From contig NZ_JACJHY010000001.1 in NCBI RefSeq assembly GCF_014138625.1, positions 62,001 to 126,000 on the forward strand: 64,000 nucleotides of DNA, in the 5' to 3' direction. The notes beneath the pieces were generated by a model. That model was not told the DNA's origin. It saw only the letters and a program-made list of their open reading frames with translations, and searched no databases. A program made the position numbers and the translations under genes. Of this stretch, positions 1 through 64,000 are shown in pieces (the stretch's first letter is position 1; the number at the start of each line of letters is the position of its first letter). The stretch comes from Aminobacter ciceronei. GTDB taxonomy: Bacteria; Pseudomonadota; Alphaproteobacteria; Rhizobiales; Rhizobiaceae.

Positions 1-463
1 TGCCGGGCAGCGTGCAGATCGCAGCGTCGGTCAGCTCCTTGGCAGAGGCGACGCCGAGCGACTTGGGCACCAGGAGGCCCTGGCCGTCATAAAACACGGT
101 CGGGCCGAAATCGATGCCGAGCGAGGCTTCGCGCGAGAAGGTCGCCGTCGTCTGGCGCGACAGCACGTCGATCTCGCCCGACTGCAGCGCCTGGAAGCGC
201 GTGTTGATGTTGGTCAGGACGAAGTCGACCTTGTCGGCGTCGCCGAACACGGCAGCCGCGATCGCGCGGCAGATGTCGGCGTCAAAACCCTGCATGCGGC
301 CCTTGTCGTCGGCAGCTGCAAAGCCCGGCGTGCTGAGCGAGACGCCGCAGATCAACTTGCCGCGCGCCTTGACGGTTTCGAGCGTGGTGGCGGACTGCGC
401 CGCGGTCGCGCCCACCATGAGTGCAGCCGTTGCAGCGCAGAGCGCCAGGAATTTACGTTTCAT
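1..463 (-). CDS. Amino-acid ABC transporter periplasmic binding protein (AapJ-like), 3' end cut off
   Basis: Reading leftward from the ATG at 463 gives 154 residues with no stop, so the C-terminus lies outside the window. Residues 1-25 are a Sec signal peptide (MKRK, then a hydrophobic stretch ending in an Ala-rich cleavage site). The mature start (TLETVKARGKLICGVS) and the following GFDADICRAIAAAVFG and NTRFQALQSGEIDVL segments are typical of family 3 solute-binding proteins of the AapJ/BztA type, which deliver L-amino acids to an inner-membrane ABC importer. A purine-rich ribosome site (GGGAGGGAAAGC) precedes the ATG. Transporter partners would lie to the left, outside the window. The ligand cannot be told from this part. 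Confidence 0.85.
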   Translation of the reverse strand, partial: MKRKFLALCAATAALMVGATAAQSATTLETVKARGKLICGVSLSTPGFAAADDKGRMQGFDADICRAIAAAVFGDADKVDFVLTNINTRFQALQSGEIDVLSRQTTATFSREASLGIDFGPTVFYDGQGLLVPKSLGVASAKELTDAAICTLPG

Positions 464-543
464 GCTTTCCCTCCCTTGATGTGACCGCAGGCCGCCATGC
501 CACGTCTCCCCCGGCATGGGCGCCGCCCCGGTCGGTCGCGGGG

Positions 544-604
544 CTATGTATGCATAGATTGTGTACGATTTGGAAGGCTAATGTTGGCCAATATGTATAC
601 AATT
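544..604. promoter_or_regulatory. Candidate GntR-type operator cluster upstream of the binding-protein gene
   Basis: Three dyads sit in 61 bp. CTATG-N4-CATAG is at 544-557. ATTGTGTACGAT (558-569) and TATGTATACAAT (592-603) are each 10/12 matches to the perfect palindrome ATTGTATACAAT, and their centres are 34 bp apart, about three helical turns. Such TGTATACA-like sites are common for FadR/VanR-class GntR regulators. They lie 80-140 bp upstream of the ATG at 463, so they probably control that transporter. The regulator is not in the window. Confidence 0.5.
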
Positions 605-661
605 ATTCATGTATGTGGATTGCGCTCCGCCAGACCAGCGGAGCGCGGCAACGAATGTCGC

Positions 662-1108
662 CTAGCGAACGACAAGCACCGGCGTATGGGCGTATTGGAC
701 AACTTTGGCCGTCTGGCTGCCCAGCAGCAGGCGGCCCACCCCGCGACGACCATGAGAGGCCATGACGATCAGGTCGCATCCAAGCTTCTGAGCTTTCTCC
801 ACGATCGCTTCCGCGGCAGAATCGGCAGTAACCTGAACAAGGTCGGGGGCGATGCCGATTTCGTCGGCGACTTGTCTGGCCGATCCCAGGATTGTCTCGG
901 CAAATTCCTTCTGGCTGGCGTCGTAGCGTCGAATGTCATTGTCCCCTGCAACCCAGCCCGTCACCGTCGTGCCCTGCAGCGGAAATGGCTTTGTCACGAT
1001 GACGACAGTGGCCTTGCTTCCGATGCTCTTGGCCAGCTTGAGGCCGTGCTCGACACCCTTTTGTGAGATGATCGATCCATCAGTCGCAACAAGAATGTGG
1101 CTGTACAT
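662..1108 (-). CDS. Universal stress protein, UspA family
   Basis: 148 residues, a single-domain Usp. The N-terminal strand MYSHILVATDGS carries the conserved Asp of the nucleotide pocket. The C-terminus has the ATP-binding G-x2-G-x9-G-S/T pattern (GRRGVGRLLLGSQTAKV) followed by HTPVLVVR. The start is set at 1108 because AGAAAGGGG lies 5 bases upstream of that ATG; the frame is open for 14 more codons upstream without a ribosome site. Such proteins are cytoplasmic and bind ATP or AMP during stress or low oxygen. The gene stands alone; nothing in the neighbourhood links it to a particular stress. Confidence 0.92.
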   Translation of the reverse strand: MYSHILVATDGSIISQKGVEHGLKLAKSIGSKATVVIVTKPFPLQGTTVTGWVAGDNDIRRYDASQKEFAETILGSARQVADEIGIAPDLVQVTADSAAEAIVEKAQKLGCDLIVMASHGRRGVGRLLLGSQTAKVVQYAHTPVLVVR

Positions 1109-1267
1109 GCAATTCCCCTTTCTCGATGCCTTCGAGACAAGGTGTAGCACTCACAGCCGTTTCGGTTTTGACATAGGTCAAATAGCGGTGCAGGTCGCAT
1201 GACCAAAGTCTGCTCCGGGCCGCGCTCTTTCCGAGGCGAGCGCGTGTAGCCTTCGACGAAGGCCTCC

Positions 1268-3568
1268 TTACGGCGTGTTTCCACTGACGATGGTGTCGCC
1301 TGCCGTTGTCAGAACACCGCTGTTGCCTCGCCCGACGAGGCGATTGTCGCGTACGGCCACGCCGGAGGACCAGACATAAACGCCATGCGGACCAGCTGAA
1401 GTCACGGTGTTGTTTTCCACCACCCCGTTGTGGCTGTTGAAGCCTATGGATACGCCATGCGAATTGTTCGGGTTCGTGGTCGTCAGGGTGTTGCCGATGA
1501 CAGTGTTGGAGGCTGACCCCACCACGGCGACGGTCGTTGCGTTCTCGCCGTTGGTCGTCACTGTGTTTCCTGATATGGTGCTGTTGGCGCCGTAGCGCAG
1601 AAGGATGCCGGTAGCGCCGCGCGCGCGCGTCGTCACAGAATTGCCGCTCACCGTCAGGTTGTCGCTTCCTTCGGTCATGATGCCGAAGGCCGCCGTGTTG
1701 AGCGACAGGTAGGTATCGTTCGTTGTGTTGGTGGCCACGGTGTTGCCGGCAATGGTGGCGCCGTCGCTGTCGACAAGGCGTATCCCGCGGCTCATGTAAT
1801 TGTTGGTGGTCACCCTGTTGCCGGAAATTGCGATACCGGCGCTACCAGTGACGTTGATGCCGTTGGCCAGTTCGCCATTGATGGTGATGGTGTTGTTGGC
1901 GATCGTCAGGCCGCCGCTGTTGCTGACCGACAGGCCATGGGCCGGGCGCGCCAACGAATGGGCGTCGTTGTAGCCGCTGCCATTGCCATTGGTGGTGATG
2001 GTGTTGCCCTCGATACGGCCTGCGACATTGTCGACGACGATGCCGATGCCGCTGGTGCCACTCTGGATGATGGTGGCGCCGCCGATGCTGACCCCGGTGC
2101 TGTCGGTGATGGCGATGGCGCTGCCTGTCGCGGCAGTGATGCTGCCGCCCTGAAGGGTGAAGTTCGCTGTGCCGTCGACCCTCACCCCGTTGGCTGCCGA
2201 AACGACGGCAACGTCGCGCAGGCTGGCGCCGCTGGCACCTGATATGGCCCAGGAGTTGGCATTCGACGAGGTGTTCTCGACGGAGATCCCGCGCATGGCG
2301 CTGTCCGTGGCCATCCTGACCAGGGTGTCGGTGGCCGCACCGGAAATGCGGCCCGCACTGCCCGCTGCTGCATAGTCGACGGCAACGCCGCTGGTCGCGC
2401 CCTTGAGCTTGAGGACGGTGCCGCCGCCGACGAGCAACTGCTTGTCGTTGAGGGAAATGGCGCCCGTCGCAGCGAGGTTGCCGTTCAAGAGCACGATGCC
2501 TTGGGCCCCGACGCTGTCGAGCGCGGCCTGGAGGGCGGTCTGATCCTGGGTCGTGCCGTCGATCCGCACGACCGAGGTTATGGTCTTGCCGTTCCACGCG
2601 TTGACCGCATCTTCGGACGAGGTGAGCGTATCGTACTTCGACCTGGTTCCGTTGCGGGTGGTCGAGACGATATCGACGTCGCGCACCACCGTGTCGGTCA
2701 TGCGCCGTTCCATGTAGGAAAGCGGCTCGCGCCCGGCGGATGAGGCTGCCTGCAGGGGAATGCGCAGCCGCGCCTGGGTGATCCACTGCTCGCCGCGGAC
2801 ATCGTCATGCTGGAAGGTCAGCCCGGCGGTCAGCTTCACGCCGGGAAGATCGATGAAGTCTGCGGCGGTGAATTCGAGCCGCGCGCGTGGGCCGGCAATC
2901 GCCTCCACGTCGGAGCCGCCGAAATAATAGCCGCCGACGAAGGCGCGCATGTCGAAGCCCGAATCCGGCTCGAACACCGGCAGCCTGATGCCGATCTCGG
3001 CGTCGGCGCCGGCCAGCGCCTTCTCGACCCTGTAGCTGGTGGTTGTCGTCTGCACCGCCTGGTGTTGGATCGCCAGCGACGTGCCGGTCAGCACGGCCTG
3101 GCTGCTCCAGGGACCAACTGTCGCGGTCGCGCCGAGGTCCATTCGCCGCTCGGTCTCGCCGACCGGCAGGTAGGCGTTGGCGCGCAGATCGAAGACCTCG
3201 CCCAGGGCCTCAGCGCCGAGCGTCAGCTGATGGAAATTGTTGCCATAGGGCGAGCGGCGGATGTCGTAATAGCCATAGGCTCCCAGGTTCCAGCCGGACG
3301 GCAGCATGTGCCTGATGCCGAGGCCGAAGTTGCCCTCGACGGAATCGTTGTTGTCGAACTTGCCGCGCAGATCGGTGAAGACAAGCGTGTCGCTGTTCTG
3401 GAGCAGCGGAACGAACAGGTTCATCTCACCGAGTGAACGGCCCTTGCCGAACTGCCCGCCGGTTTCGACCCACGGGCCCCAGCGCTTGGCCAGGAGGTCT
3501 TCCGCGTGAGCTGATGAAACGGCGCAGATCGCCAACAGGGACGCGGAAAGGGCCCATCTCGAATGCAT
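1268..3568 (-). CDS. Inverse autotransporter with right-handed beta-helix passenger
   Basis: 766 residues. Residues 1-22 are a signal peptide ending AHA. About residues 28-275 match the inverse autotransporter (intimin/invasin-type) beta-barrel: GRSLGEMNLFVPLLQNSDTLVFTDLRG, LGIRHMLPSGWNLGAYGYYD, YGNNFHQLTLGAEALG and ANAYLPVGE. About residues 330-766 are a right-handed parallel beta-helix built from roughly 22-residue rungs of the form ITISGNxVTTN, rich in Asn, Thr and Gly. Predicted topology: barrel in the outer membrane, helix exported to the surface. Known intimins and invasins carry Ig-like passengers, so the beta-helix is unusual; it could bind or cleave a polysaccharide or act as an adhesin. 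No catalytic residues are evident. The gene is a single transcription unit. Confidence 0.85.
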   Translation of the reverse strand: MHSRWALSASLLAICAVSSAHAEDLLAKRWGPWVETGGQFGKGRSLGEMNLFVPLLQNSDTLVFTDLRGKFDNNDSVEGNFGLGIRHMLPSGWNLGAYGYYDIRRSPYGNNFHQLTLGAEALGEVFDLRANAYLPVGETERRMDLGATATVGPWSSQAVLTGTSLAIQHQAVQTTTTSYRVEKALAGADAEIGIRLPVFEPDSGFDMRAFVGGYYFGGSDVEAIAGPRARLEFTAADFIDLPGVKLTAGLTFQHDDVRGEQWITQARLRIPLQAASSAGREPLSYMERRMTDTVVRDVDIVSTTRNGTRSKYDTLTSSEDAVNAWNGKTITSVVRIDGTTQDQTALQAALDSVGAQGIVLLNGNLAATGAISLNDKQLLVGGGTVLKLKGATSGVAVDYAAAGSAGRISGAATDTLVRMATDSAMRGISVENTSSNANSWAISGASGASLRDVAVVSAANGVRVDGTANFTLQGGSITAATGSAIAITDSTGVSIGGATIIQSGTSGIGIVVDNVAGRIEGNTITTNGNGSGYNDAHSLARPAHGLSVSNSGGLTIANNTITINGELANGINVTGSAGIAISGNRVTTNNYMSRGIRLVDSDGATIAGNTVATNTTNDTYLSLNTAAFGIMTEGSDNLTVSGNSVTTRARGATGILLRYGANSTISGNTVTTNGENATTVAVVGSASNTVIGNTLTTTNPNNSHGVSIGFNSHNGVVENNTVTSAGPHGVYVWSSGVAVRDNRLVGRGNSGVLTTAGDTIVSGNTP

Positions 3569-3665
3569 GAATGGCTGTCCAGCAGATGCAAGGAACTGCT
3601 GGTTGCCACGCGCCGCAGAGCGCGGCTAGCCGGTTGGAAAGATGGTACCAAAGTTGGTTCGGGAG

Positions 3666-3692
3666 CATTGCCAGCCGGTTGGGTCGGCAATG
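3666..3692 (-). terminator. Possible terminator after the Gfo/Idh/MocA gene
   Basis: Arms CATTGCC (3666-3672) and GGCAATG (3686-3692) enclose 13 bases, about 25 bases past the stop of the gene at 3718. No T-run follows, so this is a weak call. Confidence 0.35.
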
Positions 3693-3717
3693 TCCCCAGA
3701 TTGACCAGAGCCTGTCC

Positions 3718-4890
3718 CTAAAGCTTCGTCCACGCGGCGTTCTTCTTCGACGAGCGCACGCAGGCTTCGACGAATGCCACGCCCTCAACCCCATCCTGCA
3801 CCGTCGGGTAGATGACGTCCTTGGCCGGCTTGCCGCGTTTCTTGCGCGCGGCGCGGATGGCACGGGCGGCTTCCTGGTAGATGTTGGCGAAACCTTCGAG
3901 ATAGCCTTCCGGGTGGCCGGACGGCACGCGGGTGACGCGGGCTGCGGCGAGGCCAGCGCCAACGCCGCCGCGGGTGATCAGCTGCTTGGGCTGACCGAAG
4001 GGCGTGTACCAGAGGTAGTTCGGATCGGCCTGCACCCATTCGATGCCGCCCTTGGAGCCATAGACACGCAGCTTGAGCCCGTTCTCGTGGCCCGGCGCCA
4101 CCTGGCTTGCCCAGATCATGCCCTTGGCGCCGCCCTTGAAGCGCAGCATGACGTTGACGTTGTCGTCAAGCAGCCGGCCCGACACGAAGGCGTCGAGATC
4201 GGCCGACAGGCTGTCGAGCTCCAGGCCGGAGACGAAGCGGGCGAGATTGTAGGCATGGGTGCCGATGTCGCCGGTGGCGCCGCCGACGCCCGACTGTTTC
4301 GGATCGGCGCGCCAGGAGGCCTGCTTCTGGCCGGTCGCGGCGAGATCTTCGGTCAGCCAGTCCTGTGGGTATTCGGCCTGGACGACCCTGATGTCGCCGA
4401 GCTGGCCCTTGGCGACCATCTCGCGCGCCTGCCGGATCATCGGATAGCCGGTGTAGTTGTGGGTAAGAACGAAGACCTTGCCGGTCTTCTCGACGAGTGC
4501 CGCGAGCTTCTTCGCCTCGGCAAGCGTCGCCGTCAGCGGCTTGTCGCAGATGACGTGGATGCCGGCTTCGAGGAAGGCTTTGGCGGCGGGATAGTGTACG
4601 TTGTTCGGCGTGACGATGGCCACCGCCTCGATGCCGTCGGGCCGTTTCGCCTCGGCCTTGGCCATCTCGGCATAGGAGGTGTAGCTGCGCTCGGGATCGA
4701 GGCCGATCTCGGCGGCGGAGGCCTTGGCGCGCTCCGGATTGGACGACAGCGCGCCTGCGACAAGCTGGAAATCGCCGTCCATGCGGGCGGCGATGCGGTG
4801 GACTGCACCGATGAAGGCGCCCTGCCCGCCACCGACCATGCCGTAGCGGATCGGGCCGGCCGACTTGTCACCGCGTCCTTCGATTGTCAT
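3718..4890 (-). CDS. Gfo/Idh/MocA family NAD(P)-dependent oxidoreductase
   Basis: 390 residues. The N-terminal Rossmann domain begins IRYGMVGGGQGAFIGAVHR, with the GxGxxG-like turn as GGGQGAF. The family's E/D-K-P catalytic-lysine motif is CDKPLTATLAEA. The C-terminal half is the GFO_IDH_MocA substrate-binding domain (GVGGATGDIGTHAYNLARFVSG holds the usual D-x3-H). A strong site (GGAGGAAAGC) precedes the ATG at 4890. It lies 93 bp downstream of a TIM-barrel sugar isomerase on the same strand; such pairs commonly oxidise and rearrange inositols or sugar derivatives in rhizobia. The substrate is unknown. Confidence 0.9.
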   Translation of the reverse strand: MTIEGRGDKSAGPIRYGMVGGGQGAFIGAVHRIAARMDGDFQLVAGALSSNPERAKASAAEIGLDPERSYTSYAEMAKAEAKRPDGIEAVAIVTPNNVHYPAAKAFLEAGIHVICDKPLTATLAEAKKLAALVEKTGKVFVLTHNYTGYPMIRQAREMVAKGQLGDIRVVQAEYPQDWLTEDLAATGQKQASWRADPKQSGVGGATGDIGTHAYNLARFVSGLELDSLSADLDAFVSGRLLDDNVNVMLRFKGGAKGMIWASQVAPGHENGLKLRVYGSKGGIEWVQADPNYLWYTPFGQPKQLITRGGVGAGLAAARVTRVPSGHPEGYLEGFANIYQEAARAIRAARKKRGKPAKDVIYPTVQDGVEGVAFVEACVRSSKKNAAWTKL

Positions 4891-4930
4891 GCTTTCCTCC
4901 TGGTTGTTCCCCGACTGCGCTCCACGCCCT

Positions 4931-4950
4931 CTCTGTCCGGCCGGACAGAG
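4931..4950. promoter_or_regulatory. Perfect 20-bp palindrome between two co-directional genes
   Basis: CTCTGTCCGGCCGGACAGAG is a perfect self-complementary palindrome lying between the stop of the isomerase gene (4984) and the start of the oxidoreductase gene (4890). As RNA it folds into an 8-bp GC-rich hairpin with a GGCC loop. It could be an intra-operon attenuator or processing site, or a dimeric regulator's operator. No T-run follows. Confidence 0.45.
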
Positions 4951-4983
4951 GAGGTGCTGTCCCTCGGCACCTCCGGTGTCCGC

Positions 4984-6042
4984 TTACTCGATCCCCATCA
5001 TCTTCCGCAGCGTCGCCGGGTCGCTCGTCCCGCCGGCGAAATCGTCGAACGCCTTGTCGGTGACGCGGATGATGTGGCTTTCGATGAATGGCGCCCCTTC
5101 GGCAGCGCCGTCTTCCGGATGCTTGAGGCAGCATTCCCATTCGAGCACCGCCCAGCTGTCGTAGCCATACTGCGCGAGCCTGGAGAAAATGCCGGTGAAA
5201 TCGACCTGGCCGTCGCCCAGCGAGCGGAAGCGCCCGGCGCGGCCGAGCCAGCCCTGGTAGCCGGAGTAAACGCCCTGGCGGCCGTCGGGATTGAACTCGG
5301 CGTCCTTGACGTGAAACGCCTTGATGCGCTCGTGGTAGATGTCGATGAAGGCGAGATAGTCCAGCTGCTGCAACAGGAAATGCGACGGGTCGTAGTTGAT
5401 GTTGCAACGCTTGTGGCCGCCGACGGCGTCGAGGAACATCTCGAAGGTGGCGCCATCGAAGGCGTCCTCGCCCGGATGCAGCTCGAAGCAGAGGTCGACG
5501 CCAGCCTCGTCATAGGCGTCGAGAATGGGCGTCCAGCGCTTGCCGAGCTCGGCGAAGGCCTCTTCGATCAGGCCGGCGGGCCGCTGCGGCCAAGGGTAGA
5601 GATAGGGAAACGCCAGCGCGCCGGTGAAGGAGACGCAGGCCGTGAGCCCGAGATTCTGCGATGCTTTGGCTGCGAGCTTCATCTGCTCGCCCGCCCATTG
5701 CTGGCGCGCCTTGGCATTGCCGCGGACCGCATCGGGCGCAAAGCCGTCGAACTGCGCGTCATAGGCCGGGTGCACCGCCACCAGTTGCCCCTGCAGATGG
5801 GTCGACAATTCGGTGATCTCGACACCCGCATCGGCGCAGATGCCCTTGATCTCGTCGCAATAGGTTTTCGACGTCGCAGCCTTCTGAAGATCGAACAGGC
5901 GCGCGTCGGGCGTCGGGATCTGCACCCCCTTGTAGCCGAGACCACCTGCCCACGATGTAATCGATTTCAATGAATTGAACGGCGCAGCGTCGCCGGCGAA
6001 CTGGGCGAGGAAGATCGCGGGACCCTTCATTGTCGATGGCAT
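4984..6042 (-). CDS. Sugar phosphate isomerase/epimerase (xylose-isomerase-like TIM barrel)
   Basis: 352 residues of the AP-endonuclease-2/IolE-like barrel. Probable metal ligands are visible in order: the Glu of CFELHPGEDAFDG, the Asp/His of NINYDPSHFLLQQ, the His/Asp of KAFHVKDAEFN and the Glu of WAVLEWECCLKHPEDG. The start is at 6042 because GAGGAG lies 6 bases upstream; an 18-codon upstream extension lacks a ribosome site. Likely role: interconversion of a keto-sugar or inositol derivative in the cytoplasm, with the Gfo/Idh/MocA enzyme encoded just downstream. Substrate not determinable. Confidence 0.87.
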   Translation of the reverse strand: MPSTMKGPAIFLAQFAGDAAPFNSLKSITSWAGGLGYKGVQIPTPDARLFDLQKAATSKTYCDEIKGICADAGVEITELSTHLQGQLVAVHPAYDAQFDGFAPDAVRGNAKARQQWAGEQMKLAAKASQNLGLTACVSFTGALAFPYLYPWPQRPAGLIEEAFAELGKRWTPILDAYDEAGVDLCFELHPGEDAFDGATFEMFLDAVGGHKRCNINYDPSHFLLQQLDYLAFIDIYHERIKAFHVKDAEFNPDGRQGVYSGYQGWLGRAGRFRSLGDGQVDFTGIFSRLAQYGYDSWAVLEWECCLKHPEDGAAEGAPFIESHIIRVTDKAFDDFAGGTSDPATLRKMMGIE

Positions 6043-6136
6043 GGCAAACTCCTCGTCCGATTCCGGCCTGCAACGTTGTAGCGGCCAGATGACCATTATT
6101 CAGGCCAGCTCCGCAAGAGGCCAGCAAACCCCCGAC

Positions 6137-6391
6137 TTAACGGGCATCGGCACGGCGATAGATGGCGGTGACAGGGTTGCGCGAAAAGCGCCCGCTCTCG
6201 AACAATTCGCGCCTCAAAAGGGCCCCGTCGCCGAAGCTGTGGTAGCGCTTGAGGACGTCGTTGACCTCGCGCTCGCTGTAGTCGCGTCCGGTCTCGAATT
6301 TTGCGACGAGGAAATCGAGCACCACCAGCCGGTCGGCGGCCTTGGCCGGCCAGCGCGTGACGACGCCGTCGTCGGTGATCAAACCGGTCAT
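6137..6391 (-). CDS. Small DUF2087-type protein
   Basis: 84 residues, entirely the short helical domain called DUF2087 (VLDFLVAKFETGRDYSEREVNDVLKRYHSFGDGALLRRELFESGRFSRNP). This domain is often found alone or fused to ArsR-type DNA-binding regions; its function is not known to me. The start overlaps the stop of the amidase gene by four bases (ATGA), so the two are translationally coupled. No signal peptide or membrane segment. Confidence 0.75.
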   Translation of the reverse strand: MTGLITDDGVVTRWPAKAADRLVVLDFLVAKFETGRDYSEREVNDVLKRYHSFGDGALLRRELFESGRFSRNPVTAIYRRADAR

Positions 6392-7689
6392 GGCCTATCC
6401 CTAAGCAGTGCCTCGACGGCAAGGCCAGCGGAAAGCAGTCGGCGGTCGTGGCCATGGCGCGCCATCAGCATCAGGCCGGACGGCAGCGCCGTACCGGCCA
6501 TCGGCAGCGACAGGGCGCAGAGGTCGAACTGGTTGGCGACCTGGGTATTGCGCAACAACAGCCCCTCGATGCGGTTGGCGTGCGCAAGGTCGGCCAGCAT
6601 GTCTGACATCGGCTGTGCCGGCACGGGCGTCGTCGGCAGCACGACGAGATCATGCGCAGACAGCCGCGCGTCCATGGCGGCGGCAAGCTCGACGCGGCGG
6701 TTCATCGTCCTGATGTAGCTGACCGCCGGAACCTGCATGGCGCGGCCAAGCGCGCCGCTGACATTGGGGTCGATGGGCACAGACGCACCATTGGCCAGCC
6801 AGTCGGCGTGGATCGAGGCCCCCTCGATCGCAGCGATGGTGCCTGTCCGCGTCGCGGCGCGGAAATCGGCCAACAGGTCGTCGATCTGGCAGTCGCCGAT
6901 CACCGCACCGGCAGCCGAAAGCAGGTGCAGCGCGCGCTCGAAGCTGGCCGCCAGGCCGGGCGCCATCTCGTCGAGCAGGCGGCCACGCGGGATGGCGAGG
7001 CGCAGGCCGGCGAGCGACAGCGGTGGCAGCGAAAAATGCTCCTTGCCTGACATGACCGCATCGGTGGCGATGCATTGCGCCACTGTGTTGGCGAGCGGGC
7101 CGATGGAATCGAGCGACGGCGACAGCGGGAACGCGCCATCAAGCGGAATGCGCCGTGCCGTCGGCTTGAAGCCGACGACACCGTTGAGGGCGGCGGGCAC
7201 CCTGACCGAGCCGCCGGTGTCCGAGCCGATCGAAATGTCGGAGCTGCCTTCGGCGACCGAGACTGCGGCGCCCGAGGACGAGCCGCCCGGGATCAGCCTG
7301 GAATCGGCGGCGTTGCCCGGCGTGCCGTAATGCGGATTGATGCCGAGCGCGGTGAAGGCGAACTCGGTCATATGGGTCTTGCCGATGATGACAGCACCGG
7401 CGCGGCGCAAGCGCTTGACCACCAGCGCGTCGTCCCGTGCCGATTCGGCATCGCGCCGCAGCACCGAACCGGCCAGCGTCGGCTCACCAGTGACGTCGAA
7501 CAGGTCCTTGATCGAGACGATTGTGCCATCCAGTGGCCCGAGCATCAGCCCTGCCCGGCGGCGCGCATCAGCGGCATCGGCGGCGGCGCGCGACACATCG
7601 GCATAGAGCTTCATGAAGACGCGTTCTTCACCAGCGCGCGCAGCAAGCCGCGAAAGGATCGCCTCCAGCCGGTCCCTGGTCGTGGTCAT
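6388..7689 (-). CDS. Amidase of the amidase-signature family (GatA/AtzF-like)
   Basis: 433 residues. The catalytic Lys is in GTIVSIKDLFDV, and the signature GGSSSGAAVSVAEGSSDISIGSDTGGSVRVPAALNGVVGFKPT supplies the cis-Ser and nucleophile Ser of the Ser-cisSer-Lys triad. Such enzymes hydrolyse amides, ureides or allophanate in the cytoplasm; the substrate here is unknown. I place the start at 7689 (MTTTRDRLE) behind a GGAGGGG site; an in-frame upstream ATG at 7791 has no ribosome site and adds 34 atypical residues. It is not next to gatB or gatC, so it is not the tRNA amidotransferase subunit. Confidence 0.87.
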   Translation of the reverse strand: MTTTRDRLEAILSRLAARAGEERVFMKLYADVSRAAADAADARRRAGLMLGPLDGTIVSIKDLFDVTGEPTLAGSVLRRDAESARDDALVVKRLRRAGAVIIGKTHMTEFAFTALGINPHYGTPGNAADSRLIPGGSSSGAAVSVAEGSSDISIGSDTGGSVRVPAALNGVVGFKPTARRIPLDGAFPLSPSLDSIGPLANTVAQCIATDAVMSGKEHFSLPPLSLAGLRLAIPRGRLLDEMAPGLAASFERALHLLSAAGAVIGDCQIDDLLADFRAATRTGTIAAIEGASIHADWLANGASVPIDPNVSGALGRAMQVPAVSYIRTMNRRVELAAAMDARLSAHDLVVLPTTPVPAQPMSDMLADLAHANRIEGLLLRNTQVANQFDLCALSLPMAGTALPSGLMLMARHGHDRRLLSAGLAVEALLRDRP

Positions 7690-7824
7690 CCACCCCTCCG
7701 ATTCGCCATTGCCGCCGTTGGGCCGCGGCAGGGTCGCGACTGTTAGCACGGTCTGGCCCCATGCAACACGGTTGCCCGCCCCGTCAAACATCTTACAGTC
7801 GCCTTACCAAGCCCAGGAGCCGTC

Positions 7825-8925
7825 ATGACCGCCCATCTGTTTTCGCCGATCAAGCTCGGCACGCTCGATTTCCCCAACCGCATCGCGGTTGCGCCGATGT
7901 GCCAGTATTCCGCCGACGACGGCTCCGCGACCGACTGGCACCTGCAGCACTGGATGAACCTCGCCATGTCCGGCGCAGGCATGGTCACCGTCGAGATGAC
8001 TGATGTCGAACGGCGCGGCCGCATCAGCCATGGCTGCATGGGGCTCTATTCCGATGCCAACGAAGCGGCTGCGAAACGCGCCCTCGACGCAGCGCGGCGG
8101 GTGGCGACGCCAGGTGCGAAGTTCGGCGTGCAGCTTGCGCACGCCGGCCGCAAGGCCTCCAATCACAGGCCATGGGACGGCTCGGGCCCGCTCAAGCCGG
8201 AAGAGGATGCATGGCCTGTGGTGTCATGCTCGGCGCTTGCCTATGCCGATGGCTGGCAGGTGCCGCATGCGCTTGATGAAGACGAGATCGAGCAGACCAT
8301 CGGCCATTTCGTCCAGGCGGCGCAGCGGGCCGAACGCGCCGGCTTCGACTTCATCGAGCTGCATTCGGCGCATGGCTATCTGCTGCACCAGTTCCTGTCG
8401 CCGCTGTCCAACCACCGCAGCGACCGCTGGGGCGGTTCGCTCGAAAACCGCATGCGCTTTGCCATGACGATCGCCCGCCGCGTCAAGGAAGCGGTGCCAA
8501 GCCTGATGCTCGGCGCCCGCATGTCTTTGACCGACTGGGTCGATGGCGGCTTCACCCTCGAGGAGGCGATCGAAGTCGCCAAGGCCTGTCGTGAGGCGGG
8601 CGTCGCTTACCTATGCTGTTCGAGCGGCGGTAATTCCCCACACCAGAGCCTGCGTACCGGCCCCGGCTACCAGGTCCACCTCGCCGAGGCGGTGAAGAAG
8701 GCGACGGGCATCCCGGTCCGCGCCGTCGGCATGATCGACCAGCCTGAGCAGGCCGATGCCATAATCCGCGAGGGCCAGGCCGACATGGTGGCGCTGGGCC
8801 GCGCATTGCTCGCCGATCCGCGCTGGCCGTGGCGTGCCGCAGCCAGGCTCGGCCACGAGTTCCATCCTGCCCCGCAGTTGGCCCGCTCGGCGGCGCTGAT
8901 GAAGCAATGGGGCTCGGCGGCCTGA
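7825..8925 (+). CDS. NADH:flavin oxidoreductase, Old Yellow Enzyme family (YqjM/NamA type)
   Basis: 366 residues, an FMN-binding TIM barrel. NRIAVAPMCQYSADDGSATDWH is the N-terminal motif of the thermophilic-like YqjM/NamA branch, with Cys in the position that tunes FMN. Substrate-binding histidines are seen in LAHAGRKAS and ELHSAHGYLLHQFLSPLSNHRSDRWGGSLENRMRF. The C-terminal phosphate-binding region is ADMVALGRALLADPRWP. It would reduce activated C=C bonds using NAD(P)H; the physiological substrate is unknown. Divergent from the amidase, with 135 bp between their starts. Confidence 0.92.
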   Translation: MTAHLFSPIKLGTLDFPNRIAVAPMCQYSADDGSATDWHLQHWMNLAMSGAGMVTVEMTDVERRGRISHGCMGLYSDANEAAAKRALDAARRVATPGAKFGVQLAHAGRKASNHRPWDGSGPLKPEEDAWPVVSCSALAYADGWQVPHALDEDEIEQTIGHFVQAAQRAERAGFDFIELHSAHGYLLHQFLSPLSNHRSDRWGGSLENRMRFAMTIARRVKEAVPSLMLGARMSLTDWVDGGFTLEEAIEVAKACREAGVAYLCCSSGGNSPHQSLRTGPGYQVHLAEAVKKATGIPVRAVGMIDQPEQADAIIREGQADMVALGRALLADPRWPWRAAARLGHEFHPAPQLARSAALMKQWGSAA

Positions 8926-9044
8926 GGAGTGGCGACACGTCTGGAGCTGCGGCTGCGGCGCGCTGGACCATGACTCACCACCACGGCTCTGGTGAATCAC
9001 CAGCCGAGCGGTTAGGCAGCAGTCGAAGCATCGAGGGACATGGC

Positions 9045-10103
9045 ATGGAAAAATCGGTCGAGACGATCAGGGGCGACAGCGAGGGCATCGCCTACGAATT
9101 TGCGCTCTACCGCATTTCGGGCACCTCGTCCGAAGCGCCCTCAGCCTACATCCAGGCGGCCCTGCATGGCGACGAACTCCCCGGCGTCGTCGCCATCGAC
9201 GCGCTGATGCCAAAACTGCGCAAGGCGGAAAACGAAGGCCGCGTGCGTGGCAACGTCACAATCGTGCCGCGCGCCAACCCGATCGGCGCCAATCAGTTGC
9301 TGTTCGGGGCGTCGCAAGGCCGCTTCGACCTCGGCACACGCGTCAACTACAATCGCGATTTCCCGTTGCTCGACAGGCCCGACACCGCGCTGTTGCCGGG
9401 TGACGAGGTACCAATGTCGTCGGACCGGCGGCTGAAGGCGCGCCTGCTCAAGCTGTCGCTTGGCCACGACATCGTGCTCGACCTGCATTGCGATGACGAG
9501 GGTGTCGCCTATCTCTACGTGCCCGACGAACTGTGGCCGGCGATGGCCGATTGCGCCGCGAATATGGGCGTCGACGCTGTCATCCTGTGGAGCGGCCAAT
9601 CGGGCTCGTCGTTCGACGAGGCCTCGCTGCACCCCTATCTCAAGATGCCGCGCAAGGAAGCACGGCTCGAAAGCCGCGTCGTCACGACAGTCGAGTATCG
9701 CGGCGTCTCCGATGTCTATGCCACCGTTGCCGAAGCCGACGCACAAGGCCTTTATCGCCTGCTTGTGGCGCGCGGCGTGATCGAGGACACCTGGATCGAG
9801 ACCCAAAAGACGTTCGCCGGGGTGGTCGCGCCGATCGACCATATCGAGATGGTGCCCGCTCCTTGCGCCGGTGCCATCCTCTACCACGTCAATCCGGGCG
9901 ACACCGTCAAGGCGGGAGCCCATATCGCGACGATCGTGCGCGCGGCCGGTGAGGACGGCGGCAGGGTCGAGGTGCTGGCACCGCAGGACGGATTCATCCT
10001 CACCCGCCGCTCGCACCGCGCCACGCGCGCCGGCGACGACCTCGTCAAACTGGTCGGAGTGGCCCCCAGCAGCGATGCGCGAACAGGCGCGCTGGAGGCG
10101 TAA
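9045..10103 (+). CDS. Succinylglutamate desuccinylase/aspartoacylase-family hydrolase
   Basis: 352 residues of the zinc M14-like AstE/AspA family. Zinc ligands are in AALHGDELPG (H-x2-E) and in IVLDLHCDDEG (His). Residues about 275-345 form a biotinyl-lipoyl-like beta domain (PCAGAILYHVNPGDTVKAGAHIATIV), common in bacterial members. Start chosen at 9045 behind GAGGGAC; the frame is open upstream into the preceding gene. Expected chemistry is hydrolysis of an N-acyl amino acid or related amide; the substrate is not evident. Lies 119 bp downstream of the Old Yellow Enzyme gene, possibly co-transcribed. Confidence 0.88.
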   Translation: MEKSVETIRGDSEGIAYEFALYRISGTSSEAPSAYIQAALHGDELPGVVAIDALMPKLRKAENEGRVRGNVTIVPRANPIGANQLLFGASQGRFDLGTRVNYNRDFPLLDRPDTALLPGDEVPMSSDRRLKARLLKLSLGHDIVLDLHCDDEGVAYLYVPDELWPAMADCAANMGVDAVILWSGQSGSSFDEASLHPYLKMPRKEARLESRVVTTVEYRGVSDVYATVAEADAQGLYRLLVARGVIEDTWIETQKTFAGVVAPIDHIEMVPAPCAGAILYHVNPGDTVKAGAHIATIVRAAGEDGGRVEVLAPQDGFILTRRSHRATRAGDDLVKLVGVAPSSDARTGALEA

Positions 10104-10152
10104 CCTAAGCTGGCGAGCCGAAATGCAAGCAGGCAGCGGACCAAGGAGCCCA

Positions 10153-10168
10153 GCCCGCCGAAGCGGGC
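10153..10168. terminator. Hairpin between convergent genes
   Basis: GCCCGC, a CGAA loop, then GCGGGC: a perfect 6-bp GC stem between the convergent genes ending at 10103 and 10172. It could stop transcription from both sides. No T-run. Confidence 0.5.
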
Positions 10169-10171
10169 GCC

Positions 10172-10588
10172 TCAGCCGCTCTTTGCCTTCTTCGGCGCAC
10201 GGGCGGCCTTGACCGACATGTTCAGCGCCACCGCTGCCTGAACCAGCGCCTTCAGTGCCGTTTCATCGAGCGTGTCGCCCTCATGGATGTCGATGGCGCG
10301 GCGGGTGTTGCCATCGAGGCTGGAGTTGAACAGGCCTGACGGGTCCTCGAGCGACGCGCCCTTGGCAAAGGTCAGCTTGACCACGCTCTTGTAGGTCTCG
10401 CCGGTGCAGATGATACCGGCGTGCTCCCAGACGGGAACGCCCCGCCACTTCCACTCCTCGACCACTTCGGGGGCGGCCTGTTTGATCAAGGCGCGGACGT
10501 GGGCAAGCGCCTCGCCGCGCCAGTCGCCCAGGTCCTTGATCCGTGCATCGATCAGTTGCGAGGGCGTCGCGCCCGAGTTGCTGTCCAT
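10172..10588 (-). CDS. DUF1801-family protein
   Basis: 138 residues. The core (DWRGEALAHVRALIKQAAPEVVEEWKWRGVPVWEHAGIICTGETYKSVVKLTFAKGASLEDPSGLFNSSLDGNTRRAIDI) is the DUF1801/YdhG-like fold, cytoplasmic and of unknown biochemical role. The tail is Lys/Ala-rich. Two ATGs lie six bases apart; the one at 10588 is better placed behind GAGGAG. It is isolated by strong hairpins on both sides, so it is probably a single-gene unit. Confidence 0.82.
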   Translation of the reverse strand: MDSNSGATPSQLIDARIKDLGDWRGEALAHVRALIKQAAPEVVEEWKWRGVPVWEHAGIICTGETYKSVVKLTFAKGASLEDPSGLFNSSLDGNTRRAIDIHEGDTLDETALKALVQAAVALNMSVKAARAPKKAKSG

Positions 10589-10618
10589 GGTCATCTCCTC
10601 ATTTCCATGATCGTCGTC

Positions 10619-10652
10619 CGCGATCTGGGCGTCCGCCAACGCCCAGATCGCG
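10619..10652 (-). terminator. Strong 14-bp hairpin downstream of the SAF-domain dehydrogenase gene
   Basis: Arms CGCGATCTGGGCGT (10619-10632) and ACGCCCAGATCGCG (10639-10652) are perfectly complementary around a 6-base loop. It lies 33 bases past the stop at 10685 and just before the DUF1801 gene, as a terminator should. No T-run. Confidence 0.6.
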
Positions 10653-10684
10653 AGCTTCGCTCGCCTGCCGGCCAGCTCGTTGCC

Positions 10685-12004
10685 TTATGCCCCGTAAACC
10701 AGCCTGTCCTGCCTCGCGCGCAGCTCGGCGATCTTGGAGCCTGGCGCGACTGATGCATTGGCAGTGGTGATCAGCTCGCCCTTCTTGATCGGGGCCGTCA
10801 CCGTGCCGCCCTGCAGCAGGCCGCAGGGGATGGCTTTGGCCGCACGGGCCTCGCCCGCCGTCATGATCCAGGCGCGGTAGGTGTATTCGCCGATGGCATC
10901 GAGCGCGTCGCCGGGCGCAAGATCCTTCTTGGCCACCGCACAGACGTCGGCCACCGGCTTGGCCAGCGGCACCATGTCGGCCTTGCCGTAAAGCACCACG
11001 CGGGCACAGGTCAGCGGCACCTCGAGCGAGGTCAGGTGATAGGGCCGGTGGAAGGTGAAATACGGGCCATGGCCCATCTTCAAATCTTCCATGCGCTCGC
11101 GGATCCGCGGATGCGACATGTCGGCGATGACGAACACGCCGGGGGCAACCCCCTTGCCGATCGAATAGTCGACGACGCCGACCTTGGAGAGAACACCGCC
11201 GTCCTTCTCCGGGACCAGCACCTTGTTGAGCTCCGGCAAGGTCGCGGCCGGGCCGTGCATGCCGGCCTTGTCCGGCACCAGACCGGTGGCATTGGCGATC
11301 GCCGCCATCTCGACCATGGTCTTGGAGCCGTCGACGAACTCGACAAGCATACGCACGTTCATGTTGCGGCGGGCCGCTTCCTCGGCATAGTCGTGCGGCA
11401 CCGCGTCGATGTTGAGCGGGTTGTTCTTGCCCTTGCCGGCAGCGACGATGGTGTGGCCCATCGCCGAGACGAACTCGATCAGCTCCATGCAGGACGACGG
11501 CTCGTCGCCGGCGCCGAGCGAATAGGTGACGCCAAGCCTGTCGGCCTCTGACTTTAGATAGGCACCGATGGTGACGTCGGCCTCGACATTCATCATCACC
11601 AGATGCTTGCCATGCTCCATGGCGCGCAGGCCGATCTCGGCGCCGACGGCAGGAACGCCCGTCGCATCGATGACGACGTCGATCAGGCCGCTGTTGAGGA
11701 TCAGGTCGGCATCGTTGGTGACCGCGACCTTGCCGGCCTCGATGGCTTCGTTCAGCGCCGAACCGGAGGCAACTTCGCGGGCGTGACCCTTCTCCTGATA
11801 GGCGATGTCGACGGCGCGATGCGCGTTGGGCAGGTTGAGCTCGGAGATCGCGCCGACCTCGATGCCGGGCATGTGCGCCACCCGGGCGACGATGTCGGTG
11901 CCCATCTCGCCCGAGCCGATCAGGCCAATGCGGATCGGCTTGCCGGACTTGCCACGCTCGGCAAGATCCCGCGCCAAGCCGACAGGGGCTACGTTGATGG
12001 TCAT
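10685..12004 (-). CDS. NAD(P)-dependent oxidoreductase with C-terminal SAF domain
   Basis: 439 residues. The N-terminal Rossmann fold (PIRIGLIGSGEMGTDIVARVAHMPGIEVGAISE) resembles homoserine-dehydrogenase-type NAD-binding domains. The middle has LGAGDEPSSCMELIEFVSAMGHTIVAAGKGKNNPL. The C-terminal 80 residues are a SAF domain (DLAPGDALDAIGEYTYRAWI to GLLQGGTVTAPIKKGELIT), as in sialic-acid synthase and FlgA. This architecture is found in sugar-acid and polyol catabolic loci, where it probably oxidises a branched or acid sugar; the substrate is not known here. Start at 12004 behind GGGAGGAAC. Confidence 0.82.
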   Translation of the reverse strand: MTINVAPVGLARDLAERGKSGKPIRIGLIGSGEMGTDIVARVAHMPGIEVGAISELNLPNAHRAVDIAYQEKGHAREVASGSALNEAIEAGKVAVTNDADLILNSGLIDVVIDATGVPAVGAEIGLRAMEHGKHLVMMNVEADVTIGAYLKSEADRLGVTYSLGAGDEPSSCMELIEFVSAMGHTIVAAGKGKNNPLNIDAVPHDYAEEAARRNMNVRMLVEFVDGSKTMVEMAAIANATGLVPDKAGMHGPAATLPELNKVLVPEKDGGVLSKVGVVDYSIGKGVAPGVFVIADMSHPRIRERMEDLKMGHGPYFTFHRPYHLTSLEVPLTCARVVLYGKADMVPLAKPVADVCAVAKKDLAPGDALDAIGEYTYRAWIMTAGEARAAKAIPCGLLQGGTVTAPIKKGELITTANASVAPGSKIAELRARQDRLVYGA

Positions 12005-12308
12005 CCGATGGTTCCTCCCGAGCACGCTGATATGTCCAACCTAAAGCGCGACGGGTATTGAATTATGGCGCCCTGTCAACTCGAATGTCGCCGGCACAGT
12101 CTGGGCTGCCGTTTGTCAGGAGCATGGCAGCTCAATCTGGCCTGCCTGCCGCTTTGCCGCTATGGTCGGCTGTCTTTGTCAGCATCTGGATCATCCCCGG
12201 GAGGAGCCGGGATCCCGAGCCGGCATTGCCGGGAAAAGCCAGTGTTTGAAATGCGATAGCAGCCGATCCGGAATCGATCCCTGAAGATCGGCACTGCGGG
12301 AGGAGAAC
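12005..12308. other. Divergent intergenic region, 304 bp
   Basis: Separates the starts of the SAF-domain dehydrogenase and the beta-propeller gene and presumably holds both promoters. I see no convincing palindrome, RNA gene or coding frame. GGGAGGAGAAC at its right end is the ribosome site of the propeller gene. Confidence 0.5.
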
Positions 12309-13388
12309 ATGGCAGAGAAAGTGCTTGTCCTGCTCGGCACCAAGAAAGGTGCCTTCATCGCCGAAAGCAATGCGGCACGGCAGAGCTGGAAACTGCGCGG
12401 ACCGTTCTGCGAGACCTGGCCGATGAACCATGTCGTCGCCGACCAGTCGACCGGCACCATCTGGGGCGCCGGCGGCAATGAGTGGTTTGGGCCGGCGGTG
12501 TGGAAGTCGACCGATCTCGGCGAGACCTGGACGCATTCGTCGGAGGGGCTCGCATATGCCGAGGGCGAAGAGCCGATCAAGGCGGTGTGGAGCCTCGCCA
12601 AGGGTAATGGCAGCCTTTATGCCGGCGTGCAGCCGGCCGGCCTGTTCCGCAGCGACGATTCCGGCCAGAGCTGGCAGCACATAGACGGCTTGCAGCAACA
12701 CCCGTCCCGGCCACATTGGAACCCCGGCGGCGCCGGCCTCATCCTGCATTCGCTGGTACTCGATCCCGACGACCAGGACCGCATCTGGATCGGCATTTCG
12801 GCGGCCGGCGTGTTCTACACTGGCGATGGCGGCGCGACCTGGGAGCCGCGCAATCTCGGCACCCGCGCCGATTTCATGCCCGAGGGCGAAAACTACCCAG
12901 AATTCGGCCAGTGCGTGCACAATCTGGTGATGGCGCCGGGCATGCCCGACCGGCTCTACCAGCAGAACCATTGCGGCATGTACCGGTCAGACGATGGCGG
13001 CAAGCGCTGGGTGAGCATCGAAAAAGGCCTGCCCTCGACCTTCGGCTTTCCGGCCGCGGCGCACCCGCGCGATCCCGAAACGCTCTATCTCGTGCCGCTC
13101 AACGGCGACAGCGCCGGCCGCTACGTGCCCGACGCCAAGGCCGCCGTCTGGCGGACGCGCAACGGCGGCCGAGAGTGGCAGGCGATGCGCAACGGCCTGC
13201 CGCAGGAAAACGCCTATATCGGCGTGTTGCGCCAGGCGATGGCAACCGACAGGCTCGACCCCGCCGGCGTCTATTTCGGCACCAGTTCGGGCGCGCTGTT
13301 TGCCAGTGCCGACGAAGGTGAGAGTTGGGTCAACGTCACCCAGCACCTGCCGGCAATCCTGTCGGTCGAAACGCTGGTCGTAGACTGA
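12309..13388 (+). CDS. BNR-repeat beta-propeller protein (sialidase/sortilin-like)
   Basis: 359 residues with no signal peptide. At least five Asp-box-like turns are visible (KSTDLGETWTHS, RSDDSGQSWQHI, YTGDGGATWEPR, RSDDGGKRWVSI, RTRNGGREWQAM, SADEGESWVNV), each on a propeller blade. The fold is that of sialidases and Vps10/sortilin, but the catalytic Arg triad and Tyr/Glu of true sialidases are not apparent, so it may bind rather than cleave. It is followed after 9 bases by a MoaD/ThiS-like gene; the tight spacing implies co-translation and a shared role. Confidence 0.82.
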   Translation: MAEKVLVLLGTKKGAFIAESNAARQSWKLRGPFCETWPMNHVVADQSTGTIWGAGGNEWFGPAVWKSTDLGETWTHSSEGLAYAEGEEPIKAVWSLAKGNGSLYAGVQPAGLFRSDDSGQSWQHIDGLQQHPSRPHWNPGGAGLILHSLVLDPDDQDRIWIGISAAGVFYTGDGGATWEPRNLGTRADFMPEGENYPEFGQCVHNLVMAPGMPDRLYQQNHCGMYRSDDGGKRWVSIEKGLPSTFGFPAAAHPRDPETLYLVPLNGDSAGRYVPDAKAAVWRTRNGGREWQAMRNGLPQENAYIGVLRQAMATDRLDPAGVYFGTSSGALFASADEGESWVNVTQHLPAILSVETLVVD

Positions 13389-13397
13389 GCGGCGGCC

Positions 13398-13706
13398 GTG
13401 GACAACAGCCCTGCCCCGGAAAGCCGAAAAGCAGCGCTCGCCACCGTCGTGGTGCGCCTGCCCGGAGTGCTGGTCGATCTGTTTCCGGGTGCTTCGAGGC
13501 GCGTCGAAGTTCCGGCTGAAACCGTCCGCGATATGGTCGACGAGCTCGACAGCCGTTGGCCCGGTATGCGCGACCGCATCTGCGACAGCCGCCCGGCGAT
13601 CCGCAAGCATATGAACGTCTTTGTCGAAGGCGAACGCGCCACGCTGACAACCAGGCTCAAGCCCGGTGTCGAAGTCTTCGTATTGACGGCGATCAGCGGC
13701 GATTAG
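13398..13706 (+). CDS. MoaD/ThiS-like beta-grasp protein lacking the C-terminal Gly-Gly
   Basis: 102 residues from a GTG start 9 bases after the propeller gene. The ubiquitin-like pattern is clear: VVVRLPGVLVDLFPGASRRVEVPAETVRDMVDELDSRWPGMRDRICD, then HMNVFVEGERATLTTRLKPGVEVFVLTAISGD. MoaD and ThiS end in GG for adenylation and thiocarboxylation; this one ends in SGD, so it probably cannot be a conventional sulfur carrier unless processed. No molybdopterin or thiamine genes are nearby. Confidence 0.75.
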   Translation: MDNSPAPESRKAALATVVVRLPGVLVDLFPGASRRVEVPAETVRDMVDELDSRWPGMRDRICDSRPAIRKHMNVFVEGERATLTTRLKPGVEVFVLTAISGD

Positions 13707-13785
13707 GGCTTCCGTCGAAATTGGATTACTCTGTGCCGGCACATCGGCTAACATCCCCAAGCTATTGATCCAGCGGGGATACCAG

Positions 13786-14442
13786 ATGCGGAAACTCGGT
13801 CTTCTCTTTGCAGTGATGCTGACCTTTGCGCCTGCCGTGCCGCAGGTCGTGGCAGCCCAGGAGCGCATGGAAACGCTGCGCATGCGCCCTGGTGCTACGC
13901 AGACGACGGTGCGCGGCATTGTCTTCGGCCCGATCAGCGCCTCCTACCGGCTCGAGGCGCGAGCCGGCCAGCGCATGAGCCTCGACCTCAATTCGCGCAA
14001 CACCTTCCTCTATTTCAACGTGCTCGACCCGCGCGGCCGCGCCATAGCGCGTGAGCAGACGCGGTGGGACGGACGCCTGCCCGCCTCCGGCCTCTACACC
14101 ATCCAGATCTATTTGGTGCGTGCCGAAGCGCGGCGCAATCGGCCCGCCCCCTTCTCGCTCAGCGTCTCGATCTTCGGCCGCGGTGGCGAGCCCGGCCCGG
14201 GCCCGAACCCGGGTCCTGGCCCCGGGCCCGATCCGCGCTCCTGGCGTGTCGTCGGCGTGACGCCCAACGACGTGCTCAACATGCGCTCGACGCCTTCGCC
14301 GCGCGGTTTCTTGATCGCCGAAATCCCGTTTGATGCCAGCGGCCTGCGCAATCTCGGCTGCCAGGATCGCCAGAGCTGGTGCAAGGTGCGCTATCGCGGC
14401 CAGGAAGGCTGGGTTAACGGCCGCTTCCTGCGCCCGGAATAA
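13786..14442 (+). CDS. Secreted SH3-like (SH3b) domain protein
   Basis: 218 residues. Residues 1-24 are a signal peptide (MRKLGLLFAVMLTFAPAVPQVVAA). About residues 30-125 are a beta-rich domain with YRLEARAGQRMSLDLNSRNTFLYFNVLDPRGRAI, resembling pre-peptidase or inhibitor-like sandwich domains. A Gly-Pro linker (about 132-148) leads to a C-terminal SH3b domain (NDVLNMRSTPSPRGFLIAEIPFDASGLRNLGC to WCKVRYRGQEGWVNGRFLRPE). SH3b domains often bind peptidoglycan, so a periplasmic envelope role is likely. Start set at 13786 behind GGGGAT rather than at an upstream in-frame ATG. Confidence 0.82.
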   Translation: MRKLGLLFAVMLTFAPAVPQVVAAQERMETLRMRPGATQTTVRGIVFGPISASYRLEARAGQRMSLDLNSRNTFLYFNVLDPRGRAIAREQTRWDGRLPASGLYTIQIYLVRAEARRNRPAPFSLSVSIFGRGGEPGPGPNPGPGPGPDPRSWRVVGVTPNDVLNMRSTPSPRGFLIAEIPFDASGLRNLGCQDRQSWCKVRYRGQEGWVNGRFLRPE

Positions 14443-14458
14443 GATCAGTCGCGGAAAG

Positions 14459-14480
14459 GGCCACCGGCGAAACGGTGGCC
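14459..14480. terminator. Bidirectional terminator-like hairpin between convergent genes
   Basis: GGCCACCG (14459-14466) and CGGTGGCC (14473-14480) form a perfect 8-bp stem with a 6-base loop between the SH3b gene and the NadE-like gene, which end at 14442 and 14494. Confidence 0.55.
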
Positions 14481-14493
14481 TCCATCAGGCGCC

Positions 14494-15495
14494 TCAGATC
14501 TCCGGCACGGGATCGACGAGAAGCGGGCCGCTGTGCAGGTAACGCGTCGTCTTGCGCTTGGAGGCGATGTCGGTCCAGACGCGGCCAACCTGCTCGGCGG
14601 TCAGCCCGGCAGCACGGCCGACTTCTTCCGCCGCAATGCCGTTGTTGAGCCCGTAGAGGCACAGGTCCATGCGATCATATGGCAAGGAGAAATAGAACTC
14701 CTCCTGCGTCTGCTGCAGCGAATAGGTGTCGGTGGTCGGCGGCCGCCGGCGGATTTCCTCCGGCACGCCGAGATGGGCGGCCAACTGGTAGACCTGCGAC
14801 TTGTAGAGATGGGCGATCGGCTTGACGTCAGCGGCACCGTCGCCGTTCTTGACGAAGAAGCCTTGGTCGTATTCCAGCCGGTTCGGTGTGCCGATGACGG
14901 CGTAGTTGAGTCGGTCGGCGTGGAAATATTCGACCTGCTTGCGCGTCCGCTGCTTCATGTTGGTCGAGGCGACGATGCCGAGATAGACATGCGGCGGCAT
15001 GCGCAGCTTGGTCTGCTTGCCCTCGGGATCCTGCACCACCAGCGACGAAATGTTGTAGCCTTCGTTGGTCAGCGCATTGGCGATGACGATCTTGCACGCC
15101 CAGCCGGCGCCGTATTCGGGCACCAGTTCACGGATGAAGGCGTCGCGGCGCTCGTAGCAGCCCATCGCCTTGAGCGTCGGGCCGATGTTCTCGACGACCG
15201 CGGATATCCCGAAGGTTTCGGCGACGAGGCGTCCGAGACGCAGGCTTTCGGGATCGGAATCGTCCTCCGGCATGAACAGAGCAAAGACGTTCTTGGCGCC
15301 GACGGCGCGCACCGCGAGGGCAGCACTGACGCTCGAATCGACGCCGCCCGACAGGCCGAGCACAAGCCCGCGCCGGCGGAGCGTGCCGGTCAGTTGGCTG
15401 CGCAAGGCGGCTGATATTCTCGTCGCTTCGGCTTCGGGATCGATGGTCAGCGTCGCCGCGCCGAAACTGCCGGTTTGCGCCAATGGCATGTTCAT
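14494..15495 (-). CDS. NadE-like ATP-dependent amide synthase (divergent NAD synthetase homologue)
   Basis: 333 residues. The PP-loop SGGVDSS is at residues 49-55 in RRGLVLGLSGGVDSSVSAAL. The NadE core follows (STNMKQRTRKQVEYFHADRLNYAVIGTPNRLEYDQGFFVKNGDGAADVKPIAHLYKSQVYQLAAHLGV). It lacks the N-terminal glutaminase domain, so it would use free ammonia. Against typical ammonia-type NadE (about 275 residues) it has an insertion around residues 85-150, and the usual GTD in the active-site strand reads GTP. It overlaps the AMP-ligase gene by 4 bases and is last in an operon with an acyl carrier protein and AsnB. It may make an amide in that pathway rather than NAD. Confidence 0.75.
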   Translation of the reverse strand: MNMPLAQTGSFGAATLTIDPEAEATRISAALRSQLTGTLRRRGLVLGLSGGVDSSVSAALAVRAVGAKNVFALFMPEDDSDPESLRLGRLVAETFGISAVVENIGPTLKAMGCYERRDAFIRELVPEYGAGWACKIVIANALTNEGYNISSLVVQDPEGKQTKLRMPPHVYLGIVASTNMKQRTRKQVEYFHADRLNYAVIGTPNRLEYDQGFFVKNGDGAADVKPIAHLYKSQVYQLAAHLGVPEEIRRRPPTTDTYSLQQTQEEFYFSLPYDRMDLCLYGLNNGIAAEEVGRAAGLTAEQVGRVWTDIASKRKTTRYLHSGPLLVDPVPEI

Positions 15496-17027
15496 TGCGT
15501 CGGCTCCATGGATTCGGCGGCGAGACGCCGGCTGACCTTGCCGGTGTCGGTCCGGGGCAATTCGGATCGGAACTCGATGATTTTGGGCACCATGAAATCC
15601 TCGAGATTGGCTTGGCAGTGGCGCAGGATTTCACGCTGGGTCAGGTTGGGATCGGAGAGCACGATCAGCGCGCCGATGGCGTGTCCGAGGATAGGGTCGG
15701 GTATGCCGATCACCACCGCCTCGGCGACACCGGGACAGGCGTGAAGAACGGCCTCGACCTCCTTGGGCGCCACCTTTTCACCACGCGTCTTGATGATGTC
15801 GTCCTTGCGCCCGACGAAATAGAGGAAACCTTCGGCGTCGCGGCGGAACAGGTCGCCGGTGTAGAGCAGCTTTTCCCACGGGTTGAAGCCCGGGCGCAGC
15901 ATGCGGTTGGTCGCTTCCGAATTCTCCCAGTAGCCCTGCATGACATGCGGCCCGCGGATGACCAACTCGCCCGGTGTATCAGGCGGCACCGGCTGGCCGA
16001 GATCGTCGACGACGAAGGCTTCGGTGTTGGGAATGGCGATGCCGACCGATCCGGGGCGCCGGTCGAGCTCCGCCGGCGGCAGGTAGGTGCAACGCTTGCA
16101 CTCGGTCAGGCCATACATGGAATAGAGCCGGGCGCCGGGGAACAGCTCGCGCAGCCGTGCGATATGGGCCGGCGGCAGGGCGGCGGCGGTGTTGGTGACG
16201 TAGCGCAGGCTGGGCAGGAAGCCCGGTTTGATGTCGCGCATCTGCAGGATCAGCGCCGCCATTGTCGGCACCAGCGGGAAGCCGGTGACGTTCTCGGCGC
16301 GGATGACGTCGAAGATCGCCTGCGGGAAGGAGAACGACTTCTCCAGCACCAGCGTCGCGCCCATCTTGATCGACATGATCAGCTGGTAGAGCCCGTAATC
16401 GAAGGCCAGCGGCAGGACGTTGAGGATGATGTCGTCTGGTGTGTTCTCGAGATAGGTGGTGATCGAACCGGCCGCCGCCTCGATGTTGCGATGGGTCATC
16501 ATCACGCCTTTGGGCCGGCCGGTCGAGCCCGAGGTGTAGATCAGCATGGCAAGGTCGACGTCGATGCCGCCATGAAGGGGCATTGCGGCACTGCCTTGCA
16601 GGCATTCTTCGAATGAGACCGCACCTTCCGGTGCCTTGCCGCCGGCAGCCGTTGACACGACGATCAGTTCGCCGCCGTCATTCGCCTCGGTGACGACCGG
16701 CAGCAGCCGGGCCTGGGTCAGCACGGCGCGCGCGCGGCAGTTGCCGATGATGAAATCGAGCTTGTCGGCTTTGGTCGACGGGTTGATCGGACTGAAGACG
16801 GCACCGGCCTTGGCAATGGCGAACACCGACACCGCGGCTTCCCAGCAATTGTCCATGAAGACCAACACGCGATCGCCACGGCCGACGCCAAGATCGCCGA
16901 GCCTTGCTGCCAGCCGGTCCGACATGCTGTCGAGTTCGGCGTAGGTCAGGCGCATGTCGCGGGCAATCAGCGCGGTCTTGTCGCCCCGCAACCGCGCACT
17001 GTCGCGTAAGAACTGCTCCAGTCGCAT
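15492..17027 (-). CDS. AMP-dependent acyl ligase/acyl-CoA synthetase
   Basis: 511 residues of the ANL superfamily. The P-loop-like motif YTSGSTGRPKG is at residues 164-174; further core motifs are YSMYGLTECKR, YTGDLFRRDAEGFLYFVGRKDDIIKTRGEKVAPKEVE, and the C-terminal catalytic Lys in LPRTDTGKVSRR. It activates a carboxylic acid as acyl-AMP and transfers it to a thiol. The acyl carrier protein gene 17 bases upstream suggests that the acceptor is that carrier's phosphopantetheine arm rather than CoA. Start at 17027 behind GGGAGGGG; the 4-base overlap with the NadE-like gene shows coupling. Confidence 0.88.
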   Translation of the reverse strand: MRLEQFLRDSARLRGDKTALIARDMRLTYAELDSMSDRLAARLGDLGVGRGDRVLVFMDNCWEAAVSVFAIAKAGAVFSPINPSTKADKLDFIIGNCRARAVLTQARLLPVVTEANDGGELIVVSTAAGGKAPEGAVSFEECLQGSAAMPLHGGIDVDLAMLIYTSGSTGRPKGVMMTHRNIEAAAGSITTYLENTPDDIILNVLPLAFDYGLYQLIMSIKMGATLVLEKSFSFPQAIFDVIRAENVTGFPLVPTMAALILQMRDIKPGFLPSLRYVTNTAAALPPAHIARLRELFPGARLYSMYGLTECKRCTYLPPAELDRRPGSVGIAIPNTEAFVVDDLGQPVPPDTPGELVIRGPHVMQGYWENSEATNRMLRPGFNPWEKLLYTGDLFRRDAEGFLYFVGRKDDIIKTRGEKVAPKEVEAVLHACPGVAEAVVIGIPDPILGHAIGALIVLSDPNLTQREILRHCQANLEDFMVPKIIEFRSELPRTDTGKVSRRLAAESMEPTQ

Positions 17028-17044
17028 TGCCCCTCCCAAGCGCC

Positions 17045-17332
17045 TCAGGCGGCGCCAGCTGCCTGTTTTACGGGTTGCGCTGCTGCCTGCTTCGCCTCGA
17101 TGAAAGCCGCGATCCGCACCAGCGAGTCGAGATTGGCCGGAACGATGTCGGAATCCGCCATTTCGAGCCCGAACTGGTCCTCGATATAGGTCACCAGTTC
17201 CAGCACGCCGGTGGAGTCGATCACGCCGCTTTCGATCAGCGAAACGTCATCGGCGAGCGCGTAGGACGTGTCCCCGAACAGGAAGTTGTCGATGATGAAG
17301 GCTTTGACCGTGTCCTTGATCTGCTGCGTCAT
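17045..17332 (-). CDS. Acyl carrier protein
   Basis: 95 residues. The phosphopantetheine attachment Ser is Ser40 in LIESGVIDSTGVLELVTYIEDQFG, where the common DSL motif reads DST. Helices I-IV of an ACP are recognisable; the extra 15-residue Ala/Gln-rich tail is unusual. Start at 17332 behind AAGGAGAGAGC. The gene sits between the asparagine synthase and the AMP-ligase, so it is a dedicated carrier for this pathway and not the fatty-acid ACP. Confidence 0.88.
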   Translation of the reverse strand: MTQQIKDTVKAFIIDNFLFGDTSYALADDVSLIESGVIDSTGVLELVTYIEDQFGLEMADSDIVPANLDSLVRIAAFIEAKQAAAQPVKQAAGAA

Positions 17333-17354
17333 GCTCTCTCCTTTTGTTTCATCG

Positions 17355-19298
17355 TCAGGCGGCCTCGGTGACATCGGATCTGGATCCGGCGAACGACCGG
17401 TGCCACAGCTGCGTCGACAGGATGCCGACAAAGGCAGCGTTGTCCCGGAAGCCCGTCACCGCCTGCTGCCGGCACTTTTCGGTCAGCTTCCTTACCGTCG
17501 AAACGTCGAAGAATCCTGAATCGGCGATCGCCTCGGAACTCATCGCATCACGCAGCCACGGCTGCTCGCCAGCGCCGACGAAAGATTGCGAATCCGGAGC
17601 GCGGTAGGGCTGCTTCGTGCGTTGGCCGATCGACGGCGGCAACAGGTCCTTGGTCGCCTCGCGCAAGATGTGCTTTTCGACCAGCCCCTTGAGCTTCATG
17701 CCGGGCGGCAGCCAGCTGGCGAACTCGACAAGGCGATGATCTAGGAACGGGAAGCGGCCCTCGATGCCATGCGCCATCGACATGCGGTCACCCTGGCTCG
17801 ACAGGATGTAGCCCGGCAACAGGTAGCGGCTTTCGAGATATTGCGCCTGGTGCAGCGGATGCCAGCGGGCGAAACGCTCCGGCAGTTGCGAGGCGAGCTC
17901 GGCTGCCGCGTCATAGGATGCGAGTTTGGCGCGCAGGTCGCCGGAGAAGAACAGCTTGGCAGCAGCCGTGTTGCGCATGCGCGGACGGTGCGAATAGAGC
18001 GGATCGTCGAGGCTGTCCTTGCCGGCGCCGAAGAAGGCGGCGAGATAGGACGCCGACTGCTTCTGCAACCCCGGCAGATAGGGGTAGAGCTTGCGGAACA
18101 GATGCGGCCGGCTGGCCGAACCGGGCTGGCGGTCGCAGAAGCGCCGCACCAGCGTCTCCTTGAAGATGTCGTAGCCGGCGAAGACCTCGTCGGCGCCCTC
18201 GCCCGTCAGCACCACCTTGATGCCCTTGGCGCGCACCAGCCCGGAGAGCTGATAGAGCGGCGCCGGTGCCGTGCGGATGACCGGCCGCTCCGTGGCATTG
18301 ATCACCTCCGGGAAGATCGAGGCGATGTCGCCGGGCCCGACATTGACCGCGCTGTGGTGCGATCCGATGGCCAGCGCCATCTCTTCCTGGAACTCGCTTT
18401 CGTCATGCTCGGCACTGTCGAAGGTCACCGAGAAGGTGCGCAAGCCCCCGGTCGCCATCGGTGCTGCCAACGCCGAGACGATGGAGGAATCGAGACCGCC
18501 CGAGAGGTAGGAGCCGACGGTGACGTCGGCGCGCATGCGGATGCGGGTCGCGTCGGTCAGAAGCTCCCGGAGTTCCTCCGCCGCCTGCCTCTCGTCGCGC
18601 GGCGCCCGGGATGCTTCGGCATCGGGGAAATCAAGCTGCCAATAGGGACGCGTCACCAGCCCGCCCTTGTCGGCGATCATGATGTGCCCGGGTTCGAGCT
18701 CGTAGACATTCTTGAAAGCGGTGCGCGGCGCGATCGGCGCCCACAAGGTGAAGATCTGGTCGAGCGCGATTTCGTCGAGTTCGGCGGTGAAATCGGGCAC
18801 CCTGGCAAAGGCCTTGACCTCTGAAGCGAAATACAAAGTGCCGCCGACTTCGGTGTAGAACAGCGGTCGCACCCCCATCCGGTCCCGGGCGAAGAACATG
18901 CGCTGCCGCGGCGCGTCCCAGACGGCGAAAGCAAAGTCGCCATTCATCAGGTCGACGCAGTCGGGGCCCATCTCCTCATAGAGATGCAGGATCACTTCGG
19001 TGTCACTGCCTGTGCGAAACCGGCGGCCGCGCGCCTTCAGCTCGTCGCGCAGTTCGACATAGTTGAAGATCTCGCCGTTGAAGGCGATGTGGAGGTCGCC
19101 CGAAGCGCTGGCCATCGGCTGCTGGCCGTCGCCAAGGCCGACGACCGACAGGCGGGCATGGCCAAGGCCGGCCGAAGGACAGACGAACACGCCCTGCTCG
19201 TCGGGACCCCGATGGGCGATGCTGCCGGTCATGCGCCGCAGCAGCCCGTCAGCCGTTGCTGGCTCGACATTCCCGAGATACCCGACAAATCCACACAT
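17355..19298 (-). CDS. Asparagine synthase (glutamine-hydrolysing) family amidotransferase
   Basis: 647 residues. The N-terminal class II glutaminase starts with the catalytic Cys2 (MCGFVGYLG) and includes AHRGPDEQG, FNGEIFNY and GSDTEV. The synthetase half has SGGLDSS at residues 266-272 and LTGEGADEVFAGYDIF. It moves glutamine ammonia to an acyl-adenylate. AsnB homologues in secondary-metabolite and polysaccharide loci often amidate substrates other than aspartate; here the first position in an operon with an ACP, ligase and NadE-like gene supports a specialised role. The start at 19298 faces a divergent methyltransferase gene. Confidence 0.9.
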   Translation of the reverse strand: MCGFVGYLGNVEPATADGLLRRMTGSIAHRGPDEQGVFVCPSAGLGHARLSVVGLGDGQQPMASASGDLHIAFNGEIFNYVELRDELKARGRRFRTGSDTEVILHLYEEMGPDCVDLMNGDFAFAVWDAPRQRMFFARDRMGVRPLFYTEVGGTLYFASEVKAFARVPDFTAELDEIALDQIFTLWAPIAPRTAFKNVYELEPGHIMIADKGGLVTRPYWQLDFPDAEASRAPRDERQAAEELRELLTDATRIRMRADVTVGSYLSGGLDSSIVSALAAPMATGGLRTFSVTFDSAEHDESEFQEEMALAIGSHHSAVNVGPGDIASIFPEVINATERPVIRTAPAPLYQLSGLVRAKGIKVVLTGEGADEVFAGYDIFKETLVRRFCDRQPGSASRPHLFRKLYPYLPGLQKQSASYLAAFFGAGKDSLDDPLYSHRPRMRNTAAAKLFFSGDLRAKLASYDAAAELASQLPERFARWHPLHQAQYLESRYLLPGYILSSQGDRMSMAHGIEGRFPFLDHRLVEFASWLPPGMKLKGLVEKHILREATKDLLPPSIGQRTKQPYRAPDSQSFVGAGEQPWLRDAMSSEAIADSGFFDVSTVRKLTEKCRQQAVTGFRDNAAFVGILSTQLWHRSFAGSRSDVTEAA

Positions 19299-19482
19299 AC
19301 GCCGGACTCTGTTTCGCTAGTGCGACAAGCGCACGTGTTTAGCGCAAGTTAACCAATGGCAGGAAAGCACACTTCCGATATCAAAACACATCACAAAGCC
19401 GATAGTCTCGGTTTCGCAACCGTCGATACGATAGTAGATATTGATAGAAGGTTCTTTGTGTAACGAATTGTATGAACAAGTC
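19299..19482. promoter_or_regulatory. Divergent promoter region with repeated GATA(G) motifs
   Basis: This region is clearly more AT-rich than its flanks and separates the AsnB operon from the methyltransferase gene. GATAG occurs at 19401, 19430 and 19443 and GATA at 19425 and 19437, all within 47 bp and on the same strand. They could bind a regulator coordinating both units, or be chance in an AT-rich stretch. Confidence 0.4.
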
Positions 19483-20271
19483 ATGTTGATGACAATCGCA
19501 CCCGGGAGAAGCATTGATCGGTTGACGATCCGGGGCGCTGGGGTTGTCATGGAGCGGGCAAAGGACTTGGCGAGGGCAACCATGCATATCGTTGAGAACA
19601 ACGGCGACAAGTCTGGCATCAGGCTGCACAAATTCATGGACATCGAGCTCGAGCTCGGGAGCGACGTGCTCGTGCCGCGCGAGGAAACCGAAATCCTCGG
19701 CCGTGCAGCGCTCGGCCTGCTCTACGGCCGCGGCGCCGACGCCAGGGTAATCGACATGTGCTGCGGCTCCGGCAATCTCGGCCTGGCGATCGCCGCCAAG
19801 ATGCCGGGCGCGCGCGTCTGGAGCGCCGACCTGACCGACAGCACCGTCGCCACCGCCCGTCGAAATGCCGACCGTCTCGGTCTGGCCGACCGGGTGACCA
19901 TTGCCCAGGGCGACCTGTTCGGCGCCTTCGACGGGATGGACCTAGCCGGGTCCATCGACCTTGTCGTCTGCAATCCGCCCTACATCTCGTCTGCACGCCT
20001 CGAAGGCGATCGCAGCGAATTGCTGGCCTCCGAACCGAGGGAAGCCTTCGACGGCGGCCCCTACGGTCTGTCGTTCCACCAGCGGTTGATCCGCGATGCG
20101 GTGACCTTCCTCAAGCCCGGCGGCTGGCTCGCCTTCGAATTCGGCGTCGGCCAGGACCGCCAGGTGGCAGCCCTGCTTGCCCGGGCGCGCGTCTATGCAC
20201 CGGTGGAATTCGTGTCCGACGTCGCCAAGACACCGCGCGCGGCGATCGTCCGCAAGCTCGATCCCGCGTGA
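19483..20271 (+). CDS. HemK/PrmC-like N5-glutamine or small-molecule methyltransferase
   Basis: 262 residues from the ATG at 19483. SAM-binding motif I is VIDMCCGSGNLGLAIAAKMP. The HemK-type catalytic NPPY is in DLVVCNPPYISSARLEGDRSE, and the lead-in DIELELGSDVLVPREETEIL matches PrmC. The N-terminal recognition domain of true PrmC is shortened, so the target may be a small glutamine- or amide-containing molecule rather than release factors. The start is uncertain: TTG at 19441 and ATG at 19549 are alternatives and none has a clear ribosome site. It is divergent from the AsnB operon and followed after 79 bases by a probable acyltransferase. Confidence 0.75.
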   Translation: MLMTIAPGRSIDRLTIRGAGVVMERAKDLARATMHIVENNGDKSGIRLHKFMDIELELGSDVLVPREETEILGRAALGLLYGRGADARVIDMCCGSGNLGLAIAAKMPGARVWSADLTDSTVATARRNADRLGLADRVTIAQGDLFGAFDGMDLAGSIDLVVCNPPYISSARLEGDRSELLASEPREAFDGGPYGLSFHQRLIRDAVTFLKPGGWLAFEFGVGQDRQVAALLARARVYAPVEFVSDVAKTPRAAIVRKLDPA

Positions 20272-20350
20272 CCGGGAGCCCGACCTTCACCCTTCCTAGA
20301 TGTTTCCCGCCTAAGCCATTGCTGCCGTGACATGACCGAGGCTTCGCCCG

Positions 20351-21466
20351 ATGCCTGAAATTCGTCCATTGCAGGCCGCTGATATGGCGGTCGTCGCAGA
20401 CATGTTCCAGCGCGTGCTGCGCAAGCGGCGCACGCCCACGCCCGCCTCGCTGCCCGCCTATCTCCAGCGCCTCTATCTCAGTTCCACCGACGCTACGGCG
20501 GGGTCGCCATCCCTGGTCAATGTCGCCGACGACGGCAGCATTTCGGGCTTCATCGGCGTGACGTCACTGCCCATGCGGTTTGGTGACAGGAAGCTGAACG
20601 CTTCGATCTGCGGTTCGCTGATGGTCGACGAGGACCAGCGCAACGACCTGTCCGGCGCAAGGCTGCTCAAGGCATTTCTCGCCGGTCCGCAGGACCTGTC
20701 GTTCAGCGAGACGGCAAGCGACGTTACCGCCAATATGTGGACGACGCTGCGCGGCTCGATCCTGCCTGACTACAGCCTCGACTGGATCAAGGTATTCAGA
20801 CCGGCAGCCTTCGCCGTTGCCGGTGCCAGACAGCGCCTGCCCATCGCACGCCTCGGCGCGCCGCTGGCCCGCGCCGTCGATGCCTGTCTCGGCCTTCGCC
20901 GCAGCGGCGAGTTTTCGCGCTGGTTCGGCGCCGGCGACGCGGCGGCCTCGCAAGGCCGCTACACAGTGGCAAGCATCGATGCCGACGGCTTCGCCGTACT
21001 GCTCGGCAAATTCACCTCGCGCTTCGCCATTCATCCGGATTGGAACGAAAACGCACTGTCGCGCATCATGTCGGATGCCTCGGCCAAGACGGATTTCGGC
21101 GACATCTGCCGCTGTACGGTTGCGGCGCGCACAGGTGCCGTGATCGGTGCCTTTGTCTATTTCGGCCGGCCCGGTGGCATCGGCCATGTGCTCCAGGTTC
21201 TGGCCTTGCCCGGCCAGGCTGGTGCCGTGATCGACTGCCTGATCAACCATGCCGCCGGCGTCGGCCTCGCCGGTCTCAGAGGCAGGACCCAGCCAGCCCT
21301 GCTGGAAGCGATGCTCGGCCGGCGCATCATCTTCATCAACGTCAACTCGACGGTGGTGCATTCGCGTGATCCCGAGCTCGTCCGGCAGTTCCAGACTGGT
21401 AACGGCTTTTTCAACGGGCTGGTGGGCGAGCATTGGAGCCGCATCTTCGGCGATCGTTTCGACTGA
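20351..21466 (+). CDS. Uncharacterised GNAT-like acyltransferase
   Basis: 371 residues without signal peptide or membrane segments. The N-terminal region (MPEIRPLQAADMAVVADMFQRVLRKRR, then ISGFIGVTSLPMRFGDRKLNASICGSLMVDEDQRN) has the strand and turn pattern of a GNAT N-acyltransferase. The second half (DISCRC..AVIGAFVYFGRPGGIGHVLQVLALPGQAGAVIDCLINHA region) may be a second GNAT-like repeat. I do not recognise the exact family. Its place after the methyltransferase and opposite the AsnB/ACP operon suggests that it acts on an ACP-bound or activated acyl group. It ends 6 bases from the convergent Sel1 gene. Confidence 0.6.
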   Translation: MPEIRPLQAADMAVVADMFQRVLRKRRTPTPASLPAYLQRLYLSSTDATAGSPSLVNVADDGSISGFIGVTSLPMRFGDRKLNASICGSLMVDEDQRNDLSGARLLKAFLAGPQDLSFSETASDVTANMWTTLRGSILPDYSLDWIKVFRPAAFAVAGARQRLPIARLGAPLARAVDACLGLRRSGEFSRWFGAGDAAASQGRYTVASIDADGFAVLLGKFTSRFAIHPDWNENALSRIMSDASAKTDFGDICRCTVAARTGAVIGAFVYFGRPGGIGHVLQVLALPGQAGAVIDCLINHAAGVGLAGLRGRTQPALLEAMLGRRIIFINVNSTVVHSRDPELVRQFQTGNGFFNGLVGEHWSRIFGDRFD

Positions 21467-21472
21467 CGTAAT

Positions 21473-23821
21473 CTAGAACGCGTAGGACAGGACGTCCCCG
21501 GCCTGGCTGCTCATCGGGCCAAAGCGGCAGGCATTGGGCAGCGACCTGGCCGCGCAAAAGCGGCTGACCGCGCGCGTCGTGGAGCCGCTGAGCACGCCGT
21601 TGACAGGCCCGTTGTAATAGCCGGCCTGCTTGAGTTGCTGCTGCGCCAGATAGATGTAGCCGTTCGGATGGGTCGTCCGCATCATGCGGACCAGCGACTG
21701 GCGCTGCTCGGCAGAAAGTTCGTGCATGCGCGCCACGATCGACTGGTAGCCCTTGGTGTCATTTGCGGCGGCGGCAAACAGCATCTCCTCGACGAGGCGA
21801 TCGCCGCGCGACAGCCATGGCGACACGCCTGTCATCAGCTGCTCGGCGCGTTTGGCATCGGCCTTGATGAAGGTGGTGCGGCCATAACGGCGGCCGTCAC
21901 GATAGTAGCTGATCAGATGACGCGCCGCCGCGACGTTGCCGGTGCCGGCTGCCTGTTCAAGCAGGGCTACGGCTGCCTTGGCGTCACGCTTGGTACCCAT
22001 GCCGTAAAACATGGCGTCGGCGAGCGCGGTCGCAGCATCGTCCAGACCCGTTGCTTCGGCCTCACGCAAGGCGGCAACTCCGTCGGCCGGCTTGCCCGCA
22101 TTGCGCAACAGGCTTTCCGACAGCGCCGAGCCGAGGATGAGCAGCCCGTAAGCATCGCCTGCCTCGGCCGCCTGGCGATAATAGCCGGCGGCCTTCTTGC
22201 CGTTGCTCTGCAGCAGCTTGCCTTCGCGATAGAGATCTCCGAGCCTGATCAGCCCTTGCGTCCGCCCGAGCGCCGCCGCCTCGGCATACCAGCGCATTGC
22301 TGCCTGGACATCGGGCGGGCCGCCATCGCCCCGGCTCAAAAGGTCGCCCATCACGATATGCGCCTCGGCTTCGCCGCTCTCGGTCGCAGCCTTCACCATA
22401 GCCCGGCCGGCAGCGACATCCTGGGCTATGCCTTGTCCGCGCGCCAACATGGCGCCGGCGCGGACGGCCCCAATGACATCGCCGAGCCCGGCGGCCTTGC
22501 TGTAATAGTCGAGCGCCTTGGGCAGATCCACGGCAACGGTCATGCCGTCGCTGTAGAAGTCGCCCAGGCGCACCAGCGCCTCAGGTTCGCTCAGACCCGC
22601 CGCACGTTCATAGGCTGCAACGGCGCCGTCTGCATCGACGGCACCCGACTGCGGCTCACGCAGCAGGTCACCAAGGCTGATCAGTGCCAGCGGATTGCCC
22701 GCATCGGCGAGCCGGCGAACCATGTCGCGCCCACCCGAGACGTCGCGCAACGTACCCAAGCCATGCGCCGTCATCTCGCCGACCCTCAGGGCCGCCCGCG
22801 TGTTGCCGGCGTCGGCAGCACGCTGGTAGTAGGCGAAAGCCGCAAGAGGATCCTTTGCGACCGGCGCTGGCGTGGCTCCGCTGTAGACATCGCCAAGGAA
22901 GCTCAGTGCTTCGGCGTCGCCGCCATCGGCCAGTTCCTTGATCGACGCCAGTCCGCCCTCGACGTCCTGCCGCGTGCCCTGACCACGGAATGTCAGTTCG
23001 GCGACGCGCAGCCTGCCGACCTGCTGACCGGCCTCGGCAGCCTTTTCGTAATACCCGAACGCCTTGGCATAGTCGGGCTTGCCGGCGCGGCCACTGCCGA
23101 AGAGATCGCCGAGGCGCAGCAATGCGTCGGGATGCCCGAGTGCGGCTGCCTTGGCATAGGCTGCCTCCGCCCCTGGCATGTCGGGCACGCCGGCATCGGC
23201 ATCGCTCATCAGGTCGCCCTGGGAGACCAGCGCATAGATGTTGCCGCGATCGGCAAGCGACCGCACCAGCGCCAGCCCAGTTGCGCTGTCCCTGGCGATA
23301 CCTTGGCCGCGCGCCAGCATCTCGCCGCTGCGCAGGATGCCGGTTTCGTTGCCGGCCGCGGCGGCACGGCGGTAGTAGTCATAGGCGCGCGGCAGGTCGA
23401 GCGGGATCGCCCTGTTGTCGGCATGGCTGTAGAGGCCGCCAAGCGAGGCGAGTGCTGCGCCGTCGCCGGCCGATGCCACCTCCTCGATGGCCAAAAGCCC
23501 AGCGCTGATGTCGCGTTCGGTGCCTTCGCCCAGCACGCGCATTTCACCGACGCGGAGCCGCGCCGCAGCACTGCCGGCATCCGCCGCCTGGCGGTAATAG
23601 TCGAACGCCTTGGCCGGATCGCGGTTGGCGTTGTCGGCATTGCTGTAGAGATCGCCGAGCCGCAACAAGGCGTCGGCGTTGACCGCACGCTCCCGGGTAA
23701 CAGCGCCTGGCGTGGCCGGCGCGCCCGGGTCGGGCGCGGTTTCCGCCGACAAGGCGGTACTCGCCGAAAGTGCGGCGAACACCGTCATCAGAGCCACATG
23801 GCAGATACGCGACAATGCCAA
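21473..23821 (-). CDS. Secreted Sel1-repeat protein with C-terminal peptidoglycan-binding-like domain
   Basis: 782 residues. An N-terminal signal peptide (to about residue 26, ALSAE) is followed by about 15 Sel1-like repeats of roughly 36 residues (LGDLYSNADNANRDPAKAFDYYRQAADAG type). These alternate with a second form (RVGEMxxxGxGTxRDVxxGLxxI), giving a two-repeat period. The last 60 residues (AQQQLKQAGYYNGPVNGVLSGSTTRAVSRFC) resemble a peptidoglycan-binding domain. Sel1 solenoids such as AlgK scaffold polysaccharide export machinery; given the neighbours, that is the most likely role. The start appears to be TTG at 23821, or TTG at 23815, which is better spaced from GGGAG. The paralogue lies 38 bases upstream. 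Confidence 0.8.
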   Translation of the reverse strand: MALSRICHVALMTVFAALSASTALSAETAPDPGAPATPGAVTRERAVNADALLRLGDLYSNADNANRDPAKAFDYYRQAADAGSAAARLRVGEMRVLGEGTERDISAGLLAIEEVASAGDGAALASLGGLYSHADNRAIPLDLPRAYDYYRRAAAAGNETGILRSGEMLARGQGIARDSATGLALVRSLADRGNIYALVSQGDLMSDADAGVPDMPGAEAAYAKAAALGHPDALLRLGDLFGSGRAGKPDYAKAFGYYEKAAEAGQQVGRLRVAELTFRGQGTRQDVEGGLASIKELADGGDAEALSFLGDVYSGATPAPVAKDPLAAFAYYQRAADAGNTRAALRVGEMTAHGLGTLRDVSGGRDMVRRLADAGNPLALISLGDLLREPQSGAVDADGAVAAYERAAGLSEPEALVRLGDFYSDGMTVAVDLPKALDYYSKAAGLGDVIGAVRAGAMLARGQGIAQDVAAGRAMVKAATESGEAEAHIVMGDLLSRGDGGPPDVQAAMRWYAEAAALGRTQGLIRLGDLYREGKLLQSNGKKAAGYYRQAAEAGDAYGLLILGSALSESLLRNAGKPADGVAALREAEATGLDDAATALADAMFYGMGTKRDAKAAVALLEQAAGTGNVAAARHLISYYRDGRRYGRTTFIKADAKRAEQLMTGVSPWLSRGDRLVEEMLFAAAANDTKGYQSIVARMHELSAEQRQSLVRMMRTTHPNGYIYLAQQQLKQAGYYNGPVNGVLSGSTTRAVSRFCAARSLPNACRFGPMSSQAGDVLSYAF

Positions 23822-23859
23822 CTCCCTGACTGGCGCCTGGCAAGCGGCGCCAGCAAAAC

Positions 23860-26043
23860 TCAGTTCTGCACATCTCCCGCTGAAGCCGCCGGATTCTCCG
23901 CGTCGACTGCCTTCAGATAATATTCGGCCGCCTTGCCACCGTCGGCCGGAACGCCTTTGCCGTCACGGTAGAGGTCACCGAGCCTGAGCAAGGCATCGGC
24001 GCGTCCCTTCCGGGCCGCATTCTCATAGGCCGCGACAGCGGCAGCACCATCGACCGGCCCGACCGCGCCAGACAGATGCAGGTCGCCAAGCACGACATAG
24101 GCGTAGGGATCGCCTGCGATGCCGACCTGCCTGACCAGCTCGAGACCGGCCGGAATGTCCTGGCGCGTGCCTTCGCCGCGTGCGGTCATCTCGCCCTGAC
24201 GCAGCCTGCCGGTCTCGTCGCCGGCCATGCCGGCGCGGCGGTAATAGTCGAACGCCTTGGCCGGATCGGCTGGTATCGTCCCGCCTAACCGATAGATGTC
24301 GCCGATGCGCACCAGCGCATCAGGACGCCCCAGCGCCGCTGCCTTCTCATAGGCCAGCACGGCTTCCGTCGCGTCGACCTTGCCGGTCGAGCCGTCGGCC
24401 AGAAGGGCGGCCAGCGACATCAGCGCCTCGCCATTGCCGGCATCCGCCACCGTCTTGACCATCTGCAGGCCGCCCACGACGTCCTTTGACGTCCCTTGTC
24501 CGCGCACCTTCATTTCGCCGGCACGGACGGCGCCCATCACGCTGCCGGCCTCGGCAGACTTGCTGAAATAGTCGAACGCCGTCACCGGATTGGCCGGCAG
24601 CAGTCCGCCTATGCCGCGCTGGTAAAGCCCGCCGAGCAGGTTCATCGCATTGGCATCGCCTTCGTCGGCGAGCGAGTTCATCTGCGCCAGGCCGGCGGCG
24701 ACATTGCGGTCGGTGCCCTGTCCGAGAACCGTCATTTCGCCGACGCGCAGCTTACCGGCCAGATTGCCGGCCCGCGACGCCCTGACATAATAGGCGAATG
24801 CCTTGGGTGGGTCGGAGGCGATCGCGCCGTTGCGGCTGTAGAGATCACCGAGCCTGACAAGTGCGTCGCTGTGGCCGAGCGACGCCGCCTTTTCATAGGA
24901 TGTGACGGCAGCGGCAAGGTCGACGGGGGCGACCGCCGCATCGCTGAGCAAATCGCCGAGCGCGATCAGCGCAAAGGTATCGCCATGATCGGCAAGACCG
25001 GTCAGCATCGCCCGCCCAGCCTGATAGGACTGAGCAGTGCCGCGTCCCCGCGCCAGCATCTCGCCGGTGCGCAGGATGCCGGTCTCGTCGCCGCTGTCGG
25101 CGGCGCGGCGGAAATAGCCGAAGGCCTTGCCGAGATCGATGGCAATGACACCGCCATCGGTGCGACTGTAGAGTGAGCCGAGCAGGACGAGCCCTGCCGG
25201 GTTGCGCGTGCGCGCCACCACCTCTTCGATCATCGCGAGCCCGGCCTGGACGTCCTGCGTCGTGCCCTGGCCGGTAGCTGTCATCTCGCCGACGCGCAGC
25301 TTGCCGACGTCGTAGCCAAGGCTGGCGGCCTTGCGGTAATAGTCCAGCGCCTTGTCCGGCTCCATCGCGACCATGCCCTGGGCGCCGGGGCGATAGAGGT
25401 CGCCAAGCAGCACCAACGCCTCGGGATTGCCGGCATCAGCGAGTGCTGCGATCATCGCCAGCCCCTTGCCAGTGTCGCGCGCAACACCTTGCCCGCGCGC
25501 GAGCATCTCGCCGACACGCAGCTTGCCGTCAGCGTTGCCGGCCTTGGCGGCCTGGTCGTAGAACAGATAGGCGCGCCTGGCGTCGGCCGCGACCACCCTG
25601 CCCTCGCGATAAAGGTCGCCGAGCCGCATCAGGGCTTCCGAGCTGCCCATATTCGCCGCCTGCAGGTAAAGCTTCGATGCCGCGAACGGATCGGCCGGCG
25701 CGTCCTTGACGACGCCGATCAGGTCGGACGGTGAGATGACTGCGTAGATCGCGGCAGGACGGCCTGGGTTGTCGAGGCCGCGATAATAGGCAAGCGCGGC
25801 CTCCGCCGCCGCGGCCGTGGTCTTGCCGTCGCGGTAGAGGTCGCCCAAGGCGATGTAGGACGCCGCAAGCGCCAGCACAAAGCCATCCCGGCTTTCTTCG
25901 CTGGGCTTGGCGGCCTGGATTGCCCGGGGTACATCAGGGGACGCGAAGCCCAGCGCCGGCAATGTTGGAGCCTGTCCGGCGGGACTGGCTTCAGCACTTC
26001 CCGGCACAACAACGCTGGCAACCAACAACCAGCCGATACGCAT
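23860..26043 (-). CDS. Secreted Sel1-repeat protein, paralogue of the downstream gene
   Basis: 727 residues. The signal peptide is MRIGWLLVASVVVPGSAEA. Nearly the whole mature protein is Sel1 repeats with the same alternation of LGDLYR/KAxxYYRKAA and RVGEMxARGQGTxxDVxAGLxMI units. It lacks the C-terminal peptidoglycan-binding-like region of its neighbour. The ATG at 26043 is preferred over an upstream in-frame ATG because it begins the signal peptide. The tandem arrangement suggests duplication and a joint periplasmic scaffold for exopolysaccharide assembly or export. Confidence 0.82.
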   Translation of the reverse strand: MRIGWLLVASVVVPGSAEASPAGQAPTLPALGFASPDVPRAIQAAKPSEESRDGFVLALAASYIALGDLYRDGKTTAAAAEAALAYYRGLDNPGRPAAIYAVISPSDLIGVVKDAPADPFAASKLYLQAANMGSSEALMRLGDLYREGRVVAADARRAYLFYDQAAKAGNADGKLRVGEMLARGQGVARDTGKGLAMIAALADAGNPEALVLLGDLYRPGAQGMVAMEPDKALDYYRKAASLGYDVGKLRVGEMTATGQGTTQDVQAGLAMIEEVVARTRNPAGLVLLGSLYSRTDGGVIAIDLGKAFGYFRRAADSGDETGILRTGEMLARGRGTAQSYQAGRAMLTGLADHGDTFALIALGDLLSDAAVAPVDLAAAVTSYEKAASLGHSDALVRLGDLYSRNGAIASDPPKAFAYYVRASRAGNLAGKLRVGEMTVLGQGTDRNVAAGLAQMNSLADEGDANAMNLLGGLYQRGIGGLLPANPVTAFDYFSKSAEAGSVMGAVRAGEMKVRGQGTSKDVVGGLQMVKTVADAGNGEALMSLAALLADGSTGKVDATEAVLAYEKAAALGRPDALVRIGDIYRLGGTIPADPAKAFDYYRRAGMAGDETGRLRQGEMTARGEGTRQDIPAGLELVRQVGIAGDPYAYVVLGDLHLSGAVGPVDGAAAVAAYENAARKGRADALLRLGDLYRDGKGVPADGGKAAEYYLKAVDAENPAASAGDVQN

Positions 26044-26066
26044 GGGCCCACGCTCCCAACAGCGCT

Positions 26067-26085
26067 GGCGCATCCAGGATGCGCC
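26067..26085 (-). terminator. Compact hairpin in the leader of the first Sel1 gene
   Basis: GGCGCATCC (26067-26075) and GGATGCGCC (26077-26085) are inverted repeats separated by one base; as RNA this gives a 7-bp stem with a 5-base loop. It lies 24 bases upstream of the Sel1 start, between it and the membrane-protein gene, so it could attenuate or process the operon mRNA. Confidence 0.35.
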
Positions 26086-26208
26086 GCAGCTAATATGAAA
26101 CAGTCATTGCATTTTTCCGGCAAGAGCATTCTTGAGCAGCACCGTTCACGAAGCCGTATCCTCCGATGTGACCGGCCGCTTCTTCATGTTCATGCTTCGC
26201 CACCTTCA

Positions 26209-28104
26209 TTACTTGATCCACTCGCCCATCCCGATTCCCTGTTCGTTTGGCGCAAAGACGCTCGCGTCGGCCGTAGCGCGCACCAGGCGGAAGCGCGCCG
26301 AGCCGCGCAAGGCTTCTTCGATCGCGTCGAGCGAGCCTTTCGGCATCACGCCGAGATCGTCGATGTAGGCCTTCTGGCTGCGCGTGATGATGATGAAGGC
26401 GGAGCCTGCCGGCACCGCACGCAACCAGTCCCCGAGCTCGGTAGCCGGATCGGCGAGAACCGCTGAAATGGATTGCTTGCTCTCGTTGGAGATCGGCACA
26501 TAGGTGAAGTTCTCGTAGTTCATGAACTGCTCGGGATAGTTGGGCGCGCCCTCGACAAGCACCGAACCGGCCGGCGCGTTGTTGTAGAGCCATTCCGACG
26601 CCTCCACTTCGGCCCGTGAGAAGGTGTACTGGCGGTCCTTGCCGTTGTTGGCGAGGACGAAAGCGACCGTGAGCACGGCGCCGAACGTGCCGATGGCGTA
26701 GCGCGCGATGGCGTCGCGCTGGGAGCCGGACCATGGGAAAAACAGTGCCGCGGCAAAGAAGGTCAGGAAAGGCAGTGCAAAGAGATAGACGCGGAACACG
26801 ATCTCGCCGCCATAGGAGGTGGCAACGATCATGAAGGCTGGAGCCAGCGTCAGCACGATGGCCGGACCGTCGCGGAACCCCGCCACGAGCCGGCGCAGAC
26901 CGCCGAGGACCGCCGCCAACGCGATCGCACCGGTCAGCGCTCGCGACGCCAAGGACACCACCACCTGTCCTTCACTGACGATCGAGGTATCCACCAGGCG
27001 CTCGCTGATCTCGTTCGAGGTGTCGCCGAAACGCTGGACCAGCTCGGGCAGGACCGAGGACATGTAGCCGTCGGCGTAGAACAGCAGCCATGTGACTTCG
27101 ACGAGGCCGGCAAAGACGAGGTAGCCAAGGCTCAATTGTCCGATGACCCAGAGGCCGCCAAGGGCCATGAGCACGACTATCGGCGTGAGCGGGTGGGTCG
27201 CCGTGATCATCACGATCAGCGCCATGGCCGCCAGTGAGGCTACGGCACGCAGTTTTGGCGGGACGGCCAGCGTCACCGGCGGCTGGCCACGCGAGACGAA
27301 GGCGAAATAACGGCCGCAAAACTTGGAAAAGCCACGCCCGTTCGGGTCGGCCCAGCCGGGCACGATCCGCAGCGGGCCGACACAAAGCGCGACCAGCAAG
27401 AGATAGAACAGAAAGGCGACGCCCTGCGGCGAGAAATAGTCCTGGCCGATCCAGTTGCCGATGACGAACAGCCAGACCCCGCCCCACACCAGCCGTGGGT
27501 CGGCGGTGAAGCGGCGATAGATCTGCGGCAGCACCAACACATAGAGCAGGTTAAGCGCCGGCGGCGAAAAGCGGGCGATGTCAGCCAGTTGGATCGGTTT
27601 GATGTCGAACAGGTTGGCGATCGCGGCGCAGAAGACGAACAGGCCGGGCCAATTGGCGTAGGTGGCAAGGAATGGCGCCTTCGGATCGATCTGGCCGTGC
27701 CGCTGGGCATAGTCGACGACACCGACATGTTTCCAGGCCCAGGCGTAACGCAACTCGTCATAGACGATGGCCGGGGTGCCATGAAGCAGCAGCACCAGCA
27801 TGACGATCATCAACAGCGGCATCGGCGTCTCGCAGACGCCGCGCCTCAGGCTCAAGGCAAAGCCGAGGCCGACGGCGGCATAGGCCACCCAGATGATGCC
27901 TGGCAGGACAGAGATCAGGCCATAGTCGTCGACACCGGCAGGATCGGTGACGAACAGGACGGCCAGCCATAAAGCAAAGGCCAGGCAAAGACAGATCGAC
28001 GCGAGGTTGAACGGCGCTGTCGAGACACGGCCAGCATCCGCCAGGGGCGGCGCCTTCAGCGCCGGCGACATGGCAAGACTGAATTCCCGCGTCATCACAT
28101 TCAT
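26209..28104 (-). CDS. Polytopic membrane protein, probable glycosyltransferase or polymerase of the EPS locus
   Basis: 631 residues with about 12 hydrophobic segments between residues 30 and 480, then a soluble C-terminal domain of about 130 residues (EWLYNNAPAGSVLVEGAPNYPEQFMNYENF to FRLVRATADASVFAPNEQGIGMGEWIK). The layout recalls lipid-linked-sugar-dependent GT-C membrane transferases (GT39/ArnT-like) or O-antigen-type polymerases. I see no decisive catalytic motif, though acidic residues in the first periplasmic loop (DYGLIS; ELRYAW) are candidates. It overlaps the flippase-kinase gene by 4 bases (ATGA). Probable role: adding sugars to or polymerising lipid-linked repeat units on the periplasmic side. 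Confidence 0.65.
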   Translation of the reverse strand: MNVMTREFSLAMSPALKAPPLADAGRVSTAPFNLASICLCLAFALWLAVLFVTDPAGVDDYGLISVLPGIIWVAYAAVGLGFALSLRRGVCETPMPLLMIVMLVLLLHGTPAIVYDELRYAWAWKHVGVVDYAQRHGQIDPKAPFLATYANWPGLFVFCAAIANLFDIKPIQLADIARFSPPALNLLYVLVLPQIYRRFTADPRLVWGGVWLFVIGNWIGQDYFSPQGVAFLFYLLLVALCVGPLRIVPGWADPNGRGFSKFCGRYFAFVSRGQPPVTLAVPPKLRAVASLAAMALIVMITATHPLTPIVVLMALGGLWVIGQLSLGYLVFAGLVEVTWLLFYADGYMSSVLPELVQRFGDTSNEISERLVDTSIVSEGQVVVSLASRALTGAIALAAVLGGLRRLVAGFRDGPAIVLTLAPAFMIVATSYGGEIVFRVYLFALPFLTFFAAALFFPWSGSQRDAIARYAIGTFGAVLTVAFVLANNGKDRQYTFSRAEVEASEWLYNNAPAGSVLVEGAPNYPEQFMNYENFTYVPISNESKQSISAVLADPATELGDWLRAVPAGSAFIIITRSQKAYIDDLGVMPKGSLDAIEEALRGSARFRLVRATADASVFAPNEQGIGMGEWIK

Positions 28105-30575
28105 ATTGCGCCTCCATCGGTGGAGACGATCCTAAGAACACGATCGACATTTGACGCAATCCAAAGCCGGCCGACGCCCGAATGCGCCGGGCGCCGCGCC
28201 CGCTCGCTAACCTGATGCAGCCAGACGAGGCCGACCATGGCACGGATCGCCGCGCCATCGCCGCTCCAGTCATCGTCCCCGTCCGAGCCGATGCCCAGCC
28301 ACTGCCGCTCGTCGTTGCGCCACTCCGGCGTCCACAAGAGATCGGCAACGGCCGCGCCGAGCGGCTCGCTGCTGGTCATCATGCGCATGGCGACAGCCAG
28401 AACGCAGCCGTCGAAGCCACGTGGCGCGTTGGATCGCGCATTGCCCCATTCCAGCAGGCTGGCAAGTCGGGCGGCACTGCCCTGCCCCGAGGCGAAGTTC
28501 AGGTTTTGCGGCCAAAGATCGCCATGGCACCAGCCGAGACGCACCTGGCGACCGAGCCAGTAGCGCCGCTGCTGGCCAACGAAACGTTCTATCGCCCGAC
28601 GCCGTGCTGCTGCCAACATCGTCGATCCGCCGAGCTGCGCAAGCTTTGCCGCCGGACGTTCGACCCATTCGTGGAACCAGACGTCGTCGATGGTCCGCAT
28701 GGCGGCTGTCTGGCCGTGCAAGATGGCCACGGCCTTCGCCGCGGCTTCGAGGCCCGTCTGCCGCTCGGACGCGTCGCGCAGCAGCACCCGCCCATCCGTC
28801 CCAGGTGCCATCGCCTCGATGCAATCGACGGCTCCGCCGATACGGGTGACTGACAGCCTCGTCGGCAACATCGGCCACAGCGGCTGAAGACGCGTATCCG
28901 CGTGCAGCAGGTCGAGATTGTCGACCAGGCGCTCGAGATAGGCGGCGGCGATCGGGTTGCGCGCGCTGCGGAGAACGGCATAAGTGCCTTGCGACCGAAC
29001 GGGCGCGTGCCGCACCGCCTCCTCCAGCACCGGGTCCCCGAGGTAGACGATGTCAGTTCCTTCGGGTCCATGCTCGGATTTCAGCGCATGCCAGCCCGAG
29101 GCAGCGGAGCTTCCGGTCTTTGCCAGGAGCGGCCGGAGCTCGGCGTCACCAGGAACGGCAATGCCCTTGTTGCGGCCGAAAGGCAGGAACTGGGCCGAGA
29201 GGGACTTCAGCGAAGCGGCAACCGCCAGACCCCAGTCGTGCATGCTGTGGCGGCGGCTGGTGACGAGGGCGAGCGCGCCGACGCCAAATGTGACCACCAG
29301 CATCGCCAGCAGCCAGGCATGCGCCATGCCGATCGGCCCTTCACTGCGCACCAGAAGCGCGCCGGCGCCGAGGGCTATGACCAGCGTCGCGACTTCGGCC
29401 GCCGCCACCGAACGCATCCAGCCCTTGGTGCGGGCGATCGACAGATAGATCGAGAGCACGGCCGATACGACACTGGCCAGTGTGAACACCCTGAGGATCG
29501 CAGCACCTTCGGTGGCGTAGGCCGCACCGAACACCGACATGATGGGATGGGCGAACACCAGCATCAGCGCGACGAGGCCGAGCAGCGGCAGCACCGACAT
29601 CACAGCCGCATCCGCCGCCAGCGCGCGCAGCCGGCCGGTGTCGCTGGCGCCCTCGGCGAGCAGCGACAGCCCCATCGAGCTGCCGACATAATAAAGCGAG
29701 GTGAAGATCGTCCAGGCGACGAAGAAGCTGGCGCTTTCGGCCGCGCCGACAAAATTGAGCACGACCAGCGGTGTCGCCGTCCAGGCCACCATCATCGACA
29801 CCGAACCGATGTAGTCCCAGCCGAAGAAGCGCGCCATGGCGCGGCGGTCAATCAGATTGGCATGGCCGGTTCCGGCTTGCGCCTTGGGCACGAGGCGCTT
29901 GAAAATCAGCATGTTGACGGCGAGAACGAAGACCAGAACCGGTGCGGTCCACGACAGTGCGATGGCCTCCCATCCGAGCCCGGCGAGCGCCAGCGGGATG
30001 AGCATGGCGATCTTGACGACCTGGTAGATTGTCTTCGAGACCGGCACCCAGATCGACTGGCGCAGGCCCGACAGCGCACTGTCCTGCAGCGCGAACACCG
30101 ACCAGACGGCGACGGTCGCCACGAACCACAGGATGACGCCCGCGCTCTCGGTCAGCACGTCGAGCTTGGGCATGAAGGCGCCGACGACCAGCAGGAAGAC
30201 GATAGCGACGACGACCGAGGCGATGAAGGACGTGGCGTAGGCGAACAGGATCAACCGGCCGGCGCGGCCGCCGACAGTCGGCACGAAACGAACCAGCAGG
30301 TTGCCAAAATTGAGCTGGGCAGCGTTGGACAGGTTGACGATGGTGGCGGTGATGGCGCCGCCGAGACCGATCGCCTCCTGCGAACAGTAACGCGCCGCCA
30401 GGAACCAGAACGCCAGCCCCAGCACCGCACTCAGGCCGCTGTTGGCGATCAGCGCGTAGCCGTTGCGCATCAGCGACGAGCCCATCAGCGCCTGCGGGAT
30501 GAGTGATCGCCAACCACTGCCGCCCGCCTGTGCCGTGGGCTCTCGGTGCCGCAGGGTGGGCGGGTGCGCGGTCAT
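28101..30575 (-). CDS. Polysaccharide flippase fused to an aminoglycoside-phosphotransferase-like kinase domain
   Basis: 824 residues. About residues 35-440 are a 12-14-helix Wzx/MATE-type oligosaccharide flippase (LIANSGLSAVLGLAFWFLAARYCSQEAIGLGGAI). About residues 500-824 are a cytoplasmic APH-fold domain: TYAVLRSARNP (N-lobe strand, Arg where the ATP-binding Lys is usual), VDCIEAMAPG (hinge), WCHGDLWPQNLNF (catalytic-loop H-G-D-x4-N at about 684-691) and SLLEWGNA (about 709, Glu replacing the metal-binding Asp). The altered Lys and Asp mean it may be a pseudokinase or use a modified mechanism. It overlaps the genes on both sides by 4 bases. Likely role: export of lipid-linked repeats gated or modified by the kinase-like domain. 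Confidence 0.8.
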   Translation of the reverse strand: MTAHPPTLRHREPTAQAGGSGWRSLIPQALMGSSLMRNGYALIANSGLSAVLGLAFWFLAARYCSQEAIGLGGAITATIVNLSNAAQLNFGNLLVRFVPTVGGRAGRLILFAYATSFIASVVVAIVFLLVVGAFMPKLDVLTESAGVILWFVATVAVWSVFALQDSALSGLRQSIWVPVSKTIYQVVKIAMLIPLALAGLGWEAIALSWTAPVLVFVLAVNMLIFKRLVPKAQAGTGHANLIDRRAMARFFGWDYIGSVSMMVAWTATPLVVLNFVGAAESASFFVAWTIFTSLYYVGSSMGLSLLAEGASDTGRLRALAADAAVMSVLPLLGLVALMLVFAHPIMSVFGAAYATEGAAILRVFTLASVVSAVLSIYLSIARTKGWMRSVAAAEVATLVIALGAGALLVRSEGPIGMAHAWLLAMLVVTFGVGALALVTSRRHSMHDWGLAVAASLKSLSAQFLPFGRNKGIAVPGDAELRPLLAKTGSSAASGWHALKSEHGPEGTDIVYLGDPVLEEAVRHAPVRSQGTYAVLRSARNPIAAAYLERLVDNLDLLHADTRLQPLWPMLPTRLSVTRIGGAVDCIEAMAPGTDGRVLLRDASERQTGLEAAAKAVAILHGQTAAMRTIDDVWFHEWVERPAAKLAQLGGSTMLAAARRRAIERFVGQQRRYWLGRQVRLGWCHGDLWPQNLNFASGQGSAARLASLLEWGNARSNAPRGFDGCVLAVAMRMMTSSEPLGAAVADLLWTPEWRNDERQWLGIGSDGDDDWSGDGAAIRAMVGLVWLHQVSERARRPAHSGVGRLWIASNVDRVLRIVSTDGGAI

Positions 30576-31408
30576 GACCCGGCACGCCGCCAGACACGAA
30601 CATAGTCGATCAGGAAATCGGCCGGGAATTTGGTCCTGGCGTCAGGCGACCCCGGCCAGTTGCCGCCGACGGCCAGGTTGATGAGCAGGTACATCGGTTC
30701 CTGCGAGATGCCGTCTGGCTTGGTGTAGCGCCACATCTCCTTGCCATCGAGATACCAGACGACGGCATCCTTGCGCCATTCCAGGCCATAGGCATGCCAG
30801 TCGGCCGAAAGGTCGACCACCTTGGCGTTCTTGCCCTCGCTCTTCCAGTCCTTCTTCTTGTCGAGATAATGCAGGTGCATCTCGTAGACGTCGGGCGCAT
30901 GACCCAGGACTTCGAGGATGTCGATTTCCGGACGCGGCTCCTGCGTCGATGGCAGAAGCCAGATCGCCGGCCACAGCCCTTTGCCCCTGGGAATCTTGGC
31001 GCGGATCTCGAAATAGCCGTATGTGGTGGCGAAACGGTCTGGCTTGGCGCGCTCGAGATAATCACGCCCCGTGGTCACCATGCCCGACGTGTAGTCGAAG
31101 GTGCGCCCTTCATGGCCGGTCACCGTCTCCGGCCGCGCCGTCAGCCGCAGCACGCCGTCGGCAACGCTGACATTGTCGGGCATGTACCACTGCAGTTCCT
31201 TGTTGGCGAGATTGGTACAGCCGTCCTTGTCCCACCAGTAGCAGCGGGTCCACTTGTCGCGATCGAGCTTGGGCTGGTCGAATTCTTCGGTGAAGATCCG
31301 CTCCCATTGCCCCTTGATCAGTGGCGGCTCGACGCCTTGGGCCATGGCACCCGCATGCCCAAACCACCAGGCGCCCGCCAGCGCCACGCCCCACAACCCC
31401 TTACCCAT
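30572..31408 (-). CDS. Secreted GH16 family endo-beta-glucanase
   Basis: 278 residues. The signal peptide is about MGKGLWGVALAGAWWFGHAGAMA. The GH16 catalytic motif E-I-D-I-L-E is in TQEPRPEIDILEVLGHAPDVYEMHLHY, with nucleophile and acid/base Glu and assisting Asp all present. Other family marks are GYFEIRAKIPRGKGLWPAIWLLP and YLLINLAVGGNWPG. Bacterial GH16 enzymes in EPS loci (ExoK-like) trim beta-1,3/1,4 polymers. Start set at 31408 because the signal peptide begins there. It heads the five-gene minus-strand EPS operon and overlaps the flippase gene by 4 bases. Confidence 0.9.
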   Translation of the reverse strand: MGKGLWGVALAGAWWFGHAGAMAQGVEPPLIKGQWERIFTEEFDQPKLDRDKWTRCYWWDKDGCTNLANKELQWYMPDNVSVADGVLRLTARPETVTGHEGRTFDYTSGMVTTGRDYLERAKPDRFATTYGYFEIRAKIPRGKGLWPAIWLLPSTQEPRPEIDILEVLGHAPDVYEMHLHYLDKKKDWKSEGKNAKVVDLSADWHAYGLEWRKDAVVWYLDGKEMWRYTKPDGISQEPMYLLINLAVGGNWPGSPDARTKFPADFLIDYVRVWRRAGS

Positions 31409-31945
31409 GCACCAACCCGATAAGCCTGAACACACTCAATCGTCGCGAGAGAGGGTTGCCGGCCGTTGCCTGCGTGGTCCCGCCAAAAGGCGGTTCGCGC
31501 GCATTTGCCGGTTACCCGGAAATCTGTCGCTTACGATCTGTTAACTAGGACGGTTACCCGACGCTGCGTCAAGCTGTTTTGCCGCGCTCGGTAAATGACA
31601 TGACCCATTCAGGGCCAAAACCAAGATCATGTTTTTGGATTTTCGACGCATCGACTTGTCTGTCGAAATAGCGCCTATCTGTCCGGAATGCTTTATTTGA
31701 TTGGTTTTGACTTTGATTGGCATGTTCGAGATAATTCTCTATCACGAAGAAATAACAAAATTGTGATACAAAATATCTTTATGGCACTGCGGTAACCGTT
31801 TCTGAACAAACGCGAATCCGAAAAGCAACGCCTCAGGTGCAAAGGTAGTGATATCTCACGAAATCTGCGACATTGGGTGGAAAGTGGGAGGCTTCGGACG
31901 GATACTGACCCGACAAATTTCGGGAGCGAACAGGACGTGCACGCC
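31409..31945. other. Divergent intergenic region of 537 bp with AT-rich core
   Basis: Separates the GH16-led operon from the FemAB-like gene. The part from about 31,570 to 31,860 is distinctly AT-rich against its flanks and probably contains both promoters. TATCAC (31740-31745) and GTGATA (31763-31768) form an inverted repeat with a 17-base spacer, a candidate operator. No credible small gene is seen. A GTG at 31877 could extend the FemAB-like protein by 23 residues. Confidence 0.5.
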
Positions 31946-33004
31946 ATGGCGAGCACGTCGGCGGCTTTCGACGTGCAGAGCCCGGCGCCGCGCGACCTCT
32001 GGCATCGCCTGATGCTCGCCGATCCCGAAGCCCTGCCCTACCAGTCGCCGGCCTGGCTCGACAGCCTGTGCGCCCTCGGCAAATACCAGGACGCCAGCCG
32101 CGCCTACCGCTTTGCCGGCGGACATCACTACGTGCTGCCGATGGTGCGCAACAGGCACCTGCCGGCGCGGCTGGCGGTTGCCGAGTCGATGCCATATGCC
32201 TGGGGTCGTGGCGGCGTGCTCTCGTCGATGATGCCAAAGGTCGAACATCTCCGCACGATTTTCGAAGACCTAGGCAAGCTGCCCTATCTCAGGATTTCGG
32301 TAAGACCCAATCCGCGCCATGCCCATCTGTGGGCCGCAGCAGCTCCTGCCCATGTCACCTCGGTGCCGGGCCTCGCCCACATCCTTGACCTCGATGGCGG
32401 ATTCGACGCCGTCTGGTCGACGCGCTTCAAGAAAACGACGCGGACGCGGGTGCGCAAGGCCGAACGCGGCGGCATCGTCGTCGAGCGTGACACCTCCGGA
32501 AAGCTGGTGCCGGTCTTCCACCAGCTGTTACGCACGTCTTTCGACCGCTGGGCCGACAAGCAGCAAGAGCCACGCATGCTGGCGCATCTAAGGGGGCGCA
32601 GGCGCGATCCGATGGCAAAATTCAGCTCGATCGCCCGGCATTTCGGCGAGGCCTGCCGCATCTGGGTCGCCTGGGTCGATGGCAAGCCGGCGGCGGCGGC
32701 GTTCGTGCTGCAATATGGCAATGTCAACGACGCCCGCGGCGCGATCGACCGCCATGCGCTGGGCAGCTCGGGCGCCAACGACCTGATCCAGAAACTTGCC
32801 ATAGAAGAGGCCTGCCACAGCGGCTGCCGCTACTACCATTTCGGCGAGACCGGCGCCTCGGCCTCGCTCGCGCACTACAAACAGCGGTTTGGCGCGACAC
32901 CGCACGCGCACGCCGAATACTTCCTGGAGAAGCTGCCGATCACCGCCGTCGACGCCCGCGTGCGGCACGCGGCGAAATGGACGATCGGCTTCAAGGATAC
33001 CTAG
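31946..33004 (+). CDS. FemAB/GNAT-type acyltransferase of the EPS locus
   Basis: 352 residues from the ATG at 31946, preceded by AGGA. The C-terminal half matches the BioF2-like/FemAB GNAT fold: TRFKKTTRTRVRKAERGGIVVERD, RIWVAWVDGKPAAAAFVLQYGNVNDARGAIDRHALGSSGANDLIQKLAIEEACHSGCRYYHFGETGAS, then LAHYKQRFGATPHAHAEY. Such proteins in exopolysaccharide loci are expected to transfer an acyl or aminoacyl group to a sugar or lipid carrier. Cytoplasmic; substrate unknown. Divergent from the GH16 operon. Confidence 0.78.
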   Translation: MASTSAAFDVQSPAPRDLWHRLMLADPEALPYQSPAWLDSLCALGKYQDASRAYRFAGGHHYVLPMVRNRHLPARLAVAESMPYAWGRGGVLSSMMPKVEHLRTIFEDLGKLPYLRISVRPNPRHAHLWAAAAPAHVTSVPGLAHILDLDGGFDAVWSTRFKKTTRTRVRKAERGGIVVERDTSGKLVPVFHQLLRTSFDRWADKQQEPRMLAHLRGRRRDPMAKFSSIARHFGEACRIWVAWVDGKPAAAAFVLQYGNVNDARGAIDRHALGSSGANDLIQKLAIEEACHSGCRYYHFGETGASASLAHYKQRFGATPHAHAEYFLEKLPITAVDARVRHAAKWTIGFKDT

Positions 33005-33012
33005 AGGGCTGG

Positions 33013-33034
33013 GCAATTCCGGACCTGGAATTGC
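33013..33034. terminator. Bidirectional terminator-like hairpin
   Basis: GCAATTCC (33013-33020) and GGAATTGC (33027-33034) make a perfect 8-bp stem with a 6-base loop between the convergent genes ending at 33004 and 33049. Confidence 0.55.
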
Positions 33035-33048
33035 TGCTGTCCTGCCGC

Positions 33049-34125
33049 TCAGCTGGGGAAGGCCAGAAGCAGCATCCGTTGGGCGATCAGGTAGAATGCG
33101 GCAGCGAGCAGCAGCACCGGCACCACTTCGAGCCAAAGCGGCCAGCGCGATCGGCCGGGACGCAGGCTGGCGACCGAAACCTGGCGGATCGCCAACGCGG
33201 CGAGCGCCGAAACGGCCGCAACGAGCCCCGTCCTGTAGCCGCCGGTCGCATCGTCGGCGCGGAGATTTTGTTCCTCGACTTCGGCGCGCAGTTGCAGCAG
33301 CCCATCGGCATCCACGGCCTGCGGCAGCCGAACCCTGACATTTTTGACCGACGGATGACCAAGCAGCGCCTCGCGGAAACGCTCGAGCATATCGGGATCG
33401 TAGGGATCACCCTGCTTGAAGGGCTGCAGGCGGCTCAGCTCATCTTGCTTCAGACCGACAAGGCCGCTGTAGGCAACAGCGCCAAAGCGCGCCAATGCCC
33501 CCGGCTCGACGACGATGCGAGCCGTAGCCAGCGCCTGCCCCGGGATAGGCTGCAACGCACGCCCGGTGACGCGGACAAAGGGATAGGATGCTGTGCGGAG
33601 CCGCCACAGGACTTCATCTTCGAGGGTTGCGAGCAGATCGCCGCGCGCGGGCTTGCCGACCGCCTCCATCATTTGCAGCGAAACGTCGTCGCGCACCGCA
33701 TCGGTGGCAACACCCTCGAGACCGTCGACCTCAACCATGCCGACACGGAAAAGCGGACCGGCGATCGGCCTGAGCGCGATCTTGTCGGGAGAGCCCGCGT
33801 CATCAGCGGCATCAGGCATCTCGATCCGCGCATGGAGATAGCCCTGGCCGCGCATCAATTCTTCCAGCCGGTGGCGTTCGGCTTCGACCGCAGGCTGCCA
33901 GCCCCGAGTTGCCGCACCGTCGGCTGCGCGTTCAAGCTCGGGAGCGTTCAGCGCCGCGCGCAACACACCGTCCAGCGCGTCATTGGACGTTGTCTGGAGT
34001 TCGATGGCGGGAAAGTCCGCAGCAACAGCCGGACCGGCAAAAAGCGACAGCATCGCCGCCCAAGCCAGTGTCGCCACAATGGCCGGCAAGAAACAGGCGC
34101 TTCGCTGGGCGTCTCGCGTTCTCAC
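33049..34125 (-). CDS. POTRA-domain protein without a beta-barrel, C-terminal membrane anchor
   Basis: 358 residues from the GTG at 34125. That start gives a normal signal peptide (RTRDAQRSACFLPAIVATLAWAAMLSLFAGPAVAA); an ATG at 34230 would add 35 residues that do not look like one. About residues 45-295 contain two to three POTRA-like modules (FPAIELQTTSNDALDGVLRAALN, PLFRVGMVEVDGLEGV, ARFGAVAYSGLVGLKQDELSRLQPFKQGDPYDPDMLERFREALLGHPSVKNVRV), as in TamA and BamA. The 16-strand barrel of those proteins is missing; instead the C-terminus has hydrophobic segments (about 305-325 and 335-355). It is probably an inner-membrane-anchored periplasmic adaptor for envelope or EPS export. Confidence 0.72.
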   Translation of the reverse strand: MRTRDAQRSACFLPAIVATLAWAAMLSLFAGPAVAADFPAIELQTTSNDALDGVLRAALNAPELERAADGAATRGWQPAVEAERHRLEELMRGQGYLHARIEMPDAADDAGSPDKIALRPIAGPLFRVGMVEVDGLEGVATDAVRDDVSLQMMEAVGKPARGDLLATLEDEVLWRLRTASYPFVRVTGRALQPIPGQALATARIVVEPGALARFGAVAYSGLVGLKQDELSRLQPFKQGDPYDPDMLERFREALLGHPSVKNVRVRLPQAVDADGLLQLRAEVEEQNLRADDATGGYRTGLVAAVSALAALAIRQVSVASLRPGRSRWPLWLEVVPVLLLAAAFYLIAQRMLLLAFPS

Positions 34126-34247
34126 CCGCTCTAAATACACCGCAACGGCGCGCGCTGGAAATAGCCCACCAAGTCCAAGTCGGCGGAGGCCGGCAGGCCT
34201 GGCCGCAGCCACCGCGAGCGGATCTGCCAAAACGGCGCCGGTCGCGC

Positions 34248-34589
34248 CTACTTCTTGTCGGAACTGTCCTCGGATCCGGAAGGCGTTTCGGATTCATCGC
34301 GACCGATCGTGCCAATGACGATCGAGCCGCCGAGGGGCCGGCGCCGTTGCCGCGTCTCGGCCACGACCTTGTCCATCTCGGACTTGATTTCGGCCAACGT
34401 AGCCAGCGCCTCGTCCTCCCAGCGCTTCAATTCCGGATCAGGCGTGCCCGAGGCCGCCTCAGCTGTGGCCCGCGCCTCGCGTACGGTCAGGTAGTCCTTG
34501 TAGGCCTCGTCCCACTTGCGGGTCAGGAGAACCCAGTCGTCGAAGGCATCGGGGGCAGGAGGAGTTTCGGGTCGCTGTGGGCTAGGCAA
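34248..34589 (-). CDS. Hypothetical small charged protein
   Basis: 113 residues from a TTG at 34589, placed 6 bases after AGGA; a GTG at 34628 is the longest alternative. The protein is helical and charged (DDWVLLTRKWDEAYKDYLTVREARATAEAASGTPDPELKRWEDEALATLAEIKSEMDKVVAETRQRRR), probably a short coiled coil, with an acidic Ser/Asp/Glu tail. No signal peptide, membrane segment or family I recognise. It lies 122 bases upstream of the POTRA gene on the same strand and may be co-transcribed with it. Confidence 0.55.
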   Translation of the reverse strand: MPSPQRPETPPAPDAFDDWVLLTRKWDEAYKDYLTVREARATAEAASGTPDPELKRWEDEALATLAEIKSEMDKVVAETRQRRRPLGGSIVIGTIGRDESETPSGSEDSSDKK

Positions 34590-35331
34590 GTTTGGTCCTC
34601 GAACAATCGGGCGCACGGAACATGTCACAGGCGCTGTGTCCGAACGCCGCTGATCGTGCTGGTGGCCCCCGCCTCCTGATTTCCTCCCAACCTAACATGA
34701 ACGCCCCGGCCCGTCATTCAACCAGAGGCATTATCTCAGCGGTTGCTAACAGACATATGTATGAATGTTGCACTTTCGCCGCATCCGCGCCAGGCGCCGG
34801 CGAGATCGCGCCTGCAAGCTGATCACAATATTGCGAACGGTTCGTGCACGGCATGGCAGCGTGCAACCATCACGGGACTGTGGAGTGCATCTCACCCGGA
34901 AATACCCGACTTTGCCGAGACTTCGAGTGAAAGGGTTCAATATTAAAGCACCACCTAATACGCCGCGCATGAATTGATGTATGCCTGTCGCAGAGCGCCC
35001 GGCAACGCGTTCGCACCAGTTTAATTCAGATGAACATCTGTTTTTCTAGTAATAAACATCGATGTGGAAAGTTCATACAAATCCACATCTACCAGTAGAA
35101 CCAATAGCGCCGAAACTTCACACGAATACTACATGTGGTTTACAAAAACTTAATATATGGTAAATTTCATATCGGCGAGTGGGGCTAACAAGACACTTGC
35201 GTCCAGATTTTTGATCGGTAACGACCTCCCTGCGAAGTTGTGCTCGTCAGGCTGTGCTGTGCTGCGTCTGTAACATTTGGTTCGCGTCGTCATTGGATAT
35301 GCCGCACCTATTTTGGGTTGGAGTAACCAGT
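34590..35331. promoter_or_regulatory. AT-rich 742-bp intergenic region with palindromes ahead of the GT operon
   Basis: The longest non-coding stretch in the window. From about 34,970 to 35,200 it is strongly AT-rich. It contains the perfect 10-bp palindrome ACATCGATGT (35056-35065), overlapping an inverted repeat ATGTGGA (35062-35068)/TCCACAT (35082-35088) with a 13-base spacer; ATGTGG recurs near 35,130. These suggest a regulated promoter for the glycosyltransferase operon. No coding frame or RNA gene is convincing here. Confidence 0.5.
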
Positions 35332-36135
35332 ATGACGGCGGCAGCATTTCCGCATCGGCCTGCAATGGAGGTCTTCAAGCTGGCAGGCTTGGCGACCAGT
35401 GGCACACCTCGCATCAGCGTGGTCGTCCCGGCCAAGAACGAGGCCAAGAACCTTCCTCACGTCCTGCCCCACATCCCGGCATGGGTGGATGAAATCATCC
35501 TCGTCGACGGCAACTCGACCGACGACACGATAGAGGTCGCAAGGTCGCTTCTGCCCGACATCGTCGTGCTGCAGCAGGACCGGCGCGGCAAGGGTGCCGC
35601 CCTGCGCACCGGCTTCAACGCCGCCAAGGGCGACATCATCGTCACGCTCGATGCCGATGGCTCGGCCGATCCCGGCGAAATCCCGGCCTTTGTCGGCGCG
35701 CTGCTCGCCGGCGCCGATTTCGTCAAGGGCTCACGTTTCATGCAAGGCGGCAACACCACCGACATGGAGTGGTATCGCCGGCTCGGCAACTGGGGACTTT
35801 TGACGTTGGTGCGCATCCGCTTCGGCGGCAAGTTCACCGACCTCTGCTACGGCTACAACGCGTTCTGGCGCGATGTGCTTCCCTATCTCAACATCGAGGA
35901 CGCCACCGGTTTCGAGATAGAAACCGAGATGAACGTCCAGGCGCTGCGCGCCAACCTCAACGTGTTCGAGGTGGCGAGCAAGGAGTTCCCGCGCATCCAC
36001 GGGGTCAGCAACCTGCGCACCATCCCCGATGGCTGGCGGGTGCTGAAGACGATCGTCCGCCTGGGCGTCTCCCGCCCGGCGCGACCGGCCGTCCCTCCCC
36101 GCAGCACGACCGGACAACACCAACCCAGCGTCTAG
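35332..36135 (+). CDS. GT2 family glycosyltransferase (dolichol-phosphate-mannose-synthase-like)
   Basis: 267 residues from the ATG at 35332, behind GGAGTAA. GT-A fold motifs: RISVVVPAKNEAKNLPHVLPHIP, DEIILVDGNSTDDT (nucleotide-binding DGNSTD), RGKGAALRTGFNAAKGDIIVTLDADGSADP (the DAD metal site). GKFTDLCYGYNAFWRDVLP and GFEIETEMNVQAL are typical of the DPM1/GtrB-like branch that charges polyprenyl phosphate or a lipid acceptor. No C-terminal transmembrane helices are evident. First gene of a three-gene plus-strand operon. Confidence 0.88.
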   Translation: MTAAAFPHRPAMEVFKLAGLATSGTPRISVVVPAKNEAKNLPHVLPHIPAWVDEIILVDGNSTDDTIEVARSLLPDIVVLQQDRRGKGAALRTGFNAAKGDIIVTLDADGSADPGEIPAFVGALLAGADFVKGSRFMQGGNTTDMEWYRRLGNWGLLTLVRIRFGGKFTDLCYGYNAFWRDVLPYLNIEDATGFEIETEMNVQALRANLNVFEVASKEFPRIHGVSNLRTIPDGWRVLKTIVRLGVSRPARPAVPPRSTTGQHQPSV

Positions 36136-36145
36136 GCGAGCGATC

Positions 36146-37090
36146 ATGACGGCGTCGGCGACTTCGGTATCAGTCATCATTTGCGCCTACGCCGACAACC
36201 GTCGCGAACAGCTTCAGCGCGCCATCGCCTCGGTGCTCGCCCAACGCACCAAGGCGACCGAGATCATCGTGGTCATCGACCACAACATGCCGCTGTGGGC
36301 CTATTTCTTCGCCACCTATCCGGCCATTACCGTCATCGTCAACGAAGGCGCGCGCGGCCTTTCGGGTGCCCGCAACACCGGCGTCAGGCGGGCGAGCAGC
36401 GAGATCCTGGCATTCCTCGACGACGACGCGGTCGCCGCCCCCGACTGGCTGGAAAAAATGCTGCCGCATTATCGCAACCCGTCGGTCATTGGCCTCGGCG
36501 GCCAGGTGCTGCCGATGTGGCAAGTCGATCGCCCACGCTGGTTTCCCGAAGAATTCCAATGGGTTGTCGGCTGCAGCTATCGTGGCCAACCCGAAAAGGT
36601 CGAGCCGGTGCGCAATCCCATAGGCTGCAACATGTCTTTCCGCCGCAGCATCGTCGAGTTGACCGGGGGGTTCCGCGAAGGCATCGGTCGCACGGCGGCC
36701 GATGCTGCCGGCTGCGAGGAGACGGAGCTCTGCATCCGCGCGCTGCAGGCCATTCCCGGCTCGCTCATCCTCTACGATCCCGCGATGAGCGTGCACCACC
36801 AGGTCACCGCCGAGCGTGCCGCCTGGGGCTACTTCCGCAAGCGCTGCCTCGCCGAAGGTCGTTCCAAGACGCAGGTCGTCAACGCCGTGGGCGCGCTGGA
36901 CGGATTGTCCAGCGAACAGCGCTATGTCATGCGCGTCCTGCCGGCAGGCGTTCTGCGTGGGCTTGGCGATGCGATGCTGAAGTTCGACATGTGGGGGCTT
37001 GCCCGCGCGGCCGGCATCTTCTTCGGCCTTGGCTACACGACGATGGGTTATGTCGGCGCCCGCTTGAGCCGCCCACGGAGGCAAGCATGA
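36146..37090 (+). CDS. GT2 family glycosyltransferase
   Basis: 314 residues. VSVIICAYADNRREQLQRAIASVLAQRTKATEIIVVIDHN, GLSGARNTGVRRASSEILAFLDDDAVAAPDWLEKML (DDD metal site) and GGQVLPMW, with NPIGCNMSFRRSIVELTGGFREGIGRTAADAAGCEETELCIRAL, form a complete GT-A domain. The C-terminal 90 residues probably contact the membrane (GILFFGLGYTTMGYVGARL region). Starts 10 bases after the preceding GT and overlaps the next gene by 4 bases, so tightly coupled. Probable role: elongation of the EPS repeat unit; donor sugar unknown. Confidence 0.88.
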   Translation: MTASATSVSVIICAYADNRREQLQRAIASVLAQRTKATEIIVVIDHNMPLWAYFFATYPAITVIVNEGARGLSGARNTGVRRASSEILAFLDDDAVAAPDWLEKMLPHYRNPSVIGLGGQVLPMWQVDRPRWFPEEFQWVVGCSYRGQPEKVEPVRNPIGCNMSFRRSIVELTGGFREGIGRTAADAAGCEETELCIRALQAIPGSLILYDPAMSVHHQVTAERAAWGYFRKRCLAEGRSKTQVVNAVGALDGLSSEQRYVMRVLPAGVLRGLGDAMLKFDMWGLARAAGIFFGLGYTTMGYVGARLSRPRRQA

Positions 37091-39174
37091 GCGTGCCCGA
37101 GTTTCACCCGATCAAGATCCTCGACGTCGACGTCTGCCGGCCGATGAACGATGTGCCGATGTTCGACGCGGCAACCGACCAGCGCTACGGCGGCGTCTTC
37201 TGTCTCATTCGCCGTCAAGGCCGTCCGGTGACGATCATGGAGTTCGATTTCGACGAGGACGTGCTGACGACGTTCGAGCTGCGCCGCCGCATCAGCGAGA
37301 ACCAGGCGGTGCAGGACAGCACGTTCCAGCACGACGCGCCGCTGCCCAGGAAGGACGGGCCGTTCGCCAGCGTCGTCATCGCCACGCGCGATCGCGCCGA
37401 AAGCCTGGCGCGATGCCTCGATTCACTGCTGCTCCAGACCTATCAGCCCTTCGAGATCGTCGTCGTCGACAATGCGCCGTCCTCCTCGCAGACTGCTGAT
37501 CTGATCGCCCGGCGTTACGGCGGTGCGCGCGCGGTGCGTTATGTCAGGGAAGACGTGCCGGGCCTTGGCCGCGCCCACAATGCCGGGCTTGCCAACCTGT
37601 CGTCCGAGCTGGCGCTGTTCACCGACGACGATGTCGTCGTCGACCCCAACTGGGTGGCGGCGATGGCCGCAAATTTCGACCGCGACGGCCGGGTCGGCTG
37701 CGTCACCGGCCTGATCCTGCCGGCAGAGCTCGACACACGCGCGCAATTCTGGACCGAGCGCCATGGCGGCTTCGGCAAGGGCTTTGCGCGTAAGGTCTTC
37801 GATCTCGCCGGCAACAGGCCGGCGGGGTCGCTTTTTCCCTTCACCGCCGGACAGTTCGGCTCGGGCGCCAACATGGCGTTCAGGACCGAGGCGCTGCGCC
37901 AGATTGGCGGCTTCGATTCAGCGCTGGGCGCCGGCACGCTGGCGCGCGGCGGCGACGATCTCGCCTCCTTCTACGCCGTGGTCCAGGCCGGCTTCCAGCT
38001 TGTTTACGACCCGCGTGCGCTGCTTTGGCACCATCATCGCCGCGGCGAGGACGGCATGCGCCGCCAAGCCTTCGGCTATGGAATGGGCCTCGGCGCCTAT
38101 CTCACCAAGGTCGTCATCGACGAACCGGCGGCAGCCTTGCGGCTGGCGCGCGCCATGCCTGCCGGCATCGCCCACATGGCCGGCCCGACATCGCCCAAGA
38201 ACCAGCGCCTGCCGGGCGATTATCCGAGCAATCTGGTCTGGCGCGAGAGGCTCGGCATCGCTGCTGGCGTGCCGGGCTATCTGCGCAGCCGCTATGCCGC
38301 AACACGCAGCCCGTCATCCGGCATCGCTCCTTCGGCAAACGGGCACGAGGTCGCCTTCAAGGGAGGATCGACAGCTATGCGCCCATCCGTGCCTATCCTT
38401 GTTTATCACAGCATCGACACCAGCTGTGCTGCGCCCTACCGGCGCTGGATGATGCTGCCCGACGAGTTCGAGCGCCACATGCAGGTGCTGGCCGAAGGCG
38501 GCTTCCGCCCGGTGACGATCTCGGCGCTGGCGACGATCTTCAGGGAAAAGCGGCCTTTGCCGCCGCGCACCGTCTGCATCACCTTCGACGACGGGCTGCA
38601 GGATTTTCTCATCGGCGCCATGCCCATTCTGGAACGCCACGGTTTTGCCGCGACGCTCTATGTCGTCTCTGGCTTGGTCGGCAAGACCAGCCAGTGGCTT
38701 GCTTCATCTGGCGAAGGCGACCGGCCGATGCTCGGGTGGGGTGATCTGCGCGCGCTGGCCTGCGAAGGCATCGAAATCGGCGCCCATACAGTCAGCCATC
38801 CGCAGTTGGACATCCTGTCGGCCAGCGATGCCGCACGCGAGATACATGACAGCAAGCTCGCCCTCGAACACGGCCTGAAGCGGCCGGTGCACAGCTTCGC
38901 CTACCCGCATGGTTATTCGAGTCGCACCACGCGCGCGCTGGTGCGCGGCGCCGGCTTCACCTCGGCGTGCCGGGTCAGGCATGCGATGACGACGACGACG
39001 GAAGACCCGTACACCTTGTCGCGCATCGTCATGACCAGCGAGATCGGGCCAGCCGAATTGCGCCGTATGCTAACCCAGCCGGTGCTGCCGGTGGCGCCGC
39101 CGGCCGACCGGCTGGTGGCTTCTGGCTGGCGCATGGTTCGCCGCTTCCAGCATATGGCGCATGCCGGCAGCTAG
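37087..39174 (+). CDS. GT2 glycosyltransferase fused to a CE4 polysaccharide deacetylase
   Basis: 695 residues. After an 85-residue N-terminal extension, residues about 95-330 are a GT2 domain (ASVVIATRDRAESLARCLDSLLLQTYQPFEIVVVDN, LGRAHNAGLANLSSELALFTDDDVVVDPNW, SGANMAFRTEALRQIGGFDSALGAGTLARGGDDL). Residues about 435-610 are a CE4/NodB domain: VPILVYHSID, CITFDDGLQDF (TFDDG at 499-503), GAHTVSHPQLD (metal His at 567 and 571) and SFAYPHGYSSRTTRAL. The fusion would add an N-acetylated sugar and deacetylate it. Cytoplasmic localisation is implied by the lack of a signal peptide. The ATG overlaps the preceding stop; the frame is open far upstream but that part overlaps the previous GT and is not coding. 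Confidence 0.88.
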   Translation: MSVPEFHPIKILDVDVCRPMNDVPMFDAATDQRYGGVFCLIRRQGRPVTIMEFDFDEDVLTTFELRRRISENQAVQDSTFQHDAPLPRKDGPFASVVIATRDRAESLARCLDSLLLQTYQPFEIVVVDNAPSSSQTADLIARRYGGARAVRYVREDVPGLGRAHNAGLANLSSELALFTDDDVVVDPNWVAAMAANFDRDGRVGCVTGLILPAELDTRAQFWTERHGGFGKGFARKVFDLAGNRPAGSLFPFTAGQFGSGANMAFRTEALRQIGGFDSALGAGTLARGGDDLASFYAVVQAGFQLVYDPRALLWHHHRRGEDGMRRQAFGYGMGLGAYLTKVVIDEPAAALRLARAMPAGIAHMAGPTSPKNQRLPGDYPSNLVWRERLGIAAGVPGYLRSRYAATRSPSSGIAPSANGHEVAFKGGSTAMRPSVPILVYHSIDTSCAAPYRRWMMLPDEFERHMQVLAEGGFRPVTISALATIFREKRPLPPRTVCITFDDGLQDFLIGAMPILERHGFAATLYVVSGLVGKTSQWLASSGEGDRPMLGWGDLRALACEGIEIGAHTVSHPQLDILSASDAAREIHDSKLALEHGLKRPVHSFAYPHGYSSRTTRALVRGAGFTSACRVRHAMTTTTEDPYTLSRIVMTSEIGPAELRRMLTQPVLPVAPPADRLVASGWRMVRRFQHMAHAGS

Positions 39175-39210
39175 GATCGAGTTGCAGAGCAATCGGAGCG
39201 ACAAGGCTGT

Positions 39211-39975
39211 TCAGGCGGCAGCCAGCTTGCCATCGGCTTTGACGATACGGTCGCGACCATTGGCTTTGGCGAGATAGAGGTTCCTGTCGGCGGCCAGGAG
39301 AAGCGCATCGAGGCTTTGGCCCCGCTGGTGTTTCGATACGCCGATGCTGACAGTGACCTCGCGGCCGCTCATGCCGACGATGGCTGATATCGCCTTGACC
39401 TTGCGCCGCAGGCGTTCGCACACCAGCGTTGCCGTGTCCTCGCCGGCACCCACCAGCAGCACGACGAATTCTTCACCGCCCAGCCGCCCGGCAATATCCC
39501 CAGCGCCAATGCTCGAAGCCAGCGCCGCGCCGATTTCCTGCAGCACGGCATCGCCCATGGCGTGACCCTCGCGGTCGTTGATCGCCTTGAAATGATCGGC
39601 ATCGATAAAGAGCAGCATTCCGGCGCCCTTGCCATCTGCGTGGTCACTGACGATCTGCCTGGATTGAAGCAGGAAGGTTCGCCTGTTCAGCAGGCCGGTC
39701 AGGTCATCGAGGCGATTGGCCCGGTCGAGCTCGGCCGCAAGCTCGACCAGCCTGGCGCTGCGGCCCATGAAGAAATAGGACAACGGCCCCGCCACGGCGA
39801 CAACGATCAGGCTTGTCAGCACGAGGTCGAGCAGCAGCCGGTCCGAGAAGAAGATCGAGTAGAAGATCAGCGTCAAAAGGTCGGCACCGAGCGTCGCGGT
39901 GGCCACGATCACGCAGGACTGCCCCAGCACCGACAGGCCGTTGAACCGTTCAGCGATGCGACTTGCCCCAACCAT
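39211..39975 (-). CDS. Membrane-bound GGDEF diguanylate cyclase
   Basis: 254 residues. Two hydrophobic segments (about residues 18-42 and 50-70) anchor the protein. The GGDEF domain has NRLDDLTGLLNRRTF, FIDADHFKAINDREGHAMGDAVL and the active-site GGEEF at 166-170. The inhibitory RxxD I-site position reads GAGD, so product inhibition is probably absent. It makes c-di-GMP, a usual activator of exopolysaccharide synthesis, and sits convergent with the GT operon. The start is set at 39975; an upstream in-frame ATG at 40017 is less likely. Confidence 0.88.
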   Translation of the reverse strand: MVGASRIAERFNGLSVLGQSCVIVATATLGADLLTLIFYSIFFSDRLLLDLVLTSLIVVAVAGPLSYFFMGRSARLVELAAELDRANRLDDLTGLLNRRTFLLQSRQIVSDHADGKGAGMLLFIDADHFKAINDREGHAMGDAVLQEIGAALASSIGAGDIAGRLGGEEFVVLLVGAGEDTATLVCERLRRKVKAISAIVGMSGREVTVSIGVSKHQRGQSLDALLLAADRNLYLAKANGRDRIVKADGKLAAA

Positions 39976-40098
39976 TCCCTGGCCGCCCTCCCTGTTGCGG
40001 CTTGGGATTAGCAGCAATTGGTAAAGACCAGCCTGACTGGCTTTGTTAATTGTTTGTTTCGCTGGGCCTTCGAGTAGGCGACACGGCAGAGATACGTG

Positions 40099-41358
40099 TC
40101 AGCCAAAGCGCTCCATTGCGTAAGGCGCAGGATCGGTGAATGCCTTTTCGCCCGTCATCATTTCGGCGAGCAGGCGTCCGGTGATCGGGCCGAGCGTCAG
40201 GCCGTGGTGGTTGTGGCCGAAGGCGAACCACAGCCCCTTGTGCCTGAAGCCCCGGCCGATCACCGGCCTCATGTCGGGCAAGCACGGGCGCGATCCCATC
40301 CAGGGATTTGGCTCGATACGCTGCCTGAGCGGGAAGATCTGGCGCGCCAGAGGTTCTGTCCTGTCGAGTTGGACCGGGCTGGGCCTGCTGCCGCGCGAGG
40401 CGAATTCGACGCCGGTGGTCAGCCTGACGCCCTGGGCCATCGGCGCCAGCACGAATCCGCCATCGGCATCGACGACGGGATGATTGAGCAAGGCGTCGCC
40501 CTCGGCTTCGAAATGCACGTGGTAACCGCGCTTCATCACCAGCGGGACCTTGTAGCCAAGCGAACGCGAGATCTTGTCCGTCCAGGGCCCAAGTGCCACG
40601 ACCGCTTCCGGCGCCTCGAGCCGAGCGCTGCCGGCAGCGATGCTCCACCCTGTTTCCTCCCGTTGCAGATGAAGCGCATCGCCGCGCAGGAACACCCCAC
40701 CCCGTTCGACAAAATGACGGGCATAGGCCTTCACCAGTGCGCCCGGATCGGCAACGGTGGCCGGATCGAGCCAGTGCACGGCGCCAACCACGGCATTGGT
40801 GAGATGCGGTTCGCGCTGTTGCAGCGCCTTACGGTCGAGGACTTCGTAGTTCAACCCGAATGGGTGAAGGGCGGTGGCGGCTCCCCGCGCCTGCTCGAAG
40901 GTCTTTTCATTTCGATAGACCTCGAGCCAGCCGGCCCGGCGCAGTTGTGGCAATGCGCCGGCCTCCGACATCAGCGCCTCGTGCTCGCTCACCGAACGCT
41001 CGATCAGCGGCTGCATGTCGGCTGCGGCGCGAGCCAACGGTTTGGGCGCCGACTCGCGCCAGAACTGCCACAGCCACGGTGCGATGCGCGGCATCTGCCG
41101 CCAGTCGAAACGCACCTCAGTCGACAGATTGAACGCATAGCGCATCAGCTTCGAAAGCTCGCGCGGCGCACCATAAGGCACGACGCTGGAGCGTTCGATC
41201 AGCCCGGCATTGCCGTAGCTCGTTTCCTCGCCGGCGTCGCGGCGGTCGACGAGGATGACGGAACGGCCGCGCCGCTGCAGCTGCAGTGCGACCGAAACGC
41301 CGATGATCCCGGCACCGAGCACGATGACGTCGGCCTGCTGGATATGTGACTGCGCCAT
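40099..41358 (-). CDS. DadA-like FAD-dependent D-amino-acid dehydrogenase
   Basis: 419 residues of the DAO family. The FAD-binding Rossmann motif is VIVLGAGIIGVSVALQLQRRGRSVILVD. GEETSYGNAGLIERSSVVPYG and the C-terminal GSRPCLPDMRPVIGRGFRHKGLWFAFGHNHHGLTLGPITGRLLAE are typical of DadA-like enzymes, which deaminate D-amino acids to 2-oxo acids and pass electrons to the quinone pool. Start at 41358 behind AAGGAAA. It lies 28 bases downstream of the M81 gene and is likely co-transcribed. Substrate inferred from family only. Confidence 0.85.
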   Translation of the reverse strand: MAQSHIQQADVIVLGAGIIGVSVALQLQRRGRSVILVDRRDAGEETSYGNAGLIERSSVVPYGAPRELSKLMRYAFNLSTEVRFDWRQMPRIAPWLWQFWRESAPKPLARAAADMQPLIERSVSEHEALMSEAGALPQLRRAGWLEVYRNEKTFEQARGAATALHPFGLNYEVLDRKALQQREPHLTNAVVGAVHWLDPATVADPGALVKAYARHFVERGGVFLRGDALHLQREETGWSIAAGSARLEAPEAVVALGPWTDKISRSLGYKVPLVMKRGYHVHFEAEGDALLNHPVVDADGGFVLAPMAQGVRLTTGVEFASRGSRPSPVQLDRTEPLARQIFPLRQRIEPNPWMGSRPCLPDMRPVIGRGFRHKGLWFAFGHNHHGLTLGPITGRLLAEMMTGEKAFTDPAPYAMERFG

Positions 41359-41386
41359 CGGTTTCCTTGCTGTCATTGCCATACAC

Positions 41387-42877
41387 TCAAAGGGTCATGT
41401 CGCGGTCGAGCGGGAAGATCGGTCGTGCGACATTGCGATAGGGCATCCTGGAATAGTCCATGGTGCAGAGTGCGCCGCTGTCGCAGACGATGACTTTGCC
41501 GGCGATAGGTTCGAAGGCAGCGCGGAAATGCTGCATCGACTTGAGCCCGACCACGCGATGCCGCGCCGGATCGATTCCGAAGGCCCGGAACTGCTGGAGG
41601 TCGCGCATCTGCGACGGCTCGGTAACGACCAGCACGGCGATGCCGTCGATCTGCACCACGGCCGTCGGGCCAAACGAGAACTCCAGCCCGCCCAGCTGTT
41701 CTCCGTCGCCGATCAGCTTGCCGTCGCTGATGACGAGCAGCTTGCCGGTCACTTCGAGCGGATCGCCGCCGAAGCGCGGATCGGTCTTGCCGCCGAGCCT
41801 GAGCTTGACGGTGTCGCCGACCGTGGCGCGGTGCAGTTGGTTGGCCGTCTCCGGATCGACGATCGGGCCGAAGCACGCATCATCTACGCCGACATGGAGC
41901 AGCGCTCCAAGCAAGGCGGTGGCATCGCCATAGCCGCCGGCGCCGGGATTGTCGGCATAGTCGGCAATGATCAGCGGACGGTCGCCGCGATAGTCATGCG
42001 CGATCTCTGCAGCCTGCATCACCGTGTAGAAGGTGTTCAGCACATTGAAGCGGTTGTCCCAGATCTCGTCGGCGATGCCTTCGGCGAAGGTGCGGTGCCG
42101 CGCCGGGTCGCCGTCATAGGTGACAAGCACGGTCGGCCCAACCTCGGGAATGTCGGCGTTGGGAAATGCGCCATTGATGCTGACGGCCAGCGCACCAGGC
42201 GTCTCTTCATAGGCGCGGGCTCTGGCGATCCACTCGACCATCGGCCCGATATCTGTACGACCGGCATTGGCCTCCTCCAGCATTGGCCGGCGGACCAACA
42301 GCGTCTTCGGACGGATCTCGCCGGCCATCGTGCGCTGCAGCAGCTCGCCAGCGTGGTGAGCGATCGCCCGCATGTCGATGTGCGGATAGGTCTTGAACGA
42401 GATCAGTATGTCGGCGAGCTCGCACATTTTGGCCGTGACATTGGCATGCGGGTCGAGCGTGACAGCGATCGGCAGGTCCGGCCCGACGACGGCGCGCAGC
42501 CGCTCCAGCAGTTCACCTTCGCCATCAGGCGAGAAGTCGGTGACCATTGCTCCGTGCAGGCCAAGCAGGATGCCGTCGATCTTGCCCTTGTTGTCGGCAG
42601 CCGCCTTGACGATGGCGCCGCCGATCCGGTCGAAGGCATCGCGCGTCACCGGTCCTGCCGGTTCGGCCGCGGTGCTCAGAACATGCTCGACGGCCCAGCC
42701 ATATTTGCGGCCGATATCGAGGAAGCCGGCAATCTCGGTGTTCGCGTCGCCCCTGGCACGAACGGCGTCGTCGCCGAACAACACGCCTTCGACGGTAAAC
42801 GCGTCATAGCCGGTCTTGCGGACGCTGAACGTGTTGGTCTCATGGGCGAATTCTGCGGTCAGAACACGAAAGCTCAT
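41387..42877 (-). CDS. M81 family metallopeptidase (MlrC-like)
   Basis: 496 residues. The N-terminal half (MSFRVLTAEFAHETNTFS, then GILLGLHGAMVTDFSPDGEGELLERLRAVVGPDLPIAVTLDPHANVTAKM) is the MlrC N-terminal domain with probable zinc ligands in HETN, LHGAM and DPHAN. The C-terminal half (PLIIADYADNPGAGGYGDATALLGALL, DNPG signature) completes the family. MlrC finishes degradation of linearised microcystin peptides; most homologues act on unknown small peptides or amides. A GGAGACC site precedes the ATG. Neighbours suggest action on imported peptides. Confidence 0.88.
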   Translation of the reverse strand: MSFRVLTAEFAHETNTFSVRKTGYDAFTVEGVLFGDDAVRARGDANTEIAGFLDIGRKYGWAVEHVLSTAAEPAGPVTRDAFDRIGGAIVKAAADNKGKIDGILLGLHGAMVTDFSPDGEGELLERLRAVVGPDLPIAVTLDPHANVTAKMCELADILISFKTYPHIDMRAIAHHAGELLQRTMAGEIRPKTLLVRRPMLEEANAGRTDIGPMVEWIARARAYEETPGALAVSINGAFPNADIPEVGPTVLVTYDGDPARHRTFAEGIADEIWDNRFNVLNTFYTVMQAAEIAHDYRGDRPLIIADYADNPGAGGYGDATALLGALLHVGVDDACFGPIVDPETANQLHRATVGDTVKLRLGGKTDPRFGGDPLEVTGKLLVISDGKLIGDGEQLGGLEFSFGPTAVVQIDGIAVLVVTEPSQMRDLQQFRAFGIDPARHRVVGLKSMQHFRAAFEPIAGKVIVCDSGALCTMDYSRMPYRNVARPIFPLDRDMTL

Positions 42878-42996
42878 TATCGGTCTCCATCTGGTCGTTC
42901 AGGCATTTCGAATCGAACAGGCGCACTTGTCCGTTGCGTCCCTCGCCGAGGGATACGCAGCGCCTGATCAGGCTCAGCAGTTGGTTTGACGTGTCA

Positions 42997-43036
42997 GCAA
43001 CGGTGGCCTCGCCGGCTGGGCCGCGGCCACCGTTGC
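42997..43036 (-). terminator. Strong terminator hairpin after the beta-lactamase-fold gene
   Basis: GCAACGGTGGCC (42997-43008) and GGCCACCGTTGC (43025-43036) form a perfect 12-bp stem with a 16-base loop starting 2 bases past the stop at 43039. It separates the transporter operon from the M81/DadA-like pair. Confidence 0.6.
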
Positions 43037-43038
43037 GG

Positions 43039-44394
43039 CTACTCCATGTGGAAGCGCATTTCGCTCACCCGGTCCTCGCTGTCGCGGCTGATCGTCCAGT
43101 GCAGGTGATAGCCGCCCATCTCCAGCCGGTAGCGTCGGCCGCCGTCGCCTTCCTGATGGGTGAGCTCGAGCGGCACTCCAGCCACCGCAACGCCGCTTGC
43201 CGCGATCTGCTCGAACCAGCCGTTGCTCCACAGGCGCCAGGCCTCTTCGCCAAAGCTCTCGCGCGGCGCACGGCGCTCGACGATGGCCTGCAGCAGCTCG
43301 TGGTCGCGCCTAGTCAGAGCTTCGTTGCCGTCGGCGATCGGTTCGTAGGGTGCGAGCGCCGGATCGACGATGCCGGCGATCTTCTGGCCTATCCGGGCGA
43401 CCTGGGCCTCGTCAGTGTTGCCGAGCACGCAGACCGACAACTTGCGCGCCGGGAAGCGAGCGATCTCGGCGCGGAACCCGTCCCAGGTGCCGCCATGCCG
43501 GATCTTGCGATGACCGCGTATCGTGGAATTCTGCCAGCCCAGCGCATAATTGTTGAACGACGGCTGGCCGTTCTTCATCAGCACCGGCTCGGACACCAGT
43601 GCGATGCTTTCAGGGCTCAGCACCGTGGGATTGTCGAGCTCAAGCAGCCAATGGGCGATGTCGCGCGGCGAAAAATAGAGCCCGCCATCGCCGGTGCGCT
43701 GCAGTGTCGGCGCCGCCCAGTAGCGGTTTTCCAACTTGCCGTCGCGGATACAGTGGCCGGCGGCGCGGTTCGGCACGATGTCGAACCACGAGGCCTCGCG
43801 CGCCGTCGCCATGCCGATCGGCTCGAACAGCCGTTCGCGCAGGAGCTCGTAATATGGCTTGTTCGAAACACGGGCGACAACCAGCCCGGCCAGGATGTAG
43901 CCGGTATTGCTGTACTGATAGCCCTCGCCCGGTCGGTACATGAACGGCGAACGTCGGGCGAGGTCGATCAGTTGCTCGTCGCTATGGTCCTGCCACAGGT
44001 TGAGCGGCACGGCGCCACCCTCCCCGCCTTCGCCCGCCGAGAAGGCGATGTCGAAATTGCCGAAGCCGGCCATCATCGACAGCAGGTTGCGGATGGTAAT
44101 GCCGGACCAGCTTTCGGGCCCTTCCGGAATATAGCGGATCAACGGGTCGTCGAGCTTGATGTGGTCGTCCTGAAGCAAAAACATCACCGCCGCCGCGGTG
44201 AACATCTTGCCGGTCGAGCCGGAATGGAAAACGGTATCGGGCGTCACCGGCACCTGGTTCTCGACATTGGCAAGGCCATAACCTCCGAGATGCACGATCT
44301 CGCCATCATGGACGATGGCGACGCCGAGTCCGGGAACCTGGCTGTTGTCGATTTCCGACTGCAGGTAGCGGTCGAGTTCTCCGGTGTAGCTCAT
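43039..44394 (-). CDS. Serine beta-lactamase-fold hydrolase (class C/D-aminopeptidase-like)
   Basis: 451 residues, no signal peptide. The penicillin-binding-fold motifs are in order: S60-T-G-K63 (SxxK), Y161-S-N163 (YxN) and RHGGTWDGF as the HxG/KTG equivalent. C-terminal about 130 residues form a lipocalin-like add-on found in D-aminopeptidase-type members. A cytoplasmic location argues against antibiotic resistance and for peptide or ester hydrolysis, perhaps of D-residue peptides. Start at 44394 behind AGGAAA. It is the last gene of the Dpp operon, 70 bases after the ATPase gene. Confidence 0.86.
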   Translation of the reverse strand: MSYTGELDRYLQSEIDNSQVPGLGVAIVHDGEIVHLGGYGLANVENQVPVTPDTVFHSGSTGKMFTAAAVMFLLQDDHIKLDDPLIRYIPEGPESWSGITIRNLLSMMAGFGNFDIAFSAGEGGEGGAVPLNLWQDHSDEQLIDLARRSPFMYRPGEGYQYSNTGYILAGLVVARVSNKPYYELLRERLFEPIGMATAREASWFDIVPNRAAGHCIRDGKLENRYWAAPTLQRTGDGGLYFSPRDIAHWLLELDNPTVLSPESIALVSEPVLMKNGQPSFNNYALGWQNSTIRGHRKIRHGGTWDGFRAEIARFPARKLSVCVLGNTDEAQVARIGQKIAGIVDPALAPYEPIADGNEALTRRDHELLQAIVERRAPRESFGEEAWRLWSNGWFEQIAASGVAVAGVPLELTHQEGDGGRRYRLEMGGYHLHWTISRDSEDRVSEMRFHME

Positions 44395-44464
44395 GCTGAT
44401 TTCCTGGTCTTCAAAGTCATCTGCAAACGATGCGAAGCGCCTGAAGCGTCTCGGTGATTGGCGT

Positions 44465-45454
44465 TCATGCGACCGACCTCTCGTCGATAATCGCGTCGGG
44501 CGCGGCGGTGAGCGGATGGTGACAGGCGACCTGATGCGCACCGCCTTGTGACCAAAGCGTCGACAGCTCGCGGCGGCAGAGATCGGTGACGCGCGGGCAA
44601 CGGTTGGCGAAGGCGCAGCCGGTCGGCAGGTCGTAGCCGCTGGGGATCTCACCGGCGAGCCGCGTCACCGTACGGCGCCGCTTCGGATCGGGTTCGAAGG
44701 TGCTGTCGAGCAGCGCTCTTGTGTAGGGATGCTTGGGCGCCGCGGTGCTCGGCAGCACTTCGACGATGCGGCCGAGATACATGACCAGGATCTGGTCGCA
44801 GAAATAGCGCACCAGTCCGAGATCGTGGGAGATGAACAGATAGGTCAGCCCGAGATCCTGGCGCAGCCGCTCCAAGAGCGACACGATCTGCGCCTGCACC
44901 GAAACGTCAAGTGAAGCCGTCGGCTCGTCGAGCACCACCAGCGACGGGTTGAGCGCCAGGGCACGTGCGATGCCGATACGCTGCTTCTGGCCGCCCGACA
45001 ACTGATGTGGATAGCTTGCCGCCAGCGCGCTGTTCAGACCGACCATGTCGAGCAGCGATGCGACGGTCTCATCGGCGGATCTTGGCATTGCGCCCTGGAC
45101 GCGGAACGGTTCGAGCAGCGCGTCCCGGATCGAGTAGCGCGGATCGATCGCCGAATAGGGATCCTGGAACACCAGTTGCATGCGCTGGCGCAGGCGACGC
45201 ATGTCTTGCCGCGACAGCGATGCCATGTCGACACCGTCGAACGTGACCTGCCCCTCGCTTGGCGTGATCAGGCGCAGCACCAGCCGCGCCAGCGTTGACT
45301 TGCCGCAGCCGGACTCGCCGACGACTCCGAGGATCTGACCTTTCTTCAACGCGAAAGAAACGTTGCTGACGGCATGGAACGTCTTGCGCTTGCGCAACAG
45401 CCCGCCATCACTGAAACGGCGGCTGAGCCCGTTGACGGTGAGAAGATCGCTCAT
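44465..45454 (-). CDS. Peptide ABC transporter ATP-binding protein, DppF-like
   Basis: 329 residues. Walker A GESGCGKST, signature LSGGQKQRIGIARAL, Walker B LVVLDEPTASLD, switch His in FISHDLGLV. The C-terminal oligopeptide-transporter extension with its Cys cluster (GCAFANRCPRVTDLCRRE) is present. Forms the second ATPase of a heterodimer with the DppD-like protein. Its start overlaps that gene by 4 bases. Confidence 0.93.
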   Translation of the reverse strand: MSDLLTVNGLSRRFSDGGLLRKRKTFHAVSNVSFALKKGQILGVVGESGCGKSTLARLVLRLITPSEGQVTFDGVDMASLSRQDMRRLRQRMQLVFQDPYSAIDPRYSIRDALLEPFRVQGAMPRSADETVASLLDMVGLNSALAASYPHQLSGGQKQRIGIARALALNPSLVVLDEPTASLDVSVQAQIVSLLERLRQDLGLTYLFISHDLGLVRYFCDQILVMYLGRIVEVLPSTAAPKHPYTRALLDSTFEPDPKRRRTVTRLAGEIPSGYDLPTGCAFANRCPRVTDLCRRELSTLWSQGGAHQVACHHPLTAAPDAIIDERSVA

Positions 45455-46404
45455 GCTGCCTCCGCCACGTGGCAGGCCACGCCATTGCCGCTGACGCCTA
45501 TGCGCAGCTCGGGGATCTCGATGCGGCAGCGGTCGGCGACACGGGCGCAGCGCGGATTGAACCTGCAGCCCGGCGGCTGTGCTGCGGCACTCGGGACCAC
45601 GCCTGGGATGGCGCTCATCGTGCCGCGCGCCATATCGTGCCTGGGGATGCAGCGGATCAGCGCCTGTGTGTAGGGATGACGCGGTTGCGCGAAGAGTGCG
45701 TCGACCTCGGCCAGCTCGACCACGCGGCCGCAATACATCACGGCCACCCGGTCGCAAGCCTGGGCGACGACGCCCATGTCGTGGGTGATCAGGATCAGGC
45801 CGAGGCCGCGCTGCCGCACCAGGTCGACGAGGATCTGAACGATCTGCGCCTGCACCGTGACGTCGAGGGCGGTGGTCGGCTCGTCGGCGATCAGAAGCTC
45901 CGGGTCGCCGGCAAGCGCCATGGCAATGACGATACGCTGTTTCATGCCGCCGGAGAGCTGGTGCGGAAACAGGTCGTAGACCGAGGCGGGATCGGGAATG
46001 CGCAGGTCGGCCATCAATTCCAGGCTTTTTGCCCGCGCCGCACTCCGGCCAAGGCCGAGATGCAGGCGTGCGGCCTGATCGATCTGCGGCCCGATCCGCA
46101 TCATCGAATCGAGCGAAGTCATCGGGTTCTGCGTAATCAGCGCGATGCGCCCGCCGCGCAGCCTCCGCATCTGCCGCTCCGGCAGCCCGACGAGATTGGT
46201 GCCGTCAAAGCGGATGGTGCCGGCAGCGACCTGGCCGCCGATGCGCGGCAACAATCCCATGATCGCGGTTGCCGTCAGCGACTTGCCCGAACCGGATTCA
46301 CCGACGATGCCGAGGATTTCGCCACGGTCGACGCTGAGCGTGACTTGGTCGACCGGCGCGAAGGCACCAAAGCTGATGCGCAGCATTTCCAGATCCAGCA
46401 GCAT
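45451..46404 (-). CDS. Peptide ABC transporter ATP-binding protein, DppD-like
   Basis: 317 residues. Walker [10 protein letters not shown], signature [17 protein letters not shown], Walker [13 protein letters not shown], switch His in ITHDMGVV. The C-terminal Cys-rich extension ([20 protein letters not shown]) is typical of the Opp/Dpp group and can bind an iron-sulfur cluster. It starts at 46404, two bases past the permease stop; a frame open further upstream overlaps the permease and is not coding. Confidence 0.93.
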
Positions 46405-46406
46405 CG

Positions 46407-47258
46407 TTACGCTTCCCTGAACTTGGCGCGGACATCGAGCGCAGCGATCACCGCGTCGCCGAACAGGTTGATGAAGACGACCGTCAGCGCCACGGCGAGA
46501 CCGGGAAGCAGAATCACCCAGGGCGCAATGAACAGCTGGGCCGTGCCGGAACTCATCATTGCGCCCCAGCTCGGTGTCGGCGGCTGGGCGCCCAGACCGA
46601 AGAAGCCGAGAGTTGCCTCGAGAATGATCGCATCGCCGGTTGCCAGCATCGCCGCCACCAGCACCGGCGCCAGCGCGTTGGGCAGGAGATGCGAGAACAG
46701 GACGTGGGCGTGGCCGGCGCCCAGACTGATTGTCGCCTCGACGTAGGTTTCGCTCTTCAGCGACATGATCTGGGTTCGCGTCAGTCGGGTGAACTGCGCG
46801 AGGTAGGCGATGGCGATGGCGATCACCACGCCTTCCAGCCCGGGCCCGATGATCGCCACCAGCATCAGCGCGATCAGGATTTCTGGGAACGACCATGTCA
46901 GGTCGATCACCGTCATGACGATGCGGTCGAAGGTGCCGCCGAAATAGCCGCAGGTGGCGCCGAGGACGAGGCCGAGCGCCACGGAGATGCCGATCGCTGT
47001 GATGCTGACCGAGAGCGAGGTGCGGGCCCCGGTGATCATCCGCGACAGCACATCGCGTCCGAACTCGTCGGTGCCGAACAGATGCGTCAGCGACGGCGCC
47101 TGGTTCATGATGCCCAGGTCCTGCTGGTCGTAGGGATATGGCGACAGCCACGGCGCAAACAGCGCGCCGATGACCAGAAGCAGCAGAAACGCTCCCGATA
47201 TGCCGCCCTTGAAGGTCGAGACGGCCTTGAGCATTGCCAATGCACGATGTCTGATCAT
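46407..47258 (-). CDS. Peptide ABC transporter permease, DppC-like
   Basis: 283 residues, six predicted membrane helices. LFGTDEFGRDVLSRMITGARTSLSVS is the DppC/OppC N-terminal signature, and YVEATISLGAGHAHVLFSHLLPNALAPVLVAAMLATGDAIILEATLGFFGLG is the EAA loop that docks on the ATPases. It overlaps the DppB-like gene by 4 bases. Confidence 0.93.
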   Translation of the reverse strand: MIRHRALAMLKAVSTFKGGISGAFLLLLVIGALFAPWLSPYPYDQQDLGIMNQAPSLTHLFGTDEFGRDVLSRMITGARTSLSVSITAIGISVALGLVLGATCGYFGGTFDRIVMTVIDLTWSFPEILIALMLVAIIGPGLEGVVIAIAIAYLAQFTRLTRTQIMSLKSETYVEATISLGAGHAHVLFSHLLPNALAPVLVAAMLATGDAIILEATLGFFGLGAQPPTPSWGAMMSSGTAQLFIAPWVILLPGLAVALTVVFINLFGDAVIAALDVRAKFREA

Positions 47259-48181
47259 GCCCGTGCCTCGCGCTGGCGTGGATCCATCGCCGCCTGGACG
47301 ATGTCGCCGATCAGGGCGCCGATGATGACGGCCATGGCCAGCATGAGAAGACAGCCCTGAACCAGCGGGTAGTCTCGCTGATTGAGCGCCCGGATCAGCA
47401 GCGAGCCGAGGCCGGGACGGGCGAAGACATATTCGATCGTCACGGCGCCTCCCAAAACCCAGCCGATGCGCAGGCTGAGGATGGTGACGACCGGAACCAT
47501 GGCGTGGCGCAGCACATGCCGCAGCTGGATGATGAAGGGCGGCAGCCCCTTGGCGTGCAGCAGTGTCACGAAATCCTGCCTGGAGGTCTCGATCATGGCG
47601 ATCCGCGTAACGCGGGCCACGAGTGCGATACCGCCGAGGCCGGCGGCGATGGTCGGCAGGATGAGCGAACTCCAGCCGCGCGCGCCCGACACCGGGACCC
47701 AGCCGAGCCAGACCGCGAAGACAAGGATCAGCAGCAGGCCGAGCCAGAAGCTTGGCACCGTCGAGCCGAGCAGAATAAAGCCGGTGATCGAGTCGTCGAC
47801 GCGGGTGCCCTGATAGCTCGCCGCGATCACGCCGGCGGCGATGCCGGTCAGCGTAGAAAACAGTAGTGCTGCGATGCCCAGCTCGAGGCTGTAGGGCAGG
47901 TTCCGGGCGATCAGGGCGCTGACCGGGCGCCCCTGGATGATCGAGGTGCCCAGGTCGCCGGTCAGCAGCCGCCCCATCCAGGTGACATATTGCTCGACCA
48001 GGCTGCGGTCGAGACCGTACTTCGCCGCAATCTGCAGGCGCTGCTCCGGCGTCGAACCGGCGCGCATGAGATTGTCGATGGGGTCACCCGGCACCAGATG
48101 GATGATGAAGAACACCACCAGTGAGACGACAAAGAAGACAGGCAGCAGCAGGACGAGCCGCCTCAAGGTGAAGCCGATCAT
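47255..48181 (-). CDS. Peptide ABC transporter permease, DppB-like
   Basis: 308 residues with six predicted helices. FFIIHLVPGDPIDNLMRAGSTPEQ is the DppB/OppB start signature, and DFVTLLHAKGLPPFIIQLRHVLRHAMVPVVTILSLRIGWVLGGAVTIEYVFARPGLGSLLIRALNQRDYPLVQG holds the EAA loop and C-terminal family motif. Lies 18 bases downstream of the binding-protein gene. Confidence 0.93.
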   Translation of the reverse strand: MIGFTLRRLVLLLPVFFVVSLVVFFIIHLVPGDPIDNLMRAGSTPEQRLQIAAKYGLDRSLVEQYVTWMGRLLTGDLGTSIIQGRPVSALIARNLPYSLELGIAALLFSTLTGIAAGVIAASYQGTRVDDSITGFILLGSTVPSFWLGLLLILVFAVWLGWVPVSGARGWSSLILPTIAAGLGGIALVARVTRIAMIETSRQDFVTLLHAKGLPPFIIQLRHVLRHAMVPVVTILSLRIGWVLGGAVTIEYVFARPGLGSLLIRALNQRDYPLVQGCLLMLAMAVIIGALIGDIVQAAMDPRQREARA

Positions 48182-48199
48182 GACGTTCTGCCGACCCGC

Positions 48200-49789
48200 T
48201 CAGCCAATGACCTTGATGTCGACGGCCGTTGCCTGCACCAGCTGCGTGCCACGCAGCTTTGCCGGCACATCGAGCATGGTCTTGTTGAACGCGTAGTTCT
48301 GAACCGGCTCGTGGATCGGTACAAACAGGAAGTTGCCGATCAGGTTCTCCTGATACTTCCTGAAATTGGCCACCCGCTCGTCCTGCGTCTTCGACTGCTG
48401 CATGGCGACGTTGCGAAGCTCCTGCGATTTCTCGTCCTGCCACCCGGAGGAGTTCGGATAGGGAATGTTGGTGGTGCTGAAGAACCAATCGAGAATGTCG
48501 GCGTTGTTCCAGCCATACTGACGCACCGCGAGCTGATGCTGGCCCTTCTTGAGCTGGTCGACGACCGTCGTGCTGTCGAAGATGTCGATCTCGACAACCA
48601 TGCCGATTGCCTTGAGCTGCGCCTGGACGATCTCGGCAGTACGTTTGATCGCCGTCTCCGACTGCGCCGTCAGCTTGATCTTCAGCGGCTTGCCGTCCTT
48701 GACCCGGATGCCGTCATCACCTCGCTGCCAGCCGGCCTTGTCCAGAAGCTCGTTGGCCTTGGCCAGGTCGTGGTGGATTTCCAGCTTGGGATCGATCTTC
48801 GATTCCACCAGCGTGCTGATGAGGAACTGATGCGCTTCGAGGCCTATGCCGTTGAAGACGCTCTTGAGGATCGCGCCCTGATCGACCGCCAATGCGGTTG
48901 CCTGGCGCACGGCGGCGTCGCCGAACGGCTCGGCTCGGGTGTTGAACGCGAGATACGTGATCCCGAAGCCAGGCAGGCTCCGGAAGTCCAACATCTCTTC
49001 TGCCTGAAGTTGCGGCAGGAACTGGTCCGGCACGCCGAGCAGCAAGCCGACGCCGCCTGTCTTCAGTTCGAGGAAGGCCGTCGAGGCGTCGGGAATTTCG
49101 CGCAGGGTCAGCCGCTTGACGTGCGGGGCTCCCTTGTTGTTCGAGAGGTCGCTGCCCCAGCTGTAGTCCTCGTTGGCGACCAGCACGGTTTCCTGTCCGA
49201 CGGCAAAGCTCTCGAACATGAAGGGTCCGGTTCCGACGGCCTCGGTCACGCCAAAATTGTCGCCGGCCGCGTCGTAGGCCTTAGGAGACGGGATGCCCAT
49301 GAAGGACGATGCCAGATTGTAGATCAGATTTGGCTCCGCCCGCTTCATGACGAAGCGAACAGTATAGTCGTCGACGACCTCGACACGGTCGACGGCGTCG
49401 ACAAGGTACTCGTTCGGGCTGCCTTTGAACTTGGGGATCCACCACGCTATGGTCGCGGCATTGAACGGTTCACCATCATGAAAGCGAACGCCTTGCCGCA
49501 ACTTGAAGGTCCAGTTCATACCGTCGGGACTGTTCTCCCAGGATTCGGCGAGGTGGGGATGATAGCTCTGGTCGACATCCTGCTCGATCAGCCGGTCGTA
49601 GATCAGGGTCGCGACGGTGCTGAGCAAGGTGGCGCGAATTGGATCGTGATGAGGGGCGCCGATTTCGGCACTGCCGAGAGCAAACACGGCCTCCGGTTCT
49701 GATGCTCGCGCCGAATATCCCCCAGCCAGGCCGAGGCCCGCGGCCAGCGTGACCACCGATACCGAAGCAAGAAACCCACGTCGATTCAT
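48200..49789 (-). CDS. Peptide ABC transporter substrate-binding protein, family 5
   Basis: 529 residues. The N-terminus MNRRGFLASVSVVTLAAGLGLAGG carries a twin-arginine RRGFL motif, so export may use Tat. The mature protein has the family 5 pattern (LAESWENSPDGMNWTFKLRQGVRFHDGEPFNAATIAWW, GTGPFMFESF, AVRQATALAVDQGAILKSVF). Start at 49789 behind GGGGAGG. It binds a peptide, opine or similar compound in the periplasm; the ligand is not evident. First gene of the operon and divergent from an RpiR-type regulator. Confidence 0.92.
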   Translation of the reverse strand: MNRRGFLASVSVVTLAAGLGLAGGYSARASEPEAVFALGSAEIGAPHHDPIRATLLSTVATLIYDRLIEQDVDQSYHPHLAESWENSPDGMNWTFKLRQGVRFHDGEPFNAATIAWWIPKFKGSPNEYLVDAVDRVEVVDDYTVRFVMKRAEPNLIYNLASSFMGIPSPKAYDAAGDNFGVTEAVGTGPFMFESFAVGQETVLVANEDYSWGSDLSNNKGAPHVKRLTLREIPDASTAFLELKTGGVGLLLGVPDQFLPQLQAEEMLDFRSLPGFGITYLAFNTRAEPFGDAAVRQATALAVDQGAILKSVFNGIGLEAHQFLISTLVESKIDPKLEIHHDLAKANELLDKAGWQRGDDGIRVKDGKPLKIKLTAQSETAIKRTAEIVQAQLKAIGMVVEIDIFDSTTVVDQLKKGQHQLAVRQYGWNNADILDWFFSTTNIPYPNSSGWQDEKSQELRNVAMQQSKTQDERVANFRKYQENLIGNFLFVPIHEPVQNYAFNKTMLDVPAKLRGTQLVQATAVDIKVIG

Positions 49790-50079
49790 GTTCAACCTCC
49801 CCTTGGAAAATCGGCAAAAGCCAGCCATGCCGCGGAAGCAGCATTTTCTCGACAACAGACAAGAATTCGCGATGTGGCATGGTCATATGACCTGAGCCAG
49901 ATGCGCGTCGTTTCCTCCCGGTTGCTGAGCGTTACTGGCAATATCCAGCGGCTCAGCAACATTTTTCTTCCCCGCTCCTCAACGAGGGTGCGTTCAAGCT
50001 ATTTTGAAAAAAAACAAACGTCAATCGATTCTGTGATAGAATTCTTACAAGAAATCCCGCCCCGCACAGGGAGAGCAAA
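49790..50079. promoter_or_regulatory. Divergent promoter region between the Dpp operon and the RpiR regulator
   Basis: 290 bp containing promoters for both units. An AT-rich stretch near 50,000-50,055 includes ATTTTGAAAAAAAA (50001-50014), loosely like the TGAAA/TTTCA half sites of RpiR-family operators, and GAATTC with a run TTCTTACAAGAA near 50,041. Direct evidence for binding is lacking. Confidence 0.4.
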
Positions 50080-50937
50080 ATGACGGAATCGGTTCGCCGC
50101 AGGCTGGTCGAAAGCCTGGCTACCGCCACCAATGCCGAGAAGGCGCTTGCCAACTACATGTTGGCAAACCTCAACGGCGTGCCGTTCGAGACCTCGGCAA
50201 CCTTGGCCGCCAAAGTCGGCGTCAGCGAGCCGACTGTCGGGCGCTTCTGCCGGACGCTGGGTTACGCCCGCTTCAAGGACCTCAAGGAGGATCTCCGCGA
50301 CAACATTGGCGCTCAGCCCTGGCTGGCCGGCGACCGCCTGAAGGAGTTCCGCGACCGCAGCCAGAACGGCGATGCCCTCGCCCGCAGTCTGGAGCTGGAG
50401 ATCGCGGCGTTGCTGAGGATCTACGAGCTCGCCAACACCAAGGAATGGGCCCGCGCCGTCAAGCGCCTGGCCACCTCGCCGCAGCTTTTCGTCGCCGGCT
50501 TCCAGACGGAGCGCGGCATCGCCCAGTACTTCGCCAACCAGCTGCAGTATCTCCGCCCAGGCGTCCAGCTCGCCGACATTGCCGGCGGCAACTTTTCGGA
50601 GATCTTGCTGAGCCCATCCAAATCGACATGCCTGGTGATTTTCGAGGCCCGCCGCTATTCGCGCCTGAACCTCCTGCTGGCGCAGGAAGCCAAAAAGGCG
50701 AAGATCCCGATCACGCTGGTCACCGACGCCTTCTGCGACTGGGGCCGCGACCTTGCCGACGAAATGTTCGTCGTGCCCACCGAATTCGGCATGTTCTGGG
50801 AATCGACAGCGCAGATGGCCAGCCTCGGCAACCTCTTGATCAACGGCATCTTCAACGAACTCGGCGTCGCGATCGAAGGTCGCATGAACAAGGTCTCGGA
50901 ACTGCACGGCAAGATCACCGGCTATGTCGGCGACTAG
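50080..50937 (+). CDS. MurR/RpiR family transcriptional regulator
   Basis: 285 residues. The N-terminal HTH_6 domain (LVESLATATNAEKALANYMLANLNGVPFETSATLAAKVGVSEPTVGRFCRTLGYARFKDLKEDLRDN) is followed by a C-terminal SIS-like domain (about residues 125-260), although the sugar-phosphate-binding signature is weak. Family members respond to phosphorylated amino sugars or related ligands. Its position opposite the peptide transporter suggests that it regulates that operon. The ATG follows AGGGAGAG. Confidence 0.9.
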   Translation: MTESVRRRLVESLATATNAEKALANYMLANLNGVPFETSATLAAKVGVSEPTVGRFCRTLGYARFKDLKEDLRDNIGAQPWLAGDRLKEFRDRSQNGDALARSLELEIAALLRIYELANTKEWARAVKRLATSPQLFVAGFQTERGIAQYFANQLQYLRPGVQLADIAGGNFSEILLSPSKSTCLVIFEARRYSRLNLLLAQEAKKAKIPITLVTDAFCDWGRDLADEMFVVPTEFGMFWESTAQMASLGNLLINGIFNELGVAIEGRMNKVSELHGKITGYVGD

Positions 50938-50961
50938 CCGAAGTGCCCAAGCCTTGTTGCT

Positions 50962-51861
50962 TCAATCCTCTGGCGTCACCTGCCCCAGGATCCAGTCGAA
51001 CAGCTGATTGGTCAGCTGGCCCGCCGCCTTTCGTTCGGGAACCACGAAGTAGTAGCTCTTTTCGGTCTGCAGCGGCATATCGAGAACGACCTGCAGCTTG
51101 CCGTCGCGCAGCTCGCTTTCGACGAGATAGCGCGGCAGCAGCGCCACCCCCAGGCCGGCAACCGCCGCCTCGATCAACATGGTGAACTGGTCGAAGCGAT
51201 GGCCCTGATAGGCGCCTTGCGCCTCGACGCCGGCGGCCTGGAACCAGTTGGCCCAGGCCTTTGGTCGCGTCGCCATGTTGAGCAGCGGCGCATGCGCCAG
51301 CGCTTCGGGCGAGCCGATGTCGCGGCCTGCGAGAAACTCCGGACTGGCTGCCGGCACGATCACTTCGCGGCAGATATAGCGGCACACGGCATTGGCCCAG
51401 ACCGGCTGGCCGTAATGGATCGCTGCGTCAAACCCCTGTTCCTCCAAGTCGAACTGCTCGGCGCGCGACACCACGTTGAGCGCGATGCCGGGATGGGTTT
51501 TCAGGAAGCCCGGCAGCCGCGGCACCAGCCAGCGGCTGCCGAAGGTCGGCAAGGTGGCGAGGCTGAGCAGCGATACGCCCGAACTGGCCATCGCCCTCAG
51601 CATCGCCGCCTCGCCCTGCTCAAGCAGCTTGCGCGCGTCGGGCAGGAATTTCTGACCGGCCGCCGACAGCACCACGCGCTGGCGCACCCGCTCGAACAGC
51701 AGCAGGCCGAGCTGGGCCTCGAGATCGCGGATTTGCCGGCTGACAGCGCTTTGCGAGAGGTTGAGCTCGCGCCCTGCCAGCGTGACGTTGCCATGGCGGG
51801 CAGCGGCCTCGAAGGCCTGCAGCTTGCCCAGGTCGGGAAGGAGCGTGCGCGCAGCAGTCAT
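50962..51861 (-). CDS. LysR family regulator, GcvA-like
   Basis: 299 residues. The winged HTH is LGKLQAFEAAARHGNVTLAGRELNLSQSAVSRQIRDLEAQLGLLLFERVRQRVVLSAAG. The remaining 200 residues are the periplasmic-binding-like co-inducer domain; RAEQFDLEEQGFDAAIHYGQPVW is typical of GcvA-like members. It starts 113 bases from the HglS-like gene on the opposite strand, the usual layout for a LysR regulator and its target, so it probably controls the lysine/pipecolate operon in response to a pathway intermediate. Confidence 0.92.
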   Translation of the reverse strand: MTAARTLLPDLGKLQAFEAAARHGNVTLAGRELNLSQSAVSRQIRDLEAQLGLLLFERVRQRVVLSAAGQKFLPDARKLLEQGEAAMLRAMASSGVSLLSLATLPTFGSRWLVPRLPGFLKTHPGIALNVVSRAEQFDLEEQGFDAAIHYGQPVWANAVCRYICREVIVPAASPEFLAGRDIGSPEALAHAPLLNMATRPKAWANWFQAAGVEAQGAYQGHRFDQFTMLIEAAVAGLGVALLPRYLVESELRDGKLQVVLDMPLQTEKSYYFVVPERKAAGQLTNQLFDWILGQVTPED

Positions 51862-51891
51862 TCGGTTTCCGCATCAACCTAGATGGATTCA

Positions 51892-51905
51892 GCGCAATTC
51901 TGCGC
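51892..51905. promoter_or_regulatory. Candidate LysR operator
   Basis: GCGCA-ATTC-TGCGC (51892-51905) is a perfect interrupted palindrome midway between the divergent LysR and HglS-like starts. TATATAG at about 51917-51923 could be a -10 element for the plus-strand operon. Confidence 0.4.
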
Positions 51906-51974
51906 CGACAGAACCGTATATAGCATTGTTCAAGCATGAAGTCGCCCATGCCGAACGTGAAACAGAGGGTTCGA

Positions 51975-53366
51975 ATGTCTCCGTCTCCCTTCTTGTCGCC
52001 CGATGCCATCCGCGCCGCCTTCTCGGCCGCCATGTCGGCGATGTACCGCGATGAAGTGCCCGCCTATGGCACGCTGATGGCCCTGGTCGCCGACGTCAAC
52101 GAAGCCACCCTCGCCAGCCAGCCGGCGCTACGCGCCAGCCTGGAAGCGACAGAGACGCTCGCCCGCATCAGCGAGGAGCGCCACGGCGCCATCCGCCTCG
52201 GAACCGAAGCCGAGCTCGCCATGATGCGGCGTGTCTTCGCCGTCATGGGCATGCTCCCGGTCGGCTATTACGATCTCAGCGAAGCCGGCGTGCCGGTGCA
52301 CTCCACCGCCTTCCGGCCGGTCGGCGAGACCGCGCTCAACTTCAACCCGTTCCGGGTGTTCACCTCGCTGCTGCGGCTCGACCTGATCGCCGACGAAGGC
52401 CTGCGCGCCACCGCCGAACAGACCTTGGCCCGCCGGCAGATCTTTTCCGACGCGGCCGTGGCACTCGTCGACAAGGCTGAACGTGACGGTGGCCTGTCGC
52501 AGGAGGACGCCGGACTGTTCGTCACTGAAGTGCTCGACACGTTCCGCTGGCACAGCGAGGCAAGCGTCGACCGGGCGCTCTATGCCAGGCTGCACGATGC
52601 ACACCGGCTGATCGCCGACGTGGTCTCGTTCAAGGGTCCGCACATCAACCATCTGACGCCGCGCACGCTTGATATCGACGCCGTGCAGGACCAGATGCCA
52701 TCGCGCGGCATCGTTCCCAAGGCCGTCGTCGAGGGGCCGCCCAGCCGCGCTTGCCCCATCCTGCTGCGCCAGACGTCGTTCAAGGCCGTCGAGGAGCGCG
52801 TGTCGTTTCCCGACGAAAACGGCAAGCTCCAGACAGGCTCGCACACCGCGCGCTTCGGCGAGATCGAGCAGCGCGGCATAGCGCTCACGCCCAAGGGTCG
52901 AACCCTTTACGACAAACTTTTGAACCAGGCTCGCGCCGCGGTACGCCCTGCCCCGGACGGTTCGAATGCAGACGCCTATCGCGTAGCACTCACTCGGAGC
53001 TTTGCCGAATTCCCTGACGACTGGAACGCCATCCGCAGGGCCGGCCTCGGCTATTTCCTCTACACCGTCGACGACGCAGTCGCCGGTGCGCGCGGCAGCG
53101 ACATCGAAAGCCTGATCGCCGCCGGTGCGGTGCGTTTCGACGCAATTGTCTACGAGGACTTCCTGCCGGTCTCGGCCGCCGGCATCTTCCAGTCCAACCT
53201 GGGTGACGACGCTGTGCAGGAGTTCACCGCCAGCCCCAACCAGCGCCTGTTCGAAAAAGCCCTGGGGGCCGCCGTCCTCAACGAGTTCGAGCATTATGCC
53301 GGCATCGAACGGGCATCGATCGAGCGCTGCCTAGCCGCGCTGAAGGCGTTTTCGGACGCGGCTTGA
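51975..53366 (+). CDS. hglS: 2-oxoadipate dioxygenase/decarboxylase, HglS-like (DUF1338)
   Basis: 463 residues from the ATG at 51975, behind AGAGGG. This is the Fe(II)-dependent VOC-like DUF1338 fold. His70 and Arg74 (EERHGAIRLG), His226 (KGPHINHLTPR) and a Glu near 296 (RFGEIEQRG) sit at positions that, from memory, match the active-site residues described for Pseudomonas putida HglS. That agreement also supports the start. The enzyme converts 2-oxoadipate and O2 to D-2-hydroxyglutarate and CO2. The next gene, whose ATG overlaps this stop by one base, would oxidise the product. Confidence 0.87.
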   Translation: MSPSPFLSPDAIRAAFSAAMSAMYRDEVPAYGTLMALVADVNEATLASQPALRASLEATETLARISEERHGAIRLGTEAELAMMRRVFAVMGMLPVGYYDLSEAGVPVHSTAFRPVGETALNFNPFRVFTSLLRLDLIADEGLRATAEQTLARRQIFSDAAVALVDKAERDGGLSQEDAGLFVTEVLDTFRWHSEASVDRALYARLHDAHRLIADVVSFKGPHINHLTPRTLDIDAVQDQMPSRGIVPKAVVEGPPSRACPILLRQTSFKAVEERVSFPDENGKLQTGSHTARFGEIEQRGIALTPKGRTLYDKLLNQARAAVRPAPDGSNADAYRVALTRSFAEFPDDWNAIRRAGLGYFLYTVDDAVAGARGSDIESLIAAGAVRFDAIVYEDFLPVSAAGIFQSNLGDDAVQEFTASPNQRLFEKALGAAVLNEFEHYAGIERASIERCLAALKAFSDAA

Positions 53367-54787
53367 TGCTGGCGCGCGAACACATCGACACTCTCGGCGC
53401 CCTGCTCGGCGCAGGCGGGTTACTGACCGCAGAAGCCGACATGGCCGGCTACGAAAGGGGCGCGCGTTATGATAGCGGCCGCGCAGCCTTCGTGGCACGC
53501 CCGGCCTCGACCGAGGCCGTGTCGGCCGTCGTCGCTTATTGCGCCCGCCATGCCATCGCGCTGGTGCCGCAGTCAGGCAATACCGGGCTGGTCGCCGGTT
53601 CGACGCCCGACGCCACCGGCACCCAGGGCGTGCTGAGCCTCGACCGCCTGCGCTCCACCTTCGAGCTCGACTTCGACAACCGCAGCCTGCGCGTCGACGC
53701 CGGCTTCCGCTTGTCCGAAATCAACGCTCGGCTCGAACCGCACGGCCTGTTCTTCCCGATCGATCTTGGCGCCGACCCGATGGCAGGCGGCATGGTGGCG
53801 AGCAACACCGGCGGGGCGCGTTTCCTGCGCTTCGGCGACGTCCGCCGCAACACGCTGGGCATGAAGGTGGTGCTCGGCGACGCAGCCGGCACCGTTGTCG
53901 ATTTCGGCGCCGGACTGCGCAAGGACAACACCGGCGTCGACTGGAAGCAGCATTTCATCGGCACGTCAGGTGCGTTCGGCGTCATCACCGAATGCATCTT
54001 CAACCTGGAAAGGCTGCCGCAGCAGGTGGCGACCGCCTATCTGGTGCCGCGTTCACCCGAGCATGTGACCGTCTTGCTCAACGCCATGGAAGAGCGCCTA
54101 GGCACCTATCTCAGCGCCTTCGAAGGCATGTCGGGCGCAGCGATCACCCGCACGCTCGCCCATGTCGAAGCGTTGCGCAATCCGTTCCCCGGCGGGGCCG
54201 TGCCCGATTTCGTCATCCTCGCCGAGGTTTCCAGGTCATGGCTGCCACGCGCGGCCGAGCAGCAGCTCGACGCCGTGCTCGAAGAGGTGCTGGCAGACAT
54301 ATGGAGCCTGCCGGAGGAGTCGCTGGGCGACGCCTTCGTCGGTCCCGTGCACGAAATGTGGGCGCTGCGCCACGCTCTGTCCGAAGGTGTGAAGTCGTCG
54401 GGCTATGTCGTCGGCCTCGACCTGTCATTCCGCCGCGGCGAGCTGATGCGCTTCCGCCAGCACATGAGCGACCTGCTGGCCCTGGAATTCCCCGCTGTCG
54501 CCATCTGCGATTTCGGCCATGTCGGCGACGGCGGCGTGCATTTCAATCTAGTCGTGCCGAAGCTGGCGGACGGGACGAACGACATGGCAACCGCCGAGGC
54601 GTTGCGCGAGCGGGTGATCTCGGTTGCCGTCGAGGAGCATGGCGCAAGCTTCAGCGCCGAACACGGACTTGGACGCCGCAACCAGCGTTTCTACGACCGC
54701 TACACGACGGAAAAACTGAAATCGATGGCCGCGCAGCTGAAACAGGCGGTCGCCCCCGCTCCGATCGGCACCGCACGGCTGGGCTGA
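53366..54787 (+). CDS. FAD-binding D-2-hydroxyglutarate dehydrogenase-like oxidoreductase
   Basis: 473 residues. The N-terminal PCMH-type FAD domain contains ALVPQSGNTGLVAGSTPD, FFPIDLGADPMAGGMVASNTGG and FIGTSGAFGVITECIFNL. The C-terminal FAD-oxidase domain has the metal-binding His residues in CDFGHVGDGGVHFNLVVPK and the terminal SAEHGLGRRNQRFY. This is the D2HGDH branch rather than glycolate oxidase. It would turn D-2-hydroxyglutarate into 2-oxoglutarate, completing the pathway begun by the HglS-like protein with which it is coupled by a TGATG overlap. Confidence 0.86.
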   Translation: MLAREHIDTLGALLGAGGLLTAEADMAGYERGARYDSGRAAFVARPASTEAVSAVVAYCARHAIALVPQSGNTGLVAGSTPDATGTQGVLSLDRLRSTFELDFDNRSLRVDAGFRLSEINARLEPHGLFFPIDLGADPMAGGMVASNTGGARFLRFGDVRRNTLGMKVVLGDAAGTVVDFGAGLRKDNTGVDWKQHFIGTSGAFGVITECIFNLERLPQQVATAYLVPRSPEHVTVLLNAMEERLGTYLSAFEGMSGAAITRTLAHVEALRNPFPGGAVPDFVILAEVSRSWLPRAAEQQLDAVLEEVLADIWSLPEESLGDAFVGPVHEMWALRHALSEGVKSSGYVVGLDLSFRRGELMRFRQHMSDLLALEFPAVAICDFGHVGDGGVHFNLVVPKLADGTNDMATAEALRERVISVAVEEHGASFSAEHGLGRRNQRFYDRYTTEKLKSMAAQLKQAVAPAPIGTARLG

Positions 54788-54836
54788 TCATGGCGTACAG
54801 CGCCACAATGAACCCGACAAACAAAAGGACAAGAAA

Positions 54837-56351
54837 ATGACCTTAGCAAAAGAAACCGCCGCTCTTCTGGAGCGGCTTGGCGTTGCGTCAGCTGCCTTCA
54901 CCGGCGGCGACCTGATCGTGCGCAGCCCGGTGACGGGCGAGCAGATCGGCGCGCTCAAGTCGATCTCATCAGCCGAGGCGGAAGCCGTAATTGCCCGCGC
55001 CGATGCCGCCTTCAAAGCCTGGCGCAACGTGCCGGCGCCGAAGCGCGGCGAGCTTGTCCGCCTGCTCGGCGAGGAGCTGCGCGCTTCAAAGGCCGATCTC
55101 GGCCGCCTGGTCTCGATCGAGGTGGGAAAGATCACCTCCGAGGGCCTTGGCGAAGTCCAGGAGATGATCGACATCTGCGACTTCGCCGTCGGCCTGTCGC
55201 GCCAGCTTTATGGCCTGACCATTGCCACCGAGCGTCCCGGCCATCGCATGATGGAAACCTGGCATCCGCTCGGCGTCACAGGCGTCATCTCGGCCTTCAA
55301 CTTCCCCGTTGCGGTGTGGTCGTGGAATGCAGCCCTGGCCTTTGTCTGCGGCAATTCGGTGGTCTGGAAGCCGTCGGAAAAGACGCCGCTGACCGCCCTT
55401 GCCTGCCAGGCGATCTTCGAGCGTGCGGCAAAACGTTTTGGCGCTGATGCGCCCGCGGGCCTGTCGCAGCTTTTGATCGGCGACCGCGCCATCGGCGAGG
55501 TGCTTGTCGACCACCCCAAGGTGCCGCTGGTCTCGGCCACCGGCTCGACCCGCATGGGCCGCGACGTCGGCCCGCGTCTGGCCAAACGTTTCGCCCGCGC
55601 CATCCTCGAACTCGGCGGCAACAATGCCGGCATCGTCTGCCCTTCGGCCAATCTCGACATGGCGCTACGCGCCATCGCCTTCGGCGCCATGGGCACCGCC
55701 GGCCAGCGCTGCACCACCATGCGCCGCCTGTTCGTCCATGACAGCGTCTACGACCAGCTCGTGCCGCGGCTGAAGAAGGCCTATCAGAGCGTCTCGGTCG
55801 GCAGCCCACTGGAAAGCTCGGCCCTCGTCGGCCCGCTGATCGACAAGGCCGCCTTCGACGGCATGCAGAAGGCGCTGAAGCACGCGGCCGAGGCCGGCGG
55901 CGAGATCACCGGTGGTGCGCGCGTCGACCAGGGCCATGACGGCGCCTATTACGTCAAGCCGGCGCTGGTCGAGATGCCTGATCAGACAGGTCCGGTGCTG
56001 GAAGAGACCTTCGCACCGATCCTTTATGTGATGAAATATTCCAACTTCGATGCTGTGCTCGACCTGCACAATGCGGTCGGCGCCGGCCTGTCGTCGTCGA
56101 TCTTCACGCTCGACCTGCAGGAAGCCGAGCGCTTCCTCTCGGTCGAGGGTTCGGACTGCGGAATCGCCAATGTCAACATCGGCACCTCGGGTGCGGAGAT
56201 CGGCGGCGCCTTCGGCGGCGAGAAGGAGACCGGCGGCGGCCGCGAAAGCGGCTCGGATGCCTGGAAGGCCTATATGCGCCGCGCCACCAACACGGTGAAC
56301 TACTCCAAGGCGCTGCCGCTGGCCCAGGGCGTCAGCTTCGACATCGACTGA
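54837..56351 (+). CDS. amaB: Aldehyde dehydrogenase, AmaB-like (2-aminoadipate semialdehyde dehydrogenase)
   Basis: 504 residues of the ALDH7-like branch. Catalytic Glu is in LELGGNNAG and catalytic Cys in GTAGQRCTTMRRLFVH. GVISAFNFPVAVWSWNAALAFVCGNSVVWKPSEKTPL is the NAD-binding core. The C-terminus (GGAFGGEKETGGGRESGSDAWKAYMRRATNTVNYS) is the antiquitin/AmaB signature. Reaction: piperideine-6-carboxylate/2-aminoadipate semialdehyde to 2-aminoadipate with NAD+. Ribosome site AAAAGGA 7 bases before the ATG. The gene sits 49 bases after the D-2-hydroxyglutarate dehydrogenase gene. Confidence 0.88.
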   Translation: MTLAKETAALLERLGVASAAFTGGDLIVRSPVTGEQIGALKSISSAEAEAVIARADAAFKAWRNVPAPKRGELVRLLGEELRASKADLGRLVSIEVGKITSEGLGEVQEMIDICDFAVGLSRQLYGLTIATERPGHRMMETWHPLGVTGVISAFNFPVAVWSWNAALAFVCGNSVVWKPSEKTPLTALACQAIFERAAKRFGADAPAGLSQLLIGDRAIGEVLVDHPKVPLVSATGSTRMGRDVGPRLAKRFARAILELGGNNAGIVCPSANLDMALRAIAFGAMGTAGQRCTTMRRLFVHDSVYDQLVPRLKKAYQSVSVGSPLESSALVGPLIDKAAFDGMQKALKHAAEAGGEITGGARVDQGHDGAYYVKPALVEMPDQTGPVLEETFAPILYVMKYSNFDAVLDLHNAVGAGLSSSIFTLDLQEAERFLSVEGSDCGIANVNIGTSGAEIGGAFGGEKETGGGRESGSDAWKAYMRRATNTVNYSKALPLAQGVSFDID

Positions 56352-56523
56352 CAACGATACCGGTTGCGGCGCTGGCATCGGCCACGCCACAGCCGCAGCA
56401 TGACGTCAGACGCCGTCCGCAGAAGCGGGCGGCGTCTCCCAGAACCGGCACCGGCCCCGACGTCACGCACGTCCCGAGCCGTGCCAATCTTTTCAAGCAA
56501 CCTGCAGCCACGGACACCCGCCG

Positions 56524-57834
56524 ATGCTCAGCACCCCGCACAAGTCGCATATATCTGGGCCGCATTCACATGGGCCACGCTCGCACGGGCTATGGCAAGC
56601 GACGGCACCGGCTGCACCGGCTACGACGGCGCTCGGCGGGCATGTATCGACCGACATCGTCATCGTCGGCGGCGGCTACACCGGCATGTCCTGCGCGCTG
56701 CATCTTGCCGAGGCAGGCAGGCAGGTCGTGCTGCTGGAAGGCCGCGAGATCGGCTTTGGCGGCGCCGGCCGCAATGTCGGCCTGATCAATGCCGGCCTGT
56801 GGCTCGCGCCCGACGAGGTCTCCGCGGCCCTAGGGCCGGACCATGGCGAGCGGCTGCTCAAGCTCTTGGGCGAAGGACCGGCTGCGGTCATGGCGCTGAT
56901 CGACAGGCACGGCATCGACTGCGAGCTGGAGCGCAATGGCACGCTGCATTGCGCAGTCGGCGCTTCGGGCCTCGCCGAAATCAGGGAGCGCGAGGCGCAG
57001 TGGCAAAAGCGCGGCGCGCCGGTCAAGCTGCTTGACGCCAGCGAAACCGCGGCAAGGCTTGGCACGTCGGCCTATCTCGGCGCATTGCATGACGCACGCG
57101 CCGGAACCTTGCAGCCACTGGCCTATGCCCGTGGACTGGCGACCGCCGTCGTCAAGGCCGGCGTGACGCTCCATACGTCCAGCCCCGTTACGACAGCGGA
57201 ACGCAAGGACGGGCGCTGGCACCTGACCACGCCCAATGGCAGTGTCGATGCCAACTGGGTCGTCGTCGCGACCGATGCCTACAGCACCGGCCCGTGGCAG
57301 ATGGTCCGCACAGAGCAGGTCCACCTGCCCTATTTCAACCTGGCGACACAGCCGCTCGCGCCTGGGCTGCTGCGCAAGGTCCTCCCTGGACGCGAAGGCG
57401 TGTGGGACACCAAGACCATCCTCTCTTCCTTCCGCATGGATCGTGCCGGGCGCCTGGTGTTCGGCAGCGTCGGCGCTTTGCGCAATTCCGGCACCGCCAT
57501 CCACAAGGCCTGGGCCCGCCGCGCCCTGTCAAAACTGTATCCCGAGCTTGGCGACATTGCCTTCGAGCACGAGTGGTATGGGCAGATCGGCATGACCGGC
57601 GATGCCTTGCCGAGACTTCACACATTCGGTCCCAACGCCGTCGGTTTCTCCGGCTACAACGGCCGCGGCATCGCCCCCGGCACGGTGTTCGGCCGCGAGA
57701 TCGCCCTGCTGATCAAGGGCGAGAAGACATACGCCGAGCTGCCGCTGCCGGTCTCCGACGTCACGCCCGCCACGTTCCGCCGAAGCCGCGAGGCCTGGTA
57801 TGAAGCCGGGGCCCAGATCGCGCATCTCGTCTGA
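56524..57834 (+). CDS. amaA: FAD-dependent oxidoreductase, AmaA-like L-pipecolate oxidase
   Basis: 436 residues. The FAD motif DIVIVGGGYTGMSCALHLAEAGRQVVLLEGREIGFGGAGRNVGLINAG lies after an atypical 44-residue His/Pro-rich leader. The DAO fold continues with DARAGTLQPLAYARGLATAVVKAGVTLHTSSPV and the C-terminal FSGYNGRGIAPGTVFGREIALL. In context it fits AmaA, which oxidises L-pipecolate to piperideine-6-carboxylate, feeding the AmaB-like enzyme. A sarcosine-oxidase-like role on another amino acid is the alternative. The start may be internal; 172 bases separate it from the AmaB-like gene. Confidence 0.77.
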   Translation: MLSTPHKSHISGPHSHGPRSHGLWQATAPAAPATTALGGHVSTDIVIVGGGYTGMSCALHLAEAGRQVVLLEGREIGFGGAGRNVGLINAGLWLAPDEVSAALGPDHGERLLKLLGEGPAAVMALIDRHGIDCELERNGTLHCAVGASGLAEIREREAQWQKRGAPVKLLDASETAARLGTSAYLGALHDARAGTLQPLAYARGLATAVVKAGVTLHTSSPVTTAERKDGRWHLTTPNGSVDANWVVVATDAYSTGPWQMVRTEQVHLPYFNLATQPLAPGLLRKVLPGREGVWDTKTILSSFRMDRAGRLVFGSVGALRNSGTAIHKAWARRALSKLYPELGDIAFEHEWYGQIGMTGDALPRLHTFGPNAVGFSGYNGRGIAPGTVFGREIALLIKGEKTYAELPLPVSDVTPATFRRSREAWYEAGAQIAHLV

Positions 57835-57997
57835 TGCCAGTCAGGCCAGCTTCAACGAACCTACGAAGCGCACACCAACTGCATGGAACGTCATTCAGCG
57901 GCGGGTCGGCGCCGGCCTTCTTCCTGAAGTTGGGTCGGCGTTGCTCGTCGGCATCAGCTGCTCCTAAAGGGGAGAATTGCGGAGCGCCCTCGATCGG

Positions 57998-59170
57998 CTA
58001 CCCGCGGTTCACCAGTCTCTCGCCGACCAGTGTCGTCCAGTAGCTGATACCGTGGACGATCGCGCCGTCGTTGAAGTCGTAGGCGGGGTTGTGGAGGCCG
58101 GCGGAGTCGCCGTTGCCCAGCCAGATCATGGCGCCGGGCCGCTTTTCGAGCATGTAGGAGAAATCCTCCGCGCCCATCGTGCACTGGCAGTTGCCGTTGA
58201 CCTTGTCGGCGCCGGCGACGTCGGAGGCAACTGAGATCGCAGCCTTCGTCATCTCGGGATCGTTGACGGTCACCGGGTAGCCGGGGCGCCAGTCGATCTC
58301 GGCCTGGGCCTCGAACAGCCGGGCAGTGTTGGCGACGATGTCCTTGAAGCGCTGCTCGACGGCCTTGCGCGTCTGCGGATTGATCGTTCTGATCGTGCCG
58401 CCGACGACGGCCTGCTCCGGAATGACGTTGAGTGCAGCCTCGCTGCCGCCGGCGAGATAGGTGACCGAGACGACGACGGGATCGAAGGGGTCGACGTTGC
58501 GCGAGGCGATCGACTGCAGCGCCGTCACCAGATGCGCAGCGATCAGCACGGGATCGCGCGATTCATGCGGCGAAGCGGCATGCGAGCCCTTGCCGTTCAG
58601 CTTGACCACGAAGCGATCGGCGGCGGCCAGCATCGGGCCCGGCCGGATGGCAAAGGAACCGACAGGCAGGCCCGGCTCGTTGTGCATGCCGAACACCTCC
58701 TCGATGCCGAAGCGCTCCAGTAGCCCCTCCTCGATCATGACGCGCCCACCAGCGCCGCCCTCCTCGGCCGGCTGGAAGATGAGCACGGCGGTACCGGCGA
58801 AGTCCCGTGTCGAGGCAAGGTGACGCGCAGCGCCGAGCAGCATCGCCGTGTGGCCGTCATGGCCGCAGGCATGCATCTTGCCGGGGTTCTTCGACGCATG
58901 GGCAAGGTTGGTCTGCTCGGCGATCGGCAGCGCATCCATGTCGGCCCGCAGCCCGATGGTGCGGCCGGCGCCCAGCTTTCCCTTCACCACCGCGACGACA
59001 CCCGTCTTGGCAATGCCGGTGACGACCTCGTCGCAGCCGAACGACTTCAGCTTGTCGGCGACGAAGGCCGACGTCGCGGGCAGATCGAACAGCAACTCGG
59101 GATTCTGGTGCAGGTGGCGGCGCCACTGCCCGGCTTCTTCCGCAATCGTCTCGATCGTCTGTACTGACAT
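57998..59170 (-). CDS. M20 family amidohydrolase (aminoacylase/hippurate-hydrolase-like)
   Basis: 390 residues. Metal ligands of the binuclear site are seen in LRADMDALPI, HASKNPGKMHACGHDGHTAMLLGAA, FQPAEEGGAGG (catalytic Glu and ligand Glu) and GMHNEPG. The C-terminal TMGAEDFSYMLEKRPG supplies the last ligand. It would hydrolyse an N-acyl amino acid. The start is at 59170; an adjacent ATG at 59173 is possible. Divergent from a second M20 gene with 155 bases between the starts, sharing about the same architecture. Confidence 0.9.
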   Translation of the reverse strand: MSVQTIETIAEEAGQWRRHLHQNPELLFDLPATSAFVADKLKSFGCDEVVTGIAKTGVVAVVKGKLGAGRTIGLRADMDALPIAEQTNLAHASKNPGKMHACGHDGHTAMLLGAARHLASTRDFAGTAVLIFQPAEEGGAGGRVMIEEGLLERFGIEEVFGMHNEPGLPVGSFAIRPGPMLAAADRFVVKLNGKGSHAASPHESRDPVLIAAHLVTALQSIASRNVDPFDPVVVSVTYLAGGSEAALNVIPEQAVVGGTIRTINPQTRKAVEQRFKDIVANTARLFEAQAEIDWRPGYPVTVNDPEMTKAAISVASDVAGADKVNGNCQCTMGAEDFSYMLEKRPGAMIWLGNGDSAGLHNPAYDFNDGAIVHGISYWTTLVGERLVNRG

Positions 59171-59325
59171 CATTTCCTCTTTCAGGCAGTTCAATCTGGA
59201 GTGTCGGCGCCAATGGGCCTGTCAACCCGCGCCTCCGCTCACATCTTCGAGGCCTAGGACGAAACGCTTGCCTTCACAAGACGCCAGTGCCACTGACGGG
59301 CCAAAGCCACGAAAGACGGTCCGCC

Positions 59326-60480
59326 ATGCCTGTGATTGAACAGATTGCCCAGTTTGCCCAAGATCTCACCGCGATACGCCAGGATTTCCACCAGCATCCC
59401 GAACTCGGTTTCGAGGAGCATCGCACCTCGCAGCGCGTGGCGGATCTGCTTGCAAGCTGGGGTGTTTCAGTCGAGCGCGGCATCGGCGGCACCGGCCTCG
59501 TCGGCGTCATCGACGGCAACAGGCCGGGGCGGAGCATCGGCCTGCGAGCCGACATGGACGCGCTGCCGATGGACGAACTGACCAACCTGCCCTACGCCTC
59601 GAAGAACCCCGGCGTGTTCCATGGCTGCGGCCATGACGGGCACACCACCATGCTGCTTGGCGCTGCGCGCTACCTCGCCGGCAACCGCGATTTCGCCGGC
59701 CGCGCCGTGCTGATCTTCCAGCCGGCGGAGGAAGGTCTCGGCGGTGCGCGCGCCATGCTGCGCGACGGCCTGTTCGATCGCTTCCCCTGCGACGAGCTCT
59801 ATGGCATGCACAATTCGCCCTACCAGGGCCATTCCCAGCTGACGATCCGGCCGGGCAAGGCGCAGGCCGGCGCCAGCTTCTTCGACATCACGATCCACGG
59901 CCGCGGCAGCCACGGCGCCATGCCCCAGGCCAGCCGCGATCCGATCACCATCGGCTCGGGCCTGATCAAGGAGATGCAGGAAATCGTCTCGCGCAACATG
60001 GACCCGACGCGTCCGGCCGTCGTTTCCGTGACCCAGTTCCATGCCGGCTCGGCCTACAATGTCATTCCGGAAACCGCCGTGCTGCGCGGCACCTTCCGCT
60101 ATTTCGACGAGGCCGACGGGGTAATGATCGAAAACCGCATCCGCAAACTCTGCGCCGGCTTTGCGCTCGCCCACGAAATCGAGATCACAGCCGACATCCG
60201 CAACATCTTCGACGTGCTGTCGAACGATCCGGAGCGGGTCGGCAACCTGATCGAGGTGGCCCATGAGATCGTCGGCGACAAGGCGCAGCCGAATGCGGAA
60301 CTGACGATGGGATCGGAGGACATGGCCGATCTGCTGCGCGTCGTCCCGGGTGCTTTCTTCAATCTGGGGCATGGCGGAACCGTTCCGCTGCACAATTCCG
60401 GGTTCATTTTCGACGACACGATTCTTCCCGTCGGCGCCAGCCTGCTGGCCCGGCTCGTCGAGGTGCGCGGCGCCGCCTGA
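59326..60480 (+). CDS. M20 family amidohydrolase, second copy
   Basis: 384 residues with the same motif order as the neighbour: LRADMDALPMDELTNLPYASKNPGVFHGCGHDGHTTMLLGAARYL, FQPAEEGLGGARAML, GMHNSPYQ and TMGSEDMADLLRVVPG. It is clearly related to but distinct from the product of the gene at 57998. Start set at 59326; an upstream ATG at 59287 would add 13 residues. Likely substrates are N-acyl amino acids or N-carbamoyl compounds. It precedes the IclR and HyuAB genes and may be in the same regulon. Confidence 0.9.
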   Translation: MPVIEQIAQFAQDLTAIRQDFHQHPELGFEEHRTSQRVADLLASWGVSVERGIGGTGLVGVIDGNRPGRSIGLRADMDALPMDELTNLPYASKNPGVFHGCGHDGHTTMLLGAARYLAGNRDFAGRAVLIFQPAEEGLGGARAMLRDGLFDRFPCDELYGMHNSPYQGHSQLTIRPGKAQAGASFFDITIHGRGSHGAMPQASRDPITIGSGLIKEMQEIVSRNMDPTRPAVVSVTQFHAGSAYNVIPETAVLRGTFRYFDEADGVMIENRIRKLCAGFALAHEIEITADIRNIFDVLSNDPERVGNLIEVAHEIVGDKAQPNAELTMGSEDMADLLRVVPGAFFNLGHGGTVPLHNSGFIFDDTILPVGASLLARLVEVRGAA

Positions 60481-60578
60481 GCGCGGCCGCGCCAATAAAA
60501 TCAATTTATTGATCTGAGGACTTCGCTCGATCCCGGCATGGCTGTCGGGACGGGCGGAGCTTTGCCTGTTCGGTCCGA

Positions 60579-60601
60579 GATGCCGCCTGCCTGGCGGCAT
60601 C
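60579..60601 (+). terminator. Terminator-like hairpin after the second M20 gene
   Basis: GATGCCGCC (60579-60587) and GGCGGCATC (60593-60601) form a perfect 9-bp stem with a 5-base loop; a run of T follows at about 60615-60621. Confidence 0.5.
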
Positions 60602-60663
60602 GCGAAGTCGGCTCATTTTTTAGCTTGACCGAATGCAAGGACGAGAGCATTAGTTGCATAAAG

Positions 60664-60690
60664 TGGAACTTGAGTTCCATTTAATGGAAC
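60664..60690. promoter_or_regulatory. IclR-type operator upstream of the IclR-family gene
   Basis: TGGAAC-N4-GTTCCA (60664-60679) is a perfect palindrome and overlaps a second, TTCCAT-N3-ATGGAA (60675-60689); a third TGGAAC half site is at 60685-60690. This closely resembles the TGGAA/TTCCA boxes bound by IclR-family repressors. It lies 15-40 bases before the IclR start, consistent with autoregulation. TTGACC at 60625-60630 may be the -35 of this promoter. Confidence 0.65.
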
Positions 60691-60704
60691 GACTCGGAGG
60701 AGCA

Positions 60705-61442
60705 ATGTCGGTCCTGAACAATGCCGCAGACGTGCTGAGGTGCTTCGGAAACGACTGTCCCGACCTGACGGTTTCGGACGTCGTGCGGCTGCTCGGCATG
60801 CCGAAAGCCAATGCGTCGCGCCTGCTGAAGGCGATGCGGGAGGCGAACATGCTGGAGACGATCGGCGACAGTCACCGGCATCGCCCGGGCCGGCTGATGC
60901 TCGATCTCGCCGCCGCCTACCGCCGTTCCTCGCTGCTGATCGGCCGCGCCAGCGAAGTCGTCGCCGAAGCCAGCAACACCTTTGGCCATACCGGATACAT
61001 CTCGGTGCGCGACGGCAAGGAAGTGACTGCCGTCGCCGACTTCCAGGGCACCAACGCGCTCCGCGTCGTCAGCAACATCGGCCGCCGCCTGCCTGCCCAT
61101 CTCAGTGCGACCGGTCGGTCGCTGCTGGCGCGGCTTGGCGAGGAGGCAGTGCATGCGCTCTATGCCGGGCACAGCGCTTTGCATGACCTGAGCGAGCAGC
61201 TTTCGAAAGTGCGGCACCAGGGCTTCGCCTATTCGAGCCAGGAAGCCACGCCCGGCGTCGACGCCATCGCGATTTCGGTCGCCGATCCGCGCACCGACGA
61301 AGCCGTCAGCCTCTGCATCGTCTACCCCCACGCACTCGTCGACACCAAAGGCCGCAACGAGATGATTGCCGCCCTCGCCAAGGGGGCCGCCCGCATAGCC
61401 GAGGACCTGGGCGACAGCGCCTTCATCGCCCCCCGGATCTGA
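60705..61442 (+). CDS. IclR family transcriptional regulator
   Basis: 245 residues from the ATG at 60705 behind CGGAGGAGC. N-terminal winged HTH: MSVLNNAADVLRCFGNDCPDLTVSDVVRLLGMPKANASRLLKAMREANMLETIG. The C-terminal effector domain has HTGYISVRDGKEVTAVADFQG and RLPAHLSATGRSLLARLGEEAVHALYAGH, both classic IclR segments. It probably represses the HyuAB gene 16 bases downstream, and perhaps itself, through the palindromes just upstream. Confidence 0.92.
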   Translation: MSVLNNAADVLRCFGNDCPDLTVSDVVRLLGMPKANASRLLKAMREANMLETIGDSHRHRPGRLMLDLAAAYRRSSLLIGRASEVVAEASNTFGHTGYISVRDGKEVTAVADFQGTNALRVVSNIGRRLPAHLSATGRSLLARLGEEAVHALYAGHSALHDLSEQLSKVRHQGFAYSSQEATPGVDAIAISVADPRTDEAVSLCIVYPHALVDTKGRNEMIAALAKGAARIAEDLGDSAFIAPRI

Positions 61443-61458
61443 AGAAAGGACATCAGTA

Positions 61459-64000
61459 ATGAGTGATCTGCCCAACCGCTGGCGCGTGGGGTTCGACATT
61501 GGTGGAACCTTCACCGACTTCGTGCTCTATGACAGCCAGAACCATTCAGTCACGCTGCACAAGCGCCTGACCACGCCACACGATCCGTCCCAGGCGGCTC
61601 TGCTCGGCCTGCAGGAACTGCTGGATCTCAAGAGCATCAAGCATAGCGACGTCGGCGAGATCGTCCATGGCACGACGCTGGTCACCAACGCCGTCATTGA
61701 ACGCAAGGGCGCACCGGTCGGTCTCATCACGACGCGCGGCTTCCGCGACCTGCTCGAAATGGGCACCGAGCAGCGCTACGACATCTATGACCTGTTCGTC
61801 TCCTTCCCCGATCCAATGGTCAGCCGCGACCTGCGCCTCGAGGTCGACGAGCGCATGAATGCCTCGGGCGAGGTCGAGACCGCGCTCGACGAAGCCCAGG
61901 TCCTGCAGGCGGCCAAGGCGCTCGTCGCGCAGGGCTGCGAGGCGGTCGCCATCGCCTTCATGCACTCTTATGCCAATTCGGCGCATGAGCGCCGCGCCGC
62001 CGACATCATCCGCGCCGCCTTCCCCGAGCTGTCGGTCTCGATCTCGAGCGAAGTCGTCGCCGAAATGGGCGAGTACCAGCGCATTGTCACCACCTGCGCC
62101 AACGCCTTCGTGCAGCCCTTGATGCACCGCTATCTGACCAAGCTCGAGAAATCGCTGCGCGGTGCTGGCTTTGCCGGCGCGCTCAGGCTGATGCATTCGG
62201 CCGGCGGCCTGATGTCTCTGGAAACCGCACGCGACTTCCCGATCCGGCTGCTCGAAAGCGGCCCCGCCGGTGGCGGTCTCGCTACCGCCCTGTTCGGCAG
62301 GGCTGCCGGCCTGTCCGACGTCATTTCCTTCGACATGGGCGGCACCACCGCCAAGGCCTGCATGATCGAAGACGGCCGCGCCGAAATTTCGCCGATGATG
62401 GAGGCCGCGCGCGTCCACCGCTTCGTCAAGGGTTCCGGCCTGCCGATCAAGGCCCCCGTCATCGAGATGATCGAGATCGGCGCCGGCGGCGGTTCGATCG
62501 CCGCCATCGACGACGTCGGCCTGCTGAAGGTCGGCCCGCATTCCGCCAGCTCCGATCCGGGCCCGGCCTGCTACGGCATGGGCGGCAAGCAGCCGACGGT
62601 CACCGACGCCAACCTCACGCTCGGCTATTACGACCCCAACTTCTTCCTCGGCGGTCGCATGAAGCTCGACCTCGAGGCCGCACGTGCAGCGATTGCGCGG
62701 GTGGCTGAACCGTTGAACCTGACCATCGAAGAAGCCGCGCTTGGCATCCACAAGGTGGTGGTCGAAAGCATGGCCTCGGCTGCCCGCGTACACCTTGTCG
62801 AACGCGGCAAGGATCCGCGCGAATACTCCATGGTCGGCTTCGGCGGCGCCGGTCCGGCCCATGCGGTCGACGTGGCACGTGCCATGGGCATCAGCTCCGT
62901 GCTGATCCCACCGGCATCAGGTGCGGCATCTGCCCTCGGCTTCCTTGCAGCCCCACTGTCCTTCGAGGGTGTGCGGTCGCTGCGTGTCGAGCTGAAGACT
63001 GGCTTTGACACGGACGCCGTCAATGGCGTGCTGACCGCCCTCGAAGACGAGGGACGGCACCAGCTGACCCGCTCCGGCATCGCGGCAGGCGACATTGTTG
63101 TCGAGCGCAGCGCCGACATGCGCCTCGTCGGCCAGATGCACGACATCAGCGTGGCGCTGCCCACGACGACTCTTGGCGAAGCCGATCTGCCGGCCATTCG
63201 CGAAGCCTTCGTCCGCGCCTACTCGGCCCGCTACGCCGAGCCTTTCGAGGGCGCGCGTTTCGAATCCGTCAACTTCCGCGTCCGCGTCGCCGGCCCGACG
63301 CCTCAGTTGTCGCTCACCGGCGCCACCGGCGGCGGCGATACTGCAGCTCGGATCAAGGGCCATCGCGTCTGCTGGTTCGACGAAGGCAAGTTCGAGACGG
63401 CCGTCTACGATCGCTACGCGCTGCGCAGCGGCGACACCATTGCGGGTCCGGCAATCATCGAAGAGCGTGAATCCACAACCGTTGTCGGCCCATCCGACAG
63501 CGTCACGATCGACGCCGGCCAGAACCTCTGCGTCCAGGTCGGCGCGCTCAAGGCCGCCGATGCGTTCGTCACCGACGACATGACCCGCGCCGAGGCTGTC
63601 GCCCGCATCAAGGGCGATCCGATCGGCCTCGAGATCATGTGGTCGCGTCTCGTCAACGTCGTTGAGGAGATGTGGCTTACCGTCTGCCGCACCGCCTTCT
63701 CGCTCGTCATCGCCGAGGCGCAGGATTTTGCCTGCGAGCTGCTCGACAAGGACGGCGAGACGCTGGCCCACAGCCCGCGCGCCATGCCGGTGTTCAACCT
63801 GACGCTGCCGCGCGCGGTCAAGGCCCTGCTGGAGCGCTATCCGGCCGATACGCTGAAGCCCGGCGACGTGCTGATCACCAACGATCCGTGGCTCTGCGCC
63901 GGTCACCTGTTCGACATCGCCATCGTCACGCCGGCCTTCCGCAATGGCAAGCTCGTCGGCCTGATGGGCACAGTCGGCCACGTCTCCGACATCGGCGGCA
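61459..64000 (+). CDS. Fused HyuA-HyuB hydantoinase/5-oxoprolinase, 3' end cut off
   Basis: 847 residues are visible in one open frame to the window end. Residues 1-695 are HyuA: an actin-like ATPase start (WRVGFDIGGTFTDFVLYD), HGTTLVTNAVIERKG, SAGGLMSLETARDFP, SGPAGG, FDMGGTTAKACMIEDG and GFGGAGPAHAVDVARAMGI. From about residue 715 (KGDPIGLEIMWSRLVNVVEEMWLTVCRTAFSLVIAEAQDFACELLDKDG) the HyuB domain begins with no stop between, so the two subunits are one polypeptide, as in eukaryotic OPLAH. It is an ATP-dependent cyclic-amide hydrolase; related families carboxylate ketones, so the substrate is open. Directly downstream of the IclR gene. Confidence 0.85.
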   Translation, partial: MSDLPNRWRVGFDIGGTFTDFVLYDSQNHSVTLHKRLTTPHDPSQAALLGLQELLDLKSIKHSDVGEIVHGTTLVTNAVIERKGAPVGLITTRGFRDLLEMGTEQRYDIYDLFVSFPDPMVSRDLRLEVDERMNASGEVETALDEAQVLQAAKALVAQGCEAVAIAFMHSYANSAHERRAADIIRAAFPELSVSISSEVVAEMGEYQRIVTTCANAFVQPLMHRYLTKLEKSLRGAGFAGALRLMHSAGGLMSLETARDFPIRLLESGPAGGGLATALFGRAAGLSDVISFDMGGTTAKACMIEDGRAEISPMMEAARVHRFVKGSGLPIKAPVIEMIEIGAGGGSIAAIDDVGLLKVGPHSASSDPGPACYGMGGKQPTVTDANLTLGYYDPNFFLGGRMKLDLEAARAAIARVAEPLNLTIEEAALGIHKVVVESMASAARVHLVERGKDPREYSMVGFGGAGPAHAVDVARAMGISSVLIPPASGAASALGFLAAPLSFEGVRSLRVELKTGFDTDAVNGVLTALEDEGRHQLTRSGIAAGDIVVERSADMRLVGQMHDISVALPTTTLGEADLPAIREAFVRAYSARYAEPFEGARFESVNFRVRVAGPTPQLSLTGATGGGDTAARIKGHRVCWFDEGKFETAVYDRYALRSGDTIAGPAIIEERESTTVVGPSDSVTIDAGQNLCVQVGALKAADAFVTDDMTRAEAVARIKGDPIGLEIMWSRLVNVVEEMWLTVCRTAFSLVIAEAQDFACELLDKDGETLAHSPRAMPVFNLTLPRAVKALLERYPADTLKPGDVLITNDPWLCAGHLFDIAIVTPAFRNGKLVGLMGTVGHVSDIGG

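Follow-up and report, generated by a model that had tools for sequence, protein, structure and literature searches.

A conserved four-gene AsnB-ACP-ligase-NadE-like cassette in rhizobia and their relatives, and a possible route to amidated acyl groups on surface polysaccharides

Published relatives and layout of the locus

In Sinorhizobium meliloti, the ligase SMb20650 is co-transcribed with the acyl carrier protein (ACP) SMb20651 and can acylate it in E. coli, as described in passages of PMC7232532. A 2017 paper states, in the portion dealing with SMb20651, that its role calls for more investigation (PMC5686131), and an excerpt on Myxococcus predation places SMb20650 among the down-regulated genes (PMC10315480). 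As represented by these passages, published work covers the ligase and the ACP only, and narrow word searches of the open-access literature returned, in the passages matched, no function for the cassette to which the two genes belong.

The locus considered here occupies positions 14494-21466 of the window, a stretch of 64,000 nucleotides from an Aminobacter genome. A previous sequence-only reading had described it as a minus-strand operon for AsnB, an ACP, an ANL ligase and a NadE-like protein, facing genes for a HemK-type methyltransferase and a GNAT-like protein. This layout is real, as all six ORFs were located and match the families named, with the exception of the GNAT-like protein when judged by sequence. 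The minus-strand operon encodes an AsnB-like glutamine amidotransferase of 647 amino acids (17355-19298), a dedicated ACP of 95 amino acids (17045-17332), an ANL (AMP-forming) ligase predicted to load the ACP (15492-17027), and a NadE-like PP-loop ATPase of subfamily NF002048/PRK00876 (14494-15495). The longest ORF of the ACP extends to 17431; since AAGGAG lies upstream of ATG 17332, the best start, the gene is taken as 17045-17332. Likewise, the best start of the ligase is ATG 17027, preceded by GGAGGGG, within a longest ORF extending to TTG 17039. Computed from the ORF coordinates with these starts, the junctions within the operon are 22, 17 and -4 bases, in agreement with the 4-22 bases reported before. 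The plus strand carries the HemK-family SAM methyltransferase, whose start is uncertain (19441-20271), followed by a tandem-GNAT acyltransferase assigned by its predicted fold (20351-21466). Between the two divergent units lies a possible regulatory region (19299-19440), which had been proposed to be a shared AT-rich promoter. It is indeed AT-rich (G+C of 0.468 in 19250-19499 versus a window mean of 0.648), while the sharing was not borne out, as the scan found a single sigma-70-like site, on the minus strand (shuffles average 0.3).

All six proteins have counterparts in S. meliloti, with identities over the best matched stretches of 77% for the ligase, 72% for the ACP, 74% for AsnB, 83% for the NadE-like protein (76.5% with the BLAST low-complexity filter on), 68% for the methyltransferase and 53% for the GNAT. 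On pSymB of S. meliloti 1021, a single AMP-binding protein was detected, and it sits in the cassette, which identifies the cassette ligase as SMb20650 and the ACP as SMb20651; the pSymB record is without locus tags, and the names follow the passages on this pair in PMC7232532. Calling the pathway undescribed was therefore too strong, given that its ACP and ligase are orthologues of published proteins. The methyltransferase and GNAT genes of S. meliloti lie ~10 kb from the core, whereas in the window both face the operon directly. Their neighbours there are annotated as a lipopolysaccharide biosynthesis protein, a GumC family protein and an O-antigen ligase, and it is suspected that the published SMb21506 lies in this polysaccharide locus.

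Conservation of the four-gene core

Eighty named loci were retrieved using the NadE-like protein alone, and 75 of them carry the complete four-gene core on one strand, in one order and within 7 kb, although some contigs, going by equal length, were reached twice (L020/L032, L029/L098, L140/L100 and L142/L106), so that neither these locus counts nor the residue alignments below come from independent sets. Of the remaining five, two are cut by contig ends; among the 80 loci, two are without a detectable AsnB and one is without the ligase. Altogether, the four genes are found adjacent in four gene orders, i.e., the main one and three others elsewhere. The partners are less constant: a GNAT is present in 69/80 loci, the other 11 having none of the cassette type inside the stretch, and the methyltransferase in 32/80. 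Thus, the expectation that six genes are kept together holds for the four-gene core and not for a single six-gene unit.

In a phylum-wide sample of 398 genomes, the NadE type occurs in 15, including the window's own, and 13 of the other 14 have all four core genes in ~7 kb. The type is rare in the wider class (3/385 genomes, own included, with G372, at a contig end, left out of the analysis). Among 61 genomes, i.e., the window's own and 60 relatives, the NadE-like protein is present in nine, the GNAT in 11 that cover all nine, and the methyltransferase in seven, all within the nine. GNAT relatives with 28-33% identity also occur in three genomes without the NadE type (G026, G046 and G343), with no core gene inside the 20 kb taken around them. 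Distances computed pairwise for each of the four core genes correlate with one another at 0.70 to 0.92 (95 sequences), a sign of shared descent and nothing more. A DapA-like gene was considered as a further partner and dismissed, being present in just 4/110 loci.

The core is kept together in Hyphomicrobiales and further afield and does not owe its arrangement to chance; it is a real conserved cassette, usually accompanied by a GNAT and optionally by a methyltransferase. These locus counts support the earlier suggestion of a dedicated pathway whose genes are retained together.

Enzyme families and specialised paralogues

The NadE-like protein exceeds the cut-off of the NadE domain model TIGR00552 (146.8 bits, cut-off 63.65) and falls under those of the true-NadE equivalogs PRK13980 (170/255 bits) and PRK00768 (96/250 bits). 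Instead, it belongs to NF002048 (PRK00876; 529.8 bits, curated cut-off 313), of which distant members in loci L151 and L152 score 465 and 463 bits. Its fold resembles 2e18 (Z 27.8), the PP-loop SGGxDS is kept in 108/108 sequences (S49, G50, G51, D53 and S54), and an insertion at about residues 110-175 sets it apart from ordinary NadE. AsnB has both the glutaminase Cys2, found in 100/100 of the sequences covering the position in an alignment of 102, and an intact synthetase loop, SGGLDSS. It scores over the cut-off of TIGR01536 for glutamine-hydrolysing asparagine synthase (501 bits, cut-off 267) and under those of both NF006949 for asparagine synthase B proper (330 bits, cut-off 499) and TIGR03104 for the NAGGN amidotransferase (363 bits, cut-off 570).

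Elsewhere, the same genome encodes two further NAD synthetases, another AsnB and one PrmC over cut-off (261 bits). The sequence-only reading had allowed that the NadE-like protein might be the sole NAD synthetase of the organism; with two further copies it is not, and a NAD-making role is unnecessary for it. Collectively, the extra copies indicate that the cassette proteins are specialised paralogues. The names given by automatic annotation would fit an asparagine synthetase, a NAD synthetase and a fatty-acid ACP and ligase that are neighbours by chance. Almost no credence can be given to such a housekeeping set, since the extra copies exist, the cassette is kept across classes and the S. meliloti ligase is no substitute for FadD according to passages of PMC7232532; the neighbourhood counts and the paralogues elsewhere in the genome largely refute it.

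The ACP narrowly exceeds the PF00550 cut-off (21.9 bits, cut-off 20.8), and its S. meliloti orthologue falls under it in a DNA search (13.8 bits). The phosphopantetheine Ser, located in GVIDSTGVLEL, is kept in 102/102 sequences. For the ligase, an amino-acid specificity was considered from the Asp of the A4 motif and found not decisive, as this residue is retained in 78/105 sequences (the position labels being PheA 235 and 330). Arg316, in the acyl-pocket region, is invariant; it may bind a second carboxylate or be a family motif.

The methyltransferase belongs to the HemK family (TIGR00536, 144 bits, cut-off 115.5) and is under the cut-off for PrmC (TIGR03534, 180.5 bits, cut-off 199.1), with a match that begins at profile position 51 and leaves the first 50 positions unmatched. 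Its NPPY motif spans residues 178-181 of the ORF, and NPPYIS is invariant in 33 aligned rows. By sequence, the GNAT-like protein exceeds the cut-off of no family, scoring 13.7 bits against Pfam PF13527 (gathering score 25). PF13527 is matched by 21/57 members of the GNAT-like set at E ≤0.1 (best 8e-5), and when the GNAT alignment was searched against PDB sequences, no hit fell below E 0.5. The predicted model (pLDDT 90.5) matches 3n7z (Z 20.4, 286 aligned, rmsd 3.5) and the N-myristoyltransferase 5uut (Z 19.8, 301 aligned, rmsd 5.2), and this similarity to acetyltransferases and N-myristoyltransferases, at Z ~20, spans the whole chain. The earlier assignment as a probable acyltransferase is thus upheld by a two-domain GNAT/N-myristoyltransferase fold, also resembling Eis.

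Polysaccharide genes and the proposed pathway

On both strands at 28101-39174, the window carries surface-polymer-like genes encoding a membrane protein with an APH-like part, a GH16, a FemAB-type GNAT, three GT2 glycosyltransferase domains and a polysaccharide deacetylase. In several lineages, Wzx, Wzz, Wzy, glycosyltransferases, a deacetylase and nucleotide-sugar genes are found beside the cassette. Sugar-polymer markers occur near it in 39/80 loci versus 3/40 control stretches, five of which come from the genomes without the cassette (G026, G046 and G343), an enrichment that is partly circular because the markers were drawn from cassette neighbourhoods. Among loci at least 19 kb long, 36/64 have markers; no marker was found inside the stretch in 41/80 named loci and 12/23 further cassette loci. 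The proposed link to adjacent EPS genes consequently holds in the sense of frequent neighbours and fails as a constant association.

At about even chances, we propose that the cassette is a dedicated acyl-group pathway in which an acid would be loaded on the carrier, amidated and transferred by the GNAT to a surface polysaccharide. The ANL ligase would adenylate a common small acid and load it on the ACP; acylation of the carrier as such has been published for the orthologous pair in E. coli. Next, AsnB with glutamine and the NadE-like enzyme with ammonia would amidate one or more free carboxylates of the carried group or of the sugar acceptor, as the chemistry of their families suggests. Where present, the HemK-type enzyme would methylate the amide nitrogen, considering that the best-known members of its family methylate glutamine amides; at loci with the methyltransferase, the nitrogen is probably methylated. 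Finally, fold and neighbourhood suggest that the tandem-GNAT protein would take the completed acyl group off the ACP and attach it to an amino group, either on a nucleotide sugar or on a lipid-linked repeat unit, with Wzx/Wzy-type or other genes exporting the polymer. Points against this reading are the many loci without a marker and the partial circularity of the enrichment, the ~10 kb separation in S. meliloti, the loci lacking a GNAT, AsnB or the ligase, the GNAT relatives in genomes without the NadE type, the rarity of that type in the wider class, and ligase residues that single out no substrate. To our knowledge, the only assayed cassette enzymes are the ligase/ACP pair.

The absence of a nearby sugar-polymer marker from about half of the loci would also suit a secreted small molecule or modified lipid, released from the ACP and not attached to polysaccharide. 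In addition, thioesterase-domain proteins adjoin two cassettes (L103 and L148), and among named models the cassette ACP comes closest to those for the ornithine-lipid (OlsHI) and cispentacin carriers, scoring far under cut-off on both. Such a product is somewhat improbable, because in several lineages the cassette repeatedly neighbours Wzx/Wzz/Wzy, glycosyltransferase, deacetylase and nucleotide-sugar genes. Moreover, in a clustering of ORFs, the largest clusters beyond the core and GNAT were glycosyltransferase and Wzz; none exceeded 25/93 sequences, values not usable as gene counts since the greedy procedure for choosing ORFs overlooked some genuine genes.

The functions of the cassette could also be split, with AsnB and/or the NadE-like protein amidating uronic acids of a sugar nucleotide or polymer and the ligase, ACP and GNAT independently supplying an ordinary acyl group. 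AsnB matches the asparagine-synthase model and fails the AsnB equivalog, and uronamide-making AsnB-type enzymes, e.g., of the WbpS type, are known in O-antigen clusters. Yet the four genes stay adjacent despite rearrangements, which suggests one linear pathway and makes split functions unlikely.

The pairing of two ATP-dependent amidating enzymes could further be accounted for by two nitrogens on one carboxyl, where the NadE-like enzyme would activate the amide made by AsnB and, with ammonia, give an amidine that the methyltransferase can N-methylate. Acetamidino sugars are made by other PP-loop enzymes of the PseA/WbpG type, and, going by paper titles, N-methylated legionaminic acid with acetimidoyl groups occurs in Legionella LPS. 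However, the retained NadE motifs fit ordinary carboxylate amidation equally well. We regard this amidine formation as quite unlikely, and hold with equally little confidence that a carrier-built acyl group bearing an amidine, or an N-methyl-amidine with the HemK-type enzyme, would be put on a surface polysaccharide. If so, four linked enzymes would make a new kind of cationic decoration.

The carrier-bound amidation favoured here, if true, would add a carrier-protein route by which bacterial surface polymers receive amidated and in some cases methylated groups. The cassette occurs in many rhizobia and relatives; it provides a testable pathway for S. meliloti SMb20651 and points to the polysaccharide locus ~10 kb off. 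Among known systems, the EPS module of XrtA/PEP-CTERM contributes the best NCBIfam model for the cassette ligase (TIGR03098) and the second best for AsnB (TIGR03108). Membership of this module was rejected, as both proteins score under cut-off (477/592 and 434/817 bits, respectively), and the cassette differs in having a NadE-like enzyme. AsnB-type enzymes also act on ACP-bound acids, making malonamyl-ACP in glutarimide polyketides. There, AsnB is encoded beside a stand-alone ACP, as in the cassette, but these systems belong to polyketide synthases, whereas in the cassette the AsnB and ACP are accompanied by ligase, NadE-like and GNAT proteins. Lastly, PDB 3fiu, titled NMN synthetase of Francisella, shares the fold of the NadE-like protein (Z 26.9), which indicates that the NadE family can change its substrate. 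Compared with 3fiu, the cassette enzyme is distinguished by a long insertion and by motifs of its own, and if the proposed pathway is true, NAD-synthetase-type enzymes would gain a new role.

Organisation and conservation of the cassette

The core of the cassette is a run of four minus-strand open reading frames encoding AsnB (17355-19298), an ACP (17045-17332), an ANL ligase (15492-17027) and a NadE-like protein (14494-15495), and re-reading the frames gave junctions of 22, 17 and -4 bases, in agreement with the coordinates and junctions of the earlier sequence-only reading. The plus strand carries a HemK-type methyltransferase at 19441-20271, whose start is uncertain, followed by a GNAT of 371 residues (20351-21466). 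The intergenic stretch between the two groups is AT-rich, as that reading had described, but the shared promoter it placed there was not borne out in a promoter-site check. Further open reading frames surround the cassette. At 12309-13706, a BNR/sortilin-like protein is directly followed by a ThiS/MoaD-type small protein, with SAMP1 and MoaD models below cut-off, and this pair also adjoins the cassette in loci L020, L021, L025 and L032, of which L020 and L032 are one contig. Two long Sel1-repeat proteins lie in tandem at 21473-26073, and the first of them carries a peptidoglycan-binding domain at its C-terminus. Over ~510 residues, each shares ~48% identity with the relatives' counterpart of the other, and the two adjoin the GNAT in L020, L021, L023, L024 and L025. 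The 824-residue protein of 28101-30575 has a hydrophobic N-terminal half, flippase-like by eye, and an APH-type kinase domain in its C-terminal half.

Loci were retrieved with the NadE-like alignment as the sole query. Of the 542 candidates confirmed, the best 80, all named, had their genes scored by fixed bit thresholds; among them Aminobacter anthyllidis is closest to the window (98% identity in the NadE-like protein). All four core genes occur on one strand, in one order and within 7 kb in 75 of these best 80 loci. Gene by gene, the ACP and the ligase are each found in 79/80, AsnB in 76/80, the GNAT in 69/80 and the methyltransferase in 32/80, while all six genes occur together in 30/80. 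The five loci with an incomplete core comprise L076 and L080, on contigs cut short, L106 and L111, where no AsnB was found within the stretch taken, and L093, where no ligase was detected. The last is the Devosia crocina cassette (6459-10951), which has GNAT, AsnB, ACP and NadE, and no ligase was detected between the last two.

Across 61 genomes (own plus 60 relatives), the NadE-like protein occurs in nine (E up to 1e-40), the GNAT in 11 including all nine (E up to 1e-3), and the methyltransferase in seven, each among the nine (E up to 1e-60), leaving G004 and G051 without it. The two GNATs beyond these nine, in G026 and G046, and a further one in G343 are of 28-33% identity and occur without the NadE type, and the 20 kb taken around them held no core genes. 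With the own genome included, 3/385 genomes drawn from the class and 15/398 drawn from the phylum carry the NadE type, and 13 of the 14 others of the phylum draw have the four core genes within ~7 kb, the locus and genome sets behind these counts partly overlapping. Four core orders were seen: AsnB-ACP-ANL-NadE, NadE-AsnB-ANL-ACP, AsnB-ANL-ACP-NadE and, in Azospirillum, ACP-ANL-AsnB-NadE. Nothing points more strongly to a single pathway than this adjacency, which persists although the order changes.

Three rearranged cassettes, of the order NadE-AsnB-ANL-ACP, have an additional, distantly related ANL ligase (27-29% identity) on their upstream side (L144 2539-3972, L146 6860-8341, L154 12283-13521), and thioesterase-domain proteins adjoin the cassette at L103 11009-12013 and L148 8678-9715. 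A Hyphomicrobiales-type cassette on a contig labelled Bacillus subtilis SK6B4 (L077) is probably contamination of that assembly.

Protein families, folds and active sites

In profile searches, AsnB exceeds the asparagine-synthase model (501 bits against 267) and falls below the AsnB equivalog (330 of 499), while the ligase is nearest to the XrtA-associated ligase model, missing its cut-off (477 of 592). As a PP-binding protein, the ACP scores just above the Pfam cut-off. The NadE-like protein falls in NF002048/PRK00876 (530 bits against 313); the NadE fold is recovered in its predicted model (pLDDT 83.4, Z 27.8 to 2e18), and in three alignments ordinary NadE chains align to its two ends, leaving residues ~110-175 unmatched. 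In alignments where some sequences are the same contig reached twice, AsnB Cys2 is kept in 100/100 covering sequences (of 102), the ACP serine in 102/102, ligase Lys501 in 105/105 and the NadE-like SGGxDS in 108/108. The methyltransferase, of the HemK family, has NPPYIS invariant in 33 aligned rows; it falls short of the PrmC cut-off and leaves positions 1-50 of the PrmC model unmatched. Family profile searches gave next to no match for the GNAT, and its predicted model (pLDDT 90.5) matches over its whole length tandem-GNAT acetyltransferases (Z 20.4), N-myristoyltransferases (19.8) and Eis (19.3).

Elsewhere the genome encodes two further NadE proteins (562-aa frame, 254 bits; 300-aa frame, 198 bits), a second AsnB (556-aa frame) and a PrmC above cut-off (261 bits), so that the NadE-like protein, AsnB and methyltransferase of the cassette are specialised copies. 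The two other NadE frames rule out that the NadE-like protein is the sole NAD synthetase, one of the outcomes that the sequence-only reading had named as fatal to its proposed pathway, which is therefore not refuted on this ground.

Sugar-polymer neighbourhood

In the window, genes for GH16, GT2 and deacetylase proteins are found past the GNAT, at a distance of ~9 to 18 kb, and in Sinorhizobium, Bosea and Pararhizobium loci the core has Wzz, Wzy, glycosyltransferases and a deacetylase in its vicinity. More distant loci have glycosyltransferases, a polysaccharide-synthesis protein, an export protein, a nucleotidyl transferase, a DegT aminotransferase and an epimerase. In Sinorhizobium meliloti, ~10 kb separates the methyltransferase and GNAT from the core (annotation from strain ml59, positions from strain 1021), and the genes next to these two are annotated in ml59 as a lipopolysaccharide biosynthesis protein, a second GNAT, a DapA-family protein, a GumC-family protein and an O-antigen ligase. 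The second GNAT-like protein and the DapA-family protein of this polysaccharide locus near the cassette lie at L113 34757-37669, and a second GNAT of the same type recurs in many Wzx-bearing loci.

The association was measured with 23 marker proteins drawn from cassette neighbourhoods, self matches removed, against 40 control stretches at round coordinates in genomes of the same searches, five of them from genomes without the cassette. Markers were present in 39 of the best 80 of 542 loci versus 3/40 control stretches (Fisher p 4.4e-6), about half of cassette loci being marker-negative; among loci of at least 19 kb, 36/64 were positive. A further 23 loci gave 11 positives versus the same 3/40 (Fisher p 3.9e-4). 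The origin of the markers, the five control stretches from cassette-free genomes and the share of marker-negative loci all qualify this enrichment.

Proposed pathway and relation to known systems

Passages of PMC7232532 describe the S. meliloti pSymB ligase SMb20650 as co-transcribed with the ACP SMb20651 and as acylating it upon joint expression with AcpS in E. coli, and report that SMb20650 did not replace FadD; a passage of PMC5686131 calls for more work on the function of SMb20651. On pSymB of strain 1021, a search for AMP-binding proteins turned up a single one, which sits in the cassette and adjoins the ACP. Over matched stretches, the window ligase shares 77% and the window ACP 72% identity with the S. 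meliloti counterpart. Loading of an acid on the ACP by the ANL ligase is thus experimentally supported through orthologues, and since acylation took place in E. coli, we infer that the acid must occur there.

As to the whole pathway, the reading we favour, and rate about as likely as not, is that an acyl group held by the carrier is amidated before its transfer to a polysaccharide of the cell surface. In this scheme, AsnB and the NadE-like enzyme would carry out the amidation, the product may be N-methylated, and the GNAT would transfer the acyl group to the polymer, its presumed target. The pairing of two amidating enzymes may reflect two carboxyls, or a carboxylate-to-amide-to-amidine sequence on one carboxyl. 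As two of the nine cassette genomes are without the methyltransferase, the product is predicted to exist both with and without the methyl group.

Narrow searches of open-access text found no paper describing this gene set. Acyl decoration by way of carrier proteins is a known kind of system, as are AsnB/ligase/ACP modules in the vicinity of EPS genes, and the names of NCBIfam models likewise point to AsnB/ligase modules there. What is new is that a NadE-like protein takes part and is strictly linked to the other core genes.
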